Shown: positions 1 through 64,000 of the stretch, one piece after another
Layout of the letters: each line of letters begins with the position of its first letter
Position numbering within the stretch: position 1 is the stretch's first letter
From: Secundilactobacillus angelensis
GTDB lineage: Bacteria > Bacillota > Bacilli > Lactobacillales > Lactobacillaceae
Assembly: GCF_012641075.1 (NCBI RefSeq)
Contig: NZ_JAAXLJ010000001.1
Location: 124,001 to 188,000 of the forward strand
Direction of reading: 5' to 3'
Length of the DNA stretch: 64,000 nt
Translations under genes and position numbers: made by a program
The notes under the pieces: generated by a model
What the model saw: the letters and a program-made list of their open reading frames with translations, nothing else
Databases searched by the model: none
What the model was told of the DNA's origin: nothing

Positions 1-996
1 CTTACGGTTGAGTGACTGGACGATGGCTTGGTTGGACACTTGACTGAATTGAGTACCCAGATCCAGAAGAATGATGCCGATGATTAGGCCAATCATCCAA
101 TGGCCAATCAGCCAGAACAACAGGAAGGCTAAACCAGAGAAAAAGACCGATAGTCCAATTGTCAGGCGGGGTGAACGGTGATCTACCAAGTTCCCAATAT
201 AGGGAGCAGCTAAGACTCCCGCAATCCCTAATAGACCCAACAATCCAGCAACGTTACTACCTAGATGATATTGATCAGCCAAGTAGAACGCGATGGTTGA
301 CCACATGACGTTAGAAACCGCGAACATGGTAAAACCATTGAGCGAAGAACCGCGCAGTCGTCGCTGAGTAGTGAATAGGCGGGGCAATGATTTAATGACG
401 TTAGCGTAACTTAAATTTTGATGACCACGAGGATCCCGTGGCATTGCTTGATGAACGATCAGAAGCAGGATAAGATCCATGACTGCAGCAATCAAGTAAA
501 TGTATTGCCAGTTAATGACGCTACCAAGCAGGCCACTGAAAGACCGTGACAATAATATCCCGGTCAAAAGACCACTTAAGACGGTTCCCAGTACTTTTCC
601 CCGTTGCATTGCGGGGGCAAGAAAGCCAGCGTATGGGATAATAATTTGAGGTGCCACTGAGGTGATACCAATGAGAGTGGTCGCAATCGCAAAAATCATT
701 GCATTGGGTGACATGAACGCAATTAACAGAGAAATAATCGATAAGACCATCATGAATTGAATCAAGTGGTAACGATCAAAAATATCACCAAGTGGAACGA
801 TTAATAACAGACCAACAGCGTAGCCCATTTGTGTGAGCATTGCCAGCACACCGACAATGGCTTTAGAAAGGTGAAAATCATTAGCGATTAACCCCTCGAT
901 GGGTTGGATAAAGTTCAGATTAGCGACGATAATACCGGTGGTAATCGCCATGAGTAAGACGGTTTTGCGTGAAATTGATTGTGGTTCTTTCATCAT
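1..996 (-). CDS. MFS transporter, C-terminus beyond window edge
   Basis: Major facilitator superfamily permease, probably a proton-driven drug or sugar exporter in the cytoplasmic membrane. The reverse strand reads open from an ATG pair at 996/993 to the window edge, about 332 codons. The N-terminal part has the typical hydrophobic helices and a loop motif after helix 2 (PLGDIFDRY), which matches the MFS GDxxDRxGRR region. A central cytoplasmic loop lies around residues 185-205. The gene is cut, so the last helices are not visible. The Shine-Dalgarno is weak (GAAAGAAG). The substrate cannot be told. The family assignment is firm. Confidence 0.8.
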   Translation of the reverse strand, partial: MMKEPQSISRKTVLLMAITTGIIVANLNFIQPIEGLIANDFHLSKAIVGVLAMLTQMGYAVGLLLIVPLGDIFDRYHLIQFMMVLSIISLLIAFMSPNAMIFAIATTLIGITSVAPQIIIPYAGFLAPAMQRGKVLGTVLSGLLTGILLSRSFSGLLGSVINWQYIYLIAAVMDLILLLIVHQAMPRDPRGHQNLSYANVIKSLPRLFTTQRRLRGSSLNGFTMFAVSNVMWSTIAFYLADQYHLGSNVAGLLGLLGIAGVLAAPYIGNLVDHRSPRLTIGLSVFFSGLAFLLFWLIGHWMIGLIIGIILLDLGTQFSQVSNQAIVQSLNRK

Positions 997-1020
997 ATAA
1001 AGAGGCTTCTTTCAAATAGA

Positions 1021-1150
1021 GTAGAGTGCGAAAGCGGGCGTTAAGGGACTGGAGCCTGAGGGTGGGCTGACAAAAATCCCGATTCTGGATTTTAGTCAGT
1101 TCACCCTCAGGTGCAAGTCTCTGCCCGCTTGAGCACGTTTCGGCTAGATA
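1021..1150. repeat. Dispersed hairpin repeat, copy 1
   Basis: Member of a palindromic family found at four other places in the window. The outer stem is GCGGGC/GCCCGC, followed by AGGGACT/AGTCTCT. An inner stem (CCTGAGGGTG/CACCCTCAGG) encloses an AAAATCC/GGATTTT tip. The 3' flank GAGCACGTTT is shared with other copies. It sits in the region upstream of the MFS gene. Confidence 0.8.
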
Positions 1151-1245
1151 GCAGGTGGACTGACAAAAATCCCGGCTTTGGATTTTAGTTAGTCCGTTCT
1201 TAGGTGCAAGTCTCTGCCTGCTGCAGCACGTTTAAGCTAGGTACA
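1150..1245. repeat. Dispersed hairpin repeat, shortened copy 2
   Basis: Follows copy 1 in tandem. It keeps the outer stem GCAGG/CCTGC, the inner GGACTGAC/GTTAGTCC stem and the conserved 3' part (TGCAAGTCTCTGCCTGC, then AGCACGTTT). It lacks the 5' GTTAAGGGACT segment, so it looks like an internally deleted copy. With copy 1 it fills most of the gene-free stretch 1000-1345. Confidence 0.7.
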
Positions 1246-1373
1246 ATATTCTATTCACAGTAAAAAGGGACTCTCCGTCCTCACAATCAACCAATGGAAA
1301 ATCTGGTATGTCATCATTAACTTCCTCAATTCTCTCATTTCTTATATGCCGAACACGAATAGCAGGTTAGCTA

Positions 1374-1389
1374 TGTTTCATGTGAAACA
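1374..1389. promoter_or_regulatory. parS-like site 1
   Basis: TGTTTCATGTGAAACA differs by one central base from the ParB/Spo0J consensus TGTTNCACGTGAAACA. It lies between genes. A 66-codon reading frame runs over it but has no ribosome-binding site or homology. Binding is inferred from sequence only. Confidence 0.5.
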
Positions 1390-1463
1390 ATCTCTTTACC
1401 TGCTTTTAATTAGTGTTCAATTATCAATTATACGACAACTAGCAATTATTTTGAAAATTGAAA

Positions 1464-1500
1464 AATCCGGTACCATCACTGGCACCGGATTATTTTTCGT
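1464..1500. terminator. Bidirectional terminator after dps
   Basis: The inverted repeat AATCCGGTACC / GGCACCGGATT has T-rich tails on both strands. On the minus strand it ends the copZ-dps transcript. Confidence 0.8.
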
Positions 1501-1542
1501 ATATCGGTTATTAAATCGGCCACTCGCGGTCAGCCATTTAAT

Positions 1543-2109
1543 TTAATCGTCATCATCATCATCGTCTTCTTCAACTAAGCCTTCCCAGGCAGTCTTGCCT
1601 AAGAGAGCTTGCAGTTGTTGAATGGCGTGGTTGTTTTGCTTTAATAGGTTGGTTAACGTAGCAGCTAGTGCTGGTCGGTCTTCCTTGTCAGCTAACTTGA
1701 TTGCCCGGGTCACAAACAGATTTTCCGTGTTGTAATCATGAACGGTAATATCGATCATTTCGGAAGTGGTCAGGTACTTGTTACGGCCGTCTTCGTCTAA
1801 CATCTTGTAGTTACCGTATTCTTCAGTAGTCGAAGGTGGCAGTTCGTTTTCGTCTAACAGGGCTTCAGCAACCATGTCGTAATCTTTGCGGGCTTGGTCG
1901 ATGAGTTCGTCATACAGCGGGCGAACGGCGGCGGCTTCAAAGCCTTTCATGAACCATTTAGCCTGGTGAAGTTTTACATCCAAGATACGTAAGTTGGAAA
2001 CGATGTGGCCAGTCATAGCACCCGCAGTGGGGGTGTGGTGATCAATATCAGCTTGCTTAACTTCAGCTTGGTACTTTTCTTCTACTAAATCTTTAACATC
2101 TGTCGTCAT
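1543..2109 (-). CDS. dps: Dps-family ferritin-like protein
   Basis: Dps proteins form dodecameric shells in the cytoplasm that oxidise and store Fe(II) and protect DNA from Fenton chemistry. The 188-residue protein has the four-helix family layout. The ferroxidase-type segment around residues 48-57 (LHQAKWFMKG) is followed by the acidic helix with D and E ligands near residues 75-82. An unusual run of seven aspartates forms the C-terminus and could be a metal-binding tail. It starts 12 bp after the CopZ-like gene and is read with it. A metal-stress role fits the neighbouring P-type ATPase. A bidirectional hairpin terminator follows. Confidence 0.85.
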   Translation of the reverse strand: MTTDVKDLVEEKYQAEVKQADIDHHTPTAGAMTGHIVSNLRILDVKLHQAKWFMKGFEAAAVRPLYDELIDQARKDYDMVAEALLDENELPPSTTEEYGNYKMLDEDGRNKYLTTSEMIDITVHDYNTENLFVTRAIKLADKEDRPALAATLTNLLKQNNHAIQQLQALLGKTAWEGLVEEDDDDDDD

Positions 2110-2121
2110 ATCCTATTCCTC

Positions 2122-2367
2122 CTACTTGGCTGCTACTTCGTCTTTAACTTTGATCTTCTTAACTTCGTAACCTAACTTATCAACAACTTGGCCTAATTCT
2201 TCAGCGGAGACCTTGCTGTCATCGAAGTCGGCTTTAGCCTTGCTGGCATTGAATAAAACTTTCACCTTTTCGACACCTGGTTGATGTGCCAAAGCACTTT
2301 CAATCTTGGTCATGCATGATGGGCAGGTCAAACCATCTAATTGTAAAATCGCACGTTTGTTTGTCAT
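2122..2367 (-). CDS. copZ: Heavy-metal-associated (CopZ-like) chaperone
   Basis: Small 81-residue cytosolic metal carrier with one HMA domain of ferredoxin-like fold. The metal site is GLTCPSC at residues 13-19, the family's CxxC loop between strand 1 and helix 1. Its likely partner is the P-type ATPase encoded upstream, which itself lacks an N-terminal HMA domain. The gene has its own promoter region (2409-2455), 84 bp downstream of the ATPase stop, and is followed at 12 bp by dps. Copper is the usual ligand of this family, but the metal is not proven here because the ATPase motif is not of the classic copper type. Confidence 0.8.
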   Translation of the reverse strand: MTNKRAILQLDGLTCPSCMTKIESALAHQPGVEKVKVLFNASKAKADFDDSKVSAEELGQVVDKLGYEVKKIKVKDEVAAK

Positions 2368-2408
2368 AATAATGATCTCCTTTTTATTATTCTTGATTTC
2401 TTTGATTG

Positions 2409-2455
2409 TCTATAGTTTAGTCGCTTTGACTTGATTTGAAATTGACGTAAATCAA
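2409..2455 (-). promoter_or_regulatory. copZ-dps promoter with FNR/CRP-like dyad
   Basis: On the + strand, TTGACGTAAATCAA (2442-2455) is a near-perfect TTGAY-N4-RTCAA dyad. The shared block GTCTATAGTTTAGT (2408-2421) reads as a -10 region on the minus strand. The dyad centre is 32 bp from the candidate -10 TAAACT, exactly as in the ATPase promoter. This would place it near -41.5, the class II activator position. The dyad overlaps the ATPase stop codon. Confidence 0.6.
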
Positions 2456-4362
2456 GTTAGCGAAGTTTTTTGAGTAGCAGCTTTTTGTGCTTGAGTTGGC
2501 ATCTTGCCGTAACCAATCAAACGCATTGCGTTGAAGATAACAACTAAGATGCTTGCTTCGTGGACGAACATGCCACTGGCCATGTAAATGAAGCCGAGGA
2601 TTAAACCAATCAGCAGGAAGATAACCACGCCAATGGCAATGGCGATGTTTTCCTTAGTGTTAATAACGGTCTTCTTAGAAAGTGAGTAAGCGTGAACCAA
2701 TGCTTCGAAACTAGATTGCATGAGGACAACGTCGGAAGTTTCAATGGCGACGTCGGTTCCGCTACCCATTGCGATACCAATCTGAGCGGTAGCAATTGCC
2801 GGACTGTCGTTAATACCATCGCCAACGAAGGCAACGTGACGGCCCTGATCCTTGAACTTCTTAATGTAATCAACTTTTTCTTCGGGTAAGAGTTCAGCGT
2901 GAACTTCGTCAAGCCCGATTTGTTCAGCAACGTATTGGGCGGTGATTTTATTATCACCAGTCAACATAACTAAGTGCTTGGCGCCGTGATCACGCAATGC
3001 CTGCAACTGTTCTTTGATGCCCGGACGGATGGTGTCAGATACACCGAGGATTAATTTCAGCGCGCCGTCAACAGCGACCATAACTACTGAACTACCAGTG
3101 TGCTGAACGTCGGTTAAATCAGAGTGCTGTGCGTCGGTTAAAGCAACGTGATTAGCGTTCATCATCTTCAGGTTACCCACCAGAACGTGGTGACCATCAA
3201 TGGTAGCGGTGAGGCCTTGGCCCTTAACCGTGTCATTTCCGGCAACGTCTAATTGTTCAAAGGAAACTTTTTCATGAGTGGCATAATCGGTAATCGCTTT
3301 GCCCAGTGGGTGATCGGATAACCGTTCAGCCCGTGCAACCAGTGCCAGTGCTTCATTCGAATCATCGGCGTAGTCTTTAACGGCTGAAACAGCAGTGTTA
3401 CCAAGGGTTAGCGTCCCAGTCTTATCGAAGACAAAGGTATCAACTTTAGCGAAGTCGTCCATAACGGCACCACCTTTAAGCAGGATGCCGCGTTTTGCAC
3501 CGTTACCAATACCAGCCACGTTAGAAACTGGGGCACCGATAACCAAGGCACCTGGGCAGCCAAGCACTAAGACGGTAATGGCAGTGGGGAAGTCTCTGGT
3601 GAAAATGTAGACCAGAACGGCGATGATCAAAACGGCTGGGGTGTAGTACTGTGCGAATTTATCAATGAAGGATTCGGCAGGTGATTTAGCATCCTGAGCG
3701 TCTTCAACTAATTCAATAATTTTCCCAAAAGTTGTGTCTTCACCAACTTTGGTAGCTTCAACGGTTAACGTTCCGTTACCTAAGATTGAACCGGAGTAAA
3801 CGGAGTCGCCAGTGGTTTTAGCAACTGCTTTTGATTCACCGGTAATGACGGATTCATCCAGGTAGCCTGAACCGGAAACAATGTTGCCATCGACCGGAAC
3901 GGAAGCACCGGTCTTCACCATGATGTGGTCGCCTTCATCAACGTCTTCGATGTCGACTTCTTCTTGGGCGCCGTCATCGTGAAGGAGAATCGCTGTTTCT
4001 GGTGCCATTTGTGTTAATGACTTGATTGACTGACGCGTCTTGGATAACGTTCGCTGTTCGAGGTAGCTCCCAAATAAGAATAGGAAGGTCACGATAGCAG
4101 ATTCGTTATATTCGCCAATGATGAAAGCCCCGACAACGGCGATGCTGACCAATAGTTCAATACTGATTACCTTAACGCGTAAGGACTGGTAAGCATGAAT
4201 CATGATCGGTACAGCTGCGATGATTGAGGCTAGGATGAACGCCCAGTCATAAACAATTATCGAATTTAGCAGGTACTTACCGGCAAAACCAATCGCAATC
4301 AAAATGGCACTGGCTAAGGTGATTTGATTTTGATGATTCTGGATATAACGTTGAAATTTCAT
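2452..4362 (-). CDS. P1B-type heavy-metal ATPase
   Basis: Membrane pump that exports a transition metal at the cost of ATP. The 636-residue protein lacks the N-terminal HMA domain. Visible signatures are TGES in the actuator domain, the phosphorylation motif DKTGT, the nucleotide-binding HP pair (SDHPLGK) and the hinge GDGINDSP. The membrane metal site is CPG where copper pumps have CPH or CPC and P1B-4 pumps have SPC. The last helix carries HEASILVVIFNAMRL, which resembles the HEGxT region of Co/Fe/Zn-type pumps. With Dps next door, iron or another divalent metal is possible, and copper is an alternative. The promoter shares its dyad with copZ-dps. Confidence 0.85.
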   Translation of the reverse strand: MKFQRYIQNHQNQITLASAILIAIGFAGKYLLNSIIVYDWAFILASIIAAVPIMIHAYQSLRVKVISIELLVSIAVVGAFIIGEYNESAIVTFLFLFGSYLEQRTLSKTRQSIKSLTQMAPETAILLHDDGAQEEVDIEDVDEGDHIMVKTGASVPVDGNIVSGSGYLDESVITGESKAVAKTTGDSVYSGSILGNGTLTVEATKVGEDTTFGKIIELVEDAQDAKSPAESFIDKFAQYYTPAVLIIAVLVYIFTRDFPTAITVLVLGCPGALVIGAPVSNVAGIGNGAKRGILLKGGAVMDDFAKVDTFVFDKTGTLTLGNTAVSAVKDYADDSNEALALVARAERLSDHPLGKAITDYATHEKVSFEQLDVAGNDTVKGQGLTATIDGHHVLVGNLKMMNANHVALTDAQHSDLTDVQHTGSSVVMVAVDGALKLILGVSDTIRPGIKEQLQALRDHGAKHLVMLTGDNKITAQYVAEQIGLDEVHAELLPEEKVDYIKKFKDQGRHVAFVGDGINDSPAIATAQIGIAMGSGTDVAIETSDVVLMQSSFEALVHAYSLSKKTVINTKENIAIAIGVVIFLLIGLILGFIYMASGMFVHEASILVVIFNAMRLIGYGKMPTQAQKAATQKTSLT

Positions 4363-4390
4363 ATCGATCGCTCCTTTATTCGTTTGAATG

Positions 4391-4437
4391 TCTATAGTTT
4401 AGTGCGAAATGATCCAGGGATAATTGACACAGGTCAA
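4391..4437 (-). promoter_or_regulatory. P-type ATPase promoter with FNR/CRP-like dyad
   Basis: TTGACACAGGTCAA (4424-4437) pairs with the candidate -10 TAAACT (reverse of 4396-4401). It carries the same TCTATAGTTTAGT block and the same 32-bp spacing as the copZ promoter. There is no good -35 hexamer, which fits activator dependence. Confidence 0.6.
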
Positions 4438-4523
4438 GTTGGTAGAAAAAAAGGAAAAACTTGCCAAATATTCCCGATTACCCCAAAATGAACTCATACA
4501 ATAATCTATTTGGGAGAAATACG

Positions 4524-5699
4524 ATGAAAATTGAGTTACCAGATAAAGTAGCAGAACAGCTTCAAATTAATGATAGTGAGGACGTCAAAATCGAACTGCG
4601 TAATCATGATGCAGTTCTCACCACTGAAGCCAGTGAACAATCGTTGTTTCAACGGGTATCGTTTTGGTGGTACCTAGTACCAGCCCTGGCGAGTGCTCTG
4701 GCTTTTAACGTTTTTTTTGCCATGAAAAATAGGAATCAAATACCAATGTCTGGGAATACCTCATTGGGGACAACCGTGATTATGGCTGGCGTTATCATCG
4801 GGACATTGTTGTTTACCATCTTTTTTATTCGGGGACGGCGAAGTCAAAGAAATGCTTTTTCGGCGACTATCTATTGGCGGAACTTTCCGGTGGTGATTTT
4901 ATCCTTTGGACTGATCCTTGGCTTAGGCCTTTTAGGGGTGTTTTGGCTACTGGGCACAATTTTTAAAGGCGCGACATTTGACCGGCTGACAGCCACAATC
5001 ATCTTCTTTATTTTTGAAAGTATGATCAATTACATCATGATTTACGCCGCGGTTTCGACTTCTTCACGAACCCTGATTCGAATCTTTATGTTGGTGATCG
5101 TGAGTGGCGTCATTATTGCGATGGCGACCAATAGTACCCGGAAGTGGTGGCAGTATAATCTGAGCTTTTTGGGAACCAATGTTGCTAACAACAGTTGGCA
5201 ATTCAATATGACACTGATGTTTTCTGCCTTAATCATGGTAGCGTTAATTGATTATATCTTCGTTTCACTCAATGCTAATTTCCCCCATTCTGTCCGCTTA
5301 CTAGTTTTGCGAGTGATTTTGACCGCCATGGCCGTCGATATGGGGGCGGTGGGCTTTTTCCCGAATAATAGTGAGTCACATATCCTTCATGACCATTTGG
5401 CATCGTTTCTGGTGTATTTCATTATTGTTTTAATTGTTGGTATCCGTTGGTTCTTGCCGAAATTACCCAAAGAATTTTTGCGGATGTCTTACACCGTTGG
5501 GGCAATCTTGGTGACGGCCGAAGTATTGTTTAAATTTGTGGGGTATCTATCATTGACAGCGTACGAAATAATAGGATTCACATTAACTTTCGGCTGGGTA
5601 CTCTTGTTGTTGCAGTTCCTGCAAGAGTTAGTTGATACGGGAACAAGGGTATTTTATGTAAAAGTAAAGAGTACGAACCAAGGCGTTAAGAGACCGTAA
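4524..5699 (+). CDS. AbrB-like N-terminus plus DUF998-like membrane protein
   Basis: Function unknown. The start chosen is ATG 4524, eight bases after GGGAGA. An in-frame ATG at 4461 has no ribosome-binding site. Residues 1-35 (MKIELPDKVAEQLQIN onward) look like a SpoVT/AbrB-type swapped-hairpin segment. They are followed by about ten hydrophobic helices with a DUF998-like pattern, including a GFFPNN loop and a conserved His in HDHLASFL. Such proteins sit in the cytoplasmic membrane of lactic acid bacteria. The last codons overlap a dispersed hairpin repeat, so the C-terminal residues may derive from the repeat. Confidence 0.65.
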   Translation: MKIELPDKVAEQLQINDSEDVKIELRNHDAVLTTEASEQSLFQRVSFWWYLVPALASALAFNVFFAMKNRNQIPMSGNTSLGTTVIMAGVIIGTLLFTIFFIRGRRSQRNAFSATIYWRNFPVVILSFGLILGLGLLGVFWLLGTIFKGATFDRLTATIIFFIFESMINYIMIYAAVSTSSRTLIRIFMLVIVSGVIIAMATNSTRKWWQYNLSFLGTNVANNSWQFNMTLMFSALIMVALIDYIFVSLNANFPHSVRLLVLRVILTAMAVDMGAVGFFPNNSESHILHDHLASFLVYFIIVLIVGIRWFLPKLPKEFLRMSYTVGAILVTAEVLFKFVGYLSLTAYEIIGFTLTFGWVLLLLQFLQELVDTGTRVFYVKVKSTNQGVKRP

Positions 5700-5757
5700 T
5701 AGAAGAAGGCTTCTTCTGTGCAGGTCTCTGCCTTGGTGAGCACTTTTAGTCTAGATA
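5668..5757. repeat. Dispersed hairpin repeat, copy 3
   Basis: Shortest copy: outer stem CCAAGGC/GCCTTGG, middle stem AGAGACC/GGTCTCT, inner stem AGAAGAA/TTCTTCT. All three stems are perfect although their sequences differ from the other copies. The 3' flank GAGCACTTTTAGTCTAGAT is conserved. It overlaps the last codons of the preceding gene. Confidence 0.8.
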
Positions 5758-5877
5758 AAATAAATGCACATAAATCCGAACTGTGCTCGTTTACCTCAAT
5801 TACAGGTTTACTTTACGCTCAAACTTACCTAATATAATACTCAGAAACTTTTAATCTGAGGAAGAGGGTCAATTAGT

Positions 5878-6798
5878 GTGACCGACAAACATAAAGGGCT
5901 GACATTTGTCATCGTGGGGACAACATTGTGGGGAATGTCCGGTGTTGCCGCCCAATACTTATTTTCCCATCAAGCAGTTGAACCGGGCTGGTTGGTGGGT
6001 GTCCGGCTAGCCATTGCGGGCATTATGCTCGTAATATGGGGGGCACTTAGTAACTTTAACGAACTGATTTCAATTTGGCGAAATTGGGCCGACTGGCTAT
6101 TATTGATTGTTTTCGCATTGTTTGGCATGATCCCGTCACAGTTTTCCTACTTTATGGCGGTTAAGTATGGTAATGCGCCAACTGCAACGATTTTACAATT
6201 TCTTGGCCCGATTTTTATTATTGCCTATTTGGCATTGCGGTATTGGCGATTGCCTCGACGAATCGACGTGATTTCCATGTTAATTGCGTTACTGGGTACA
6301 TATCTATTGGTTACCAAAGGACGATTCGATAGCCTTCAATTAGCACCGGCAGCCGTTTTCTGGGGTGTCATGGCAGGGGTTGGTCAGGCGTTATATACGC
6401 TAATTCCAATTCGACTGCTGAAAAAATATGATGCTAAAATTGTGACTGGTTGGGCGATGTTGATTGGCAGTTTGGTTTTTATGCCACATATCATTACCAC
6501 ACCCATCCCTAAACTAACTATTTTAGATTGGTCTGCAGTACTGTTCGTGGCAACTTTTGGCACCATGTTTGCTTATTTGTTTTATTTAACGAGTTTAAAT
6601 TACATTTTGCCTGCGACGACGGGGATGCTAAGCTCATTTGAACCCTTAACGGCAACCTTTTTATCGATTATCGTTCTCCATACGGCTTTTGGCTTGCCGG
6701 AAATGGCAGGCGGAGCAATGATTTTAGCTACAGCTTTCTTACAGGCATTTGCGGTTAGAAATCCTGGCCGGATCATCAAAAAAGCGTCCCACCAATAA
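5878..6798 (+). CDS. EamA/DMT-family transporter
   Basis: Drug/metabolite transporter family permease with ten predicted helices in two EamA repeats (residues about 8-140 and 155-290). It probably exports an amino acid or metabolite; the substrate is not readable. The start is GTG 5878, ten bases after GAGGAAGAGGG. The second repeat holds the usual proline-rich segment before the conserved SSFEPLTATFLS region. The gene stands alone, with a TATAAT box at 5833 and a terminator that begins inside its last codons. Confidence 0.85.
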   Translation: MTDKHKGLTFVIVGTTLWGMSGVAAQYLFSHQAVEPGWLVGVRLAIAGIMLVIWGALSNFNELISIWRNWADWLLLIVFALFGMIPSQFSYFMAVKYGNAPTATILQFLGPIFIIAYLALRYWRLPRRIDVISMLIALLGTYLLVTKGRFDSLQLAPAAVFWGVMAGVGQALYTLIPIRLLKKYDAKIVTGWAMLIGSLVFMPHIITTPIPKLTILDWSAVLFVATFGTMFAYLFYLTSLNYILPATTGMLSSFEPLTATFLSIIVLHTAFGLPEMAGGAMILATAFLQAFAVRNPGRIIKKASHQ

Positions 6799-6815
6799 GG
6801 TGAGGCGCTTTTGCG
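6777..6815. terminator. Terminator overlapping the end of the EamA gene
   Basis: AAAAGCGTCCCACC / GGTGAGGCGCTTTT hairpin. The stop codon lies in the loop. It is A-rich before and T-rich after, so it can serve both the + strand EamA gene and the converging NCS2 gene. Confidence 0.75.
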
Positions 6816-6828
6816 TTATAGGCCACGG

Positions 6829-8196
6829 TTACCGCCCAGCTGGAGTTTGGACAGCCTCAGTTGTTTCGGACGGCACCGTTTGTTTTTTTGACATTAATAG
6901 ATTTAGCAGAATCGCACTAAGCGCAGCAATTGTAATTGGAGAGCCTAGCAAGTATTGCAGCATTTGTGGTGCTTCGCTGACAACCTTAGTTGGCAATAAG
7001 ACCATTGCCATGGTTAAAACAATTGGCACACCAATGATGTAGATGGCACTTTCACCCGTGTTCAAGTAACGAACCACGTTAAGCCCGTTCAACATGATGA
7101 TGACACAGATGATGGAGTAAACACCACCGATGACGGGTGCGGGAACGGCAGCGAAGAAGGCTGACAATTTACCGCAGAAGCCAAGGATGATAAACCAGAA
7201 ACCAGCGGAGACGAAGACCCGTTTGCTGGCAACACCAGTAACGGAAACCACTCCGGCGTTGGTTGAGTAGCCGGTCATTGGAGTTGCACCAAGCAGTGCT
7301 GCTAGTAGACAACTAAGGCCTTCGCCAATAATCCCCATGTTCCATTGTTTCTTGCTGATTTTTTCACCCGTAACGGCACTCATGGCGAACCAGGTTCCAG
7401 TAGTTTCGGTGGTCAATACTAAATAAATGACGACGAAAGTTAAAATAGCTGGGAGTGAAAAATGCATGCCGTAGTGCATCGATGTGAACTGGGGCAGGCT
7501 GAACCAAGGGGCCGTATTAACTGTTGACCAATCGAAGACGCCCATGGCAGTAGCAACCACCGAACCGACAATCAGCGCGATAATGATTGAACTGACTTTG
7601 AGTGCCTTTCTTAACTGAGGGATTCGCGAGCTTAAAATAATAGCGATTAACATAGTAATACCAGTGGCACCGGCAATAATCATATTTGAATTAATATTGC
7701 CGGATGCTTTAAAGATATTATCGTTCAAGGCGCCTGGTAGTAGTGATAAGCCCACACAAGTGATAATCGTACCGCCGACAATGGCGGGGACTAACTTGGA
7801 AATGACTTTCTGAAACACCCCAGTAATGCCTAAAGCGATGAGTAAAAATGAGCCGACAACTAACGAGCCCAAAACGGTTGCCATCCCACTGTGTGCACCA
7901 CCGTTAGCTAAGTAAATCCCAGCAACGGCGCCCACGGGAACGAAGGATGGGCCTTGAGAAACGGGCAACTTTAAAAAGAACTTCGTCTGTAAAATTGTCC
8001 CGATACCACAGGCAATAAAGGCGGCTTGTAAGAAGCCACTCTTCTGTGCGACGGACATCGATAATAGGCCAGCCATGATGATTGGTGCAACGTACACGTC
8101 CATGGCGAGCACGTGTTGTAAGCCTAAGAAACCAGCCTGCGTGTATGGTACCTTGTCTTCTGGTCCATACAATAAGCCATTTTGTTTGCGATCCAT
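6829..8196 (-). CDS. NCS2-family xanthine/uracil permease
   Basis: Nucleobase:cation symporter-2 protein of 455 residues that imports a purine or uracil with protons. Diagnostic features are the GLQHVLAMD segment in helix 1, the QGPSFVPVGAVAGIY region and the substrate-site stretch with E and T residues (TTETTGTWFAMSAVTG). Fourteen helices are expected. The converging gene is EamA. About 200 bases upstream, the 5' leader holds a three-part hairpin (8340-8393) that may regulate it. No purine riboswitch consensus was found in this leader. Which base is taken up cannot be decided from sequence. Confidence 0.88.
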   Translation of the reverse strand: MDRKQNGLLYGPEDKVPYTQAGFLGLQHVLAMDVYVAPIIMAGLLSMSVAQKSGFLQAAFIACGIGTILQTKFFLKLPVSQGPSFVPVGAVAGIYLANGGAHSGMATVLGSLVVGSFLLIALGITGVFQKVISKLVPAIVGGTIITCVGLSLLPGALNDNIFKASGNINSNMIIAGATGITMLIAIILSSRIPQLRKALKVSSIIIALIVGSVVATAMGVFDWSTVNTAPWFSLPQFTSMHYGMHFSLPAILTFVVIYLVLTTETTGTWFAMSAVTGEKISKKQWNMGIIGEGLSCLLAALLGATPMTGYSTNAGVVSVTGVASKRVFVSAGFWFIILGFCGKLSAFFAAVPAPVIGGVYSIICVIIMLNGLNVVRYLNTGESAIYIIGVPIVLTMAMVLLPTKVVSEAPQMLQYLLGSPITIAALSAILLNLLMSKKQTVPSETTEAVQTPAGR

Positions 8197-8339
8197 AATA
8201 TTGGTTATTCTCCCTTTGAATTGACTTGAGTTCCTTGAACATCATCAACCGTCTGCTTAGTCGTTTGATATATCTGTTATGTCAAGATTGGCAACACTGT
8301 CAGGTGGAATAGAGGGTGGGCAGTGAGACCAGGTATAAG

Positions 8340-8393
8340 GCGGCTAAGTACTTCTAGGCGTGGGCATTAAGCCAGACCTAGTGAATATTCCGC
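8340..8393 (-). other. Structured leader hairpin upstream of NCS2 permease
   Basis: Nested complementary blocks GCGG/CCGC, CTAGG/CCTAG and GGC/GCC around a five-base loop lie within the 5' leader of the permease on the minus strand. The gene-free stretch 8197-8760 otherwise shows only AT-rich promoter-like sequence for the two divergent transporters. No riboswitch class was recognised. Confidence 0.4.
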
Positions 8394-8760
8394 TAAGTTT
8401 ACGACAAATATAACCACCTCACTTTTACTATTTAGTTATCTATGAGCGTTGAAAAGAACGAATGTTGACTACTAAACCTTAGCAATTATTCGTCTCAATG
8501 TCTTGTGAGCTATTATAAGCACAATTTACGGGTGTTTCAATGAAATTTCACGAACAAATTAAACTTTAATCTTTGGACAAATAATATTCATCTCAAAAAG
8601 ATTCCTGTTAGCGGTTACGCCACTGTTGGCAAGGATTTAGCTTGGTTTACATAAAAATAATAAATAGTCAGTGCTTGCATAATTATCCATGGATGATTAC
8701 AATACAAGCTAATTAGATTTTAATAATCTAATATTAATTTAATGTTCGGGAGGATTGCGT

Positions 8761-10092
8761 ATGGACAAAGCATCGACTCGATCGGAAAAACAAATTGCTG
8801 CAAACATCTTAAAGGGCTCTTTAGGTAATATGATTGAATGGTTTGATTGGTATGTTTATGCTTTCTTTGCGATATACTTTTCTGCTGCTTTTTTTCCAGC
8901 TGAAAACAAGACCGCAGAGTTACTTTCAACGGCGGCAGTCTTTGCTGTTGGATTCTTGATGCGACCACTAGGTTCATTTGTCATGGGGCGCTTTGCGGAT
9001 AGAAAGGGGCGGCGTGCTGCACTGACGCTTTCTGTGACAATTATGGCGACTGGTTCTTTGATTATCGCGATCACGCCAACCTTTAAATCGATTGGGGTTT
9101 GGTCACCGATTATTTTGGTAGCAACCCGGATGTTCCAGGGACTGTCACTAGGCGGGGAATATGGTACCTCCGCTACCTATTTATCTGAAATGGCGTCACC
9201 TAAACGCCGCGGTTTCTATTCATCCTTCCAATATGTCACGTTGATTTCAGGTCAATTATTTGCGTTGTTGGTTCAAATTGTGTTGCAGAACGTTCTAACG
9301 AATGCTCTGTTATTTGCGTTTGGCTGGCGAATTCCGTTCGTGATTGGTGCTTTCGGAGCAGTGGGTGTCTTATGGCTGCGTTTATCAATGGAAGAATCGG
9401 ATCAGTTTGAAGCTCGAAACAAGCACAGTAAGAAAGCGGGGACGTTAACACTCTTGGCTCAGTATCCGAAGCAATTCTTCACGGTGGTCGGGTTGACATT
9501 TGGCGGTACCATTGCCTTTTACGCCTATACCACATACCTCCAAAAATTCATGATCAACACCACGGGACTCAATACCCGGGTTGTTTCAGTGATTAACTTC
9601 TTTGCACTCCTGATCATGTTGGTCCTACAACCGATTTTCGGTCATCTTTCAGATAAAATTGGCCGTAAGCCACTGTTATTGTGGTTCGGAATTGGTGGCA
9701 CCGTGTTTACCGTTCCAATCTTTACCCTATTGGCACACGTGCATTCTCCATGGGCAGCGTTCTTCCTGATGTTAGGCGGTGTTGTGATCGTTTCTGGTTA
9801 CACGTCAATTAATGCCATCGTTAAGGCGGAACTCTTCCCAACGGAGATTCGGGCTTTAGGAGTTGGCTTCCCGTATGGGCTAACGGTTGCGTTATTTGGT
9901 GGTACTGTTGAATACGTTGCCCTCTGGTTGCGATCAGTGAACCTTGAGTCACTCTTCTTCTGGTACGTTGCCTTGGCGTCCCTTGTTTCACTGGTGGTTT
10001 ACTGGCATATGTTGGAAACTTCCACAGCGTCAGAAATCAATGTGGACAGCGTGCCTGCTGCTCCGGTTAAGAATGGTGAAGCAGCTGAATAG
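8761..10092 (+). CDS. MHS-family (ShiA/KgtP-like) MFS transporter
   Basis: Metabolite:H+ symporter of the MFS, twelve helices, about 443 residues, likely importing an organic acid such as a dicarboxylate, shikimate or a compatible solute. The start is ATG 8761, seven bases after GGGAGG; a TTG at 8755 is too close to that site. Family marks are the N-terminal NMIEWFDWYVYAFFAIYF segment, the loop GRFADRKGRR and the motif RMFQGLSLGGEYG after helix 4. The gene is divergent from the NCS2 permease. The substrate is not resolved. Confidence 0.87.
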   Translation: MDKASTRSEKQIAANILKGSLGNMIEWFDWYVYAFFAIYFSAAFFPAENKTAELLSTAAVFAVGFLMRPLGSFVMGRFADRKGRRAALTLSVTIMATGSLIIAITPTFKSIGVWSPIILVATRMFQGLSLGGEYGTSATYLSEMASPKRRGFYSSFQYVTLISGQLFALLVQIVLQNVLTNALLFAFGWRIPFVIGAFGAVGVLWLRLSMEESDQFEARNKHSKKAGTLTLLAQYPKQFFTVVGLTFGGTIAFYAYTTYLQKFMINTTGLNTRVVSVINFFALLIMLVLQPIFGHLSDKIGRKPLLLWFGIGGTVFTVPIFTLLAHVHSPWAAFFLMLGGVVIVSGYTSINAIVKAELFPTEIRALGVGFPYGLTVALFGGTVEYVALWLRSVNLESLFFWYVALASLVSLVVYWHMLETSTASEINVDSVPAAPVKNGEAAE

Positions 10093-10213
10093 TCATTCTT
10101 GAGTTAAATGAAACCATTAAAACAGTGGTAGTCGATTGTTTTCCTTTAATACCTAAAACTAATATATTAGTGGTGATATAATAATCACAAAGTATGAAGG
10201 GAAGCATAGGTAA

Positions 10214-11446
10214 ATGACAACGTATAAAGGTGAACCACTTAATATTTTGCATACCATTGGCTTGGATGTGCTCTATCCAGTGGTTCGTGTAGCACTCCAT
10301 TTTGGTGGCCAACTTGATCGGACACGATTTGAATCCGCGTTAGAAGCAGTGACAACAGTAGTTCCCGAACTGCTGTGTCGTTATGATGTTCAAAATAATC
10401 AATGGATACAGGTGACGGATCAAGTTGCGGATTTAATTTTGGATAACGTGACCGACATTGATGCAGACGCGGCTAACTGGGATTTAATGAAAGAACCGCA
10501 ATTACGCGTCTATTGGAATGAGCAGGACGGTCGCACAGTACTGACACTTTACATCAGCCATATTTTGACGGATGGGGCAGGGAGTAAACAACTACTGTAC
10601 TTGCTGGCCAAGGCGTATACGAAGGGCAGCGAAGCAGTAACGGGGATTAAAAACCTTCAGGACGTTGCCTGGCTTGAGCAGCTGATCAAGGAGCGGCCAC
10701 AAAAAGCTAGTCGCCAAACTGATCATCCAGCTAAACCATTGTTGTTGCCACGTTTAAATGCTGATGGACCAGCTAAGTATCGGGTTGGTCGGGTTACTTT
10801 ATCGGCTGGAGATACGGCACAATTAATTGAAGCAACTCATGCAGCGGGTGTGACGGTAAATGACGTTGTGATGGCCTCGTTTGGCCGGGTGATGCAGCAA
10901 TTCGCTGGTAATTCCACGCTAGCATTGGCCTGCCCAACGGATATGCGGCAATTCAATCAATTTCCGAAGCACACAGTACAAATTGCCAACATGACATCCC
11001 GGTACAATATTTCAATGGCTGCTGAGATTGATTCTCCGCTGGAAGAGTTAATTCAGCGGTTTCACAAGGAAATGCAGACTCGAAAAGATCAGCGCCAGTG
11101 TTTCGATTCCGTCGCCAGTTTGTTGAGTCAATACCATAGTCAGCCGGTAGCCAAATTACAGCAAGCGGCTGAGGATAATTACCATATTCGAGAGATTGCC
11201 TACACGAACTTCGGTGTTCTGAATGCCCAACAGTTGCAATTTGGTGAGGTTAGTCTTGATGACCTAGTCATTACTGGTGGCTTTCGTCGTGCGCCAATGT
11301 ATCAGATTGCTGCGGGCACTTTCAATGGGAAGCTGACCCTCGCTTTCAATATGATTGGCAGCGATGCTGAAGAGACCTTTGGGATGGCATTAGCTCGGGA
11401 TGTGGCAAATGCTGTGCGGTATTTTTCGGTGGCGACGGTGAAATAA
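10214..11446 (+). CDS. Condensation-domain / acyltransferase-like protein
   Basis: A 410-residue protein of the chloramphenicol acetyltransferase-like fold shared by NRPS condensation domains, alcohol acetyltransferases and wax-ester synthases. The catalytic HxxxDG motif is present as HILTDG near residues 116-121. The second half contains a conserved NFG segment in place of DFG. No carrier protein or synthetase gene is nearby, so it is not part of a visible NRPS. A free-standing acyltransferase of unknown substrate is the best reading. It is monocistronic, with a hairpin terminator 16 bases downstream. Confidence 0.7.
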   Translation: MTTYKGEPLNILHTIGLDVLYPVVRVALHFGGQLDRTRFESALEAVTTVVPELLCRYDVQNNQWIQVTDQVADLILDNVTDIDADAANWDLMKEPQLRVYWNEQDGRTVLTLYISHILTDGAGSKQLLYLLAKAYTKGSEAVTGIKNLQDVAWLEQLIKERPQKASRQTDHPAKPLLLPRLNADGPAKYRVGRVTLSAGDTAQLIEATHAAGVTVNDVVMASFGRVMQQFAGNSTLALACPTDMRQFNQFPKHTVQIANMTSRYNISMAAEIDSPLEELIQRFHKEMQTRKDQRQCFDSVASLLSQYHSQPVAKLQQAAEDNYHIREIAYTNFGVLNAQQLQFGEVSLDDLVITGGFRRAPMYQIAAGTFNGKLTLAFNMIGSDAEETFGMALARDVANAVRYFSVATVK

Positions 11447-11462
11447 AATAGAAGAGAAAATG

Positions 11463-11503
11463 AAATCAGCTATATCTCAGGGGGGATATGGCTGATTTAT
11501 TTT
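11463..11503 (+). terminator. Terminator of condensation-domain gene
   Basis: AAATCAGCTATATC / GATATGGCTGATTT hairpin followed by a T-rich tract (TATTTTATAT). Confidence 0.8.
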
Positions 11504-11525
11504 ATATAGCCGAATCGTGTTCAGC

Positions 11526-11622
11526 AACACTGACTCCGGCCATATAAGGCAATCAAAATAGGCATTCCAAAGTACAGGAATACCCATTTTGATTGCCTTA
11601 TATTCTGGAGTCAACCCGTGTT
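11526..11622. repeat. Long imperfect inverted repeat
   Basis: The arms are about 43 bases with an eight-base loop. The inner part AAGGCAATCAAAAT pairs with ATTTTGATTGCCTT, then GACTCCGG with CTGGAGTC and AACAC with GTGTT. It is not preceded or followed by a T-tract. It could be a MITE-like relic or a structured RNA. No second copy was found in the window. Confidence 0.6.
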
Positions 11623-11644
11623 GCTTCACACCTGCAACAAAAAA

Positions 11645-11669
11645 GTCCCACGAATAGATTTCGTGGGAC
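11645..11669 (-). terminator. Terminator of small minus-strand transcript
   Basis: Perfect GTCCCACGAA / TTCGTGGGAC hairpin, followed on the minus strand by a T run. Confidence 0.8.
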
Positions 11670-11686
11670 CCTCTCTTAAGTATCAG

Positions 11687-11740
11687 CTATTTAACTGAAG
11701 TCTCCGTAGCTGATGCTTTAAGACTTATTCCGTAACTCAA
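11687..11740 (-). CDS. Putative 17-residue peptide in a small transcript
   Basis: TTG start preceded by a very strong Shine-Dalgarno (GGGGGTGAT, reverse of 11744-11752), encoding MSYGISLKASATETSVK. The unit is complete on the minus strand: -35 TTGACA, 17-base spacer, -10 TATTAT, this open frame and a perfect terminator, giving about 125 nt. The layout recalls type I holin-like toxin genes, but the peptide has no membrane helix. Translation is not certain; the RNA itself may be the product. Confidence 0.4.
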   Translation of the reverse strand: MSYGISLKASATETSVK

Positions 11741-11768
11741 AGCATCACCCCCTTTTTTGATTGTGGCT

Positions 11769-11797
11769 ATAATACAATGATATTGATTAATTGTCAA
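11769..11797 (-). promoter_or_regulatory. Consensus promoter of the small transcript
   Basis: Reverse strand TTGACA (11797-11792), 17 bases, TATTAT (11774-11769). It drives the 125-nt unit that ends at the hairpin 11645-11669. Confidence 0.7.
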
Positions 11798-11851
11798 CTA
11801 CTTATTACGGCGTGAATGATAACGCTCTTAACTGTTGGTTTGACAATCAAT

Positions 11852-12691
11852 TTAGTCGAATTCTTCGTACTCATTTGGGTCCTGATTAGTGCTTCGGCCA
11901 TCTGGTTTAGTCAGGGAATTAATGGCCTGAATCTCGTCGTCGGTCAACTTGAAATCGAAAATATCGAGATTTTGGCGTTGGTGAATCAGACTACTGGACT
12001 TTGGAATCGGCACGACGCCCCGTTGCGTGTGCCAACGCAGAATAATTTGACCCGTGTTTTTATCGTACTTCTTGGCTAATTTTTGAATAATTGGTTCCTT
12101 TAACGACTTGCTGCCACGACCGAGTGGACTCCATGCTTCAGTCGCGATTCCCCGGTCTTTGTTAGCTTGCAAATTAGCTTCATTGATCCAATACGGATGA
12201 ATCTCAATCTGGTTGACGGCAGGGGTGACACCCGTTTCATTGATCAAACGATCCAGGTGTTCAGGCATGAAGTTGGACACCCCAATCGTGTGAATCAAGC
12301 CAAGTTTTTGTGCAGTAATCAGGGCACGCCAAGCTTCAACATAATGATCCCGCTTCGGTAATGGCCAGTGGATCAAGAATAAATCAAAGTAGTCTAGTCC
12401 CATCCGAGCCAGAGATTCTGTGATGGCATCAAGCGCATCATCATAGTGGTGATACTTACCTGGTAACTTTGATGACACAATAAATTGACTGCGAGGAATG
12501 CCACTTTCACGGATGGCTTTACCAACGATGCCTTCATTATCGTAATTGGTGGCACTGTCCAGTGACCGGTAACCATCATGGATTGCTGATAGAATCTGGT
12601 CAATACCTTGAGCACCGCGAATTTGATAGGTACCAAATCCTAACATCGGTAATTGGTGACCATCGTTTAATAAGACGTTTGGAATTTTCAT
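11852..12691 (-). CDS. Aldo/keto reductase
   Basis: NADPH-dependent carbonyl reductase of the AKR5 (2,5-diketogluconate reductase-like) group, 279 residues, cytosolic. The catalytic tetrad is visible: D and Y in LDSATNYD, K in SSKLPG and H in LIHWPLP. The cofactor pocket is represented by GVSNF and the C-terminal IPKSS motif that binds the 2'-phosphate of NADPH. It is transcribed alone on the minus strand, divergent from the ABC exporter operon. The physiological substrate is unknown; aldehydes and diketones are typical. Confidence 0.9.
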   Translation of the reverse strand: MKIPNVLLNDGHQLPMLGFGTYQIRGAQGIDQILSAIHDGYRSLDSATNYDNEGIVGKAIRESGIPRSQFIVSSKLPGKYHHYDDALDAITESLARMGLDYFDLFLIHWPLPKRDHYVEAWRALITAQKLGLIHTIGVSNFMPEHLDRLINETGVTPAVNQIEIHPYWINEANLQANKDRGIATEAWSPLGRGSKSLKEPIIQKLAKKYDKNTGQIILRWHTQRGVVPIPKSSSLIHQRQNLDIFDFKLTDDEIQAINSLTKPDGRSTNQDPNEYEEFD

Positions 12692-12782
12692 ATTCTGAGT
12701 CCTCCTTAGCTTACAACTATCATCATTATAATGGTTCGAGTTAGGTGTAAGTCAAGTGAGGTGTATAAAGGCAAAAAATATA

Positions 12783-12826
12783 TTGACTCGCAAGTCATTG
12801 ACTTACTGGTCAATAAAGAATATACT
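12783..12826 (+). promoter_or_regulatory. ABC exporter promoter with TetR-type operator
   Basis: -35 TTGACT (12798-12803), 17-base spacer, -10 TATACT (12821-12826). Two adjoining dyads, TGACTCGCAAGTCA and TTGACTTACTGGTCAA, cover the -35. They are the likely operator of the TetR protein encoded at the end of the operon, giving autoregulation. Confidence 0.65.
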
Positions 12827-12881
12827 CTGGGTGAAATTAAGGATGCCACAATTTTGTTTGGTGAATTAGGAGGGGATAACG

Positions 12882-13802
12882 ATGGTACAAAGCGTTGTAA
12901 GCATTAATCATTTACAGAAATCATTTGGTAAGTTTCAAGCCTTGAAGGACATTACTTTTGATGTTCAGGCTGGTGAAGTGTTTGGGTTCATTGGTCCGAA
13001 TGGTGCTGGTAAATCCACAACTATCCGGGTCCTATTGGGTATCTTGAAAGCTAACAGTGGTCAGGCAACGATTTTTAACGAGGACGTGTGGCAAAATGCC
13101 GTCGCTATTCATAACCGCATTGCCTATGTCCCTGGTGATGTTTATCTGTGGCCTAACTTAACCGGTGGTGAAATGATTGATTTTCTGTTGAAGCTCAATC
13201 ACCAAAAGCACAGTACGACAACTGACGAGCTGATTCACGAGTTTGAATTAGATCCAAAGAAAAAATCGCGTAACTACTCAAAAGGAAACCGCCAGAAAGT
13301 TGCGTTAATTGCAGCGCTATCTACGGCAGCTGATTTATATATTTTTGATGAGCCGACCAGTGGGTTAGACCCACTCATGGAAGAGCTGTTTCAGAAACAC
13401 GTCTTAGCGTTAAAGCAACAGGGGAAAAGCGTGCTATTGTCCAGCCATATTCTCTCTGAAGTGGAGCGGATGTGTGACCGAATCGGAATTATTCGTGGCG
13501 GTGAAATCATTGAAACAGGAACGCTGGAACAAATGCGACAGCTGACTCGAACACAAGTGATCGTTCAGGCCAAACAATCACTGGCCGGTGTTGAAAGCTT
13601 AGCAGGTGTCCATGATTTTCGGCTGGATAGTCACGTTACAAATAAGGCAGTGTTTGCCGTGGACACTACCCAAATTGGTCAGGTGATGGCCGATTTAGCA
13701 AAAAGAGAAATTGTGACTTTGCAGACCACGCCACCAACCTTGGAAGATTTATTCATGCATTACTATAATGCAGAGGGGGCTGAGGATCATGACACAAAGT
13801 AA
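12882..13802 (+). CDS. Drug-export ABC transporter, ATP-binding subunit
   Basis: Cytosolic ATPase of an export-type ABC transporter, 306 residues. The Walker A is GPNGAGKST (residues about 39-47). The signature motif is YSKGNRQK, a departure from LSGGQ that is common in this subgroup. The Walker B is LYIFDEP, followed by the H-loop SSH. The last 80 residues form the DUF4162-like tail of CcmA-type exporters. It overlaps the permease gene by 14 bases, and a TetR gene follows. The start has AGGAGGGG nine bases ahead. Export of a polyketide-type or peptide antibiotic is the likely role. Confidence 0.9.
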   Translation: MVQSVVSINHLQKSFGKFQALKDITFDVQAGEVFGFIGPNGAGKSTTIRVLLGILKANSGQATIFNEDVWQNAVAIHNRIAYVPGDVYLWPNLTGGEMIDFLLKLNHQKHSTTTDELIHEFELDPKKKSRNYSKGNRQKVALIAALSTAADLYIFDEPTSGLDPLMEELFQKHVLALKQQGKSVLLSSHILSEVERMCDRIGIIRGGEIIETGTLEQMRQLTRTQVIVQAKQSLAGVESLAGVHDFRLDSHVTNKAVFAVDTTQIGQVMADLAKREIVTLQTTPPTLEDLFMHYYNAEGAEDHDTK

Positions 13803-15408
13803 TCAAGTAGCTCAGACTGGCTATCTAACACGGATGTACCTGCGACACGATCGGTTGGCAATTATTGTTTGGCTATTAGGAATTGTAAGTATGGTCGGCG
13901 CAGGTGCCAGCAAGATCATTGGCTTAAGCGGTAGTGATAAACAGGTGGCTTCATTAGGCACCACACTGGACACTCCCTCCATGGCGGCCTTATTTGGTCC
14001 TTTTACCGCAGTAAAGCCTTATACCACGGCAGCTATTTTCGCAGCTTCCATGATGGTCTTCACTGGACTGCTGATGGCAATCATGAACATCTTTTTTGCA
14101 ATCCGAAATACTCGGACGCAAGAAGATAACGGTGTGTTGGAAATGGTTCGTGCGCACAGTGTCGGCCGACAAAGTCCTCTCCTATCAACAGTTTACGAAT
14201 TACTCTTGATTAATCTCTTAGCTGGGGTGCTGTCCGCGGTAACACTTCAAGCAATCAACATGGACGGGTCCGATGTACTGGGCGATTGGTTATTTGGACT
14301 TGGGCTTGCAGCATTTGGCTTGATGTTTGGCGCTTTTACGCTTTTTCTATCACAACTTGCCAGTAATTCTCGTGGCGCAACGACAATGAGTTACAGCCTG
14401 TTAGGTCTGCTCTATGTTCTTAGAGCAATGACGGACGTTCAAAATGTTAAATATACGTGGTGGACGGTTTTCGGTTGGGTAGAAAAGATTGATCCCCATG
14501 GTAAGAATCGCCTAACACCTGTTTTATATATGCTGGTTCTGGCGGTTGTGATTCTGGTGGCGACTTTTGTTATCAGTTCTGAGCGAGATTTAGGATCCGG
14601 GCTTCTACCCGATCGCCCTGGTCGTAGTCATGCCAGTGCCTTATTAGCGGGGCCGACTACGCTGGTCTTTCGGCTGGAACGCACGAGTATTATCGCTTGG
14701 GTCGTTGGTCTTGCTGTATATGGAACCAGCATGGGAACCTTGTTTAATACCGTCGGCGATATGATGAACAACAGCCCAATGATTGCAAAAATTATTGGTC
14801 CTGCTGCCGCCGCTTCAGTTGGACGAACCATGACCTTGCAGTTTGCTTCTTTAATGAGCGTCGTGATGGCAATCGGCGCCAGCGTGCCAGCAATCGCAAC
14901 GATGCTGCGCCTTAATAGTGATGAACGAAAAGGCTGGTTAGAGGCAATCCATGCTCATAGTGTTTCTCGGTGGCACTTATTTGGCGCCTACACCGTAGTT
15001 GGCACAGTTGCGGGATTACTAACCCTGTTTGCTGGTACATTTGGGATGGCTTTGGGTGGTCAAGGCGCTAAGCACGCCTTCAATATTAGTCGGATGATGC
15101 GATCATTTTGGGCGTTTACACCCGCTGTGTTGGTAGTGATCGGTGTTGTTGCTGTATTAGTTGGATTAATGCCAAGGTATGAAAAAATTTCCTGGGTAAT
15201 ACCAATTTATGCAGTGTTGTCGATTTACCTTGGCGGATTGCTGGATTTTCCTGAATGGACGAAGAAGTTAACCCCGTTTGGCTGGATTAATAAAGTACCA
15301 TTAAAAGCAGTTCAGTGGGATCAAGCGGGTTGGCTGGTATTATTGAGCATAGTACTCATACTGGTTGGATACATTTTATATAAAAGGCGTGACTTGGTTG
15401 AAAATTAG
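13789..15408 (+). CDS. ABC exporter permease, polyketide-antibiotic type
   Basis: Large permease (539 residues) of the COG3559 / tetronasin-resistance kind with about twelve helices in two similar halves. The start is taken as ATG 13789 after GGGGCTGAGG; an in-frame ATG at 13768 is further from this site. In both halves a hydrophobic hairpin is followed by a VRAHSVGR or IHAHSVSR motif, showing internal duplication. It pairs with the ATPase upstream and probably extrudes a hydrophobic antibiotic. The operon ends with its TetR regulator. Confidence 0.85.
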   Translation: MTQSNQVAQTGYLTRMYLRHDRLAIIVWLLGIVSMVGAGASKIIGLSGSDKQVASLGTTLDTPSMAALFGPFTAVKPYTTAAIFAASMMVFTGLLMAIMNIFFAIRNTRTQEDNGVLEMVRAHSVGRQSPLLSTVYELLLINLLAGVLSAVTLQAINMDGSDVLGDWLFGLGLAAFGLMFGAFTLFLSQLASNSRGATTMSYSLLGLLYVLRAMTDVQNVKYTWWTVFGWVEKIDPHGKNRLTPVLYMLVLAVVILVATFVISSERDLGSGLLPDRPGRSHASALLAGPTTLVFRLERTSIIAWVVGLAVYGTSMGTLFNTVGDMMNNSPMIAKIIGPAAAASVGRTMTLQFASLMSVVMAIGASVPAIATMLRLNSDERKGWLEAIHAHSVSRWHLFGAYTVVGTVAGLLTLFAGTFGMALGGQGAKHAFNISRMMRSFWAFTPAVLVVIGVVAVLVGLMPRYEKISWVIPIYAVLSIYLGGLLDFPEWTKKLTPFGWINKVPLKAVQWDQAGWLVLLSIVLILVGYILYKRRDLVEN

Positions 15409-15422
15409 AGGAGGGAAAATGA

Positions 15423-16070
15423 ATGCTTGAAATGAATCCCGAAATTCCAAAGGATCCAGAAAAGATTGATCGAATTATGGCTAGTGCAACCAAAATCTTT
15501 GCTAACAATGGCTATTTACAAGCTAAAACCGCTGATATTGCGAAAGATGCTGACGTTTCTAAGGGCATCGTTTTTCGCTACTTTGGCGATAAAGGCCACC
15601 TCTATCTGGCTACCGTGACGTATGTGATTGACCTGTTAACTAAACGGGCCGATTTTACCGTTTGGACGGACGCAAAAGACTTAGGTGACATGATTGAACG
15701 GGCGGTACGCTATAAAATTGAACTCCAGTTGCAATATCCCGACGAGTTTAAGTTGTCGGTGCAGTCCTTTGGTGAAATGAATGTGTTACCAGAGGATATT
15801 CGACCACAGATCAGCGAATTGTGGCAAAAGCAGACCACCACGTCGATTGCCATGCTGGAGGAACCAGTATTGGATCGAATGAAGCTTCGACCAGGAGTTG
15901 ATAAGACCATTTTGAAAAAGTTATTGGGTTCAATCGGGAACTCTGTGTTTGTGGAGGCTGAAGCGTTTATGAAGAAGCATCCTGATGCTAAAATTGAGGA
16001 TTTCGAACCAATCATTAATGAGATTCAAGCTGAATACGAAATTTTGGAACATGGTTTTGCTACTAAATAA
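15423..16070 (+). CDS. TetR-family repressor of the ABC exporter operon
   Basis: Transcriptional repressor of 215 residues. The N-terminal helix-turn-helix spans residues about 14-60 (ASATKIFANNGYLQAKTADI, then VSKGIVFRYFGDK), the standard TetR pattern. The C-terminal ligand domain is variable. The start is ATG 15423, six bases after GAGGAGGG. It is the last gene of the exporter operon, and its operator is probably the dyad pair at 12783-12813 overlapping the -35. A long terminator follows. Confidence 0.88.
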   Translation: MLEMNPEIPKDPEKIDRIMASATKIFANNGYLQAKTADIAKDADVSKGIVFRYFGDKGHLYLATVTYVIDLLTKRADFTVWTDAKDLGDMIERAVRYKIELQLQYPDEFKLSVQSFGEMNVLPEDIRPQISELWQKQTTTSIAMLEEPVLDRMKLRPGVDKTILKKLLGSIGNSVFVEAEAFMKKHPDAKIEDFEPIINEIQAEYEILEHGFATK

Positions 16071-16094
16071 ATGTGGGATACGAATTGGTTAATG

Positions 16095-16139
16095 CAAAAG
16101 CAGCTATGCCGACACTGTTGTCGGTATAGCTGCTTTTTA
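16095..16139 (+). terminator. Terminator of ABC exporter operon
   Basis: AAAAGCAGCTATGCCGACA pairs with TGTCGGTATAGCTGCTTTT. The arms are about 19 bases with a very short loop. It may also serve the converging YczE-like gene. Confidence 0.85.
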
Positions 16140-16151
16140 GGTTGTGATTTT

Positions 16152-16820
16152 TTACCGATTAGTCACTGGTTTGACCGTAAAATTATGCGTTAGATGTGGC
16201 CAAACGACGCGGTCGGATATGGCGATGAGAATGCCATTGCCGAAAATTGAGAACAACGTTGCAACGTTGACAGAAAGAATCTGTCCGGTAGCGAAGTAGG
16301 TGATGCCAATCATGATGGCAGCTGGTAAAAAGTCCAGTAATTGTGATGCTGTAGCGTTGCCTTTGAGGTATAAGAACCGCAAGATATTGGAGGTGTCGTC
16401 GTTAGGGTGCATGATAATGTTAGCACGCTGATAAAGTGAAATCCCGATGCAAAAAACGACGATACCTAAACAGCTAAAAATTAATCGCCAAATGACAGGT
16501 GCATGATTAATGCCAAATGCTTCCAACATTTGAGCAGAATACTGAACAATGCTACCGAAAAAGACCACGTACACGATTTCGTAAAAGAGTCGCTTGCCAT
16601 CAAATCTACGGATTAAAAACTGATTGGTGATGGCATTGATGACGCCGATTATAAATAAGATGATGCCTAAGCTAACGCCAGTCCAGTTATGTAGATTAAC
16701 CGCGGAAGCCGTCCACAGGCCACTACCCATGTTACCGGCAACAGCCATCCCGTTACCGAAAGCATTCAAAAGCAGGCCAGCAATCAGACCAATCCACCGT
16801 TCTTTTAACGTATTTTTCAC
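16152..16820 (-). CDS. YczE/YyaS/YitT-family membrane protein
   Basis: Integral membrane protein with five to six helices, related to the YczE family (DUF6198). Its function is unknown; a few relatives are linked to peptide production or export. The start chosen is GTG 16820, preceded by AGTGAGGCGGAAG. An in-frame TTG at 16862 would add 14 polar residues but has no ribosome-binding site. A GNGMAVAGNMGSGLWTA segment after helix 1 and a repeat-like GNG near residue 200 are visible. The neighbour on the same strand is a membrane-bound XRE regulator. Confidence 0.65.
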   Translation of the reverse strand: MKNTLKERWIGLIAGLLLNAFGNGMAVAGNMGSGLWTASAVNLHNWTGVSLGIILFIIGVINAITNQFLIRRFDGKRLFYEIVYVVFFGSIVQYSAQMLEAFGINHAPVIWRLIFSCLGIVVFCIGISLYQRANIIMHPNDDTSNILRFLYLKGNATASQLLDFLPAAIMIGITYFATGQILSVNVATLFSIFGNGILIAISDRVVWPHLTHNFTVKPVTNR

Positions 16821-16892
16821 ATCTTCCGCCTCACTTCCTGATAAGTTTATCATATTAGGCAAAAAATGTAATATATCAGTTTAAATTAACGG

Positions 16893-17489
16893 CTATTTTG
16901 TGAAATGATGCCTGATTTCTTCCGCAACGAGCACGAACCAAAGAGCGAAGGTAAGAATTAACAAGTTCTGTGAGAGGTTTGTAAAGGATTGTTGGTAGAT
17001 ACTAAAGCCTGAAATGAAACTCGAAATTACGGCTACACCAAACCACCACCAGCGAACTTTCAGCCACCGGACCCATGAATCAGTTTCATCGGCTGATTTG
17101 GCGAGATTGCTGATGTGGACAATCACGGCCATATTTAGTAGTCCCATTAGCAAAACCAGTGCCTTCATGATGTGTACAGAAGGTGTAAAGATAATGATGA
17201 CCAAAAAGAGGATATCGATGACCACGGTCAATTTTCTTGTAGGCTTAATTTCTGCCATGACCTCTTGTTTCTTCAGATAATTCTTCATGCCTTCATCTTC
17301 CTTCAACATTGTATCCAGTGACATATCATAGAAGTCGCTTAGTCGAATCAGACTATCAATGTCAGGATAGCTTTTGCCAGTTTCCCAGCTAGAAATGGTT
17401 TGCCGTGACACGTTTAATGCTGCCGCCACGTCCTGCTGGGTGCTGTGGTGTTCTTTTCGAGTTTGTTGCAGTCGTTCCCCAAATAGCAT
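16893..17489 (-). CDS. XRE-type regulator with C-terminal membrane domain
   Basis: The N-terminal helix-turn-helix covers residues 3-60 (LQQTRKEHHSTQQDVAAALN, then VSRQTISSWETGKSYPDIDSL), the classic Cro/CI fold. It is followed by a linker and four hydrophobic helices (residues about 85-195). Such membrane-anchored XRE proteins are frequent in lactobacilli and may sense membrane state. The start has GGAGGG upstream. Its target could be the YczE-like gene 30 bases downstream. No clear dyad was found. Confidence 0.8.
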   Translation of the reverse strand: MLFGERLQQTRKEHHSTQQDVAAALNVSRQTISSWETGKSYPDIDSLIRLSDFYDMSLDTMLKEDEGMKNYLKKQEVMAEIKPTRKLTVVIDILFLVIIIFTPSVHIMKALVLLMGLLNMAVIVHISNLAKSADETDSWVRWLKVRWWWFGVAVISSFISGFSIYQQSFTNLSQNLLILTFALWFVLVAEEIRHHFTK

Positions 17490-17662
17490 GTTTATATGCC
17501 CTCCTTATTCGTCTTCAAAGGTACCTGAAATTGGATGGAAATACTAGCTAAGTTTCTTAGCATCATTGATATGTGAGGAATTAGAGCTTGTTGATCTGGA
17601 ACAATTAAGCGATACTATTTACCGGGAAATAAAATTCAAAATTAAAATATTCTGAAATTAGC

Positions 17663-17691
17663 TTGACACTTTCTAACCTAAGAGCCATAAT
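17663..17691 (+). promoter_or_regulatory. Promoter of the methionine T-box operon
   Basis: TTGACA (17663-17668), 17-base spacer, CATAAT (17686-17691). Transcription is expected to start near 17699, at the 5' end of the T-box leader. Confidence 0.6.
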
Positions 17692-17698
17692 ATTCATC

Positions 17699-18012
17699 AG
17701 TTGTTAATACGAAGCAAGCGACAAGATGAGTAAGCCTTGCGTGGTCTGTAGAGAGTTATCGTTTGGTGAAAGATAACGGCGGCGCATTGCTGAATATGGT
17801 CTTGATGATCGCTCTACTGCTGAACCAGTTGGCTAGGCGGTGGCGGGCACTCCCGTTACAGAGTTAGGGTATGCACTGATAGCAGTAAGTACTGAACCGC
17901 CGTTAGTTAGTACCCGATGAGGAATATTTCCGCGAGGGGTATTCGAACTAAGGTGGTAGCACGATTAAATCGTCCTTTTATTTAGAGATAAATAGAGGGG
18001 CGGTTTTTTTGT
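17699..18012 (+). ncRNA. T-box riboswitch, methionine specifier
   Basis: Leader of the met operon. It has the stem I landmarks AGAGAGTTATC and TTGGTGAAAGATAAC, then a specifier loop GCTGAATATGG giving codon ATG. The T-box proper is AAGGTGGTAGCACG (17950-17963), pairing with the tRNA acceptor end. A terminator hairpin with a T run (GGCGGTTTTTTT) follows. The T-box carries AGCACG where ACCGCG is usual. It should permit transcription when tRNA-Met is uncharged. Confidence 0.88.
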
Positions 18013-18013
18013 G

Positions 18014-18143
18014 TAAGGTGCGAAGGCAGGCGGTTAAGGACTGAAGTGTAACGGAGCCTGGACAGAAATCCCGAACTTGGATTTTTGGCCGGGTTCTGTT
18101 ACGCGCAAGTCCTTGCCTGCTGGAGCCCGATTAGACAATGTAG
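18014..18143. repeat. Dispersed hairpin repeat, copy 4, in the met leader
   Basis: Outer stem GCAGGC/GCCTGC, middle AGGACT/AGTCCT, inner stem TGTAACGGAGCCTGG paired with CCGGGTTCTGTTACG, with ATCC/GGAT near the tip. It lies between the T-box terminator and the metN start, so it is transcribed in the read-through mRNA. Confidence 0.8.
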
Positions 18144-18179
18144 AAAAAACCATCGTAAAAACATAGGAGAGACAGACAT

Positions 18180-19259
18180 ATGAGTGAAGCAGCGAAAAAT
18201 GTAATCGAACTAAACAATATATCAGTAACCTTCCACAACAACGATCAGACACTTGATGCTGTGAAAAACGTGAATCTTCAAATTCAAAAAGGCGATATCT
18301 ACGGCATTATTGGTTACTCAGGTGCAGGGAAAAGTACACTAGTGCGAGTGATCAATCTCTTGCAGCAGCCAACCGCTGGTACCGTTACTGTGAACAATCA
18401 AGAAATCCAGCAATTGAAACCAGTTGAACTGCGGCAAGCCCGCAAAAAGGTCAGCATGATTTTCCAGCATTTCAACTTAATGAAGTCGCGGACGGTTCAA
18501 GGCAACGTGGAATATCCGCTGTTGGGCACCAAGATCAGTAAGGGCGAGCGGCAAGCTAAAGCTCAGAAATTATTAAAACTGGTAGGGTTAAGCGAATATG
18601 CGGATACCTATCCTAGTCAGCTATCCGGTGGTCAGAAACAGCGGGTGGCGATTGCCAGGGCGTTGGCCAGTGACCCGGAAATTTTAATTTCGGATGAAGC
18701 GACCAGCGCGCTGGATCCCAAAACTACGAAATCGATTTTGGAACTGCTAAAACAGCTGAACCGGGATTTACACTTAACCATCGTCTTGATCACCCACGAA
18801 ATGCAGGTGATTAAAAGTATTTGTCATAACGTGGCAGTCATGGATGCCGGTGAAATTATCGAGCGTGGGCCAGTGGCAAAGGTCTTCACGGATCCTCAGC
18901 AAAAGCTGACTAATGACTTCGTTGAAACCTCAACGAACGTGAAAGAGGCAATTGAACGAATTACCAGCACGATTGAAATTAGTGATTTTAAGGATAATCA
19001 AGAGCTGATGTACTTCAATTTTATCGGTAATTCTACTAAGCAAAGCGTGATTTCAGAATTTTCACAAAAATACGGCGTGGATGTGAACATCTTGTTTGCC
19101 AATATTGATCAAATCGATGGTGAAAACGTCGGTTACATGATTGCCATCATTACTGGTGACCTAAACGTCTTCAATGGCGCCATTCAGAAGTTAAGGAGTG
19201 ACGGTGTCAAGACGAGGATTTTGACGGATGCGCTACTGGAAGGGGGTGAAGACCAATGA
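18180..19259 (+). CDS. metN: Methionine ABC transporter ATP-binding protein
   Basis: Energises uptake of methionine (often both isomers) as part of MetNIQ. The Walker A is GYSGAGKST, the signature LSGGQKQR, the Walker B ILISDEATSALDP, and the H-loop ITHE. Residues about 265-355 form the NIL (ACT-like) domain that binds methionine and gives feedback inhibition; the length of 359 includes this domain. The stop overlaps the metI start (ATGA). It lies under a methionine T-box, which supports the substrate call strongly. Confidence 0.95.
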   Translation: MSEAAKNVIELNNISVTFHNNDQTLDAVKNVNLQIQKGDIYGIIGYSGAGKSTLVRVINLLQQPTAGTVTVNNQEIQQLKPVELRQARKKVSMIFQHFNLMKSRTVQGNVEYPLLGTKISKGERQAKAQKLLKLVGLSEYADTYPSQLSGGQKQRVAIARALASDPEILISDEATSALDPKTTKSILELLKQLNRDLHLTIVLITHEMQVIKSICHNVAVMDAGEIIERGPVAKVFTDPQQKLTNDFVETSTNVKEAIERITSTIEISDFKDNQELMYFNFIGNSTKQSVISEFSQKYGVDVNILFANIDQIDGENVGYMIAIITGDLNVFNGAIQKLRSDGVKTRILTDALLEGGEDQ

Positions 19260-19927
19260 CAGCCATTATTCCAAACGTCATGGCGATGAAGGGTGAATTC
19301 GTTCAAGCAACCTGGGAGACCATCTATATGACATTAATGTCAGCTATCATTTCCGCAGTGTTGGGGCTGCTGGTTGGGGTGTTGCTGGTGATTACTCAGC
19401 CGGGTGGCATTCTGGAGGATAAGCTGACCTATTCAGTGGTTGATAAGTTGGTCAACCTGTTACGTTCCATTCCGTTCATCATCTTGCTGGCAGTGATTTC
19501 ACCACTGACTAAGTTCTTGATAGGGACGACCGTTGGGACCACAGCATCTTTGGTGCCCTTGATTTTCGGCATCTTTCCATTTTATGCCAGACAAGTCCAA
19601 AACGCTTTGTTGGATGTGGATCATGGGGTTATTGAGGCCGCTGAGTCCATGGGGTCCAGCCCAACGGAAATCATTTTCCGAATATATCTGCGAGAAGGGT
19701 TAGCGGATATTATCAGGGTCTCAATCGTCACCATCATTAGTTTGATTGGACTGACCACCATGGCGGGTGCCATTGGTTCAGGCGGTCTCGGTGATGTCGC
19801 GATTAACATTGGTTATGCCCGATTCGAGAATGATATTACCTTTACAGCAATGATTATTATTTTAGTGTTAGTGTTTGCGGTTCAGCTGATTGGCGACTGG
19901 ATCGTTAGAAGAGTTGAACATAATTAG
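19256..19927 (+). CDS. metI: Methionine ABC transporter permease
   Basis: Membrane channel of MetNIQ, 223 residues, five helices in the BPD_transp_1 fold. The coupling-helix EAA motif reads EAAESMGSSPTEIIFRIYLREG (residues about 124-146, key residues E, A, G and the following I/P positions). An early RSIPFIILL stretch is typical of MetI. The gene overlaps metN by four bases and is followed 14 bases later by metQ, so the three subunits are translated from one mRNA. Confidence 0.95.
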   Translation: MTAIIPNVMAMKGEFVQATWETIYMTLMSAIISAVLGLLVGVLLVITQPGGILEDKLTYSVVDKLVNLLRSIPFIILLAVISPLTKFLIGTTVGTTASLVPLIFGIFPFYARQVQNALLDVDHGVIEAAESMGSSPTEIIFRIYLREGLADIIRVSIVTIISLIGLTTMAGAIGSGGLGDVAINIGYARFENDITFTAMIIILVLVFAVQLIGDWIVRRVEHN

Positions 19928-19941
19928 AGGAGTGATGGAGA

Positions 19942-20802
19942 ATGAAGAAAAGTGCATATTGGTTAATTGGAATTGTGGTTGTTGTGGTGTTAGCTGGATT
20001 TGGAATTCATAGTGTTTCCAGTTCACAGGCAGCTAATAAGAGTAAATCCAGCAATATTTTGATTGGTTCAGAGGGTTCCGATATTGATATCTGGAAGCAC
20101 ATTGCCAAGACAGATGACGCCAAGAAATTAGGCCTGAAGATTAAGGTGAAAAATATCGCCGATGGTGTTCAACTCAATAAGGCAACCGCTGATGGCGACG
20201 TGGATGTTAACGCCTTTCAATCATGGTCATACTATCTAACCTATAACCAGCAGAATAAGTCCAACAAGCTGACAGCCTTGGGGACCACTTACATGGAACC
20301 CATGGGCCTGTATTCTAAGAAATATAAGAACGTCAAGGATATTCCAGCTGGTGCAACGATCGCGATTGCAAACAACCCATCGCAAGCAGCTCGTGGTTTA
20401 ATTCTCTTACAAAAGGCCGGTTTGATCACCTTGGATAAGGACTTCGGCTACGTTGGTACGATCAAGGATATTAAGAGCAACCCAAAGAACTTTAAGTTCA
20501 AGCAGATTGATGATACGACTGGTCCTCGTGTTATCAACGATGTGGATGCCGTGCTGATTTCTAACACAGTGGCATTGGAAGGTCATTTGCACGTTTTGAC
20601 TGATTCCATTTATCACGAAAAAGTTGATCAATCTACCAAGGACAACATCAACATTCTGGCCACTTCCGAGAAAAACAAGAACAACGCCAACTACAAGAAG
20701 CTGGTCAAACTGTATCACAAGAAAGATATCCAAAAGTACATCAAGGATAAGTATTACGGCACCAAGATTGAAGTTAACAAACCACTGAGTTATTTGAAAT
20801 AA
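19942..20802 (+). CDS. metQ: Methionine-binding protein without lipobox
   Basis: Substrate-binding component of MetNIQ, NlpA/MetQ family, 286 residues. The N-terminus has a long hydrophobic helix (residues 6-25) but no cysteine, so it is not a lipoprotein. It is either anchored by an uncleaved helix or cut at an AxA-like site (SSSQAANKS). The family body is clear: the DIWKHIA start, the DVNAFQSWSYY segment and the GATIAIANNPSQAARGL region. A GAGGAGTGATGGAG ribosome site precedes it, and luxS follows. Confidence 0.92.
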   Translation: MKKSAYWLIGIVVVVVLAGFGIHSVSSSQAANKSKSSNILIGSEGSDIDIWKHIAKTDDAKKLGLKIKVKNIADGVQLNKATADGDVDVNAFQSWSYYLTYNQQNKSNKLTALGTTYMEPMGLYSKKYKNVKDIPAGATIAIANNPSQAARGLILLQKAGLITLDKDFGYVGTIKDIKSNPKNFKFKQIDDTTGPRVINDVDAVLISNTVALEGHLHVLTDSIYHEKVDQSTKDNINILATSEKNKNNANYKKLVKLYHKKDIQKYIKDKYYGTKIEVNKPLSYLK

Positions 20803-20829
20803 CAGACAATATAAAGGAGATCGTTAATT

Positions 20830-21303
20830 ATGGCTAAAGTTGAAAGTTTTACATTGGATCACACAAAGGTTAAAGCACCATACGTTCGTTTGATTACTGA
20901 GGAACACGGGACTAAGGGTGACATTATTAGCAACTACGATTTACGATTGGTTCAACCTAATGAAAATGCCATTCCAACTGCAGGGTTACACACCATTGAA
21001 CATTTGTTGGCTGGTTTGCTGCGTGACCGTTTAGACGGTGTGATTGACTGTTCACCATTTGGCTGCCGGACCGGCTTTCATTTAATCACCTGGGGTCAGC
21101 ATTCAACGACTGAAGTTGCTGAGGCCTTGAAGGGTTCATTAGACGACATTGCTAACAAGATTGAATGGAAAGATGTTCAGGGAACTGACAAGTACAGTTG
21201 CGGTAACTACCGTGATCACTCGCTCTTCTCAGCAAAACAGTGGTCTCGCGATATTCTGGAAAAGGGTATCAGTGACGATCCATTTGAACGACATACAGTC
21301 TAG
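20830..21303 (+). CDS. luxS: S-ribosylhomocysteine lyase
   Basis: Cleaves S-ribosylhomocysteine to homocysteine and DPD, the autoinducer-2 precursor, in the activated methyl cycle. The 157-residue length is standard. The metal-binding HTIEH motif sits at residues 54-58, the catalytic cysteine lies in SPFGCRTG near residue 83, and a second metal ligand cysteine lies in [12 protein letters not shown]. Its place in a methionine T-box operon links sulfur recycling to methionine uptake. Confidence 0.97.
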
Positions 21304-21324
21304 GTCAAACAGGAGGTTGTCAAA

Positions 21325-22095
21325 ATGGCAAAATTAGCAATTGTGACTGGTTCAGGTCAGGGTATCGGTGAAGGTATCGCCCATCGGCTAGCAAAGGAAG
21401 GCTACGCTATCGCCGTAGCTGATATTAATGACACCACTGCTGCCAAAGTTGCTCAGGATCTGCAGAGCGAGGGCGCTAGCGCAAAAGCCTATCACGTGGA
21501 TGTTGCTCACCGTGATGAGGTGTTTGATTTAGTTGACGCAGCGGTCGAAGATTTAGGGGAGCTGGCCGTCTACGTTAATAATGCTGGAATTGCCTTCATT
21601 GATAGCTTCATTGACTCGAATCCAGCCGATGTTGAACGATTACTGGACGTGAATTTAAAGGGGACTTACTGGGGGATCCAAGCCGCTGGTAAGAAATTCA
21701 AGGAACAGGGCCATGGCGGTCGAATCGTGAACGCTGCCTCATTGGCAGGGTATGAAGCGTCAGCGCTACAAAGTGCGTATTCTGCATCAAAGTTCGCTAT
21801 CCGTGGGTTGACGCAATCTGCGGCCAAGGAATTTGCGAAGGATAAAATTACTGTGAACGCTTATAATCCTGGTATTGTTCGTACAAAAATGCGCGATGCC
21901 ATCGATAAAAAGACAGCGGCAATTAAGCATAAAACGATTCCAGAACAACAGGCAGATTGCTTAACCGAAATCGCGATTGGCAGGGAAGCCACCCCAACGG
22001 ATGTAGCTGAAGTGGTCGCCTGGTTCGTGAGTCCGGGTGCCGGCTATGTGACGGGGCAAAGTTTGCAGGTTGATGGCGGAATGAGGTTTCATTAG
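21325..22095 (+). CDS. Diacetyl/acetoin reductase-type SDR
   Basis: Classical short-chain dehydrogenase of 256 residues, closest in pattern to acetoin (diacetyl) reductases, which reduce diacetyl to acetoin with NADH. The cofactor motif is TGSGQGIGEG, the structural motif NNAG, and the catalytic set is S in NAASLAG with YSASK. It is the last gene of the met T-box operon, preceded by AGGAGG. A link to methionine is not obvious; redox balancing or ketoacid by-product removal is possible. A hairpin repeat and a terminator follow. Confidence 0.88.
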   Translation: MAKLAIVTGSGQGIGEGIAHRLAKEGYAIAVADINDTTAAKVAQDLQSEGASAKAYHVDVAHRDEVFDLVDAAVEDLGELAVYVNNAGIAFIDSFIDSNPADVERLLDVNLKGTYWGIQAAGKKFKEQGHGGRIVNAASLAGYEASALQSAYSASKFAIRGLTQSAAKEFAKDKITVNAYNPGIVRTKMRDAIDKKTAAIKHKTIPEQQADCLTEIAIGREATPTDVAEVVAWFVSPGAGYVTGQSLQVDGGMRFH

Positions 22096-22220
22096 AGAGT
22101 GTGAAACGAGGCGTTTAGGGACCGGAGTGTAACGAGCTATTACCATAAATCATGGGCTTGGATTTGTGGTGATAGCTCGTTACATGCAGGTCCCTGCCTC
22201 GTTGAACACGTTTAGGCAAA
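22094..22220. repeat. Dispersed hairpin repeat, copy 5
   Basis: Outer stem CGAGGC/GCCTCG, middle AGGGACC/GGTCCCT, inner TGTAACGAGCTATTACCA paired with TGGTGATAGCTCGTTACA. The flanks GAGTGTGAAA and GAACACGTTTAGGC match the other copies. It begins at the stop codon of the SDR gene. Confidence 0.8.
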
Positions 22221-22242
22221 GTAAAATTAAAAGAATCCACAC

Positions 22243-22294
22243 AAAATAACGCTTGATCGGCATTGAAAATATGTTGAATCAAGCGTTTTATTTT
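22243..22294 (+). terminator. Terminator of the met operon
   Basis: AATAACGCTTGAT / ATCAAGCGTTTTATT hairpin with a T-rich tail. Confidence 0.8.
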
Positions 22295-22371
22295 GAACTA
22301 ATCCTGTGACAACCCAGATAAGAGAGTAAAATTAAACCAGTAAAGATAAAATCGGAAAGAAGTAGGGACCA

Positions 22372-22818
22372 ATGACTGTTCAGTTAAAATCCGCAAAACC
22401 GTCAACGCAAATGTATCCCAGAACAGCGTCCCACCCACAAGCGCATTATAAATATGTTATTGGGGCAACGACTGAAGTGAAACACCCACTGGTGGCACCA
22501 CAAAAGCAGTTGGAAGCGATGCAGCGAACAAGTAAGCGAAAAAAGCATTCCTGGATCGCTACCATTGGCACGACGTTACTCGTCATCAAAATTGTGAATT
22601 GGATCTGGCCGTATGTCGAGTGGTGGGTGATTGATATTGGTTTAATAATACTCATGCTTTTGACACCAATACTGATGATTAAATTCTTCATCTGGCTTGA
22701 CAATAAAACGGGTGGCGGTGGTGGCTACTCGGGAGACTCCTATGATGACAGCTATGACGCGGGCTGGTTTGATTCCTGGGCGTATCATAATAATGACCAT
22801 GATGATAATTTGTACTGA
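22372..22818 (+). CDS. Hypothetical two-helix membrane protein
   Basis: Not recognised. The protein has 148 residues: a basic N-terminal half with SKRKKHSW before the membrane, two hydrophobic helices at about residues 62-80 and 86-108 rich in Trp, then a GGGGGYSGDSYDDSYDAGWFDSW tail (key G, D, Y and W residues) that is acidic and probably disordered. It may act as a membrane-anchored scaffold, but nothing in the context shows a role. The ribosome site is GAAAGAAGTAGGG. Confidence 0.6.
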   Translation: MTVQLKSAKPSTQMYPRTASHPQAHYKYVIGATTEVKHPLVAPQKQLEAMQRTSKRKKHSWIATIGTTLLVIKIVNWIWPYVEWWVIDIGLIILMLLTPILMIKFFIWLDNKTGGGGGYSGDSYDDSYDAGWFDSWAYHNNDHDDNLY

Positions 22819-22897
22819 GTGACTGTTTCTGTATCAAGTTATGTGTCCAAATACTGACGACGTAAAAAGCTGAAATGGAATTTGGGAGAGTTGATTC

Positions 22898-23248
22898 ATG
22901 CATCTGAAGAAGTTGGCTATGCTAGGAAGTGCCGTTTTGTCATTGGGAGTTGGAATGACAGCTGCTCAGACAAAAGCATCAGCCCATAGTTTTTTCTATT
23001 GGGAGCATCCACATTGGGTGACCGTTCGTAAAACTACTACAATTGCTAAAATTCATAATACGTACCCTCTTTACAAGAGTTATAGCGTTGGAGAATGGAT
23101 TGTATATCCTGGCTATCATTTAAAAGTTCATCATGGAGCTAGTTATGACTGGTTAGTAGAGAGCGGCAAGTTTAACACTAATAGCTATTACACTTATGCT
23201 GTGGAACGTGGATCAGGAACAAAGTGGTTTCGCCAAGGAATTCACTAG
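22898..23248 (+). CDS. Small secreted protein
   Basis: Not recognised beyond being secreted. Residues 1-30 form a signal peptide (MHLKKLAML core, likely cut after TKASA). The mature part of about 86 residues is rich in Tyr, Trp and His, with WVTVRKTTTIAKIHN and a repeated short-strand pattern suggesting a beta fold. GGGAGAG precedes the ATG. The next gene has a similar leader peptide, so the two look like divergent paralogues exported to the cell surface. Confidence 0.6.
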   Translation: MHLKKLAMLGSAVLSLGVGMTAAQTKASAHSFFYWEHPHWVTVRKTTTIAKIHNTYPLYKSYSVGEWIVYPGYHLKVHHGASYDWLVESGKFNTNSYYTYAVERGSGTKWFRQGIH

Positions 23249-23271
23249 TCAATTAACAGGAGGATAATCTG

Positions 23272-23694
23272 TTGAAAATAAAATCATGCGCAATGCTGGG
23301 TCTTGCTGTTGTTTCACTAGGAACCGGTTTAGTAACGTCACAATCAAAAGCTGAAGCATACACAACATATCATTCGGTTCCGCACGCACTTCGTGGATAT
23401 TATATTTCTGAATCAGCTAATGACTCGATGAAAATTACTCAGCACATGGTAGTTGACGGCTCACCGCTGGCTGATTCTTATCGATATCACGTTAGAAAAG
23501 TTAATTATAGCAATCATATTTACCATCTTCATTCATATATTGACCTGGGTGGTCGTACCTACTTCACTTTAAAAATTAACCATTATGCTAGAACTAAAAT
23601 AAAATCTGGCAGTGCTTATTATCATAAGGTCAGTAAGGCTAAGTACTATCATTTTTTGAATCACTTTAATCCTGAATATAACTATGATGATTAA
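23272..23694 (+). CDS. Small secreted protein of the xPxxLRGxY family
   Basis: Starts with TTG 23272 after AGGAGG. The signal peptide ends near SKAEAYT. The mature start VPHALRGYYISES resembles FPTSLHRTWYHYD of the gene at 34877 and VPHTYRGTWKLAK at 38504, indicating a family of small lipocalin-like or beta-rich exported proteins. The family is widespread in lactobacilli but its function is unknown. The C-terminus is Tyr/Asp-rich. It is followed by a shared terminator facing recA. Confidence 0.6.
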   Translation: MKIKSCAMLGLAVVSLGTGLVTSQSKAEAYTTYHSVPHALRGYYISESANDSMKITQHMVVDGSPLADSYRYHVRKVNYSNHIYHLHSYIDLGGRTYFTLKINHYARTKIKSGSAYYHKVSKAKYYHFLNHFNPEYNYDD

Positions 23695-23748
23695 TATTTT
23701 AAATTAAGTAGCAGACAGGTAGAGTGTTTCTTGATTTGAAAGAATCAC

Positions 23749-23785
23749 AAAAGGAGTGCTGATCAATTCGATCGGCGCTCCTTTT
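23749..23785. terminator. Bidirectional terminator between secreted gene and recA
   Basis: AAAAGGAGTGCTGATC / GATCGGCGCTCCTTTT. The arms are 16 bases with a five-base loop, A-rich before and T-rich after. Confidence 0.88.
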
Positions 23786-23814
23786 GAGTGTGAGTGTAAT
23801 AACTAGACATTTTC

Positions 23815-24894
23815 CTAATGCTCACCAGTGGCTTTATCATCCTTATCCGGCGCAGCATTTTTCTGCTCGTCGCTCCACATGTCTTTAATCTCTTTTTCGA
23901 TCTTATCTTCAATTTCCGGATGCTTTTCCAAGAAATTAATCACGTTAGGTTGACCTTGTCCTAGCCGTTCGTTTTGGTAGGAATACCATGAACCGGATTT
24001 TTGAACAATATCGTTATCAACCGCGATGGTTAGCAGATCGCCCGCATGGGAAAGTCCCTTACCAAAGAAGTTTTGGACTTCAACTTGTTTGAATGGTGGG
24101 GCAACCTTATTCTTAGTCACTTTTATTTTGACGTTCGTCCCAATGATATCTTGGCCGTCTTTGATGTTGTCACGACGACGAATATCAAGCCGAATGGTCG
24201 AGTAGAATTTTAGTGCACGGCCACCTGGGGTAACCTCTGGACTACCAAACATCACGCCAACTTTTTCACGGATCTGGTTGATGAATAGCAGTGTAGTTTG
24301 TGTCTGATTAGCGACACTTGTGAGGCCCCGTAAGGATTGCGACATCAAACGGGCTTGTAAGCCCACGTGGTTATCACCAATCTCGCCATCAATTTCAGCT
24401 TTTGGCAACATGGCCGCAACCGAGTCAAAGACAATCATGTCGACTGCACCACTCTTAACGAGGGTGTCAGCGATGTTAAAGCCATCTTCGGCTGTCCCTG
24501 GTTGAGATAGTAATAGTGAATCTAGATCCACGCCAAGATGTTTGGCGTAGGTTGGGTCTAAAGCATTTTCAAAATCGATGTAGGCAACAATTCCATTTTC
24601 CTTTTGAAGGGCTGCTACAGCCGTTAAAGCCAAAGTAGTCTTCCCTGACGATTCTGGTCCATAGAGTTCCATGATTCGACCATACGGATAACCGCCACCG
24701 ATGGCGTGATCTAGTGAGAGTAAGCCAGATGAGAAGCGCTTAATATCAAGATTGGGCTTGTCACCCATGCGCATTAACGCGCCTTTACCAAATTTTTTAT
24801 CGATTGCTTTTAAAGTTTGATCCAATGCTTGTTTGCGCTCTTTTGAATCTGTCCGTTGCGCTGAATGACCGGGTTCGAATAATTGTAAAGCCAT
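23815..24894 (-). CDS. recA: RecA-family recombinase (divergent)
   Basis: ATP-dependent strand-exchange protein of 359 residues from ATG 24894, placed after AAAGGGGGATT; a longer frame to 24921 would run through the operator. The Walker A is GPESSGKT. The MAW-like motifs INQIREKVGVMFG and TPGGRALKFYSTIR and the KNKVAPPFK segment are all present, so the core is intact. The N-terminus MALQLFEPGHSAQRTDSKERK is longer than usual. Several otherwise conserved sites differ (YIDFENALDP, LSQPGTAEDGF, IVFDSVAAMLPKAEI). It may be a second RecA beside the housekeeping copy. A LexA box lies upstream. Confidence 0.88.
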   Translation of the reverse strand: MALQLFEPGHSAQRTDSKERKQALDQTLKAIDKKFGKGALMRMGDKPNLDIKRFSSGLLSLDHAIGGGYPYGRIMELYGPESSGKTTLALTAVAALQKENGIVAYIDFENALDPTYAKHLGVDLDSLLLSQPGTAEDGFNIADTLVKSGAVDMIVFDSVAAMLPKAEIDGEIGDNHVGLQARLMSQSLRGLTSVANQTQTTLLFINQIREKVGVMFGSPEVTPGGRALKFYSTIRLDIRRRDNIKDGQDIIGTNVKIKVTKNKVAPPFKQVEVQNFFGKGLSHAGDLLTIAVDNDIVQKSGSWYSYQNERLGQGQPNVINFLEKHPEIEDKIEKEIKDMWSDEQKNAAPDKDDKATGEH

Positions 24895-24914
24895 ACGGCA
24901 ATCCCCCTTTATTT

Positions 24915-24927
24915 CGAACATACGTTC
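24915..24927 (-). promoter_or_regulatory. LexA (SOS) box of recA
   Basis: CGAACATACGTTC fits the Firmicute LexA consensus CGAACRNRYGTTYG over its core and lies 21 bases upstream of the recA start. It marks the gene as SOS-controlled. Confidence 0.85.
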
Positions 24928-24995
24928 TAAACCATAATACTATTGTAGTCTTATTTATCAGATAAACAAAGTAAAAGAGTAAAATTGATGACGAT

Positions 24996-25011
24996 TGTTT
25001 CATGTGGAACA
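24996..25011. promoter_or_regulatory. parS-like site 2
   Basis: TGTTTCATGTGGAACA (reverse TGTTCCACATGAAACA) differs by one central base from TGTTNCACGTGAAACA. It is intergenic, upstream of recA and about 23.6 kb from site 1. Confidence 0.5.
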
Positions 25012-25085
25012 ACGCTTCGGTGTCAAACGCAAGGAGATGAAAAATCGACGTCCCAGGATTAACGACTGCGAGGCCGATTTCATTT

Positions 25086-25496
25086 TTACATACTAATCAA
25101 AATGTAGCCACACACAACCCCCAAAGCAATCACCATATTGAGCTTATCGAGTTGACGGCCACGTTGGTAGTAATGCTTGCATTGATTAAAAAGTGATTGA
25201 TCATTTTCGGATAGCTGTTGATCATCCTTTGCCATGAACTGTTTAAATTGTGCTACTGCACGATTTTGGCGATTTACTTTACCAAACATCACGACAATTG
25301 TGATGCCGATGATAATGAGCACGCCAATATAGAGAATGTTTGAAACGGAAGCTGAGACGAGGTCCTTGCCGCCAATCAGCCCGTTAACCACTGTCGCACC
25401 CAGTGCCAAAACGAAAATAATCGTATTAAAGATTTCGGTTCGCCAGTAAGAACGAAGATATCGTTGATAATATTTTAATTCATTTTGCATAGTCAT
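25086..25496 (-). CDS. Hypothetical three-helix membrane protein
   Basis: Not recognised. A protein of 136 residues with two hydrophobic helices at about 22-43 and 52-72, a cytosolic loop of mixed charge (residues 73-115, QNRAVAQFKQFMAKDDQQLSE region) and a last helix at the C-terminus. The ribosome site AAAGGGA is close to the ATG. It is monocistronic on the minus strand. A weak hairpin lies between it and recA (25040-25080). Confidence 0.6.
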   Translation of the reverse strand: MTMQNELKYYQRYLRSYWRTEIFNTIIFVLALGATVVNGLIGGKDLVSASVSNILYIGVLIIIGITIVVMFGKVNRQNRAVAQFKQFMAKDDQQLSENDQSLFNQCKHYYQRGRQLDKLNMVIALGVVCGYILISM

Positions 25497-25579
25497 TAAG
25501 TCCCTTTCGGAAGAAGGTTACTTAGACATTATAGTCTCATTGCGCATGGTGAATAAACAAATTGATGTTTTTGTTGTGC

Positions 25580-25620
25580 AAAAAAGCAATTTTGCAGTTG
25601 TTAACGCTACAAAATTGCTT
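25580..25620 (-). terminator. Terminator of DUF2798 gene
   Basis: GCAATTTTG / CAAAATTGC hairpin, followed on the minus strand by a run of T. Confidence 0.75.
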
Positions 25621-25656
25621 TCTGAAGTTTATATGATTTAGTTACAAGACCGATGA

Positions 25657-26163
25657 CTATTCAGATAGATCAGTTTCTTCCACGTTTTTACGAAGAGCGG
25701 CCGCGTTATCGGCAGCAGCCTGCATCTTGCCCAAGGCAAATCGTGCGATTGGACCGACAATCAGTAACTGCAGTGGTATTGCCATGACAACATTGAATAG
25801 CCAGGCATGAACGTAGGCGCCAAAACTAACGTTGCCAGCCATGATGATGCCAAAGAGTGACATGCAGGTGACCATGCCTAATACCATTAAAACCGAAATA
25901 GTGAGGCCAATCAGTAAAACGTTCTTCTTCATATAATCGTTAATGATGTATTTGAATGCAACAAATTTAGCAATTTTGCCCACTACCAAAAGGTCAAGGA
26001 TGACAGCGACGAGTAGTCCTCCTGGATATTCAGACAGGGTATCTAATAGGAAACTACTGGTGAATCCTTCTGCTAAAACAACGTTGTAGCCAACCATTAC
26101 TAAGACCATTAATCCAGCCATGATGGCAGTAAAAACAATTTCTTCTTTAAAATTACGAGGCAT
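25657..26163 (-). CDS. DUF2798-family membrane protein
   Basis: Four-helix membrane protein with two DUF2798 repeats. Each repeat has a polar start (KEEIVFTAIMAGLMVLVMVGYN and NDYMKKNVLLIGLTISVLMVLGM regions, key charged residue then M/V/G pattern) and an end with GPIARF or GKIAKF. The start is ATG 26163, five bases after GGAGA; a further ATG at 26175 lacks a site. The function of the family is unknown. It is monocistronic, facing away from the tyrosine locus. Confidence 0.75.
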   Translation of the reverse strand: MPRNFKEEIVFTAIMAGLMVLVMVGYNVVLAEGFTSSFLLDTLSEYPGGLLVAVILDLLVVGKIAKFVAFKYIINDYMKKNVLLIGLTISVLMVLGMVTCMSLFGIIMAGNVSFGAYVHAWLFNVVMAIPLQLLIVGPIARFALGKMQAAADNAAALRKNVEETDLSE

Positions 26164-26356
26164 GTATTTCTCCATTTCTGTACTTGGGGTTTAATCACAA
26201 TTTGCTTAGTATACCCAAAGGAGTGGGTGCTTCGTAAGTTACGTTTTGATTACAGAATTGGAAGCGGTTGAGTGAAATATTTTTTTATTTTTCATCATCT
26301 TAAATGAGTGGAAAATGAGCCAAGTTAAATTTCAAGAATAATTATGTGAACATTAT

Positions 26357-26385
26357 TTGACAATTAATTTATTGCGTGATAATGT
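26357..26385 (+). promoter_or_regulatory. Promoter of the tyrosine T-box transcript
   Basis: TTGACA (26357-26362), 17 bases, TAATGT (26380-26385). The predicted start is near 26392. Confidence 0.6.
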
Positions 26386-26391
26386 GATATC

Positions 26392-26630
26392 AACATCAAA
26401 GGTCGTAATCTTTAACCTTTTCGTGAGTAGGAATATTACCTCAGGGATCAGAGAAATAGTGGTTGGTGAAAACTATGCAGGGTAATATTGCGAAATACTA
26501 AAGAGTTAGGACACGGTTGCCCACCGATATATGGGAGAGAGTGTGAGGTGTTTAACACCTTGAACTAGGGTGGTACCGCGTTAAAAAACGTCCCTTCATT
26601 AGAGATAATGAAGGGACGTTTTTTTGTACC
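26392..26630 (+). ncRNA. T-box riboswitch, tyrosine specifier
   Basis: Stem I landmarks AGAGAAATAGT and GTTGGTGAAAACTAT are followed by GCGAAATACT. Aligned with the two methionine leaders (GAAT-ATG, GAAG-ATG) this gives specifier TAC. The T-box is AGGGTGGTACCGCG (26567-26580). The terminator AACGTCCCTTCATT / AATGAAGGGACGTT ends in seven T. It senses uncharged tRNA-Tyr. With its promoter it fills the gene-free stretch 26176-26660. Confidence 0.85.
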
Positions 26631-26660
26631 TTGATGAAAACATAAAAGGTGGTGTAGATC

Positions 26661-26780
26661 ATGAAGTCTAGCGATATTACTATTCACTGCCCCGAATGCG
26701 GGGACATTGTTTTTGAGAAACATAACAATGGCGAAATTATTTGTGCAGAATGCGGTCATGTAATTAACAGTGGCCGTTAA
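26661..26780 (+). CDS. 39-residue zinc-ribbon protein
   Basis: Short protein with two CxxC pairs (HCPECGD and ICAECGH) spaced for a TFIIB-like zinc ribbon, which covers nearly the whole protein. The start ATG 26661 has AAGGTGGTG upstream. It is the first gene behind the tyrosine T-box, 31 bases after the terminator. A role in nucleic-acid binding or as a small regulator is possible but unproven. It is easily missed because of its length. Confidence 0.65.
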   Translation: MKSSDITIHCPECGDIVFEKHNNGEIICAECGHVINSGR

Positions 26781-26856
26781 GTCGTGAAACTTAGTCAATC
26801 AGCAAGTCAACTATGGCGGTAGTGGACTTGCAATATAGCACAGGAGGTATAAGTAT

Positions 26857-27105
26857 ATGGAAAATACCAAAGTAAAACCACATCAAGCTCTCAAAGCGAC
26901 AGTAACCAGAATCATTGTCACACTAGTTATGCTTTCACCGTTGTTTATTATAATGATTAATTCAAGTTGGTCAAACGTAGATAGCATTTCAGGAACTTTG
27001 ATTTTGATTATGATGGCAAGCATTGCAATTGGTCTTTGGAAAACGTCCAAGAGTTTAATTCTTGCTATTCAAAAGGGTGCAGATACCGAATACAAAGAAA
27101 GATAA
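26857..27105 (+). CDS. Small two-helix membrane protein
   Basis: Protein of 82 residues with hydrophobic helices at about 17-35 and 46-62, short charged ends and no known motif. It starts after AGGAGG and lies between the zinc-ribbon gene and a small helix-turn-helix gene in the tyrosine T-box unit. Function unknown. Confidence 0.55.
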   Translation: MENTKVKPHQALKATVTRIIVTLVMLSPLFIIMINSSWSNVDSISGTLILIMMASIAIGLWKTSKSLILAIQKGADTEYKER

Positions 27106-27124
27106 TCAAAATGTAGGTGATGAA

Positions 27125-27373
27125 ATGTTTGATTTAAATAACCGTGATATTATGTCATCCAGTGAGGCTGCCAAACGTTGGCATAAAGCGGATGATTACG
27201 TGCGCCAGGCTTATCGGAAAACACCCTGGAAGTTTCCGGAAGGCACAATTAGAAAGTTTGGCAAGCAGCTCGTTGTCACTCGGGAAGGCATGGAAGTTGT
27301 GACCGGATTAACCGAGGAAGAAGCCGCTAATGATGAACATGAATTTTTGCCAAAGACTAACCGAACTGCCTAA
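27125..27373 (+). CDS. Small helix-turn-helix protein
   Basis: The start is ATG 27125 after TAGGTGAT; a longer frame from 27062 overlaps the preceding gene and lacks a site. The 82 residues contain SSSEAAKRWHKADDYVRQAYR (key S, A, W, R) followed by FPEGTIRKFGKQLVVTREGM, the pattern of small winged or HTH_59-like domains found beside mobile elements and phages. A DNA-binding role is likely. It is the last gene before tyrS and may regulate the locus. Confidence 0.55.
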   Translation: MFDLNNRDIMSSSEAAKRWHKADDYVRQAYRKTPWKFPEGTIRKFGKQLVVTREGMEVVTGLTEEEAANDEHEFLPKTNRTA

Positions 27374-27438
27374 ACTTAATTATGAAAGAGTAGCAGACTA
27401 AAATTAGAACATTAGTACAGGATTAGATGATCACTATG

Positions 27439-27468
27439 TTGACACCGTTTACATTACTGGCTTATGTT
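27439..27468 (+). promoter_or_regulatory. Possible tyrS promoter
   Basis: TTGACA (27439-27444), 18 bases, TATGTT (27463-27468). It would give a 33-base leader without any T-box. Confidence 0.45.
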
Positions 27469-27507
27469 TATGTCCGAAATTCAAGAAATTTTTTGGAGGT
27501 AGAGGAC

Positions 27508-28761
27508 ATGAATATCATTGATGAGTTAACTTGGCGGGGTGCAATCAACCAGCAGACCGATGCCGAGGGACTCAAAGAGTTGACTGAAAACAAGAGTATC
27601 TCGCTGTATTGCGGTGTTGATCCAACGGGTGACAGCATGCACATTGGTCACCTGATTCCGTTCATGATGATGAAACGCTTCGAACTTGCCGGTCATCATC
27701 CATATATTCTCATCGGTGGTGCAACTGGCAGTATTGGCGATCCAAGTGGACGTAAGTCAGAGCGGCAGTTGCAAACCATGGAAACCGTGCAGGCCAACGT
27801 TAAAGCATTAACACACCAGATGCAAAAATTATTTGGTGGCAGTTCGAATATTTCGTTTGTTAATAATTACGATTGGCTTTCAAAAATTTCATTACTCGAT
27901 TTTCTGCGTGATTACGGGAAATTAGTGAATATCAACACCATGTTGGCTAAAGACATTGTCGCTAGTCGCCTCGATGTTGGTATTTCTTTTACCGAATTTA
28001 CGTACCAAATTCTTCAATCTGTCGATTTCCTGACCTTGCATCACGAACATGATATCCAGTTGCAAATTGGTGGTGCGGACCAGTGGGGTAATATTACCAG
28101 TGGAATTGACTTGATTCACAAAATTGATGGCGCGGATGAAAAGGTCTACGGACTAACGATTCCGTTAATGCTTAAGGCTGATGGGACTAAGTTTGGTAAA
28201 ACCGCTGGTGGGGCAATTTGGCTCGATCCTGAAAAGACTTCGCCATACGAATTTTACCAATTCTGGCTTAACCAAGATGACCGGGATGTTGTCAAATACC
28301 TGAAGTACTTTACCTTCCTGGATCAGGATGAAATTGCTGAACTGGAACAGAGTGTTAAAAATGAACCTGAAAAGCGCTTGGCACAAACTAGACTTGCTGA
28401 AGAAGTGACGAAGTTTGTTCATGGTCAAGAAGCACTCGAGACTGCCCAAAAAATTACCAACATCCTGTTTTCTGGCAATGTGAAAGAACTGTCTGCATCT
28501 GAGGTACAAGATGCATTTGGCAAAGCCCCAAGTGTGTCGATTGCCAGCGAACCCAAGAACATTGTGAATCTGCTGGTTGAAACGGAGATTGAACCGTCCA
28601 AGCGTCAAGCACGGGAAGACGTGACTAATGGCGCCATTACGATCAACGGTGACCGGATTCAAGAGACCGATTTTGAAGTGGATCCGAGCGCGCAATTTGA
28701 CGGTAAATTCGTGATTATTCGACGTGGAAAAAAGAATTATTTCCTCGCAAAAGTGCGTTAA
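27508..28761 (+). CDS. tyrS: Tyrosyl-tRNA synthetase
   Basis: Class I synthetase charging tRNA-Tyr, 417 residues from ATG 27508 after GGAGG. The HIGH motif sits at residues 45-48, and the KMSKS loop reads KFGKT at residues 228-232, as in bacterial TyrRS. The C-terminal S4-like RNA-binding domain begins near PSKRQAREDV. A second tyrS linked to tyrosine decarboxylase is usual in tyramine-forming lactic acid bacteria and acts as a tyrosine sensor. It is followed by a strong terminator, so decarboxylase expression needs its own promoter or read-through. Confidence 0.95.
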   Translation: MNIIDELTWRGAINQQTDAEGLKELTENKSISLYCGVDPTGDSMHIGHLIPFMMMKRFELAGHHPYILIGGATGSIGDPSGRKSERQLQTMETVQANVKALTHQMQKLFGGSSNISFVNNYDWLSKISLLDFLRDYGKLVNINTMLAKDIVASRLDVGISFTEFTYQILQSVDFLTLHHEHDIQLQIGGADQWGNITSGIDLIHKIDGADEKVYGLTIPLMLKADGTKFGKTAGGAIWLDPEKTSPYEFYQFWLNQDDRDVVKYLKYFTFLDQDEIAELEQSVKNEPEKRLAQTRLAEEVTKFVHGQEALETAQKITNILFSGNVKELSASEVQDAFGKAPSVSIASEPKNIVNLLVETEIEPSKRQAREDVTNGAITINGDRIQETDFEVDPSAQFDGKFVIIRRGKKNYFLAKVR

Positions 28762-28795
28762 TGAAAATTAGTTTTTAATTAATTTAACAAAAGCA

Positions 28796-28830
28796 AAAGG
28801 CAATAACCGATACCGGTTATTGCCTTTTTT
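28796..28830 (+). terminator. Terminator between tyrS and decarboxylase
   Basis: AAAGGCAATAACCG / CGGTTATTGCCTTTTTT hairpin with a T run. Confidence 0.85.
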
Positions 28831-28915
28831 CGTGCTGTTTCAGGAGATTATTGCAAGGAAATGTGAAATATCATATGCGATATATATAACATAAATGCCC
28901 TTTACAGGGTATTTG

Positions 28916-28929
28916 TGAAAGCGTATTCT
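28916..28929 (+). promoter_or_regulatory. cre-like catabolite site before the decarboxylase
   Basis: TGAAAGCGTATTCT matches the core of WTGNAANCGNWNNCW except for the first W. It lies about 40 bases before the start codon. A small inverted repeat (AAATGCCC/GGGTATTT) sits just upstream. Confidence 0.4.
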
Positions 28930-28967
28930 CAACTTGAAAATAAATACACAACTTGGAGGCTGTTACC

Positions 28968-30860
28968 ATGGAAATCACAGATTCGAAGATTAACGATCTA
29001 AATTTGGACGCCCTGTTCATTGGAGACAAGGCTGAAAATGGTGATTTATACAAGGAATTGCTGAACAAACTGGTCGATGAACACTTAGGCTGGCGGAAGA
29101 ATTACATTCCTCAGGATAAAAACATGATTTCACCTGAAGAACAACAATCTCCCGAATTTCAAGATACGGTCAACCGCATGCGCAAAGTACTGGATGACGT
29201 GTCCAACCGAATTCGGACTGAATCAGTGCCTTGGCACTCAGCTGGTCGTTACTGGGGCCACATGAACTCTGAAACTTTGATGCCAGCATTATTGGCTTAC
29301 GATTACGCGATGCTTTGGAACGGAAACAACGTGGCCTATGAATCATCGCCTGCTACTTCGCAGATGGAAGAAGAAGTCGGTAATGAATTTGCAACCATGA
29401 TGGGTTACAAGAACGGCTGGGGCCACATCGTAGCCGATGGCTCATTGGCTAACCTCGAAGGCCTTTGGTATGCCCGGAACATTAAATCGCTGCCATTGGC
29501 GATGAAAGAGGTCACACCAGAATTAGTCAAGGGCAAGTCCGATTGGGAACTGCTTAATATGCCAACTGACGAAATCATGAAACTGGTTGAAAAGTCCGGT
29601 GAAAAACTAGACGAATTAAAGGCTAAGTCAGCTCGTAGCGGTAAGAATTTACAAAAACTCGGCAAGTGGTTAGTGCCTCAAACCAAGCATTACTCATGGA
29701 TGAAGGCCGCTGATATTATCGGAATCGGTCTTGATCAAGTTGTTCCAGTGCCAATCGATGAAAATTATCGGATGGATATTGATCAACTCGAACAAATCAT
29801 TCGCAGCTTGACCTCAGACCACACGCCTATCTTAGGTGTCGTTGGTGTTGCCGGTTCGACTGAAGAAGGTGCCGTTGATCAAATCGACAAGATTGTTGAA
29901 CTTCGACACAAGCTGCAAAAAGAGGGGATTTACTTCTACCTCCACGTGGATGCTGCATACGGCGGCTACTTCAGAACCATCTTCCTGGATGAAGACAATA
30001 ACTTCGTGCCATTTGACCAATTAAAAGAACTTCACGCCAAGAATCACGTGTTCACTGAATCAAAAGACTATATCAAAGAAGACGTCTATAACGCCTATAA
30101 GTCCTTCACTGAGGCTGAATCGATTACGATTGATCCTCACAAGATGGGCTATGTCCCGTACGCCGCTGGTGGGATTGCGATTAAGGACGTCGCCATGCGC
30201 GATACGATTTCATACTTTGCAACCTACGTCTTTGAAAAGGGTGCCGATATTCCAGCGTTGTTAGGTGCCTACATTCTCGAAGGTTCAAAAGCTGGTGCAA
30301 CTGCCGCAGCTGTTTGGGCTGCACATCACACGTTGCCATTGAACGTAACGGGTTACGGTAAATTAGAGGGTGCTTCTCTAGAAGGTGCCCACCGTTACTA
30401 CGATTTCCTGAAAGACTTGAGCTTCAAGATCAATGACAAGACGATTGAAGTTCATCCACTCGTCAACCCTGATTTCAACATGGTGGATTACGTCCTCAAG
30501 GAAAAGGGTAACGACAGTTTAGCTGACATGAATAAGCTGAACCACCAATTTTACGAGCAAGCCTCATACGTCAAGGGAACCCTCTACAGCAAAGAATACA
30601 TCGTTTCCCATACTGACTTTGCCAACCCAGATTACGGTGATAGCCCATTGCCATTTGTAAAGAGCTTGGGTATTAGCGAGGCTGACTGGAATAACGTTGG
30701 TAAAGTAACGGTGATTCGGGCCTCAGTCATGACGCCTTACATGAATCGCCAAGAAAACTTTGATTACTTTGTGCCAAAAATCAAAGTTGCCATGAAAGAA
30801 TATCTTCAAAACATCTTCGTGGCAGAAACAACCAAGCAATTATCTTCAGCACAACAGTGA
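28968..30860 (+). CDS. tdc: Tyrosine decarboxylase
   Basis: PLP enzyme converting tyrosine to tyramine plus CO2, consuming a proton in the cytosol; 630 residues from ATG 28968 after GGAGG. The lysine that binds PLP is in TIDPHKMGY at residue 392. The substrate region [10 protein letters not shown] precedes it with the aspartate that contacts the cofactor. Many blocks match known enterococcal and Levilactobacillus tyrosine decarboxylases as remembered ([31 protein letters not shown]). It is followed by the tyrosine/tyramine exchanger. The function is acid resistance and energy gain, with biogenic amine formation. Confidence 0.96.
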
Positions 30861-30886
30861 AATAAAGCGGACGGAAGGAAGTTACC

Positions 30887-32314
30887 ATGAATAAACAAGC
30901 AACCAAATTGGGCCTAGGTACCTTTATCGGAATGACAATGGCCCTATGCGCGACAGTGCGTTCAATACCATCTGTGGCTGCTACCGGTTGGTCTCAGATT
31001 ACCTATATGATTTTTGCAGTTTTGTTCTTTGCACTACCAGTTGCTCTGATTTCTGGGGAATTGGGAACAATGCTCCAGGCTGATGGTGGCCCTCAACTGT
31101 GGGTCAAAACAGCTCTAGGCGAAAAATGGGGTTTTGTTACTGCCTGGCTCCTGTGGGTTCAAATGTTTCCCGGAATGGTGATGGTGGCCTCGACCATTGG
31201 ACCGCTGTGGGGGAACACCTTTGGTAACGTACCACTGGGCAACAACCACTGGTTCATTTTAGCTAATATCCTCGGATTCTACTGGCTGATCACCGTTTTG
31301 AATTTACGGTATGATATGGCGAAAGTCGGCGGAAACGTTGGGGTCTGGTTAGGGGTCTATATTCCTATCGTGATCATGCTGGTCATGGGGATTGCAGCAC
31401 TGTTCAAGGAAGGCATTGATCCTGCCAGTTACCTCGGAACGTTCTCAGTTTCAAAGTTAATTCCCAACTTGGGTAATTTACAGACGTTACAGTACTTCGC
31501 TGCTATTTCATTCATCTACACCGGTATCGAAATGTCGTCGGTATTTATTCCTCGGCTGCACGATGCTAAGAAAACTTATACGCGCGGTATTTTCGTTGCC
31601 TTAGTTGGCTTAATTTTGATGAACATTCTGAACGGAATCTTAGTAGCCAATGCGGTACCAAATGGTCAAATCCAATTATCAAACATCACGCAGCCAATTC
31701 TGCTATGGTGCCAGATTCTCGGTTGGCCAACGATTATTGCCAACATCTTCAGTTTCATGGTGGTTATTGGGGTTTTGATTCAATTATCTGCCTGGGTAAC
31801 CGGGCCATCCAAGACAATGACACAAGTTGCCCGGGACGGTCAGTTACCTGCCAGCTTTGGTTATCACAAGGTAAATAAGTACGGTGTCTCACGCAACGTT
31901 GTGTTAACTCAAAGTATCTGCATCTCACTGTTCGCACTGCTTTACGGTGTGATGAAGAACGTTAACAACGTCTTCCTGACGTTAACGAATGCAACAACCG
32001 TGATCTACGCCCTGGTTTATATTTTGATTGCCATCGCGCTGATCAAGTTACGACAAACGCAACCTGACTTAGAACGACCATATCGATTAGGTAAAACTGG
32101 TAATGCATTAGCCTACACAGTTGCCTACGCCTTGATTTTCGGGATTGTGGTCATTATTGCAGCAACCTTCCTGGCTTCAGATCTACTGCAATCGATTTTC
32201 GTTATCGCAATCACGCTCATTTTGTTCATCATCCCACTCATTATTGATCGCAACAAAAATAAGGAATGGATGATTCAAGTTCAAGCTGATTTACAATCGA
32301 CGAATAACTTCTAG
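30887..32314 (+). CDS. tyrP: Tyrosine/tyramine antiporter
   Basis: APC-superfamily exchanger of 475 residues, about twelve helices, importing tyrosine and exporting tyramine so that each cycle moves charge outward. The N-terminal GLGTFIGMTMALCATVRSIPSVAATGW has the family's unwound helix 1 glycines. It starts 26 bases after the decarboxylase stop behind GGAAGGAAG, so it is co-transcribed. It resembles the GadC/TyrP branch of amino acid antiporters. An internal hairpin follows before nhaC. Confidence 0.93.
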   Translation: MNKQATKLGLGTFIGMTMALCATVRSIPSVAATGWSQITYMIFAVLFFALPVALISGELGTMLQADGGPQLWVKTALGEKWGFVTAWLLWVQMFPGMVMVASTIGPLWGNTFGNVPLGNNHWFILANILGFYWLITVLNLRYDMAKVGGNVGVWLGVYIPIVIMLVMGIAALFKEGIDPASYLGTFSVSKLIPNLGNLQTLQYFAAISFIYTGIEMSSVFIPRLHDAKKTYTRGIFVALVGLILMNILNGILVANAVPNGQIQLSNITQPILLWCQILGWPTIIANIFSFMVVIGVLIQLSAWVTGPSKTMTQVARDGQLPASFGYHKVNKYGVSRNVVLTQSICISLFALLYGVMKNVNNVFLTLTNATTVIYALVYILIAIALIKLRQTQPDLERPYRLGKTGNALAYTVAYALIFGIVVIIAATFLASDLLQSIFVIAITLILFIIPLIIDRNKNKEWMIQVQADLQSTNNF

Positions 32315-32332
32315 GTTGGCTGGAATGTCGAA

Positions 32333-32365
32333 CAGGAACTTATCTGTTGATAGGTTCCTGTTTTT
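32333..32365 (+). terminator. Terminator or attenuator between tyrP and nhaC
   Basis: CAGGAACTTATC / GATAGGTTCCTG hairpin followed by TTTTTATTTT. nhaC starts 18 bases later, so it is likely read at lower level. Confidence 0.75.
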
Positions 32366-32382
32366 ATTTTGAAAGAGGGCCG

Positions 32383-33825
32383 ATGAAAATGGATTCTTCT
32401 AATAAAGCAGCAAGGTTTAGTTTGGGAGAAAGCCTGGTTGTCATGTTAGCCATGTTTACGATTTTAGGCGTGATGATCATTAAATTTGATATGTCGCCGC
32501 AGATTCCGATCCTGTTTGTTTTTACGCTGGTTTTGTTCTACGGACACTTTAAGAAATTTTCCTGGGATGAGATTTTTGACGGGGTTTCTGAGGGAGTTGC
32601 TCCTGGAATCATTCCCATCTTAATCTTTTTGATGATTGGAATTTTAGTTGCCAGCTGGTTAAAGGCCGGTACGATTGCCGGGATGATGTTTATTGGTTTG
32701 AAATTAATTTCTGTGCAATTATTCTTACCAACCGTTTTTGTGATTTGTAGCATTATCGGGATTACAGTTGGCAGCTCATTCACGACCGTTTCCACCATTG
32801 GAATTGCCTTTATGGGGATTGGTCATGTGCTGGGATTTGCTGCACCGGTTATTGCTGGCGCGGTCGTCTCGGGTGCGTTTCTGGGCAACAATATGTCGCC
32901 GTTATCGGATACATCAAATCTGACCACGGGTATCGCGAAGGTTAACTTGTATACCCATTTGAAAAACATGAGTTTGACGGTTATTCCTGCTGCGACGATC
33001 GCGCTAGTGGCATTCACCACGATTGGACTACACTCAGCTAAAAATGCTGATCTCAGCGCGGTTAATTCGATTTCTTCTCAGCTAATGACCGCCTATCATA
33101 TCTCACTGATGACTTTTTTACCAGTCTTTGTGCTATTGATTTTAGCTTGGCGAAAGGTTCCAGCTATTCCGACTTTATTATTGGGATCCCTAACAGCCAT
33201 TGTATTAGCGATGTTTCAGGACCGCTCTTTCACATTCGCTCAAATTGGTGATTTGTTGATGAATGGTAACCATGTTGCCAGCTCCAATACGGTTATCAAT
33301 CGGTTAATGAGCGGTGGTGGCATTACGAATATGCTGAGTTCTGTTGCGCTGATTATTTTGGCACTGTCACTTGGAGGTTTACTGATTAAATTCGGTATCA
33401 TTGAAGTGTTGATTAATAGCATGCGGAGCCTGATCAGCACCCCTGGCCGGTTGATTCTAGCTACTTTAACCGGTTCGATTGCCGTCAATCTCTTGGTAGG
33501 GGAGCAGTATCTTTCGATTATTTTGCCAGGCGAGACTTTCAAAAAATCCTATGATAACTTGCAGGTTGATAAGAAATATCTCTCCAGAACCTTGGCTACG
33601 GGTGGTGCCGATATTAACGCACTGGTGCCGTGGGGTGTCAGCGGCATCTTCTGCTCAGCCACTCTGGGCGTGAGTGCGTTTCAGTACATTGGCTATGCCT
33701 TTTATCCTTATTTGAATCCTTTAATGACCATCATTCTTGGGTTTACAGTAGTGACTTGGACTACTAAACGGTTTAAGAAGCGCCACACAGGTACTAATGG
33801 CGAGACGAAGGCCAATTTCAGTTAA
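32383..33825 (+). CDS. nhaC: Na+/H+ antiporter NhaC
   Basis: NhaC-family sodium/proton exchanger of 480 residues, about eleven helices. The start is ATG 32383 after GAAAGAGGG; a longer frame at 32347 runs through the hairpin. The family marks are VGSSFTTVSTIGIAFMGIG, the polar NNMSPLSDTSNLT segment and a C-terminal GADINALVPWGVSG region. It is the usual last gene of tyramine loci, where it may adjust pH and ion balance during tyrosine decarboxylation. A terminator follows at once. Confidence 0.92.
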   Translation: MKMDSSNKAARFSLGESLVVMLAMFTILGVMIIKFDMSPQIPILFVFTLVLFYGHFKKFSWDEIFDGVSEGVAPGIIPILIFLMIGILVASWLKAGTIAGMMFIGLKLISVQLFLPTVFVICSIIGITVGSSFTTVSTIGIAFMGIGHVLGFAAPVIAGAVVSGAFLGNNMSPLSDTSNLTTGIAKVNLYTHLKNMSLTVIPAATIALVAFTTIGLHSAKNADLSAVNSISSQLMTAYHISLMTFLPVFVLLILAWRKVPAIPTLLLGSLTAIVLAMFQDRSFTFAQIGDLLMNGNHVASSNTVINRLMSGGGITNMLSSVALIILALSLGGLLIKFGIIEVLINSMRSLISTPGRLILATLTGSIAVNLLVGEQYLSIILPGETFKKSYDNLQVDKKYLSRTLATGGADINALVPWGVSGIFCSATLGVSAFQYIGYAFYPYLNPLMTIILGFTVVTWTTKRFKKRHTGTNGETKANFS

Positions 33826-33833
33826 AGAGCAAG

Positions 33834-33864
33834 AAAAAACACTTCTATATTAGAAGTGTTTTTT
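33834..33864. terminator. Terminator after nhaC
   Basis: AAAAAACACTTCTA / TAGAAGTGTTTTTT, a perfect hairpin usable in both directions. Confidence 0.88.
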
Positions 33865-33890
33865 ATCGTGAAATTTTGATTGAATTTAAA

Positions 33891-34391
33891 TTATAATTTT
33901 GTGTAGCCCATGCCAACAAAATTGCCATCGGAACCAACCCGGTGATTAACCACATTCATATTAACATGCTGTGATTTCTTATTAGGTTGATTGATAGTCT
34001 TAAGCATGGCGTTGACGTTGGTCTTTTTTAGAGCGGACAAGTGGCCACTCCAGATCCAACCACTCATCGTTTTAGAGTCATTGGAAATGTAATAGTAAAC
34101 CGTTTTTTTGCCCTGTTGGTTCTGGACTGTGGCTGACTTGGTTACTGTTAAAGCCACAGTTTGAAAGTTGCTGGCATCATAAACTTTGTTGGTCAGTTTT
34201 GCGTTGCTGTAAACATTACCATCAACAGCCTGATACTGCTCAGAATTATTGACTTTAGAGTAAGAAACAACTTTAGCGGGATTGGCTTCAGCAGAAGTTG
34301 ACTTTTCTGGTAATACCAGGCTGATGCCTCCGATAAATGAACAAGTGACGATAGCTAACAGAATGCCTTTTAGTGTTTTTGATGATTTCAA
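33891..34391 (-). CDS. Secreted protein with possible SH3-like part
   Basis: Starts with TTG 34391, six bases after GGAGGG. The signal peptide covers residues 1-34 (hydrophobic GILLAIVTCSFIGGISLVL, key G/L/I pattern, cut near TSAEA). The mature part has short beta-like stretches: YQAVDGNVYSNAKLTNKV, then YYYISNDSKTMSGWIWSGHLS, which resembles GW/SH3-type wall-binding modules. It is probably retained at the cell wall. It converges on nhaC. Function unknown. Confidence 0.6.
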   Translation of the reverse strand: MKSSKTLKGILLAIVTCSFIGGISLVLPEKSTSAEANPAKVVSYSKVNNSEQYQAVDGNVYSNAKLTNKVYDASNFQTVALTVTKSATVQNQQGKKTVYYYISNDSKTMSGWIWSGHLSALKKTNVNAMLKTINQPNKKSQHVNMNVVNHRVGSDGNFVGMGYTKL

Positions 34392-34642
34392 TTTGGACCC
34401 TCCAGGAGTGATTTAATAGTTAAATTAGTAACAATGTTGCAAACCTTATTATAGCTCATATGTGAATGTCTGAATAACTATTTTTTTAATTTCTTGACGA
34501 AAATTCTTAAAATCGCCGCTACACTCAATTGCTTGTAAACAATGTACTTTTAGTAACAACAAGAGAATCCTTATGAAAATACTCAGCAGCATTTTAATTG
34601 AATTCAGAGAATGAAAACAATTATTTTCACAAGAGTGAGGAC

Positions 34643-34675
34643 ACTACATTGTGGATAAAAGCCACAATGTATAGT
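34643..34675. repeat. Small inverted repeat in a gene-free stretch
   Basis: CTACATTGTGG / CCACAATGTATAG around a seven-base loop, without a T tract. The surrounding AT-rich stretch 34392-34811 shows no supported gene and no other clear site. Confidence 0.5.
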
Positions 34676-34811
34676 ACTCTATTAGTCGTTATTTGGGGTT
34701 AATAATAGTTTAAAGGTTTCAATTTAAACCTATTTATGAAATTGAAATTAATTTGAGTGATTTAAGGTTCCTTTGACAATGGAGTGCTTTTGGAGATATT
34801 CTATGGAAATT

Positions 34812-34864
34812 AAAAAAGGACAGCGTCAAAGCTGATTGAAGTATCAGTTTTGACGCTGTCTTTT
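34812..34864 (-). terminator. Terminator of the secreted-protein gene at 34877
   Basis: AAGGACAGCGTCAAAGCTGA pairs with TCAGTTTTGACGCTGTCTTT. It is a 20-base stem, T-rich on the minus strand. Confidence 0.85.
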
Positions 34865-34876
34865 AAATAGTGATAA

Positions 34877-35422
34877 TTAATATTTAGGGTAATAATGTTC
34901 GCCTGAGAAGTGATGATTACCTAAGCTATGGGCAGTTCCTTTACTGGTATAGAAGTGATTTTCTATCCAGAACTCTGCACCGCCGCCTTCGCTTAATACC
35001 CGAACTTTCTTGTGATGATAAGTTTTAGTTTCAATTTTGTATGAAGTGCCATCACCCGCTGTTTGGTTCCAGCCCCTTGTATTAGTCCAAGTGGCCTTGC
35101 CAATATGGTAAATATGGCCAACCAGCCAAGAAAGATGAGTTTTTGGCTTTTTTGAGTTTATGCTATCGTTTCGATAATGTAATGTTGAAGTACCATGATA
35201 CCACTTGTGGTCATAATACTCGGAATAGTGAAATTTCTTTGCCGAAAAATGCAGCGTATCATATCTGCCATGGCCGTCATAATGATACCAGGTTCGATGA
35301 AGTGATGTTGGAAATGACTTCAAAGTTGTTTTGGCTGATACATGGGTGGGCAGGATTGCCACCGATAAACTTAATACGGCAATAGTCCCTAATATGAAAC
35401 CGATGAGTTTTCTATTTAACAT
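34877..35422 (-). CDS. Small secreted protein of the xPxxLxRxW family
   Basis: 181 residues with a clear signal peptide (cut near THVSA). The mature protein begins FPTSLHRTWYHYDGHGRYDTL, then FSAKKFHYSEYYDHKWYHG, a beta-strand rhythm rich in His, Tyr and Trp. It shares its start pattern with the secreted genes at 23272 and 38504, so the window holds three related proteins. GGGGAGG precedes the ATG. It is divergent from mcrB. No function is known for the family. Confidence 0.6.
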   Translation of the reverse strand: MLNRKLIGFILGTIAVLSLSVAILPTHVSAKTTLKSFPTSLHRTWYHYDGHGRYDTLHFSAKKFHYSEYYDHKWYHGTSTLHYRNDSINSKKPKTHLSWLVGHIYHIGKATWTNTRGWNQTAGDGTSYKIETKTYHHKKVRVLSEGGGAEFWIENHFYTSKGTAHSLGNHHFSGEHYYPKY

Positions 35423-35625
35423 TCAAGTGAACCTCCCCTTTATTTAAAAAGATTACTCTTAAAAGAGTTATAAAGCCATATCAAGTCAGGGTACATTGTT
35501 GATATTTGTATTCGGCAGAGTAAACCTAATTTTTACGAGTGAAACGCGTAAATTTGCTCAGTAAGCAACATATGGCATTGGATTCATAATATAATGACAT
35601 TACTAACTATAGAGGGGCTTTAAAT

Positions 35626-37095
35626 ATGTCTTTAAAGGAAACGTTCGTGGAAGAGTTGGAAAATGTTTTGAACATGGTTGGAGGCAAAGATGGTTCCAGA
35701 GATAAGTTATATATTACTCGTAAGAATGTAAGTGATAGCTTAACAAAGGGTGAGCAAGGGTTCGGGTTCATTTCCTTTATTCGCAGTGATCAGGCAGTTA
35801 GTGGCCGTTACTCAGGACTATCAATCAAAGTGAATCCTGGAGAGAACCACTATCGAATTTCTCTAGATATTGGTAACGAAGGTTTTGGTGATGACTATCA
35901 ATTAGCAACCTTGCCAGGAACCCGACGCCGATTTCTAAATTTGCAAAGGAACATTATTAGTTATTCTCAGAATCAAGAGGCTGACATTAAGTCGTTTTGC
36001 TCCTTGGAATACGGTGATGATGCACCCAAACGACAATTAAAAGATCTCGAAAAAGAATACAAAGCCGATAATATCGACTCACATCCCCAAGACTTGTTTG
36101 TAGCATTCGCAAAAAAGCCTGAGTTGACAGAAGAAATCCGTGATCAATCAAATAATCAGGAAGACTTTTGGCTAATCTTCAAAGCGGTTGTTGCAATTTA
36201 TGCTGAATTACGGCAATGGTCAAACAAGGGTGAGACTAAAATAGCTAATAAGTTTATTAGGGCAGTTGATGGTGATCATGATGGCAGCCAAGATGTGTCA
36301 GCTTATATTCAACAATTATTGAAACATCGTCAATATGTCGTCCTTCAAGGGGCCCCTGGCACTGGAAAAACCTATTTAATGAGCAAATTGAGTGAAAATT
36401 ACAAACCGTATTTTACTCAATTTCATGCTGAAACAACCTACTCTGATTTTGTGGGTGGTTACCGGCCAATTACTAATAATGGTCAATTAAGTTATCAGTA
36501 CTTTGAAGGTCCACTATTAAAAGCGATTCGTGCAGCAAAGGAAAACGATAGTCAGAAGGTTCTATTGATGATTGACGAAATCAACCGAGCTAATTTAAGT
36601 AACGTTTTAGGCGAAGCATTCTATCTATTTGAAAAGCAAGCTGGTGAGCGTAGAGCTAAAGTACAGCTCGGTGACCCACAGAATCCAATTAGTATTGAAG
36701 CCTTACCTTCCAATCTGTATGTTATTGCAACTATGAATACGGCTGACCGATCCTTGGCAGTAGTTGATTTTGCCTTACGACGTCGGTTTGCCTGGTACAC
36801 GATGCAGCCGCATGCTCTTAAACCAGCTGGCAACCAGACTTTTCATGCAAAACAGTTTGAAGCAATGGACCGCATCTTTCAAACGTACGCAACTAGCGAG
36901 GAATTAATGCTAGAACCAGGACAAGCCTACTATCTGACTGATTCCGAAAATGCGAATGCTCTGATGAACGACCGCATGCAATATGAACTTCTTCCTCTTA
37001 TTCGTGAGTACCTTGAGAATGGGTTAATGACGCAAGCAAAAGATGCCTTGAATCAGTACTTTGTCGATGAACTAAATCAGACATTGTTTATTTAG
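35626..37095 (+). CDS. mcrB: McrB-type GTPase of a type IV restriction system
   Basis: Motor subunit of McrBC, which cuts foreign DNA carrying modified cytosine. The N-terminal domain (residues about 10-170) is of the MrcB/DUF3578 kind that reads the modified base. The AAA+ part has Walker A GAPGTGKTY near residues 240-248, Walker B LLMIDEINRAN, the sensor ATMNTADRSL used for GTP specificity, and an RRRFAW arginine finger region. A TATAAT box at 35590 precedes it. McrC follows 10 bases later. It opens the defence island. Confidence 0.9.
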   Translation: MSLKETFVEELENVLNMVGGKDGSRDKLYITRKNVSDSLTKGEQGFGFISFIRSDQAVSGRYSGLSIKVNPGENHYRISLDIGNEGFGDDYQLATLPGTRRRFLNLQRNIISYSQNQEADIKSFCSLEYGDDAPKRQLKDLEKEYKADNIDSHPQDLFVAFAKKPELTEEIRDQSNNQEDFWLIFKAVVAIYAELRQWSNKGETKIANKFIRAVDGDHDGSQDVSAYIQQLLKHRQYVVLQGAPGTGKTYLMSKLSENYKPYFTQFHAETTYSDFVGGYRPITNNGQLSYQYFEGPLLKAIRAAKENDSQKVLLMIDEINRANLSNVLGEAFYLFEKQAGERRAKVQLGDPQNPISIEALPSNLYVIATMNTADRSLAVVDFALRRRFAWYTMQPHALKPAGNQTFHAKQFEAMDRIFQTYATSEELMLEPGQAYYLTDSENANALMNDRMQYELLPLIREYLENGLMTQAKDALNQYFVDELNQTLFI

Positions 37096-37105
37096 GAGGG
37101 ATATC

Positions 37106-38458
37106 TTGGGTAAAGATTTTCATGTTTCTACCGTTGAGATACCAACCTTCACAGACTATGTCTACCATCTTCCTAAAAGAATGATCGACCACCGAACACC
37201 ACTTGAGGATCAAGCCACTTTTATTGAGTTAAATCGCGAAGCTTTCTTATATTTAAATATTGAAGCTAGACAAGAAAACGGTGAATTGCATCTGTTAACA
37301 AATGGTTATGTAGGGGCAGTCCCATTGCGGATGCCACAGGCGGGCAAGGGAAAAGCAATTACCGATCTCATCGTTAGACCTCGTTATGGCGTTCACGAAA
37401 CGGATTGGTTTGCCTGGATGAGCCAAATGGCTGATTTTGCTGGTGTTAGCTTGGCACCAGAGACTGATTCTAGATTGAAATTAACCCGTTCTGAGGGGAC
37501 ACCTACTCCGCGTTATTTGATGGCTCAGGAAGTTATCAAAAATATGGTAGCCGTGGTGAAGTCGCGTGACTGGCAGTTGTTTAAGAATGAACGGAAGCTA
37601 CTCGAACGGCCAGTTGGTAGTGTTAACTGGACAAAGTATGCCAAACAAGCAGCGGACCCGCAGAAAAGATTGTTGTTTCCAACCCAAGTTAATGTGATGA
37701 CTCAAAACCACACTGAATTTGAACGAGCTTTGAATGTACTTTCTGAAGCTATTCAGATTATTAATAGTAGATTAACGCCGAATCGGGTTAAACAAAATTG
37801 TGCCCAGAACATAGCTTTCTTGGGGCATCAAATTTCTTTAAATCGCAGTGTAATGCATGAAACAGAACTCTTTCACATTCAGATGCGAGAAAGTGCGGAT
37901 GTTCAGAAGTTAAAAGAGTCGCTAAATGTATTTATTCAACAACAGACGAAAAGAGAATATAGCTGGCGGATTGATTTTTCAATGTTGTTTGAGCGATACG
38001 TCCAAAAGATACTGGCACATACCGTTGAACGAGTAGATAACAACACCAGAATTGGGCATACACTAACTCCGCATTATCGCCATCAAGTTTCGCAACTGAT
38101 GCCAAAGTATCTCGAACCCGATATGGTGGCTAAATTTGCTGGTGAGAAGATAGTATTAGATGCTAAGTATAAATCATATTTCTACGATCGATTTGGTGAA
38201 GGTCATGAGAGTCAGCAAGAAAGAATACGGCACGATATTCATCAGATTATTGCGTATACAAGTCTAATCGATGCTAGAACTGCCATCGTCATAGCACCAG
38301 TTGATGGTGACGAAGTTGTTGAAGAAATATCACAGTATGATCGGATTACTGTCGGCGTGTTGGGGATACCACTTGATCATCGACGTGCTAGGGAGTATGA
38401 GAGTAGTATAAGGTTATTTTTTGAGAAAATTACTGAACTTAGTACTGAGAATGATTAA
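37106..38458 (+). CDS. mcrC: McrC-type nuclease subunit
   Basis: Nuclease partner of McrB, 450 residues, starting with TTG 37106 after GGAGGG. The C-terminal PD-(D/E)xK site is visible as EPDMVAKF followed by VLDAKYKSY near residues 349-355. A downstream helix contains QERIRHDIHQIIAYT, as in the family. The N-terminal domain that contacts the McrB ring is less conserved. The pair is translated together and should act on modified phage DNA, complementing BREX. Confidence 0.9.
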   Translation: MGKDFHVSTVEIPTFTDYVYHLPKRMIDHRTPLEDQATFIELNREAFLYLNIEARQENGELHLLTNGYVGAVPLRMPQAGKGKAITDLIVRPRYGVHETDWFAWMSQMADFAGVSLAPETDSRLKLTRSEGTPTPRYLMAQEVIKNMVAVVKSRDWQLFKNERKLLERPVGSVNWTKYAKQAADPQKRLLFPTQVNVMTQNHTEFERALNVLSEAIQIINSRLTPNRVKQNCAQNIAFLGHQISLNRSVMHETELFHIQMRESADVQKLKESLNVFIQQQTKREYSWRIDFSMLFERYVQKILAHTVERVDNNTRIGHTLTPHYRHQVSQLMPKYLEPDMVAKFAGEKIVLDAKYKSYFYDRFGEGHESQQERIRHDIHQIIAYTSLIDARTAIVIAPVDGDEVVEEISQYDRITVGVLGIPLDHRRAREYESSIRLFFEKITELSTEND

Positions 38459-38503
38459 TGCTTTTTGTAGAAGAGTATAATGACATTGTAGGCAGGCAAT
38501 TAT

Positions 38504-38883
38504 ATGAAAAAATTATTATTAGCAATGGCGTTATCATTTGGATTTACTTTTGTTGGTGGGACACCGTGTATGCACAGAATCTCCATCAAAATGTGCCACA
38601 CACATATAGAGGTACATGGAAGTTAGCAAAGTCTTCGTGGTCATGGAAAGGTGAGTCTAAAACGCTAGTTGTTAAGTCCCGATATGTGAAACATCCTGTA
38701 TTTACATTAGGTGGTAGACGGCTGGGCGTTCATGTAGGTAAAAAGTACGTTTCGCTTTATCAGCTTAATTCTCACGGCAAACGAGCAGGAGAAAACTTTA
38801 TTTTGGGGAAAGCTCGTTATAAGGGGCATGCAGCCATCCATGTTATATTCGATACAGCTTCACAGTATTACGTTAGAAAGTAA
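38504..38883 (+). pseudogene. Frameshifted small secreted protein
   Basis: ATG 38504 opens a good signal peptide (MKKLLLAMALSFGFTFVGG), but the frame then runs into a stop after 39 codons. The mature part continues in another frame: DTVYAQNLHQNVPHTYRGTW onward to 38883. Adding one base around 38578-38581 would join them into a normal secreted protein with a VYAQ cleavage site. The mature start matches the secreted genes at 23272 and 34877. It lies between mcrC and brxA. It may be a real loss or a sequencing error. Confidence 0.6.
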
Positions 38884-39153
38884 TTTTTAAATGTTAAAAA
38901 CTGAGTTTCTATAAACATTTCTAACGCATTTTTTCGCTGTAGTTATATTTATTTTCGCATTAATTAAGAGGGGTTACATCTTGAGTATCGGTTACGCCAA
39001 AACTTAAGGTTGCAGCCCCTTTGGTGTGCCAATTCGTATTATTACTTTAGTGATGTTGTTCCTTGTATTTGTACATGGTAATCTAAAATCAATGGACTTA
39101 AAATAAGGTGGTCAGAAGTTGAACTGCAATAGTCATTACAATGGGGTGTAAAA
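38884..39153 (+). other. Gene-poor spacer before brxA
   Basis: 270 AT-rich bases that should hold the BREX promoter. GAGGGG at 38970 precedes a TTG (38981) that opens only eight codons. The same frame continues after the stop as a hydrophobic 26-residue stretch (VPIRIITLVMLFLVFVHG) ending at 39106. This could be the relic of a tiny membrane peptide; it is not called as a gene. Confidence 0.35.
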
Positions 39154-39756
39154 ATGGATGAGTATTCTGCTGGTGCTGTTAAATACGGCTTTTGGTTTAA
39201 TGAGTTTGATCAATTAATTCGGTGGGTTCTTGATGGCACATCAGATCAATCAATTAAGGATCAATTACAAGATGGTGTTTTTCTTAAACAAAAATCACGG
39301 CAACGTTCTTTGAACGTGACCTCAAGATTATTAACGCGAATCCATTCATTAACTACAGAACTTCAGAAATTATATCCAGATTTAGACCGTGATAATCAGC
39401 GATTATTAGTGCTAATTAGCATTATGAATACTGATCGATTAATTCATGATTTTATGATTACTTGTTTTAAAGATGCAGTGGTATTGGGTGATGAGCGGTT
39501 GCAAGACTATGAATTAGATGCTTTCTTTACACGAATGCAAGCCACTCATGAAAGCATTGCCAAATGGCAAGACCAAACAATTACCAGATTAAAGGGGACA
39601 ATTCGTAACTACCTCAGAGAATCAGGCATTGTTCGTTCGGAAGGTGATGATTTGGTTTTACGCCGTCCATTACTTGATCCAAGACTAATAGATGCACTTG
39701 TGAATGCATCATTACAGGAATATTTAGTAACTTTCACAGGGAGGACATATGAGTGA
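39154..39756 (+). CDS. brxA: BREX protein BrxA
   Basis: First gene of a type 1 BREX phage-defence operon, 200 residues. BrxA is a small helical DNA-binding protein (DUF1819, NusB-like fold). The region TSRLLTRIHSLTTELQKLYPDLDRDNQRLLVLISI (key R, L, E, D, Q positions) and the C-terminal REYLR-like segment fit. GGGGTGT precedes the ATG. It overlaps brxB by eight bases. Its exact task is not settled, but it is needed for defence in tested systems. Confidence 0.85.
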   Translation: MDEYSAGAVKYGFWFNEFDQLIRWVLDGTSDQSIKDQLQDGVFLKQKSRQRSLNVTSRLLTRIHSLTTELQKLYPDLDRDNQRLLVLISIMNTDRLIHDFMITCFKDAVVLGDERLQDYELDAFFTRMQATHESIAKWQDQTITRLKGTIRNYLRESGIVRSEGDDLVLRRPLLDPRLIDALVNASLQEYLVTFTGRTYE

Positions 39757-40354
39757 TTTAGATAACGATTTTAAACGGTTAGAGCAAAAAATTGGGCAAA
39801 AAGAATTTCAGCAGAACCGCGGCTTGTCTAATGAAGTCGGATACTACATTTTTGACTATCGACCAGAAGATGAATTACGGGTTCGAGAATACGTTAAAAA
39901 CATTGCTAATCGTTCAACTGTTGCCACGATAGGTGCCAATGTAAAAATTTTTAATTTGTATGATTTGATGATGGAGATCTTAGATGATTTTGGTTATACA
40001 GCTGGATTTGAAGATCTTGAAAAGAACTTTGGCATGACTCATGTAATTGAGGAAGTCAATAATATCTTGGAAATGAACGAAGAGCATAATCTCATCGTTA
40101 AACGCATTGAGTCACAGCTTTCTGATGATGAGCCAACAATTATTTTTATTACCGGAGTCGGAGAAGTATTTCCATTATTGCGATCGCATAAAGTGTTAAA
40201 CACTATGAATCAAGTAATTGATCAATCTCCCGTTATTATGTTTTATCCTGGCAAGTATGATGGCCTTCACTTACGGATGTTTGGTGAGCTTGAGGACGAT
40301 AATTATTACCGGGCATTTAGTTTGAGAATGGAGTGGAACGAACGTGAAGATTAA
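39749..40354 (+). CDS. brxB: BREX protein BrxB
   Basis: 201-residue DUF1788 protein, second gene of the BREX operon. Typical features are the N-terminal LDNDFKRLEQKI, the IFNLYDLMMEIL segment, the hydrophobic TIIFITGVGEVFPLLRSHKVLN core and the late VIMFYPGKYDGLHLRMFG block. The ribosome site GGGAGG lies inside brxA. It overlaps brxC by 11 bases, so brxA, brxB and brxC are translationally linked. Its role is unknown; it probably belongs to a complex with BrxC and PglZ. Confidence 0.9.
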   Translation: MSDLDNDFKRLEQKIGQKEFQQNRGLSNEVGYYIFDYRPEDELRVREYVKNIANRSTVATIGANVKIFNLYDLMMEILDDFGYTAGFEDLEKNFGMTHVIEEVNNILEMNEEHNLIVKRIESQLSDDEPTIIFITGVGEVFPLLRSHKVLNTMNQVIDQSPVIMFYPGKYDGLHLRMFGELEDDNYYRAFSLRMEWNERED

Positions 40355-43300
40355 AGAGTTATTTGCAAAGCCAATTGATCGCGATATTCAAGGGGTGATC
40401 AAGGTTGGGCAAGAAGATGATAAGCGTGTTCGTCAGGAATTGGAAGAATATGTTGTCACTCGAGAATTACAAGAACAGTTCGCAAACTTTTTTACAGCCT
40501 ATGAGAAAGCATTACAGGGACCGACAGATGATATGGGTGTGTGGATTTCTGGGTTTTTTGGTTCTGGGAAATCGCATTTCTTAAAAATTATTTCTTATAT
40601 TCTAGAAAACCGTCAAGTAGATGGGCAACCTGCCGTTACCTTTTTTAAGGATAAAATTACTGATCCTATGACATACAACCGCATGGAACGTGCTGCTGGA
40701 TCAGATACTCAGGTTATTCTGTTTAACATTGATTCAAAAGCTAAGAGTGGTGAAAAGCAGGAGAATAGTGTCATTATTAATGTTTTTCTCGATGTTTTTA
40801 ATGAGATGCAGGGGTACTCAGATAAAAATGCTTGGATTGCAGATCTTGAACGTCAATTAGATCAATCTGGTGATTATGAAGCATTTAAGAACAAATATAA
40901 AGAGTTAGAGAAGAATCACCTTAGCTGGGACATTGGACGTGACCATTATTCAATGAATATGGGAACGATCAAAGATACTTTAGTGCAATTAAATATCAAG
41001 TCTGAAGGTGATGCTCAAGGCATTATAGACAGTATTATGCAGCCTTATCAAATTAATCTTAGCTCGTTTGCGAAGCTAGTTAATGATTTCTGCGATAAAA
41101 CAGGGAAAAGATTGACCTTTATGGTGGATGAAGTAGGTCAATTCGTGGGTAAAAGCGAGCAACGAATGCTGAATCTACAAACTCTTGTTGAAGAGCTAGG
41201 AACAGCTACTCATGGTAAGGCCTGGGTTATCGTGACCTCTCAACAAGCGATTAATGAAGTTACTGCAAATATCAATGGCCAAGATTTTTCTAAAATTCAA
41301 GGACGTTTCAAGACTAGAATTGCAATGAGTTCTGCTAATGTCGATGAAGTAATTAAACGACGATTACTAGAGAAAACGGACAGTGCACACCAGGAATTAT
41401 CAGGCGTCTATGAAGCTAATGCTGCCTCTCTTAATAATGCGATTGATTTCGATGATGGACCAACTCGGCAAAAATTCACTAATGGTGCTGAATTTGCTGA
41501 AAATTATCCGTTTGTACCATATCAATTTCAATTATTACAACATGTTTTAACCGCTGTCCGGACCCATGGCTCAGATGGTAAACATTTGTCTGAAGGGGAA
41601 CGGTCGATGCTGTCCATTTTCCAAGAATCAGCAAGACGATTGATGAACGATGAAGAGGGTAAGTTAGTCCCATTTTCACTTTTCTTCGAGGGACTCGTTC
41701 AATTTCTTGATCATACCCACCGAATTGTTATTGAAAATGCACGTGATAATAGTACTTTGAATCCTGATAAAGAAAAGAATCCATTGACGCTTCAAGTATT
41801 GAAAGTCCTGTTCATGGTAAAATATTTAGATAATTTTGAAGCTACTGAGAATAACATAGTCACGTTAATGATCGACGAGATTAACGTTGATCGAATTGAA
41901 CTCACGAAAAATGTCCACGCTGCATTGTTGGCACTTCAACATGAAGGAATCGTTGAAAAGCACTTTGAAGATTATATTTTTCTGACGGATGCTGAACAAG
42001 ATATCAATACTGGAATTGAAAAACAAGAGATTAATTCAGCAGATATTACCAATACACTGCAACAGTTATTATTCAATAATAAAGAAATTGCAGAAAAGTA
42101 TAATTATCCTAAACTACACAACCGCTATAGTTTTAATTTCAACCGATTTTTGGATGGTAAACCATATGGTAAATATAACAATCAGCTCAATATTAAACTA
42201 TTTACACCGCTGAGTGATTATTTTGGTGATGAATTGACTTATGCTCAAGAAACAACGGTTCCGGGGAGCTTAGTTATAGCAATGCCAAACGATCGAAGCT
42301 ACATTGACCACATTACTCGATCATTAAAAATTAAACAGTATATTTTAAGTAATACCAATAATCAAGAATCTCGTTTTCGATTATTGATTGATGAACGGCA
42401 AAGTGAACGGGTTCAAATAGATAAAAAAGCCGAACAGCAACTATTTAATGCACTAGAAAGCGCTACTTTATATGTTTCAGGAGCACCTATTAAGAGCAAA
42501 CACGATTTTAAAAATCGTTGTGAAGAAGCTGAAAAAGCTGTTGTAGACGATGCTTACCGTAAGTTGAGTTATATCGAGGTTGCTAAAGATGCTCATGATA
42601 TTACGCAGTTGTTTGCAGATGAAGGAATGGTCTCAACTGATGAAAATAGTACGGCGGTTGCTGAAGTTTCGGACTATCTACAACAAAAAGCCCAAGCAGG
42701 TAGTCAACATTCAACATTGAAGTCTGTACTGACTCGCTTTCAAGATATTCCTTACGGTTATACAGAAGCGGATACGGAATGGCTAGTGGCTTCTTTATTT
42801 AAGCAAGGAAATATTAAAGTTAGCCTGAATGGTGAAAGCATCAGTCCAATCTCCACACCGGCTTCTCAAATTACAGAATATCTTACCAAAAAGCAATTTT
42901 CAGAAAAGATAGCAATTCAATGTCGCAAAGAAGTTGCTCCTCGTGATTTGAAAAAATTAAGAGAAGTTGCAGGTGATGTTTTTAATAAAAAAACCTTTAG
43001 TTCGGATGATGCAGAGACGGTAGCAACTGAAACACGGACAAAGGTAAAATCTGACTATGAATTATTAACTAATTTTGAAAACATGAATAAATTTTTCCCT
43101 GGCCATGATATTTTACAACAAGGGGAAAAATTAATACATGAGTTGGCAATAACCAGTGATACTGATTCATTTATAAACATTGTCGTTTCTAAAGCTGAGG
43201 ACTTACTCGATTGGTATGATGACTACGAAGAAAGAGGTATTAGAGATTTCTACTTCAGTGCTGAAATGCAGAAAATTTGGCAAGCAGGTCTAAATGACTT

Positions 43301-43919
43301 AGAAATTTACGATAATTCCCATGACTTTATAGCTGATGCAGAACTTGAAGAAATTATTCAAAAGCTTCAAAAATTATTGAATTCCAACCGTGCTGATAAT
43401 AATGTACGTGAGATTAATAAATTAGATCAACAGTTTGATGTAAAGTTTAGTCAAGTTTTTGATGCTAAATTAGCGAATAAACTTACAGAAATTGAAAACA
43501 TACAGCAAAATGGGTTAGATTTTTTAAAGCGATCTGAAGTGGCGACAGATAAATTACTGAAACCACAACAACGTTTTGATTCAATGATTGAAACTATTAA
43601 AAAAGATGCTAAAGAAGCTAAAACGTTGAATGCTTTAACGATCACCTCTAATCGTGCAGATGCTGTTTTTGACCAATTGACTAATACAGTTGAAATATTG
43701 ATAAAGGAACAAGAGCCCGATCCGGATCCATTAACACCGCCAACAGACGATGTTAAGCCAGCTAAAAAATCAATTGAAACTGTACGGGTCAGAGATGTAG
43801 TTAATACTAATCAATGGCATATTACTAGTGAGGCGGACATTAAGAATTACCTTAATTCTTTGGAACAACAATTAAAGATAAAATTATCTGATACTAACGA
43901 AATTAACGTTAAATTCTAA
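40344..43919 (+). CDS. brxC: BREX ATPase BrxC
   Basis: Large AAA-type ATPase of 1191 residues. The Walker A is GFFGSGKSH near residues 69-77, and the Walker B-like segment is FMVDEVGQF near residue 259. It begins with GTG 40344 inside brxB. The C-terminal half is helical with coiled-coil character (residues about 1000-1120, repeated L/K/E). The frame is intact over its full length. BrxC is thought to move or remodel DNA together with PglX and PglZ. Base composition is clearly A+T-richer than the flanking chromosome. Confidence 0.93.
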   Translation: MKIKELFAKPIDRDIQGVIKVGQEDDKRVRQELEEYVVTRELQEQFANFFTAYEKALQGPTDDMGVWISGFFGSGKSHFLKIISYILENRQVDGQPAVTFFKDKITDPMTYNRMERAAGSDTQVILFNIDSKAKSGEKQENSVIINVFLDVFNEMQGYSDKNAWIADLERQLDQSGDYEAFKNKYKELEKNHLSWDIGRDHYSMNMGTIKDTLVQLNIKSEGDAQGIIDSIMQPYQINLSSFAKLVNDFCDKTGKRLTFMVDEVGQFVGKSEQRMLNLQTLVEELGTATHGKAWVIVTSQQAINEVTANINGQDFSKIQGRFKTRIAMSSANVDEVIKRRLLEKTDSAHQELSGVYEANAASLNNAIDFDDGPTRQKFTNGAEFAENYPFVPYQFQLLQHVLTAVRTHGSDGKHLSEGERSMLSIFQESARRLMNDEEGKLVPFSLFFEGLVQFLDHTHRIVIENARDNSTLNPDKEKNPLTLQVLKVLFMVKYLDNFEATENNIVTLMIDEINVDRIELTKNVHAALLALQHEGIVEKHFEDYIFLTDAEQDINTGIEKQEINSADITNTLQQLLFNNKEIAEKYNYPKLHNRYSFNFNRFLDGKPYGKYNNQLNIKLFTPLSDYFGDELTYAQETTVPGSLVIAMPNDRSYIDHITRSLKIKQYILSNTNNQESRFRLLIDERQSERVQIDKKAEQQLFNALESATLYVSGAPIKSKHDFKNRCEEAEKAVVDDAYRKLSYIEVAKDAHDITQLFADEGMVSTDENSTAVAEVSDYLQQKAQAGSQHSTLKSVLTRFQDIPYGYTEADTEWLVASLFKQGNIKVSLNGESISPISTPASQITEYLTKKQFSEKIAIQCRKEVAPRDLKKLREVAGDVFNKKTFSSDDAETVATETRTKVKSDYELLTNFENMNKFFPGHDILQQGEKLIHELAITSDTDSFINIVVSKAEDLLDWYDDYEERGIRDFYFSAEMQKIWQAGLNDLEIYDNSHDFIADAELEEIIQKLQKLLNSNRADNNVREINKLDQQFDVKFSQVFDAKLANKLTEIENIQQNGLDFLKRSEVATDKLLKPQQRFDSMIETIKKDAKEAKTLNALTITSNRADAVFDQLTNTVEILIKEQEPDPDPLTPPTDDVKPAKKSIETVRVRDVVNTNQWHITSEADIKNYLNSLEQQLKIKLSDTNEINVKF

Positions 43920-43941
43920 CTTGACTGAACGGAGAAATTAA

Positions 43942-46900
43942 ATGGATAAACGTGTCATTAATAAATTTGCAGTCCAAGCGCGTCGTGATCTGATTCTAAG
44001 TGTTACGTTACGTCTGCAAACACTTGGAATTACAGAAAATGGGGCTGTTGAAAAGAACGATCGGTCAACCGCACAAGCAGAGTATTACAACGATAATACA
44101 ACACCATTGGAAGGCGCGGACATTGCTCGACGGGCCAAAATTGTTCAACGATTACAAGAAACTGCTCAAAACAGTGATTGGAAAAGTGCTTATCAGGATT
44201 TGATTGAAGAAGTTGCTTACACTTGGTTTAACCGAATTATTGCGATTCGGTTTATGGAAGTTAACGATTATTTACCATCTGGTGTCCGTGTACTCTCTTC
44301 AGTGGAGGGACGTAATGAACCTGATATTATGTTTTACGCAAATGATATAGAGGCTGACATTGGTACTTATACCAAAGCAGAACATGAATTGATTCAACGG
44401 GCTACAGATCAACAGTTGCCTGCTGATCTTGATCGTATGTATCAAATGCTGTTTATTAAGCAAGCTAATGCTTTGAATGCGAATCTACCTAAGTTGTTTG
44501 AGCGCACTGATGACTATATGCAGCTTTTGTTCACTCCCAGCTATAATCGCGGTGTAATTGCAGACTTAGTGGAACAGATTCCAGAAGCAGATTTCGATAT
44601 TTCTAGTGATGACAGTCAGGGACAAGTTGAGATTATTGGGTGGCTGTATCAGTATTATAATCAAGAACCTCATAACGAAGTTGTTAACATTAATGGTGGG
44701 CCAGTTAAAGAACGAGATATTCCTGCAGCCACCCAGCTTTTCACGACTGATTGGGTTGTGCGGTATATGGTCGATAACTCATTAGGACGTTATTACCTGG
44801 AACACACACCGGATTCAAAACTAGCCACACATTTGAAGTATCTGTTACCAGGTGACTTAAATATGTCATCAGAAACGTTAGACCTTACTAAATTACGCAT
44901 TTTGGATAATGCTATGGGCTCAGGACATATTCTGGTTTACGCATTTGATGTTTTAATGAAAGTCTACGAGGAACAAGGATACTCATTACGAGAAGCAGCT
45001 CAATTGATTGCGACGCAAAATCTATATGGCTTAGAAATTGATAAACGAGCCTATCAATTAGCATATTTTGCAATTATGATGAAAGTTCGTCAATATGATC
45101 GACGAGCGTTAACCCGCCAGTTAAACTTAAATTTACTTGTATTTGAGAATACACAAAACTTAACTGACAACTTCTTTAGCCAATTAGAACTCTCCGTAGA
45201 GCAACGTAGCCAATTACTAGAGTTGCGGGATGATTTCTTACATGCGAAAACATTGGGATCAATTATACATTTTGAACGTCAATATGATGTTCAATCATTG
45301 TTGAGAACTATCAATGGATTAAATGAAAATACTCAACATAATTTATTTATTACGAGTGCTGATTTGGCACAATTACAGCAGATGGTTCAAATAGTTGGCG
45401 TATTACAGGCTAAATACGATGTTGTGGTGACTAATCCGCCCTATCTTAATAAGATGGATAAATCACTGAAAAATTATGTTAAAAAGTATTACAAAAATTA
45501 TTCAGGAGATCTGTTTTCAATCTTTATCTGGATAAATATTAACATGACTCGGCCTGATGGGTATGCTGCTTATATGACGCCGTTTGTGTGGATGTTTATT
45601 AAAACATACGAAAAATTACGACTTAACATATTAGATAATCAGTCTATTTCAAGCTTAATTCAAATGGAGTATTCGGCTTTTGAAGAAGCAACTGTGCCAA
45701 TTAATACCTTTGTATTGAAGAATTCAAACAAGGAAATAAACCATATTGGGACTTATCTTAAGCTTTCGGCCTTTAAGGGTGGTATGGATATTCAAAAAGA
45801 TAAAGTATTAGAGGCTGTATTGAATCCTACAGTAAAATATCTTTATCGAACTAATCAAGCGAACTTTGGTAAGATTCCGGGAAGTCCAATTGCTTATTGG
45901 GCTAGTTTGGCTTTATTGAAAGATTTCACTATCGGGAAACCACTTAACAAATTTGTTGATGTAAAGCATGGTATGACCACAACTGATAATAACCGATTTA
46001 TTAGGCAATGGTATGAAATTGTTTTCCAAAATATTCAGTTCCATGAAAAAACAGTAACTGAAGCAGCACAATCTAATAAAAAATGGTTTCCATTCAATAA
46101 AGGTGGAGCATTCAGACGTTGGTCGGGAAATTATGATTATGTAGTTAATTACCAATATGATGGCTTAGAAATTAAAGCTAATGCACTAAAACGATATCCA
46201 TATTTAAAGACTCCTGATTTTGTCGTACCCAATTCAAGGTATTACTTTCACCCTTGTGTTACCTGGTCAGATATTGGGAGTGGTCTTTTCAGTATGCGAT
46301 TTCGAGAACAAGGTTCTATTATGGGGAATAAAGGGCCAAGCGCATATTCAAAGGATAAAAGTGCGTTATTAACAGTTCTAGGGCTTATGAATTCAGTTGT
46401 TGGACAACATATTATTCGAATGATTAATCCGACAATTACAAGGAATGTGCAGGATGTGGGAAAAACTCCCGTTATTATCTTTGATAACAGGAAAATTTTA
46501 AGACGGATTCAAGAAAATATTTTTATAACTCAGGGAGAATGGAACTCATTTGAAACTTCTTGGGAGTTCTTACAAAACATACTTATAAAACATATCGCTG
46601 AGCATAATCAAAACTGGACCATTGAGGCTGCATACAATCAATGGGAGCAGGAAGCGTTAAATCGCTTTAATCAACTGAAAGCAAATGAAGAAGAACTCAA
46701 TCGATTCTTCATTGATCTTTCGGTCTTCAAGATGAGTTAACACCTGAGGTGGCAGATAAAGATGTATCAGTACGAAAAGCTGATTTACCACCGGATATTA
46801 AAGCATTCTTGTCTTACTTTATTGGTGTAACTTTTGGTCGATATTCGCTGGATGTTCCAGGATTAGTGTATGCCGGTGGTCAATGGGATAGTGATAAATA

Positions 46901-47519
46901 TAAGACTTATCAGCCTAATAAAGATGATATTATTCTACTTACGGATGATGATTACTTTGGAGATCAAAGAGACATTATTAACCGGCTAAAGTCTTTCTTG
47001 ACGATTACGTTTGGTGAGAGTCATTTAGATGAAAATCTTCGTTTTATTGCTAATGTATTAGGCAAAAAGGGAGAGACCCCTGAAATACAAATTCGGAAGT
47101 ACTTTATTGATGATTTTTACAAGAAGGATCATCTATCAACTTATCAAAAGCGACCGATTTATTGGCAATTTACTTCTGGTAGACAGGGGGGATTTAGAGC
47201 CTTAATGTACTTACATCGTTATGATGAGAATACGTTGGCTATGATTCGAACATCATACCTTCATCCGCTGCAGGAAGCATATGAGAATAGGCGAGTACAA
47301 TTACAGAAATTAGCTGAGAGTGAAATCAATACGAAACAGCGCAATCAAATGACCAAGCGTGTAACCACCCTTGGGAAAATGATTGATGAAATTATTAAAT
47401 ATGATAGTGCGCTCCAACATGTTGCTAACATGCACGTTGAGCTTGACCTAGATGATGGTGTACTTGTTAACCATGAAAAAGTGCAGGGCGGACAAAAAAT
47501 ACTAAATCCGTTAAAATAG
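43942..47519 (+). pseudogene. pglX: BREX methylase PglX, broken by a frameshift
   Basis: Adenine methyltransferase that marks host DNA for BREX. Residues about 322-333 hold the SAM motif (DNAMGSGHIL), residues 497-500 the catalytic NPPY, and the target-recognition part follows from about residue 650. The first frame ends at 46740 after 932 codons (DLSVFKMS). Reading one base back, the frame continues without a break as GLQDELTPEVADKDVSVRKAD to 47519. A lost A between 46720 and 46721 (TTC for TTAC) explains it. The repaired length is about 1191 residues, normal for type 1 PglX. The C-terminal 256 codons alone start at a fortuitous GTG 46749. Confidence 0.9.
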
Positions 47520-47526
47520 GCATTAT

Positions 47527-47577
47527 AAAAGGGCTCTTCACGAATTAGATATCAATTCGTAAGGAGTCTTCTTTTTA
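47527..47577 (+). terminator. Terminator after pglX
   Basis: CTCTTCACGAATT / AATTCGTAAGGAG with a CTTCTTTTT tail. It separates pglX from pglZ, so pglZ-brxL need their own promoter. Confidence 0.65.
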
Positions 47578-47610
47578 GGTGTGCTGATTATTCAGAGTGT
47601 GCCAAAAAAA

Positions 47611-48738
47611 GTGCCAACTTATTCTTGTGAAATAATATCGATAATTCGATCTGTATCCTGTTCTTCAAGTTCTTTTATAACGTGTAGATAAGTTGATTGT
47701 GTCGTTGTAATATTTGCATGTCCTAGTCGTTTAGACACTGATAAAACACTAATACCTTGATAGAGTAAAATTGAGGCGTGTGTCTGAGTCCGTGAAAAGT
47801 GATTCTAGGCAAATTTAATGACGTTAACTTTGCCGTTAATATTTTATTGATTTCAGCACTTACGGGTGTCTTACCATCTTTTAGAAAAATTGGTGAACTA
47901 GAAGCTATCTCATGGCTATTTGAGGACTGTTGTAGTGCTTTGATTGCAGCAATGTTAACCGAAATACGACGCACTAAACTTGGTGTTTTAGTTTTTTTAA
48001 AACCGGTGTGATATTTATAATCCCATGTTTTGTTGATGTTAATTTGATTTAACTCATTATCAAGATCTTCAGGTGTTAGGCCAATAACTTCAGCGTAGAG
48101 CATGCCGGTAATAGCAGCTATATAGATGATTAATTGTTTGCGTTCTGTTAAGTCTAGGTGCTGGATAAGGCACTGCCATTCAGCGTAGTTTAGTGCTTTT
48201 TTTGGATGCTTAACTGTATGTCCACTTACAACTGCTTTCCGAGTAGGATCAATTGGAATAATACGCTCGTCCAAAGCATCCAACATAGCTGCATAAATTT
48301 GTTTATGAAATGTTGAAACCGTTCGAGGTGCATGATCAACCGCAAATTCGTTAAGTTTTTCTTGATATAGGGACCGGCTGATGTCTTTAAGCAAAATATG
48401 GCCAAATAATCGTTTGATATGTTGTAGTGTATTACCATATTTGATTAAAGTTACATCACTCACAGAATTTTCTTTATACAGCTGTACCCAACGCGCAAAA
48501 TAGTCTGTAAATGGAATGTTACCAGCTCGATAATGTTGCACACTAATATAATTTGATTTTACTTGGCTGGCGGCTAATTCGGCATTACTTTTAAGTGAAA
48601 ATCCTGATTTACGTAGCTTTTTGTAAGTGCCATCAATATCCTTATATGAAATTCCGTACTGCCAAACATTGCCCCATTTTCGATAACTAACCATAATTTA
48701 TGCCACTTCTTTGTGTGGTATAACTACTAAGTTGGCAC
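47611..48738. repeat. 11-bp inverted repeats flanking the recombinase gene
   Basis: GTGCCAACTTA at 47611-47621 and its exact reverse at 48728-48738 bracket the integrase gene, the left one overlapping its stop codon. They may be recombination sites or remnants of the shuffling module. The length is short enough for chance. Confidence 0.4.
47619..48694 (-). pseudogene. Frameshifted tyrosine recombinase of the pglX module
   Basis: Phage-type integrase expected to invert DNA between pglX and its silent copy. The intact frame from ATG 48694 gives an AP2-like N-terminus, a SAM-like domain and the catalytic domain up to HGLRHT, then runs out of frame and stops at 47723. Inserting four bases near 47776-47783 (a lost ACAC in an AC repeat) restores HASILLYQGISVLSVSKRLG, then TTTQSTYLHVI with the catalytic tyrosine, ending at 47619 (359 residues). 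As it stands, the nucleophile is missing and the enzyme should be dead. Confidence 0.88.
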
Positions 48739-48788
48739 AAAATTGGCCCAGAGGCATGTAGATTTATGAAAATGTATGAGTTTGAGCG

Positions 48789-50849
48789 ATTATGCTCAAC
48801 GATGTGAGAAACTAGTGAAAATTTATCAAAATTCCAAGAGGTTTCATCTAAATTCCAGTTAATATCTGAAATTAAAATATTATTTTGAAATATTTTTTCG
48901 ATTGCTGGTGATAAATGAGTATTTACTACGGGAAAATTTCTAAAATCACCAATTTGCATATTAATGGTTGGATTTAATAATTTAAAAATATAATTTCCTA
49001 ATTTTGAGTTAAGCATTACTAATGTTAGTTATAACATTTTTTATCTCCAAATGCTTCTTTGCCAGCACTATCATGTATACTTCCCTGACGTCGAAATCGA
49101 ATACTAAAACCACCGCTAGTTATTAATGACCATGTAATTGCTTGCTTAAAGTAAGTAGTTTCACTCATCACTCTAGATTTAGTTTGTTGTGTTCCACGAG
49201 TAAAGAACCTTATTTGTTGTCCATTATTCTCCCAGTTAATAATGTAATCATAGTTTCCGCTCCACTTCCGATAAGACCCTCTTTTATTGTATGGGAACCA
49301 TTTTGCGTGTGAGAGCGTTGCCTCTTAATTTGACTTAACTTTAAATTCTATCTTATCTATTCTTACTTCATACCATTGACGTAAAAAGCGCGCGTTATCC
49401 CCAGTAGTTAAATCAGCTTTAGGATCCACTACTGAATCCAAGGAAAGTCCTTTCTCGAAATCTTGAAGTAAGTATTGACTGACCCAATAAGCAATTGGAT
49501 TTCCCGGAATCTTGCCAAGGTTCGTTTGATTAGTTCGATAAAGATATTTTACTGTAGGATTCGATACAGCCTCTAATACTTTATCTTTTTGAATATCCAT
49601 ACCACCCTTAAAAGCCGAAAGCTTAAAATAAGTCCCAATATGGTTTATTTCCTTGTTTGAATTCTTCAATACAAAGGTATTAATTGGTACAGCTACTTCT
49701 TCAGTTGCTTCTTCAAAAGCCGAATACTCCATTTGAATTAAGCTTGAAATAGACTGATTATCTAATATATTAAGTCGTAATTTTTCGTATGTTTTAATAA
49801 ACATCCAAACAAATGGCGTCATGTAGGTAGCATACCCAACAGGTACAGTCATATTGATATTCAACCAAATAAAGACCGAAAACAGATCACCTGAATAGCT
49901 CTTATAATACTTTTTCACGTAATCTTTAAGGGGTTTATCCATTTTGTTTAGGTACGGTGGGTTAGTTACTACCACGTCGTACTTAATTTGCAGCATCTGC
50001 CGCAATTGTGACAAATCATCCTTTCTCACAAATAAACTGCTTTGCTCAGTATCTGATAACGAATCAATAGCATTAGTTAGTGCTTGAGTATCATATTTAT
50101 GATCTAGGTGGATGATGGATCCAAGCGTTTTAGCCTGTAAAAAGGTATCTCGAAGTTTTGTTAACTGTTCGCGCTGATTGCTTGTTATGGCTAACTGATT
50201 CAAGAAATCATTTGTTATATTTTTAGTACTTTCAAACGTAAATAGATTCAGTCCTAAATGCCGCTTCAGTGCTCGTCGATCATACTGACGAACTTTCATC
50301 ATAATAGCAAAATATGCTAGTTGATAGGCTCGTTTATCGATTTCTAAACCAAACAAATTATGTGTGGCAATCTGTTGTGCTGCTTCGCGTCGAGAATAAC
50401 CTTGTTCTTCATAAATCTGCATCAAAACGTCAAATGTATAAACTAAAATATGACCAGAACCCATTGCATTATCTAAAACACGTAATTTAGACAGATCTAA
50501 CGTGTCCCTTACTCTATTTAAATCACCTGGCAATTGATATTGTAAATGATCTGCCAATCCGGAATCAGGTGTATGTTCCAAATAGTAACGTCATAAGGAA
50601 TTATCGACCATATGCCTCACTACCCAATCAGTTGTAAAAAGCTGGGTGGCAGCCGGAATATCACGTTCTTTAACTGGACCACCGTTAATATTAACGACCT
50701 CATTGTGTGGCTCTTGATTATAATATTGATACAGCCACCCAATAATTTCAACTTGCCCTTGGCTATCATCACTAGAAATATCAAAATCTGTTTCCGGAAT
50801 CTGTTCCACTAAGTCTGCAATTACACCGCGATTATAGCTGGGAGTGAAC
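48789..50849 (-). pseudogene. Silent inverted pglX cassette
   Basis: Reverse-oriented partial copy of pglX matching residues about 196 to 900; the first 195 and the last 290 or so residues are absent. It holds the SAM motif and NPPY plus a different target-recognition region. Homology to pglX starts at GTTCACTCCCAGC. It is disrupted: GGA to TGA at 50591-50593 (SLGRYY becomes SL-stop), a TAA at 49325-49327 between KVKSN and EATLSHAKW, and a frameshift with a stop near 49015-49030. A tract at 49500-49805 is nearly identical to 45591-45900 of pglX. Confidence 0.9.
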
Positions 50850-50952
50850 GATAATTACTGACGTCATCTAGTATTCAATTACTGGATTCGTTATACTAAT
50901 TGCAAGAGAATAATTGCATGGACGATGCATGATAGTGGAGATATGAAAACGT

Positions 50953-53481
50953 ATGGCTGATCTAGATTTAACACAAATAGTAACCGCAATTGAATCATTG
51001 TTTACTGAACGTAATCACTTTGTTTTTTGGTTTGATGATCAAGGCGAATTTGTCGATAATATTACAGAGATTGCGACTGCTTTGAAAGAAATGGTGATTG
51101 TAATGCAGCCGCAAGAACAATTCAAAACTAAAATTCAGTTGGTAGACATGCAACGCCAGCAGCAAGATGCACTGGTGTATTCACCTGCACCGATGCCACC
51201 CATTGAGCTTAATCATTTAGAGGACTTTATTCGTTTTTCTAAGCGTTACTCAGCCGATGCTACTTCGATGTTATTAGAAGAACTTGGCATTCCGGAGAAT
51301 AATCGAACTACTTTGGTAACCTATGCATCATTTTTTGCGAATAAAGAACGTAAGGAACGGTTTAAAACACGTTATCATCATCAATCTGATCTTGAAATGG
51401 TGATGATGTCCGCATTAGCGAAGGCTAAAGATGCTAGTATGACTTCTATCTTGCAGGCAGTCTGTCAGGATACCTTAGACGCTAATAATCAGTATCTTGT
51501 TAGTTTTGACAAATATGGATTATTAACTTCATTTTGGAGTCATGTTGAGCGTGCTTACGGTTTTTCTGAAGCACAGCCAACACTGCTACATCTAATGACG
51601 GCAATGTTTGTTAATACGGCATTTGATCAGGCAGAAATTAAGTTACCAACGGGGTTACATGCCTATACCTTAACTAATAACAGTAATGCCATTACGTATT
51701 TGAAAAACACTCGTGATTCCGTTACATATCGCGGTGCAATTAAACAAATTGCTAATCAGGTTTGGTTAACTATTCAAGGTGATCAACTATTTGGCAGATT
51801 AGAGATTATTCAACTCGTTAAAGTTGATGTTTTTCCAGAAGTTGACCCAATGATCTTAAAATGGTTGACTGGGCGCTTAGTAGCGGAGGATTATTCTGTT
51901 CAGGTTAACAACCAATCAATACCAGAATTGATAGCTGATCGGTTGACTCGAGCATACGCAGAAGATTATCAAATTGCTTATCAGCTGCAAAATGAGGCAT
52001 TTACGTTATTGACACTTGACTTACAAGCCACACCGAATAATTTTGAAACGGCTGTTACACAATATGTTAGCCATGATTATCAACTTGATACGAGTTATCG
52101 ATTGTTCACTATGGCGTTCAGTCAGATTCAACCGCAATTGGAAGCAACGATTGAACCCTTACGTAACAAAGTTGAAGCGAAGTACCTTAATGACTTTCTG
52201 AGTGCTGTTGTACCCAATTGGACGGCTAACTATGCACCGTCTAAAGTACCTACTAATCATCAGCAAAGTCACTTTTACTACGATGATATTCGTCATAATA
52301 AAGAGCGAACTGTGGTCTTAATTTCAGATGCATTTCGCTTTGAAGCGGGGAAGTCATTACAAGCACAATTGGATAGTCGAGATGTTGTAGATACGTCAAT
52401 GGATTATCGAATAACTGGACTACCTTCCGTTACTTACTTTGGCATGCCAGCATTATTACCTAACCAACAATTGACATATACGCACGATAACACGGTGTTA
52501 GTTGATGGACAGGAAGCCAATAATACAGAAAAACGTGAACTGGTTCTTCAAAACGTTAATCCTAACAGTCGGGCTCTTCAGGTAAAAGACTTCCTAGAAA
52601 TGGATTCTAAAAAACGTAAGGCAACGTTAACTGATCAAAAAGTGATCTATCTTTATCATAATATCATTGACACAACAGGTGAAAAATCAATCACTGAACA
52701 AACCGTTTTTTCGGCAACTGACAAAACCATTAATGAGCTTGCACGAACAATTGAAATTTTAAGAAATCTTAGCGTTAGTCATATTGTGGTAACAGCTGAT
52801 CACGGTTATATTTATCGTCAATCAGCTTTAGATAGCGCTAATAAAATCGATGTGGCTAAAGAGAATTATGATGCTATTAGTGGCGAGAAGAAGGAACAAC
52901 GCTATTTAATTAGTCAAAAGCCACTGCAGTTAACTGGTGTTATAGCTCAATCGTTGGGAGAGCTACTTGGCAATGAAGACTCACGATGGATTAGTTATCC
53001 GAAGAATTTTGATATTTTTTCAGCTCCTGGGCCAAGTCAAAATTACGTGCATGGCGGTTGTTCGCCACAAGAAATGATCATTCCTGTCTTAGATATTCAT
53101 ACTCGTAAAGGTCGCTCACAAGCAGCCCCGGTAACTGTTCATGATGTTACAGCAATGAACCGAATTACGTCCCGTGAAGTTAATGTTCAAATTATGCAGG
53201 ACGATGCGCTTAGTGACACCGTAATTGCTGCCAGTTTCCGAGTATACTTTGTTGATGACCAAAATCAGGTTATTTCTGAAATTCAAACATTGACGGCAGA
53301 GAGTACCGCAGATTTACCGACGGATCGAATTCAAACACTTCGGTTAGCGTTAAAGGACGTTAAATACGCCACTGGACAGCATTACTCATTAGTTATACAA
53401 AATACTGACACTAAGACAGAAAAACGTTCTGACTACACGATGGACATGGTGATTGGAGGAGGATTCGGCTTTGACATCTGA
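50953..53481 (+). CDS. pglZ: BREX phosphatase-fold protein PglZ
   Basis: Core BREX protein of 842 residues with an alkaline-phosphatase-like domain. The metal-site motifs are VVLISDAFRFEAGKS near residues 453-467 and VVTADHGYIYRQ near residue 611. The N-terminal two-fifths are helical and the last 150 residues look beta-rich. It stands 104 bases after the silent cassette, behind GTGGAG, with a TATACT box at 50892 as a possible own promoter. The frame is intact. It overlaps brxL by 11 bases. Confidence 0.93.
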   Translation: MADLDLTQIVTAIESLFTERNHFVFWFDDQGEFVDNITEIATALKEMVIVMQPQEQFKTKIQLVDMQRQQQDALVYSPAPMPPIELNHLEDFIRFSKRYSADATSMLLEELGIPENNRTTLVTYASFFANKERKERFKTRYHHQSDLEMVMMSALAKAKDASMTSILQAVCQDTLDANNQYLVSFDKYGLLTSFWSHVERAYGFSEAQPTLLHLMTAMFVNTAFDQAEIKLPTGLHAYTLTNNSNAITYLKNTRDSVTYRGAIKQIANQVWLTIQGDQLFGRLEIIQLVKVDVFPEVDPMILKWLTGRLVAEDYSVQVNNQSIPELIADRLTRAYAEDYQIAYQLQNEAFTLLTLDLQATPNNFETAVTQYVSHDYQLDTSYRLFTMAFSQIQPQLEATIEPLRNKVEAKYLNDFLSAVVPNWTANYAPSKVPTNHQQSHFYYDDIRHNKERTVVLISDAFRFEAGKSLQAQLDSRDVVDTSMDYRITGLPSVTYFGMPALLPNQQLTYTHDNTVLVDGQEANNTEKRELVLQNVNPNSRALQVKDFLEMDSKKRKATLTDQKVIYLYHNIIDTTGEKSITEQTVFSATDKTINELARTIEILRNLSVSHIVVTADHGYIYRQSALDSANKIDVAKENYDAISGEKKEQRYLISQKPLQLTGVIAQSLGELLGNEDSRWISYPKNFDIFSAPGPSQNYVHGGCSPQEMIIPVLDIHTRKGRSQAAPVTVHDVTAMNRITSREVNVQIMQDDALSDTVIAASFRVYFVDDQNQVISEIQTLTAESTADLPTDRIQTLRLALKDVKYATGQHYSLVIQNTDTKTEKRSDYTMDMVIGGGFGFDI

Positions 53482-55516
53482 GGAACAACAGACACGACAG
53501 AAGACGATATTGACTAAATTGGAAGAGTTTTTCCAAGGACGTTATGTACGTAAAGATTTAACTCAACGAATTAAAGAAGGAGCCAATGTTCCAACTTATG
53601 TTCTAGAATTTCTATTAGGCCAGTACGCTAATGGGTCTGATTCAGAAGCGATTGAACATGGGGTTGAAAACGTCAAACGAACTTTAGCGAATAATTATGT
53701 TCGACCGGATGAAGCCGAAAAAATTAAATCAAAAATCCGTGAAAATGGTTCTTATACGGTAATTGATAAATTAACGGTTTATTTAAATACAGCAGAAGAT
53801 CGCTATGAGGCAAGTTTTAGTAACTTAGGAATTGATGGCGTTCCTGTAGATGAACGTTATCCCCAAGACTATGAGCGCTTATTGATTGGTGGTATTTGGT
53901 CCATAGTTCGACTTAGTTACGATCATGAAAGTGAAGATCATTTTCATATAGAAGACCTTACCCCTGTTCAAGTACCGTTTGTTGATATGAAGGAGATTTA
54001 CTCTGGTCGGAGTGAATTCACGACTGATGAGTGGATTGATCTTTTATTACGTTCTATGGGAATGGAGCCAGATGAGTTTGATGATCGTGTTAAATGGTTA
54101 TTAATTTCACGACTGATTCCATTAGTTGAAAATAACTATAATCTTGTGGAATTAGGACCTCGGGGGACGGGGAAATCACACGTATATAAAGAACTATCAC
54201 CCAATTCAATTTTAGTTTCTGGTGGGCAAACTACTGTGGCTAACCTTTTCTATAACATGACGCGTCATGAGGTCGGTTTGGTCGGCATGTGGGATACGGT
54301 TGCTTTTGACGAGGTTGCTGGGATTAATTTTAAAGATCAAGATGGCATCCAGATCATGAAGGATTACATGGCTTCTGGTTCATTTGCTCGCGGAAGAGCT
54401 GAAATTCAAGCAAGTGCAGGAATGGTATTTGTTGGTAATATCAATCAGAGCGTGGATGTTTTATTACGAACTTCTAACTTATTTGAACCATTTCCAGAAG
54501 TAATGGGAACCGATACTGCTTTTTTGGACCGAATTCACAACTATTTACCAGGCTGGGAAATTCCAAAGTATAAACCAGCTTTCTTTACGAGTGGTTTTGG
54601 CTTTATTACTGATTATCTTGCAGAAGTGATGCGAGAGTTGCGTAAGATCTCTTACGGAGATGCTTTTGATGAATACTTCTCACTGGGCTCTCAGTTGAAT
54701 CAGCGTGATACAATTGCCGTTCGTAAGACTGTTTCTGGGATGATCAAGTTATTGTATCCTAATGGTGAATTTTCTAAAGAAGACGTGGCCCAGGTACTTA
54801 CATTTGCTTTAGAAATGAGACGACGGGTTAAGGAACAACTTAAGAAAATTGGTGGCATGGAATTTTATGATGTCAACTTTTCCTATATTGATCGAGAAAC
54901 TCAAATCGAAACCTATGTGGGTGTTCCGGAGCAAAGTTCCGCAACACTAATTCCAATGGGAACTGAAAAGCCAGGCTTTGTTTATGTCATTGGGCACGAT
55001 TCCGATGAGAGATTAGGCTTATTCAAGTTAGAGTCTCAAGTAATGTCTGGTAACGGTAAGCTTGAAAAAACGGGGATTGGTAATCAGCGTGAAGCTCGTG
55101 AGTCTATGGATGCCGGCATGAGATTGTTACTGACCAATTTCCGTAAAATTGATCAACGTATTGCGCCTAAGCGACATAATTTTGTTTTGAATGTCAGCAA
55201 CCTTAATGGAACAGACACAACGAGCCATTTAGCCCTAGCTAGTTATATTGCACTTGCTTCAATTGGTGTTAGCAGGCCAACCCTCGATAGTTTAGTTGTT
55301 ATTGGTGATATCACAATTAGTGGCGAACCTAGAATGGTTGATGACTTGGCTGATACGCTACAAGTTGCTAAAGAGAGTGGTGCTAAAAACGTTCTTTTGC
55401 CAATTTCGGTTGTTGAGAAGCTTTCAGAAGTGCCTTCTGAAGTTGTAGCTACCTTTAACTTGATCTTTTACTCTTCAGCTGATGATGCAGTATATAAGGC
55501 ACTGGGAGTTAACTAA
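53471..55516 (+). CDS. brxL: BREX Lon-like protein BrxL
   Basis: The start chosen is TTG 53471, which lies seven bases after GGAGGAGG; an in-frame TTG at 53453 precedes that site. The 681 residues have an N-terminal DNA-binding part, an AAA+ domain with Walker A GPRGTGKSH (about 229-237) and Walker B TVAFDEVAG (about 277), and a C-terminal Lon-like domain (SHLALASYIALASIG, then GDITISGEPRMVDDL). The lysine of the Lon dyad is not evident. BrxL forms rings on DNA and is needed for phage exclusion. Last core BREX gene here. Confidence 0.92.
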   Translation: MTSEEQQTRQKTILTKLEEFFQGRYVRKDLTQRIKEGANVPTYVLEFLLGQYANGSDSEAIEHGVENVKRTLANNYVRPDEAEKIKSKIRENGSYTVIDKLTVYLNTAEDRYEASFSNLGIDGVPVDERYPQDYERLLIGGIWSIVRLSYDHESEDHFHIEDLTPVQVPFVDMKEIYSGRSEFTTDEWIDLLLRSMGMEPDEFDDRVKWLLISRLIPLVENNYNLVELGPRGTGKSHVYKELSPNSILVSGGQTTVANLFYNMTRHEVGLVGMWDTVAFDEVAGINFKDQDGIQIMKDYMASGSFARGRAEIQASAGMVFVGNINQSVDVLLRTSNLFEPFPEVMGTDTAFLDRIHNYLPGWEIPKYKPAFFTSGFGFITDYLAEVMRELRKISYGDAFDEYFSLGSQLNQRDTIAVRKTVSGMIKLLYPNGEFSKEDVAQVLTFALEMRRRVKEQLKKIGGMEFYDVNFSYIDRETQIETYVGVPEQSSATLIPMGTEKPGFVYVIGHDSDERLGLFKLESQVMSGNGKLEKTGIGNQREARESMDAGMRLLLTNFRKIDQRIAPKRHNFVLNVSNLNGTDTTSHLALASYIALASIGVSRPTLDSLVVIGDITISGEPRMVDDLADTLQVAKESGAKNVLLPISVVEKLSEVPSEVVATFNLIFYSSADDAVYKALGVN

Positions 55517-55568
55517 AGGGTCTCTAGGGCTTTGATTTCAAAACTGTCTAACCAAGGAGAAATGTGTA

Positions 55569-57644
55569 ATGGACGGAAATATTCAATATACTGCTCAGTA
55601 TCTACAGGGTGGCACAAAATTTATTATTCCAGTTTATCAACGTAATTATGACTGGACAATTGATAACTGTCGTAGATTATGGAATGATTTCGTAAAGATC
55701 AAATCAGAAAATCGGCCAACTCATTTCTTCGGAAGTATTGTGGTTAAACCAGCAGATCTTGCTCAGGAAACTATTATTATTGATGGCCAACAAAGAATTA
55801 CGACGGTTTCACTATTGATACTAGCTATCGCGAACTGGATGAGCGCTAATAATAAGACCGATGAAAGATTTAAGCCAGATAAAATAAAAGAACAGTTTCT
55901 TATTGCACCATTTTCCAGCGATAAAAATCCTCAAAAGCTAGTACCAATCAAGCGTGATGCTCAAGCTTATTATGCATTATTTTCAAGTCCGAAAAATTAT
56001 GTTCAAGGATCGAATATTACCAATAATTATCAATTCTTTTATGACGAGTTAGATCATTTGAAAATTCCGATAGATGATTTAATGCGTAGCATCAGTGGAC
56101 TGCAAATAATGGTGGTGAATTTAAATTCTCCAGATGATGATGCCCAACTGATCTTTGAAAGTCTTAATTCGACAGGCCTAGGATTAACTGATGCCGATAA
56201 GATTCGAAATTTTTTGTTGATGCGCCATAGTGTACCAGATCAGGGGAAAATATTTCAAGATTACTGGGAACCGATTGAAAAGTTTACAGATTTAAGGGTT
56301 ACTAGTTTCTTTCGTGATTATTTAACAATTAAAAATTCTAAAACACCGATTAATAAGGCTATTTACGAAACCTTTAAAGAATATTTCAATATCAAAGTGG
56401 CTGATAAATGGGCTTTTTTTGAGGACCTTCTGCTATTTGCTCAAGGATTCTATCAAATTAGTAATGCTGCTACGGACCTGCCGATGGCGAACCGTATACT
56501 AAAGCGGCTGAATTATCTAGACGTGACAGTTCAACGTTCCTTTTTAATTGCTATGCTGGTGGCACATGCTCAAGAGAAAATATCTGATTCTGATTTTATT
56601 GATACGTTAAAGATCACTGAAAATTTTCTTGCCCGTCGAATGATTGCCGAGGTACCTTCAAATGGTCTGAATAAAATATTTGCTACTCTTTATAGCGAAA
56701 CAATGCGATATCATGAAAATCAAGATATTGGCTTGAAAGAGATACTCATCTATTTGTTGAATGCAAGAAGTGGGTCGGGCAGATATCCACACAATGAAGA
56801 AATTATTAATAGTTTGAAGTCACGGGATATGTATAATATTAATCACTATTTTAGAACGTATTTCTTTGAGCGCTTGGAGAATGGTGATACACATGAACCT
56901 CTAAACGTGTATAAGGGTATTGAAGAACGTCAGTACAGCGTGGAACATATTATGCCACAAAAATTAAATCAATCTTGGAAGAAAGATTTAGGAGAACAGG
57001 CTGACGACGTTCATACAAAGTGGTTACACAATCTGGGAAATCTAACACTTACTGGTTATAATTCCGAGTACAGCAACCGACAGTTTTCGGAGAAAAAGTT
57101 AATGCCTGGAGGATTTAATCAAAGCCATTTTGTTAACTTAAATTACCTACCTGCGCGTTCAGAAAAGTGGACGGAAAATGAAATTCAACAAAGATTAAGT
57201 CAATTGATAAAGCTCTCCCTTGAAAGATGGCCTGAGATGCACTCTGAGTTTGTGCCAACATCTGCTGACAAAGAGATGCAGCCATTTGATGGAATCAATC
57301 ATTTTGTTGGTTATAAATTAATGGGGTACAGTTTTCTCGACGATGACTATGTTGCAGAGCGGCGGTGGAAAAACTTCTACCTCCAGATAGTAAGAAAATT
57401 GTACGATATCAATTCAACAATTCTCATTGATTTAGTGAACCAGAGTGGTACAGCAGGCTTGGCTGCCCAGTTCAGTGACATAGATGGTGATAACTATGAT
57501 CAAGTAGCACCAGGTATTTACCTAAATACTCATGTTGGAAACTGGGATAAAATGCAAGAAATCAAAAACTTGTTTGATAAATACGAAATACATTATGACG
57601 AGCTTTTGTTGCAAGCTAAACAGATAAAACTAGATGAGAAATAA
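55569..57644 (+). CDS. GmrSD-like DUF262/DUF1524 nuclease
   Basis: Single-chain protein of 691 residues with a ParB-like DUF262 domain (residues 14-220; motifs IPVYQRNYDW, HFFGSIVV and IIDGQQR at about 71-77) and an HNH-type DUF1524 domain (YSVEHIMPQKL near 455-465, then HNLGNLTLTGYNSEYSN near 487). This is the GmrSD layout of type IV restriction enzymes that cut glucosylated or otherwise modified cytosine. A further C-terminal region of about 110 residues was not recognised. It starts 53 bases after brxL behind AAGGAG, so it is probably co-expressed, like BrxU in other BREX islands. Confidence 0.88.
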   Translation: MDGNIQYTAQYLQGGTKFIIPVYQRNYDWTIDNCRRLWNDFVKIKSENRPTHFFGSIVVKPADLAQETIIIDGQQRITTVSLLILAIANWMSANNKTDERFKPDKIKEQFLIAPFSSDKNPQKLVPIKRDAQAYYALFSSPKNYVQGSNITNNYQFFYDELDHLKIPIDDLMRSISGLQIMVVNLNSPDDDAQLIFESLNSTGLGLTDADKIRNFLLMRHSVPDQGKIFQDYWEPIEKFTDLRVTSFFRDYLTIKNSKTPINKAIYETFKEYFNIKVADKWAFFEDLLLFAQGFYQISNAATDLPMANRILKRLNYLDVTVQRSFLIAMLVAHAQEKISDSDFIDTLKITENFLARRMIAEVPSNGLNKIFATLYSETMRYHENQDIGLKEILIYLLNARSGSGRYPHNEEIINSLKSRDMYNINHYFRTYFFERLENGDTHEPLNVYKGIEERQYSVEHIMPQKLNQSWKKDLGEQADDVHTKWLHNLGNLTLTGYNSEYSNRQFSEKKLMPGGFNQSHFVNLNYLPARSEKWTENEIQQRLSQLIKLSLERWPEMHSEFVPTSADKEMQPFDGINHFVGYKLMGYSFLDDDYVAERRWKNFYLQIVRKLYDINSTILIDLVNQSGTAGLAAQFSDIDGDNYDQVAPGIYLNTHVGNWDKMQEIKNLFDKYEIHYDELLLQAKQIKLDEK

Positions 57645-57647
57645 TTC

Positions 57648-58157
57648 AAACTCCATTTCACAGGGGATGGGGTAACGATTGCTGGTGGCCAATCACCACA
57701 ATCTGAATTTGATCAACACCTGATTGCTAAGCGACAAACTGACGTCAACTTTAGCACCAGTGTTTCAGTCAAGTTTGATCCTAAGAACTATATGCAGCTG
57801 GCTGGACTAGGCCTGTACCTGGACATTGATAACTATGCCTTTTTGGCAATCAGCTATGATGAAAAAGTTGGTCGGTCAATCACTTTACTTAAGGCGGAAA
57901 AGAGTGAATTTAGTATCTTAACTTCGCCAATCGCCGTTAAGAGTGAAGCTGTAACCCTAAAGGCTGATGTTACCGGCATCACGGGGACTTTCTCCTTCAT
58001 CGATGGCAATCACGAAGTCGAAATCAACCCGAAGCTAGACCTGAGTTTCTTATCAGGTGGTTTCACAGGTAACTTCATTGCCCTTGATACGATTGATATG
58101 GGACAGTATAATCGCGCTAAGGCAACGTTTAATTCGTTTGATTATCAACCAAAATAG
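57648..58157 (+). pseudogene. C-terminal remnant of GH43 beta-xylosidase
   Basis: In one frame from 57648 the sequence reads FKLHFTGDGVTIAGG, then SEFDQHLIAKRQTDVNF, LGLYLDIDNYAFLAIS and so on to YQPK before the stop at 58157. This is the C-terminal beta-sandwich (concanavalin-like) domain of family 43 xylosidases, which carry the FDQxLVARRQ signature. The catalytic five-bladed propeller is absent, and the fragment starts right behind the stop of the DUF262 gene. It marks the right edge of the inserted defence island. A reading frame from ATG 57792 is not a real start. Confidence 0.75.
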
Positions 58158-58231
58158 TTTTTAACACGACCTTCGTGACACTCTTCTTAAGATCGAGAGC
58201 ATCACAATTTAATAACCTAAACTGACATAAT

Positions 58232-58263
58232 AACGCCCGCAGTTGATCACTGCGGACGTTTTT
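58232..58263 (+). terminator. Terminator after GH43 remnant
   Basis: AACGCCCGCAGT / ACTGCGGACGTTTTT hairpin. Confidence 0.85.
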
Positions 58264-58301
58264 ATTTATCATCAAAATATAATTAAATTTTAATTTTTCT
58301 A

Positions 58302-58329
58302 TTGACACGGTTCTTGCCATGGTTAATAA
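58302..58329 (+). promoter_or_regulatory. Promoter of second methionine T-box operon
   Basis: TTGACA (58302-58307), 16 bases, TAATAA (58324-58329). Confidence 0.6.
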
Positions 58330-58335
58330 TAACAA

Positions 58336-58632
58336 CAAGTTGAACAACAGAAAAAGCTTGAGGATGAGTAAGCTTATTTTGTCAGTTTTAGAGAGTCACT
58401 GTGTTGGTGAAAGGTGATACTGGCATTGAGCTGAAGATGGTCTGAATAATGTTGATTTGGTAAGCTTTTGTGAACCAAATTCGGGTGCGCCCGTTATAGC
58501 GGTAGGATATCTGACACTTGTCATGTATCTGAAGAGTCATAAATGAGTATTTATGAAATTAAGGTGGTACCGCGAAAGAGCGCTTTCGTCCTTTTTCTAC
58601 AACAGTAGATTAAGACGAAGGCGCTCTTTTCG
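58336..58632 (+). ncRNA. T-box riboswitch, methionine specifier (second)
   Basis: AGAGAGTCACT and GTTGGTGAAAGGTGA in stem I, specifier region GCTGAAGATGG giving ATG, aligning with the met operon leader. The T-box is AAGGTGGTACCGCG (58561-58574). The terminator AAGAGCGCTTTCGTC pairs with GACGAAGGCGCTCTT and ends in a T run. It controls the hydroxyacid dehydrogenase and transporter genes that follow. Confidence 0.88.
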
Positions 58633-58654
58633 TCTGTTAGGAGTGAATCGCAGA

Positions 58655-59656
58655 ATGACCAAAATTTTAACGTATCACGTACGGGAAGATGAACAGCCGT
58701 TCATAGATGAATGGGCAACTAAGCATCAGATCCAGGTAGATAGCGTACCTGACGAGTTGCATGATGACACGGTTGATTGGGCGGAAGGATATGATGGCAT
58801 TAATTATAAGCAACGAAAAACACTCTCTGATGAACCAGAGCTTTACAAGAAGTTAAGCAGCTTTGGTTTGAAACAATTGGCTGTTCGTTCCGCTGGGATC
58901 GATACCGTCAATTTAAAATGGGCAACCCAAAATGGCCTCCGAGTCACAAACGTCCCGTCGTATTCTCCAGAAGCCGTTGCTGAGCTTGCATTGACCCAAT
59001 CACTACAGCTGATTCGCCATATTCCACAATTCAATGAGCGTTTGAGTCATAACGATTACGTTGTTCTTGGATTACGTTCACGTGAATTGACGGAGTTAAC
59101 CGTTGGTATTATTGGCGTTGGCCGGATTGGTGGCACGTTGGCGCGACTATTCCACGCTCTGGGTGCAACCGTGATTGGTAATGACATTCGTGGACCAAGA
59201 GAGGATTTACGTGGCATCCTAACCTACGTCAGCAAGGAGGAATTGTACCAACGAGCTGATATCATCTCCGTCCATGTTTGGGGCAGTGCGGATAATCGCC
59301 ACCTGATTGGTGAAAAGCAGTTTACACAGTTCAAACCAACCGCATACTTCATTAACGATTCTCGGGGCCCAGTGGTGGATACGCAGGCACTGATTGAAGC
59401 TTTGAATTGCCAAGAGCTGGCTGGTGCAGCACTAGATGTGGTCGAGGATGAAACCCAGATCTTCAATTTACGTTTTGACCATGAAACACCGGTGCCACAT
59501 TATAATCGACTTCGCCAACTTGATAACGTTCTATTGACACCGCACATTGGCTTTTTTACCGATCACGCGGTCAAAAACATGGTGATGCAGTCATTGGACG
59601 ATACGTTAGCTGTTATTTCCGGTGGTCACAGTGCACATGAAGTCAGTCTTAACTAG
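58655..59656 (+). CDS. D-2-hydroxyacid dehydrogenase
   Basis: NAD-dependent enzyme of the D-lactate / D-2-hydroxyisocaproate dehydrogenase family, 333 residues from ATG 58655 after TAGGAG; a longer open frame reaches into the T-box and is not used. The nucleotide motif is GVGRIGGTLARLF (about 149-161). The catalytic residues are R in RSAGIDTV, E in VVEDET and H in LTPHIGF. The NAR segment is changed to NDSRGPVVD. The methionine T-box suggests 2-keto or 2-hydroxy-4-methylthiobutyrate as substrate, but this is inference. Confidence 0.88.
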   Translation: MTKILTYHVREDEQPFIDEWATKHQIQVDSVPDELHDDTVDWAEGYDGINYKQRKTLSDEPELYKKLSSFGLKQLAVRSAGIDTVNLKWATQNGLRVTNVPSYSPEAVAELALTQSLQLIRHIPQFNERLSHNDYVVLGLRSRELTELTVGIIGVGRIGGTLARLFHALGATVIGNDIRGPREDLRGILTYVSKEELYQRADIISVHVWGSADNRHLIGEKQFTQFKPTAYFINDSRGPVVDTQALIEALNCQELAGAALDVVEDETQIFNLRFDHETPVPHYNRLRQLDNVLLTPHIGFFTDHAVKNMVMQSLDDTLAVISGGHSAHEVSLN

Positions 59657-59679
59657 CAGATGAAAAGGGGTATTCAATT

Positions 59680-60480
59680 ATGAAAAAACATCGTTATGGA
59701 TTATGGATTACAGTCATTGTCGTTATTATTGCAATCATTGGTGGCGCCTTCTGGGCAAATGGTCGGAAGAAGGCCAGTTCTTCAACCAAACCAACAATCA
59801 ACATTGCCACGGCAGGAACTATTTTTCCAAATGCCTACCGTCAAAATCACAAACTGGTTGGGTATGACGTCGATGTTGCAAAAGCTGTTGCAAAGGCAGA
59901 AGGCTATAAGACTAAGTTCACTGTTACCGACTTTGATGGGATTTTTGGACAGGTCGACAGTGGTCGTGTAGATACTGTTGCCAATGACATTGGCGCTACC
60001 CAAGAGCGAAAGCAAAAGTATATTTTCACCACGCCATACAACAATGAAACAACGAATATCGCTGCCAAGAAGGGAACGAGTTACCAGAATCTCAAAGACT
60101 TTGAAGGCAAGACTGTTGCAACAAGTGGTGCTGGTAATAACTTCATTACCACGTTAAAGAAGTATGATCCAAAAATCAAAATCAAGGTTTACGAGACTCG
60201 GGACCAAGCAACTCAGGCTCTCATCACTGGTCGCGTTGACGGCTTACTATACTCACGAGCTACTTTGAGCGCCATTATCAAAAAGCAAAACTTGAACTGG
60301 CACGTTGTGAAGGATAGTGCAGGACAAGCATTAGTCGCCTACCCGTTTAAGAACGATACTCACGGTAAAAAACTACGCAAAGTCTTCAACAAAGGACTTG
60401 CCAAGATTACTAAAGATGGTACTTTGAACAAAATTTCGACTAAGTACTTCGGTTACAACATTACTAGCCAAATCAAATAA
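59680..60480 (+). CDS. Polar amino acid ABC transporter binding protein
   Basis: Extracellular solute-binding protein family 3, 266 residues. The N-terminal helix (residues 8-26) has no lipobox cysteine, so it is held by an uncleaved helix. Family marks: GYDVDVAKAVAKAEG, FDGIFGQVDSGRVDTVANDIGAT (key D, G, R, D), and the hinge EGKTVATSGAGNNF. The closest pattern is cystine/glutamine-type binding proteins such as TcyA. The methionine T-box upstream implies a sulfur amino acid or a methionine derivative. The permease and ATPase follow directly. Confidence 0.88.
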   Translation: MKKHRYGLWITVIVVIIAIIGGAFWANGRKKASSSTKPTINIATAGTIFPNAYRQNHKLVGYDVDVAKAVAKAEGYKTKFTVTDFDGIFGQVDSGRVDTVANDIGATQERKQKYIFTTPYNNETTNIAAKKGTSYQNLKDFEGKTVATSGAGNNFITTLKKYDPKIKIKVYETRDQATQALITGRVDGLLYSRATLSAIIKKQNLNWHVVKDSAGQALVAYPFKNDTHGKKLRKVFNKGLAKITKDGTLNKISTKYFGYNITSQIK

Positions 60481-60495
60481 GGAGGCTGATGAAAA

Positions 60496-61215
60496 ATGAC
60501 GTTTAGTTGGACGTATTTTATCGGTTTATTTCCACAGTTAATTAAGTACATTCCGTTGAGTTTATTTATGGCGGTTGTTGCAATGCTGATTGCAGTGATA
60601 GTCGGCGGTTTATTAACTTTAGTACAACTGTACGCGGCTAAGCCATTTCAATTACTGGTGAAGCTTTACGTCTCATTTTTCCGAGGAGTTCCAACATTGG
60701 TACTGCTCTTCATTGTTTATTATGGCTTACCAGAAATTTCGCCAACGTTTAAGGGTATTTCGGCTTTAACCGCAGCAATCGCGGGACTTGGTGTTAAGCA
60801 GTCAGCTTACTTGATTGAAATTTTCCGTGCCGGTATCACTTCTGTAGATGAAGGACAGATTGAAGCTGGTGAAACGTTAAATTTCAGTTTCACGCGAATT
60901 TTCCTCAGCATTATCTTGCCACAGGCAGCGTTGAATGCCTTGCCGGCCACGGGTAATACCTTTGTTTCTTTGTTAAAAGAGACTTCGTTAGCCTTCACTT
61001 TAGGAGTGACCGAAATCTTTGCGGATGGGAAATTACTTGCTAGTGCTTCGTTGCGTTTTTTTGAAGTCTACGTTGCAGTTGGTCTGATTTATTGGGTCAT
61101 GATCATTATATATACCTGGGCTCAAAAATATGTAGAGGACTTACTCAGTAAACCTTATAGGAGGGTGGTTGCCAATGTCGTTGATTCAGATCAGCAATCT
61201 AGCAGTGCAATTTAG
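60496..61215 (+). CDS. Polar amino acid ABC transporter permease
   Basis: HisM/GlnP-type permease, 239 residues, with five helices. The FFRGVPTLVLLFIVYYGLPE segment (key RG-P) and the EAA loop EAGETLNFSFTRIFLSIILPQA are clear. It starts 15 bases after the binding-protein stop, behind AAGGAGG, and overlaps the ATPase gene by 41 bases. With those two it forms a complete importer for a polar or sulfur amino acid. Confidence 0.92.
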   Translation: MTFSWTYFIGLFPQLIKYIPLSLFMAVVAMLIAVIVGGLLTLVQLYAAKPFQLLVKLYVSFFRGVPTLVLLFIVYYGLPEISPTFKGISALTAAIAGLGVKQSAYLIEIFRAGITSVDEGQIEAGETLNFSFTRIFLSIILPQAALNALPATGNTFVSLLKETSLAFTLGVTEIFADGKLLASASLRFFEVYVAVGLIYWVMIIIYTWAQKYVEDLLSKPYRRVVANVVDSDQQSSSAI

Positions 61216-61996
61216 CCAACACAAAGTTTTGAAAAATATTGATTTAACCTTTGAAGAAGGTAGTGTAACAGCTATTGTGGGACCATCTGGTTCTGGTAAA
61301 ACCACCTTACTTCGAACCCTGAATCTGCTGCAGTCACCATCTGAGGGGACAGTGACAGTGGCGGGGATAACAGTTGATGCCAAACATATCAGCAAAGCCG
61401 ATGTGCATAAGATTCGCAGTCAGTCGACGATGGTCTTTCAGCAGTTTAATTTGTTCAAAAATTTAACGGCACTGGAAAACGTTATGTCACCACTGATTTA
61501 CAACAAGTTGGCTGGATTTGATGAGGCAAAAGCAATTGCACTGAAAGTTCTCAGCGATTTTGGATTGGAATCAATCGCTGATCAATACCCGGTAACACTG
61601 TCCGGTGGGCAATCTCAACGGGTATCGATTGCAAGGGCAATCGTTGCCAAGCCTAAGGTGGTCCTGTTTGACGAACCAACGTCAGCATTGGATCCAGAAA
61701 TGGTGTCAGATGTTCTAACGACCATTGCCCAGCTGGCACAACAGCATATCACTATGGTGATTGTGACCCATGAAATTGAATTTGCACGCCAAATTGCCAA
61801 CAACGCTATTTTTGTTGAGAACGGTGAAGTTATAGCACAGGGCCCAGCTAACAAGATCTTATCCACCAAGGGAACTGGTCGGATAGCAGATTTTGTTAAT
61901 TCGTTGGAAAACCGTGTCATTTCGACACCACAGCAAACCAATACTAGTGAAGTGGTCACACCTCGTTTTAGACTATTGCAAAGTGGTGCGAATTAG
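61175..61996 (+). CDS. Polar amino acid ABC transporter ATPase
   Basis: ATP-binding subunit of the importer, about 273 residues. ATG 61175 lies six bases after GGAGGGTGG and is preferred to an in-frame TTG at 61169. Walker A GPSGSGKTT, signature LSGGQSQR, Walker B VVLFDEPTSALDP, H-loop VTHE. The family is GlnQ/TcyN-like. The last 30 residues are a low-complexity extension (TPQQTNTSEVV). It overlaps the permease gene, which shows coupled translation. Confidence 0.92.
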   Translation: MSLIQISNLAVQFSQHKVLKNIDLTFEEGSVTAIVGPSGSGKTTLLRTLNLLQSPSEGTVTVAGITVDAKHISKADVHKIRSQSTMVFQQFNLFKNLTALENVMSPLIYNKLAGFDEAKAIALKVLSDFGLESIADQYPVTLSGGQSQRVSIARAIVAKPKVVLFDEPTSALDPEMVSDVLTTIAQLAQQHITMVIVTHEIEFARQIANNAIFVENGEVIAQGPANKILSTKGTGRIADFVNSLENRVISTPQQTNTSEVVTPRFRLLQSGAN

Positions 61997-62048
61997 GGCT
62001 TAGAGTGGAGTGAATTTGTACAATAGATTAGTGTGAGGAGGTTTATAA

Positions 62049-63209
62049 ATGGCGATTTCGGAAGCGTTATTATCAAAAGTTATTGCCCTTAGACATGAAT
62101 TTCATCAGCATCCAGAAGTGTCAGCCCATGAGTTTGAAACAACAAAGAGAATTACGGAAATTCTTGAACACTGGGGTATCACGGTTAATCAAACTTCTTT
62201 AGTGACCGGTGTCGTTGCAACTATTGAAGGCGCCCATCCCGGCAAGCAAGTGACGTTGCGTGCGGATATTGACGCATTACCGATAACCGAAGCCACCGAT
62301 TTGAGTTTTAAAAGTGTCAATGATGGCGTGATGCATGCTTGTGGTCATGATATTCATTTATCGAGTTTATTGGGTGCGGCTTATTTGTTGCAGCAAGAGC
62401 GAGACCAGTTAACTGGAACGATTCAACTGCTATTTCAACCGGCTGAAGAAGCAGAACATGGTGCTGAAAAGGTACTGAATGCGCACGTGCTTGACCATAC
62501 TGTTGCAATGGCCGGGTTTCATAACAACCCCAACTTACCGGTTGGGACGATTGGCCTGAAAGCTGGCAGTCTGATGGCCGGTTGTTACCATTTTGATATT
62601 ACACTTCATGGCGCCGGGGCCCATGGTGCCAGACCAGAAAAAAGTCGTGATCCAATTGTGGCACAAGCTGCGGTGGTCACAGCATTGCAGACGGTAGTAA
62701 GCCGGAACGTCAAGCCGTTGGAGGCAGCAGTTGTCAGTGTAACCCAGGTTCATGGTGGCGATACTTGGAATGTGTTGCCAGAGGAGGTCACACTGGGTGG
62801 CACGGTGAGGACGTTCAACGATGAGACCACCGAGTTGGTTAAGCGACGAATGGAACAGTTAGTTTCTCAGGTCGCTGCCGCATATGATGTTACTGCCGAC
62901 TTTGATTGGGCAATTGGTGCCTACCCGATTCAAAATGATGCCGATTTGGTCTCTGCAATTAGGCCAGCCGTGAGTGAACACGCGGAGGTAATTGTTCCCG
63001 AAGTATCGATGGCTGGAGAAGATTTTGCCACTTTTCAGCAACAAATTCCCGGTGTCTTTGTGTTTATTGGTTCTAATGGTGCACCAGACGCTGCTGATTG
63101 GCATGATCCTTATTTTGTGGGGTTGGATTCCACTTTGAAGTTCGGCATTCAATATTTTGTGGACGCTGCTCATGCTTTGAGTGAATATGCTGCTAAGAAG
63201 GCGGAATAA
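62049..63209 (+). CDS. M20-family amidohydrolase (N-acyl-amino-acid type)
   Basis: Metal-dependent hydrolase of 386 residues of the hippurate/N-acetyl-L-amino-acid hydrolase (HipO/AmaA) group. It frees an amino acid from its N-acyl form. Visible marks: RHEFHQHPE at the start, TLRADIDALPI, the metal site HACGHDIH, the glutamate pair PAEEAEHGA and the C-terminal MAGEDFATF. GAGGAGG precedes the ATG. Being in a methionine T-box operon, it could release methionine from N-acylmethionine taken up by the neighbouring transporter; this is inference. Confidence 0.88.
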   Translation: MAISEALLSKVIALRHEFHQHPEVSAHEFETTKRITEILEHWGITVNQTSLVTGVVATIEGAHPGKQVTLRADIDALPITEATDLSFKSVNDGVMHACGHDIHLSSLLGAAYLLQQERDQLTGTIQLLFQPAEEAEHGAEKVLNAHVLDHTVAMAGFHNNPNLPVGTIGLKAGSLMAGCYHFDITLHGAGAHGARPEKSRDPIVAQAAVVTALQTVVSRNVKPLEAAVVSVTQVHGGDTWNVLPEEVTLGGTVRTFNDETTELVKRRMEQLVSQVAAAYDVTADFDWAIGAYPIQNDADLVSAIRPAVSEHAEVIVPEVSMAGEDFATFQQQIPGVFVFIGSNGAPDAADWHDPYFVGLDSTLKFGIQYFVDAAHALSEYAAKKAE

Positions 63210-63223
63210 ATGGTGGTGATTAC

Positions 63224-64000
63224 TTGGCAATTCATTATGAAACAACAGCTTTAAAAAATTTAACGAGTCAGATTTTTCAACGCTTACAAGTATCACCTGA
63301 AGATAGCCAACAATGGGCTGATAACCTGATTGATGCGGACTTACGTGGTATTCGTTCACATGGTATTCAGCGAGTAAGCATGTACGTCAGAAAATTACGA
63401 GCTGGTGAAATTGATGTTGATCAACACGCATCGATTGTTAAGGACAGTGGTGCGGTTACAGTGATTGATGGGCAATATGGAATTGGTCAAAAAGTTGCTA
63501 CTGAAGCGATGCAACGTGCCATTGAAAAGGCGCAACAACTGGGTGTCGGTATCGTAAGCGTTAGACATTCCAATCATTTTGGTGCAGCTGGGTACTACGC
63601 TCGTTTGGCAAGTCAAGCTGGATTGATCGGAATTTCAATGACAAATACCAACCCATTAACGGTACCAACTGGCGCCCGAGATGCATTCTTGGGAAGTAAC
63701 CCAATTGCTGTGGCAGTACCGGCTGACCCGCAGGATTTTGTCTTTGATGGCGCGATGTCCACCGTGTCCCTAGGAAAGTTTGAAATATTGGCGAAACAGA
63801 ACTTGCAAGTGCCTGGTGTCTGGGCCTTGGATGAAACCGGTAATGTGACCCAAGATTCTAATCGGCTGTTAAATAATATGCGCCAACCCCATCGTTTTGG
63901 TGGCGTATTGCCAGTCGGGGGGTTAGGCGAAACGGATGCTGGCTATAAAGGGTTTGGTCTAGCACTGGTTGTGGAACTATTAACCTCGGTCTTAGCGAAT
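63224..64000 (+). CDS. Ldh2/MDH2-family 2-hydroxyacid dehydrogenase, cut by window end
   Basis: Starts with TTG 63224 after TGGTGGTGAT and runs to the window edge, 259 codons seen of the usual 340-370. The family of malate/L-lactate/ureidoglycolate dehydrogenases uses NAD(P) with a fold unlike classic LDH. Signatures include DLRGIRSHGIQRV (catalytic His), HSNHFGAAGYYA and the GSNPIAVAVP and GYKGFGLALVVELL segments. With the D-specific enzyme at the operon start, both stereoisomers of a hydroxyacid could be oxidised, for example methionine hydroxy analogue. Confidence 0.85.
   Translation, partial: MAIHYETTALKNLTSQIFQRLQVSPEDSQQWADNLIDADLRGIRSHGIQRVSMYVRKLRAGEIDVDQHASIVKDSGAVTVIDGQYGIGQKVATEAMQRAIEKAQQLGVGIVSVRHSNHFGAAGYYARLASQAGLIGISMTNTNPLTVPTGARDAFLGSNPIAVAVPADPQDFVFDGAMSTVSLGKFEILAKQNLQVPGVWALDETGNVTQDSNRLLNNMRQPHRFGGVLPVGGLGETDAGYKGFGLALVVELLTSVLAN

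What the first reader, a model, noticed from the sequence alone, without database searches (positions are those of the whole stretch)
46711..46760. Expressed BREX pglX carries a one-base frameshift near its 3' end
The first frame ends as DLSVFKMS-stop at 46740. The -1 frame reads on without a break as GLQDELTPEVADKD through 47519. Restoring one base (TTC to TTAC) gives the expected DLYGLQDEL and a full PglX of about 1191 residues. All other BREX genes are open. BREX needs PglX for modification and defence, so this locus may be off, or PglX works as a truncated or two-piece protein.
Basis: partly seen in the sequence, partly recalled or inferred. Interest (0 to 1): 0.75.

Follow-up and report, generated by a model that had tools for sequence, protein, structure and literature searches.

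The report
Broken switchable BREX methylase locus
In a lactic-acid bacterium a phage-defence methylase gene is broken by a frameshift, and so are the gene-flipping enzyme and the spare inverted gene copy beside it; comparing intact relatives suggests how this defence swaps its parts and shows that some bacteria carry the same protein as two separate genes.

Summary
The frameshift is real: pglX reads 932 codons (43942-46740), then continues as the PglX C-terminal domain (CTD) in another frame (46749-47519). brxA, brxB, brxC, pglZ and brxL are open. In 100 other gene loci (109 kb) no frameshift was found, so general sequencing error is unlikely. The switch module looks recently dead; BREX is probably off. 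In relatives, active and inverted copies share near-identical islands at PglX domain borders. In 21 of 21 evaluable loci one copy carries an alpha and the other a beta methylase module; alpha is active in 11, beta in 10. The CTD sits on one copy only, so a single flip must truncate PglX; two relatives are in that state. The window's break lies in the constant CTD, which shuffling cannot replace. In 4 Lactobacillaceae places and 10 named loci PglX is naturally two genes, cut at the TRD/CTD border some 35-45 residues before the window's break. Two-piece PglX exists, but this break does not imitate it.

The parts
39154..39756 (+). brxA, open
39749..40354 (+). brxB, open
40344..43919 (+). brxC, open
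43942..46740 (+). pglX first reading frame, 932 aa: NTD, MTD, TRD and the first part of the CTD
46700..46740 (+). stretch in which the reading frame changes; it holds no run of four or more equal bases
46749..47519 (+). rest of the PglX CTD in another frame, 256 aa from GTG
47628..48697 (-). tyrosine recombinase; frame changes at about 47777-47783, at its HGLRHT motif
48786..50854 (-). inverted partial pglX copy (residues 195-890) with stops at 50591 and 49325 and a frame change near 49022-49034; one search counts a further stop at its very start
44524..44672 (+). inverted repeat 1, arm in pglX (NTD/MTD border), 91%
50706..50854 (-). inverted repeat 1, arm in the inverted copy
45681..45906 (+). 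inverted repeat 2, arm in pglX (around the MTD/TRD hinge), 95%
49478..49703 (-). inverted repeat 2, arm in the inverted copy
50953..53481 (+). pglZ, open
53453..55516 (+). brxL, open

Best explanation
The locus is a decayed derivative of a BREX type 1 system whose pglX is a module-swapping, inverting gene. In intact relatives a tyrosine recombinase beside pglX is inferred to flip DNA between short inverted repeats shared by pglX and an inverted partial copy; the repeats lie at the NTD/MTD, MTD/TRD and TRD/CTD borders. Two flips at different repeats exchange the methylase and/or recognition module; a single flip leaves the expressed gene without its CTD (off). In the window the constant CTD of pglX, the recombinase and the inverted copy all carry frame-breaking lesions, and repeat 3 is not detectable as a strong island. 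The expressed gene therefore makes a 932-residue protein that ends inside the CTD, the switch should not turn, and shuffling cannot supply another CTD. BREX is most likely off. Shown: lesions, module map, comparative pattern. Inferred: loss of activity, action of the recombinase, on/off meaning.
For: Frame change and homology of both pieces. Recombinase frameshift; in 13 of 13 named relatives studied the recombinase is open (358-391 aa from the first ATG) and so is the active pglX (1178-1221 codons between stops). Inverted copy broken. No frameshift in 100 other gene loci, 108,831 bp; 10 flagged cases all explained by a long clean gene on the other strand or by start/end effects. Repeats between the two copies in relatives: in the 13 named loci repeat 2 in 13 and repeat 3 as an exact match of 16 nt or more in 11; in 24 loci at the stricter setting repeat 1 in 23, repeat 2 in 22, repeat 3 in 12. 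Methylase modules one alpha and one beta in 21 of 21 evaluable loci, 11 alpha-active and 10 beta-active. Two relatives in the single-flip state. The borders fit E. coli BrxX NTD 1-210, MTD 211-650, TRD 651-837, CTD 838-1205 (PMC11842806, passage).
Against: No reads, second strain, expression or methylation data were available. Divergence after each break is still codon-like, so the breaks are recent, or errors confined to this place. Repeat 3 is missed in 12 of 24 loci at the strict setting. No flip was observed directly and species are not independent events. L195 and L203 (beta/beta) and the window (alpha/alpha) break the one-of-each pattern. C-terminal variants of Salmonella PglX can uncouple restriction and modification (PMC12707154, passages), so methylation might survive. 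Broken pglX genes are common according to print (PMC9122589, passage).
Confidence: 0.74

Rival explanations
1. Assembly or sequencing error: the strain has an intact PglX and BREX is on.
For: No reads seen; codon-like divergence continues after both breaks; inverted repeats can trouble short-read assembly (general knowledge). One other genome (G298) has pglX and pglZ in pieces, as error-prone assemblies do.
Against: No frameshift in 100 other gene loci, 109 kb, of the same genome. Both breaks lie outside repeats 1 and 2; the inverted copy has further lesions.
Confidence: 0.17
2. Two-piece PglX: the 932-aa and 256-aa pieces are both translated and work together.
For: PglX is naturally two genes in 4 Lactobacillaceae places and 10 named loci; a GTG start lies 9 nt after the first stop.
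Against: The natural cut is some 35-45 residues upstream. I see no good Shine-Dalgarno sequence before the GTG. The conserved NEEELN..YGL.DEL stretch is divided. The adjacent recombinase and inverted copy are decayed.
Confidence: 0.05
3. Reversible on/off switching of pglX by a frameshift (slippage) or by recoding at the site.
For: Frequent disruptions of pglX have been read as phase variation (PMC9122589, passage).
Against: No run of four or more equal bases in 46700-46740; the switch in relatives is by inversion, and here the recombinase is broken too.
Confidence: 0.04

Closest known systems
BREX type 1 with full and partial pglX and an integrase (Lactobacillus rhamnosus; Goldfarb et al. 2015, not held, known here through citing papers)
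   Same: L. [quoted passage not shown]
   Different: In the window pglX, integrase and inverted copy are all broken, both methylase modules are alpha and repeat 3 was not found
Lacticaseibacillus paracasei (L. casei) Zhang BREX
   Same: pglX plus a second methyltransferase gene; pglX alone accounts for 6mA (PMC10164179, passages)
   Different: Functional there; its second copy was not examined here
Invertible type I R-M hsdS loci (recalled)
   Same: Works like: specificity modules exchanged by inversion between an expressed and a silent copy
   Different: Here methylase and recognition modules are in one protein and the CTD is present once only
E. coli BrxX and Salmonella PglX (PDB 9ewz, 8c45)
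   Same: Homologous along both pieces
   Different: Those are single uninterrupted polypeptides

Membership tests
BREX type 1 | brxA, brxB, brxC, pglX, pglZ, brxL in order | tested here: met
BREX type 1 | intact PglX methyltransferase | tested here: not met
   frame change in 46700-46740; hence 'decayed derivative', not working member
BREX type 1 | 6mA at a non-palindromic motif and phage exclusion | not testable with these tools
   no reads or cells
Inversion-switched pglX locus | inverted partial pglX copy beside pglX | tested here: met
   48786-50854, minus strand
Inversion-switched pglX locus | intact site-specific recombinase between the copies | tested here: not met
   present but frameshifted
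Inversion-switched pglX locus | inverted repeats at the domain borders | tested here: inconclusive
   repeats 1 and 2 present, repeat 3 not found as an island
Split (two-gene) PglX | N part ends near ETSWDF..HPL and the CTD is a separate gene beginning about ..LI.DK | tested here: not met
   the window's break is some 35-45 residues further on

The most novel reading that the evidence does not exclude
In lactic-acid bacteria PglX is a three-junction inverting gene with a single CTD. Odd numbers of flips detach the CTD and switch BREX off; even numbers restore it with a swapped methylase and/or recognition module, so the cell passes through an off state whenever it changes specificity. Other lineages, in Lactobacillaceae and clostridia, have freed the CTD as its own gene, giving a two-subunit PglX in which one CTD can serve several interchangeable methylase-TRD proteins.
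Probability: 0.55. Interest if true: 0.75.

Novelty: new variant of a known kind. Interest (0 to 1): 0.52.

Why it matters
The window shows a switchable defence dying: the constant part, the recombinase and the spare copy are broken while the rest of the operon is open. The comparison made to explain it gives testable rules for how BREX may change specificity (junctions at domain borders, an obligatory CTD-less intermediate) and points to naturally split PglX, which would let the role of the CTD be tested by mixing subunits; its last part has been called a region of unknown function (PMC11341690, passage).

Tried and rejected
Slippage or recoding at the break: no suitable repeat. Rescue by a second PglX or CTD in the genome: none found. 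A chimeric junction at the recombinase break, suggested by 71% identity before and 96% after it to L059: dropped, because L050 and L073 rise there too (60 to 86%, 56 to 79%). Shuffling as a source of an unbroken 3' part: dropped, because inverted copies of relatives end before the CTD. Species name: not established; no 16S gene was found, and a 6-kb query from elsewhere on the contig matched 11 of 12 genomes reached through named loci only in short pieces of at most about 600 bases. That the genome is a member of Lactobacillaceae is inferred: several same-family genomes have contigs of the same length as named Lactobacillaceae records. Two of the four short-CTD genomes fetched from the phylum sample (G689, G810) are genes broken elsewhere, not the clean split. 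Goldfarb et al. 2015 could not be read, so it may already describe part of the inversion pattern. I saw no account of a split PglX in the listings, nor in the passages or section read; no paper was read whole.

Full report
OBSERVATION. The two frames are as described: 43942-46740 (932 aa) and 46749-47519 (256 aa). Both match one PglX profile in series and solved PglX/BrxX chains. The break lies in a conserved CTD stretch with no run of four or more equal bases in 46700-46740. The genome holds no other CTD, and one other strongly pglX-like place.

SURROUNDINGS. The locus is BREX type 1: brxA, brxB, brxC, pglX, a minus-strand tyrosine recombinase, a minus-strand partial pglX, pglZ, brxL and a GmrSD-type protein. 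The recombinase changes frame at its HGLRHT motif: the L059 protein matches in frame -2 to residue 308 and in frame -1 from there on. The inverted copy matches residues 195-807 in one frame, with stops at 50591 and 49325, and 813-890 in another (one search counts three stops over a slightly longer stretch). Three parts of one module are thus broken while brxA, brxB, brxC, pglZ and brxL are open.

ERROR OR DECAY? 494 reference ORFs of 150 aa or more, from stretches of three congeneric genomes, were compared with 244 kb of this genome (nine fetched 20-kb stretches and the window). 100 gene loci (108,831 bp) were clean and 10 cases were flagged. All ten were explained: three in the window by stops at the ends of the match, seven elsewhere by a long clean gene on the other strand or by start/end effects. 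Against none there stand two in the 4.6 kb of pglX plus recombinase, besides the lesions of the inverted copy, which may not be translated. Divergence from two relatives is concentrated at codon position 3 on both sides of each break, so the breaks are recent, or errors confined to this place.

INTACT RELATIVES. One genome-contig scan gave 80 named loci. Thirteen with active copy, recombinase and inverted copy were studied: active pglX open in 13 of 13, recombinase in 13 of 13, inverted copy as one long frame in 12 of 13 (L070 broken). DNA identity between the copies rises at the start of the MTD, at the MTD/TRD hinge and, in most, at the TRD/CTD border. A search of 397 Lactobacillaceae genomes with the CTD gave 49 genomes and 51 places, window included. 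The 50 others were fetched and sorted (details 48, 52, 73): 24 with recombinase, inverted copy and an uninterrupted fused pglX in the normal orientation; 13 fused with no recombinase seen (2 of them near a contig end); 2 in the flipped state (L184, L189); 4 split (L190-L193); 1 interrupted (L182); 2 broken places of one genome whose pglZ is in pieces too (L186, L187); 2 near contig ends (L181, L188); 2 of undetermined orientation (L183, L185). Some are the same records as named loci, so the sets must not be added.

MODULE SWITCHING. In the 24 loci, at a strict setting, repeat 1 is a sharp island, mostly 140-150 bp (271 bp in L218), in 23 (L219 lacks that part of the inverted copy); repeat 2 is seen in 22 and repeat 3 in 12. 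A tree of methylase modules falls into two clades, alpha and beta. Set aside: L195 and L203 (beta in both copies) and L219 (no such module in the inverted copy). In the remaining 21 of 21 one copy is alpha and the other beta; alpha is active in 11, beta in 10. The species are not independent (L198 and L199 give the same figures). Six loci have similar TRDs in both copies (66-79%) beside dissimilar methylase modules (34-39%), so the two modules move separately. Outside hint: between two sequences of L. rhamnosus GG, two of three differences in the partial pglX copy mirror the two in the full copy exactly, with reciprocal changes (Table 1 of PMC6256098, section read; mirror sums are mine). They lie at nt 657-660 of the full copy, inside repeat 1. 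Positions 2160010 and 2163622, listed as mutated in its evolved clones (passage), correspond to about nt 1906 of the full copy, in the region of repeat 2. The authors do not read them so in the passages seen.

THE CTD RULE. Inverted copies end just after the TRD, so a single flip must leave the expressed gene without a CTD. L184 and L189 look like this: the copy behind brxC matches only to residue 888-889, the CTD lies on the opposite strand and the recombinase is turned round. That this is an off state is inference. In E. coli, mutants of charged residues assigned to the CTD abolished defence (PMC11842806, passage); C-terminal variants of Salmonella PglX can uncouple restriction from modification (PMC12707154, passages).

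SPLIT PglX. In L190-L193 and ten named loci (L031, L034, L036, L039, L041, L046, L062, L064, L072, L077) the methylase-TRD protein ends at ..ETSWDF..HPL(I/V) or a close variant, and the CTD is its own ORF, mostly beginning ..LI.DK(F/Y) behind a Shine-Dalgarno-like sequence (in L031 and L062 the ORF as called starts further upstream, and L036 is a 4-kb contig without other BREX genes matched). Of the 80 named loci 53 are fused, 11 have a short CTD ORF (these ten and L032, a broken or masked record), 7 are cut by a contig end, 1 is other and 8 have no CTD match. L034, L046 and L072 hold two methylase-TRD genes and one CTD gene. In a sample of 398 Bacillota genomes, 40 matched the CTD, window included; of four strong places with a CTD ORF under 500 aa, two are clean splits (one evidently the same record as L077) and two are genes broken elsewhere.

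CONCLUSION. The window is a recently dead switchable BREX. Its pglX break lies some 35-45 residues past the natural split point, inside the constant CTD, so neither shuffling nor likeness to split PglX is likely to make it work. A two-piece PglX is real in sequence, but in other genomes; that those split systems function was not tested.

Noticed in passing
window 27427-33825: Tyrosyl-tRNA synthetase, tyrosine decarboxylase, amino-acid permease and Na+/H+ antiporter in a row, as in tyramine-forming clusters.
   Followed up: no
window 35626-38458: AAA_5 ATPase and McrBC component just upstream of brxA: apparently a methyl-directed defence pair in the same island.
   Followed up: no
window 55569-57644: GmrSD-type (type IV restriction) protein directly behind brxL.
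   Followed up: no
window 58352-58596: T-box leader (Rfam RF00230, 109.5 bits).
   Followed up: no
L039 12480-13340; L034 13884-14732: Genes between the methylase-TRD gene and the CTD gene of split loci: a TIR-domain protein like SpbK (L039) and a DUF2971 protein (L034).
   Followed up: partly
L034 9901-10632: A short ORF that matches only PglX residues 632-882 (recognition module) between two methylase-TRD genes.
   Followed up: no
L195, L203 and the window: Exceptions to the one-alpha-one-beta pattern: L195 and L203 are beta/beta, the window alpha/alpha.
   Followed up: no
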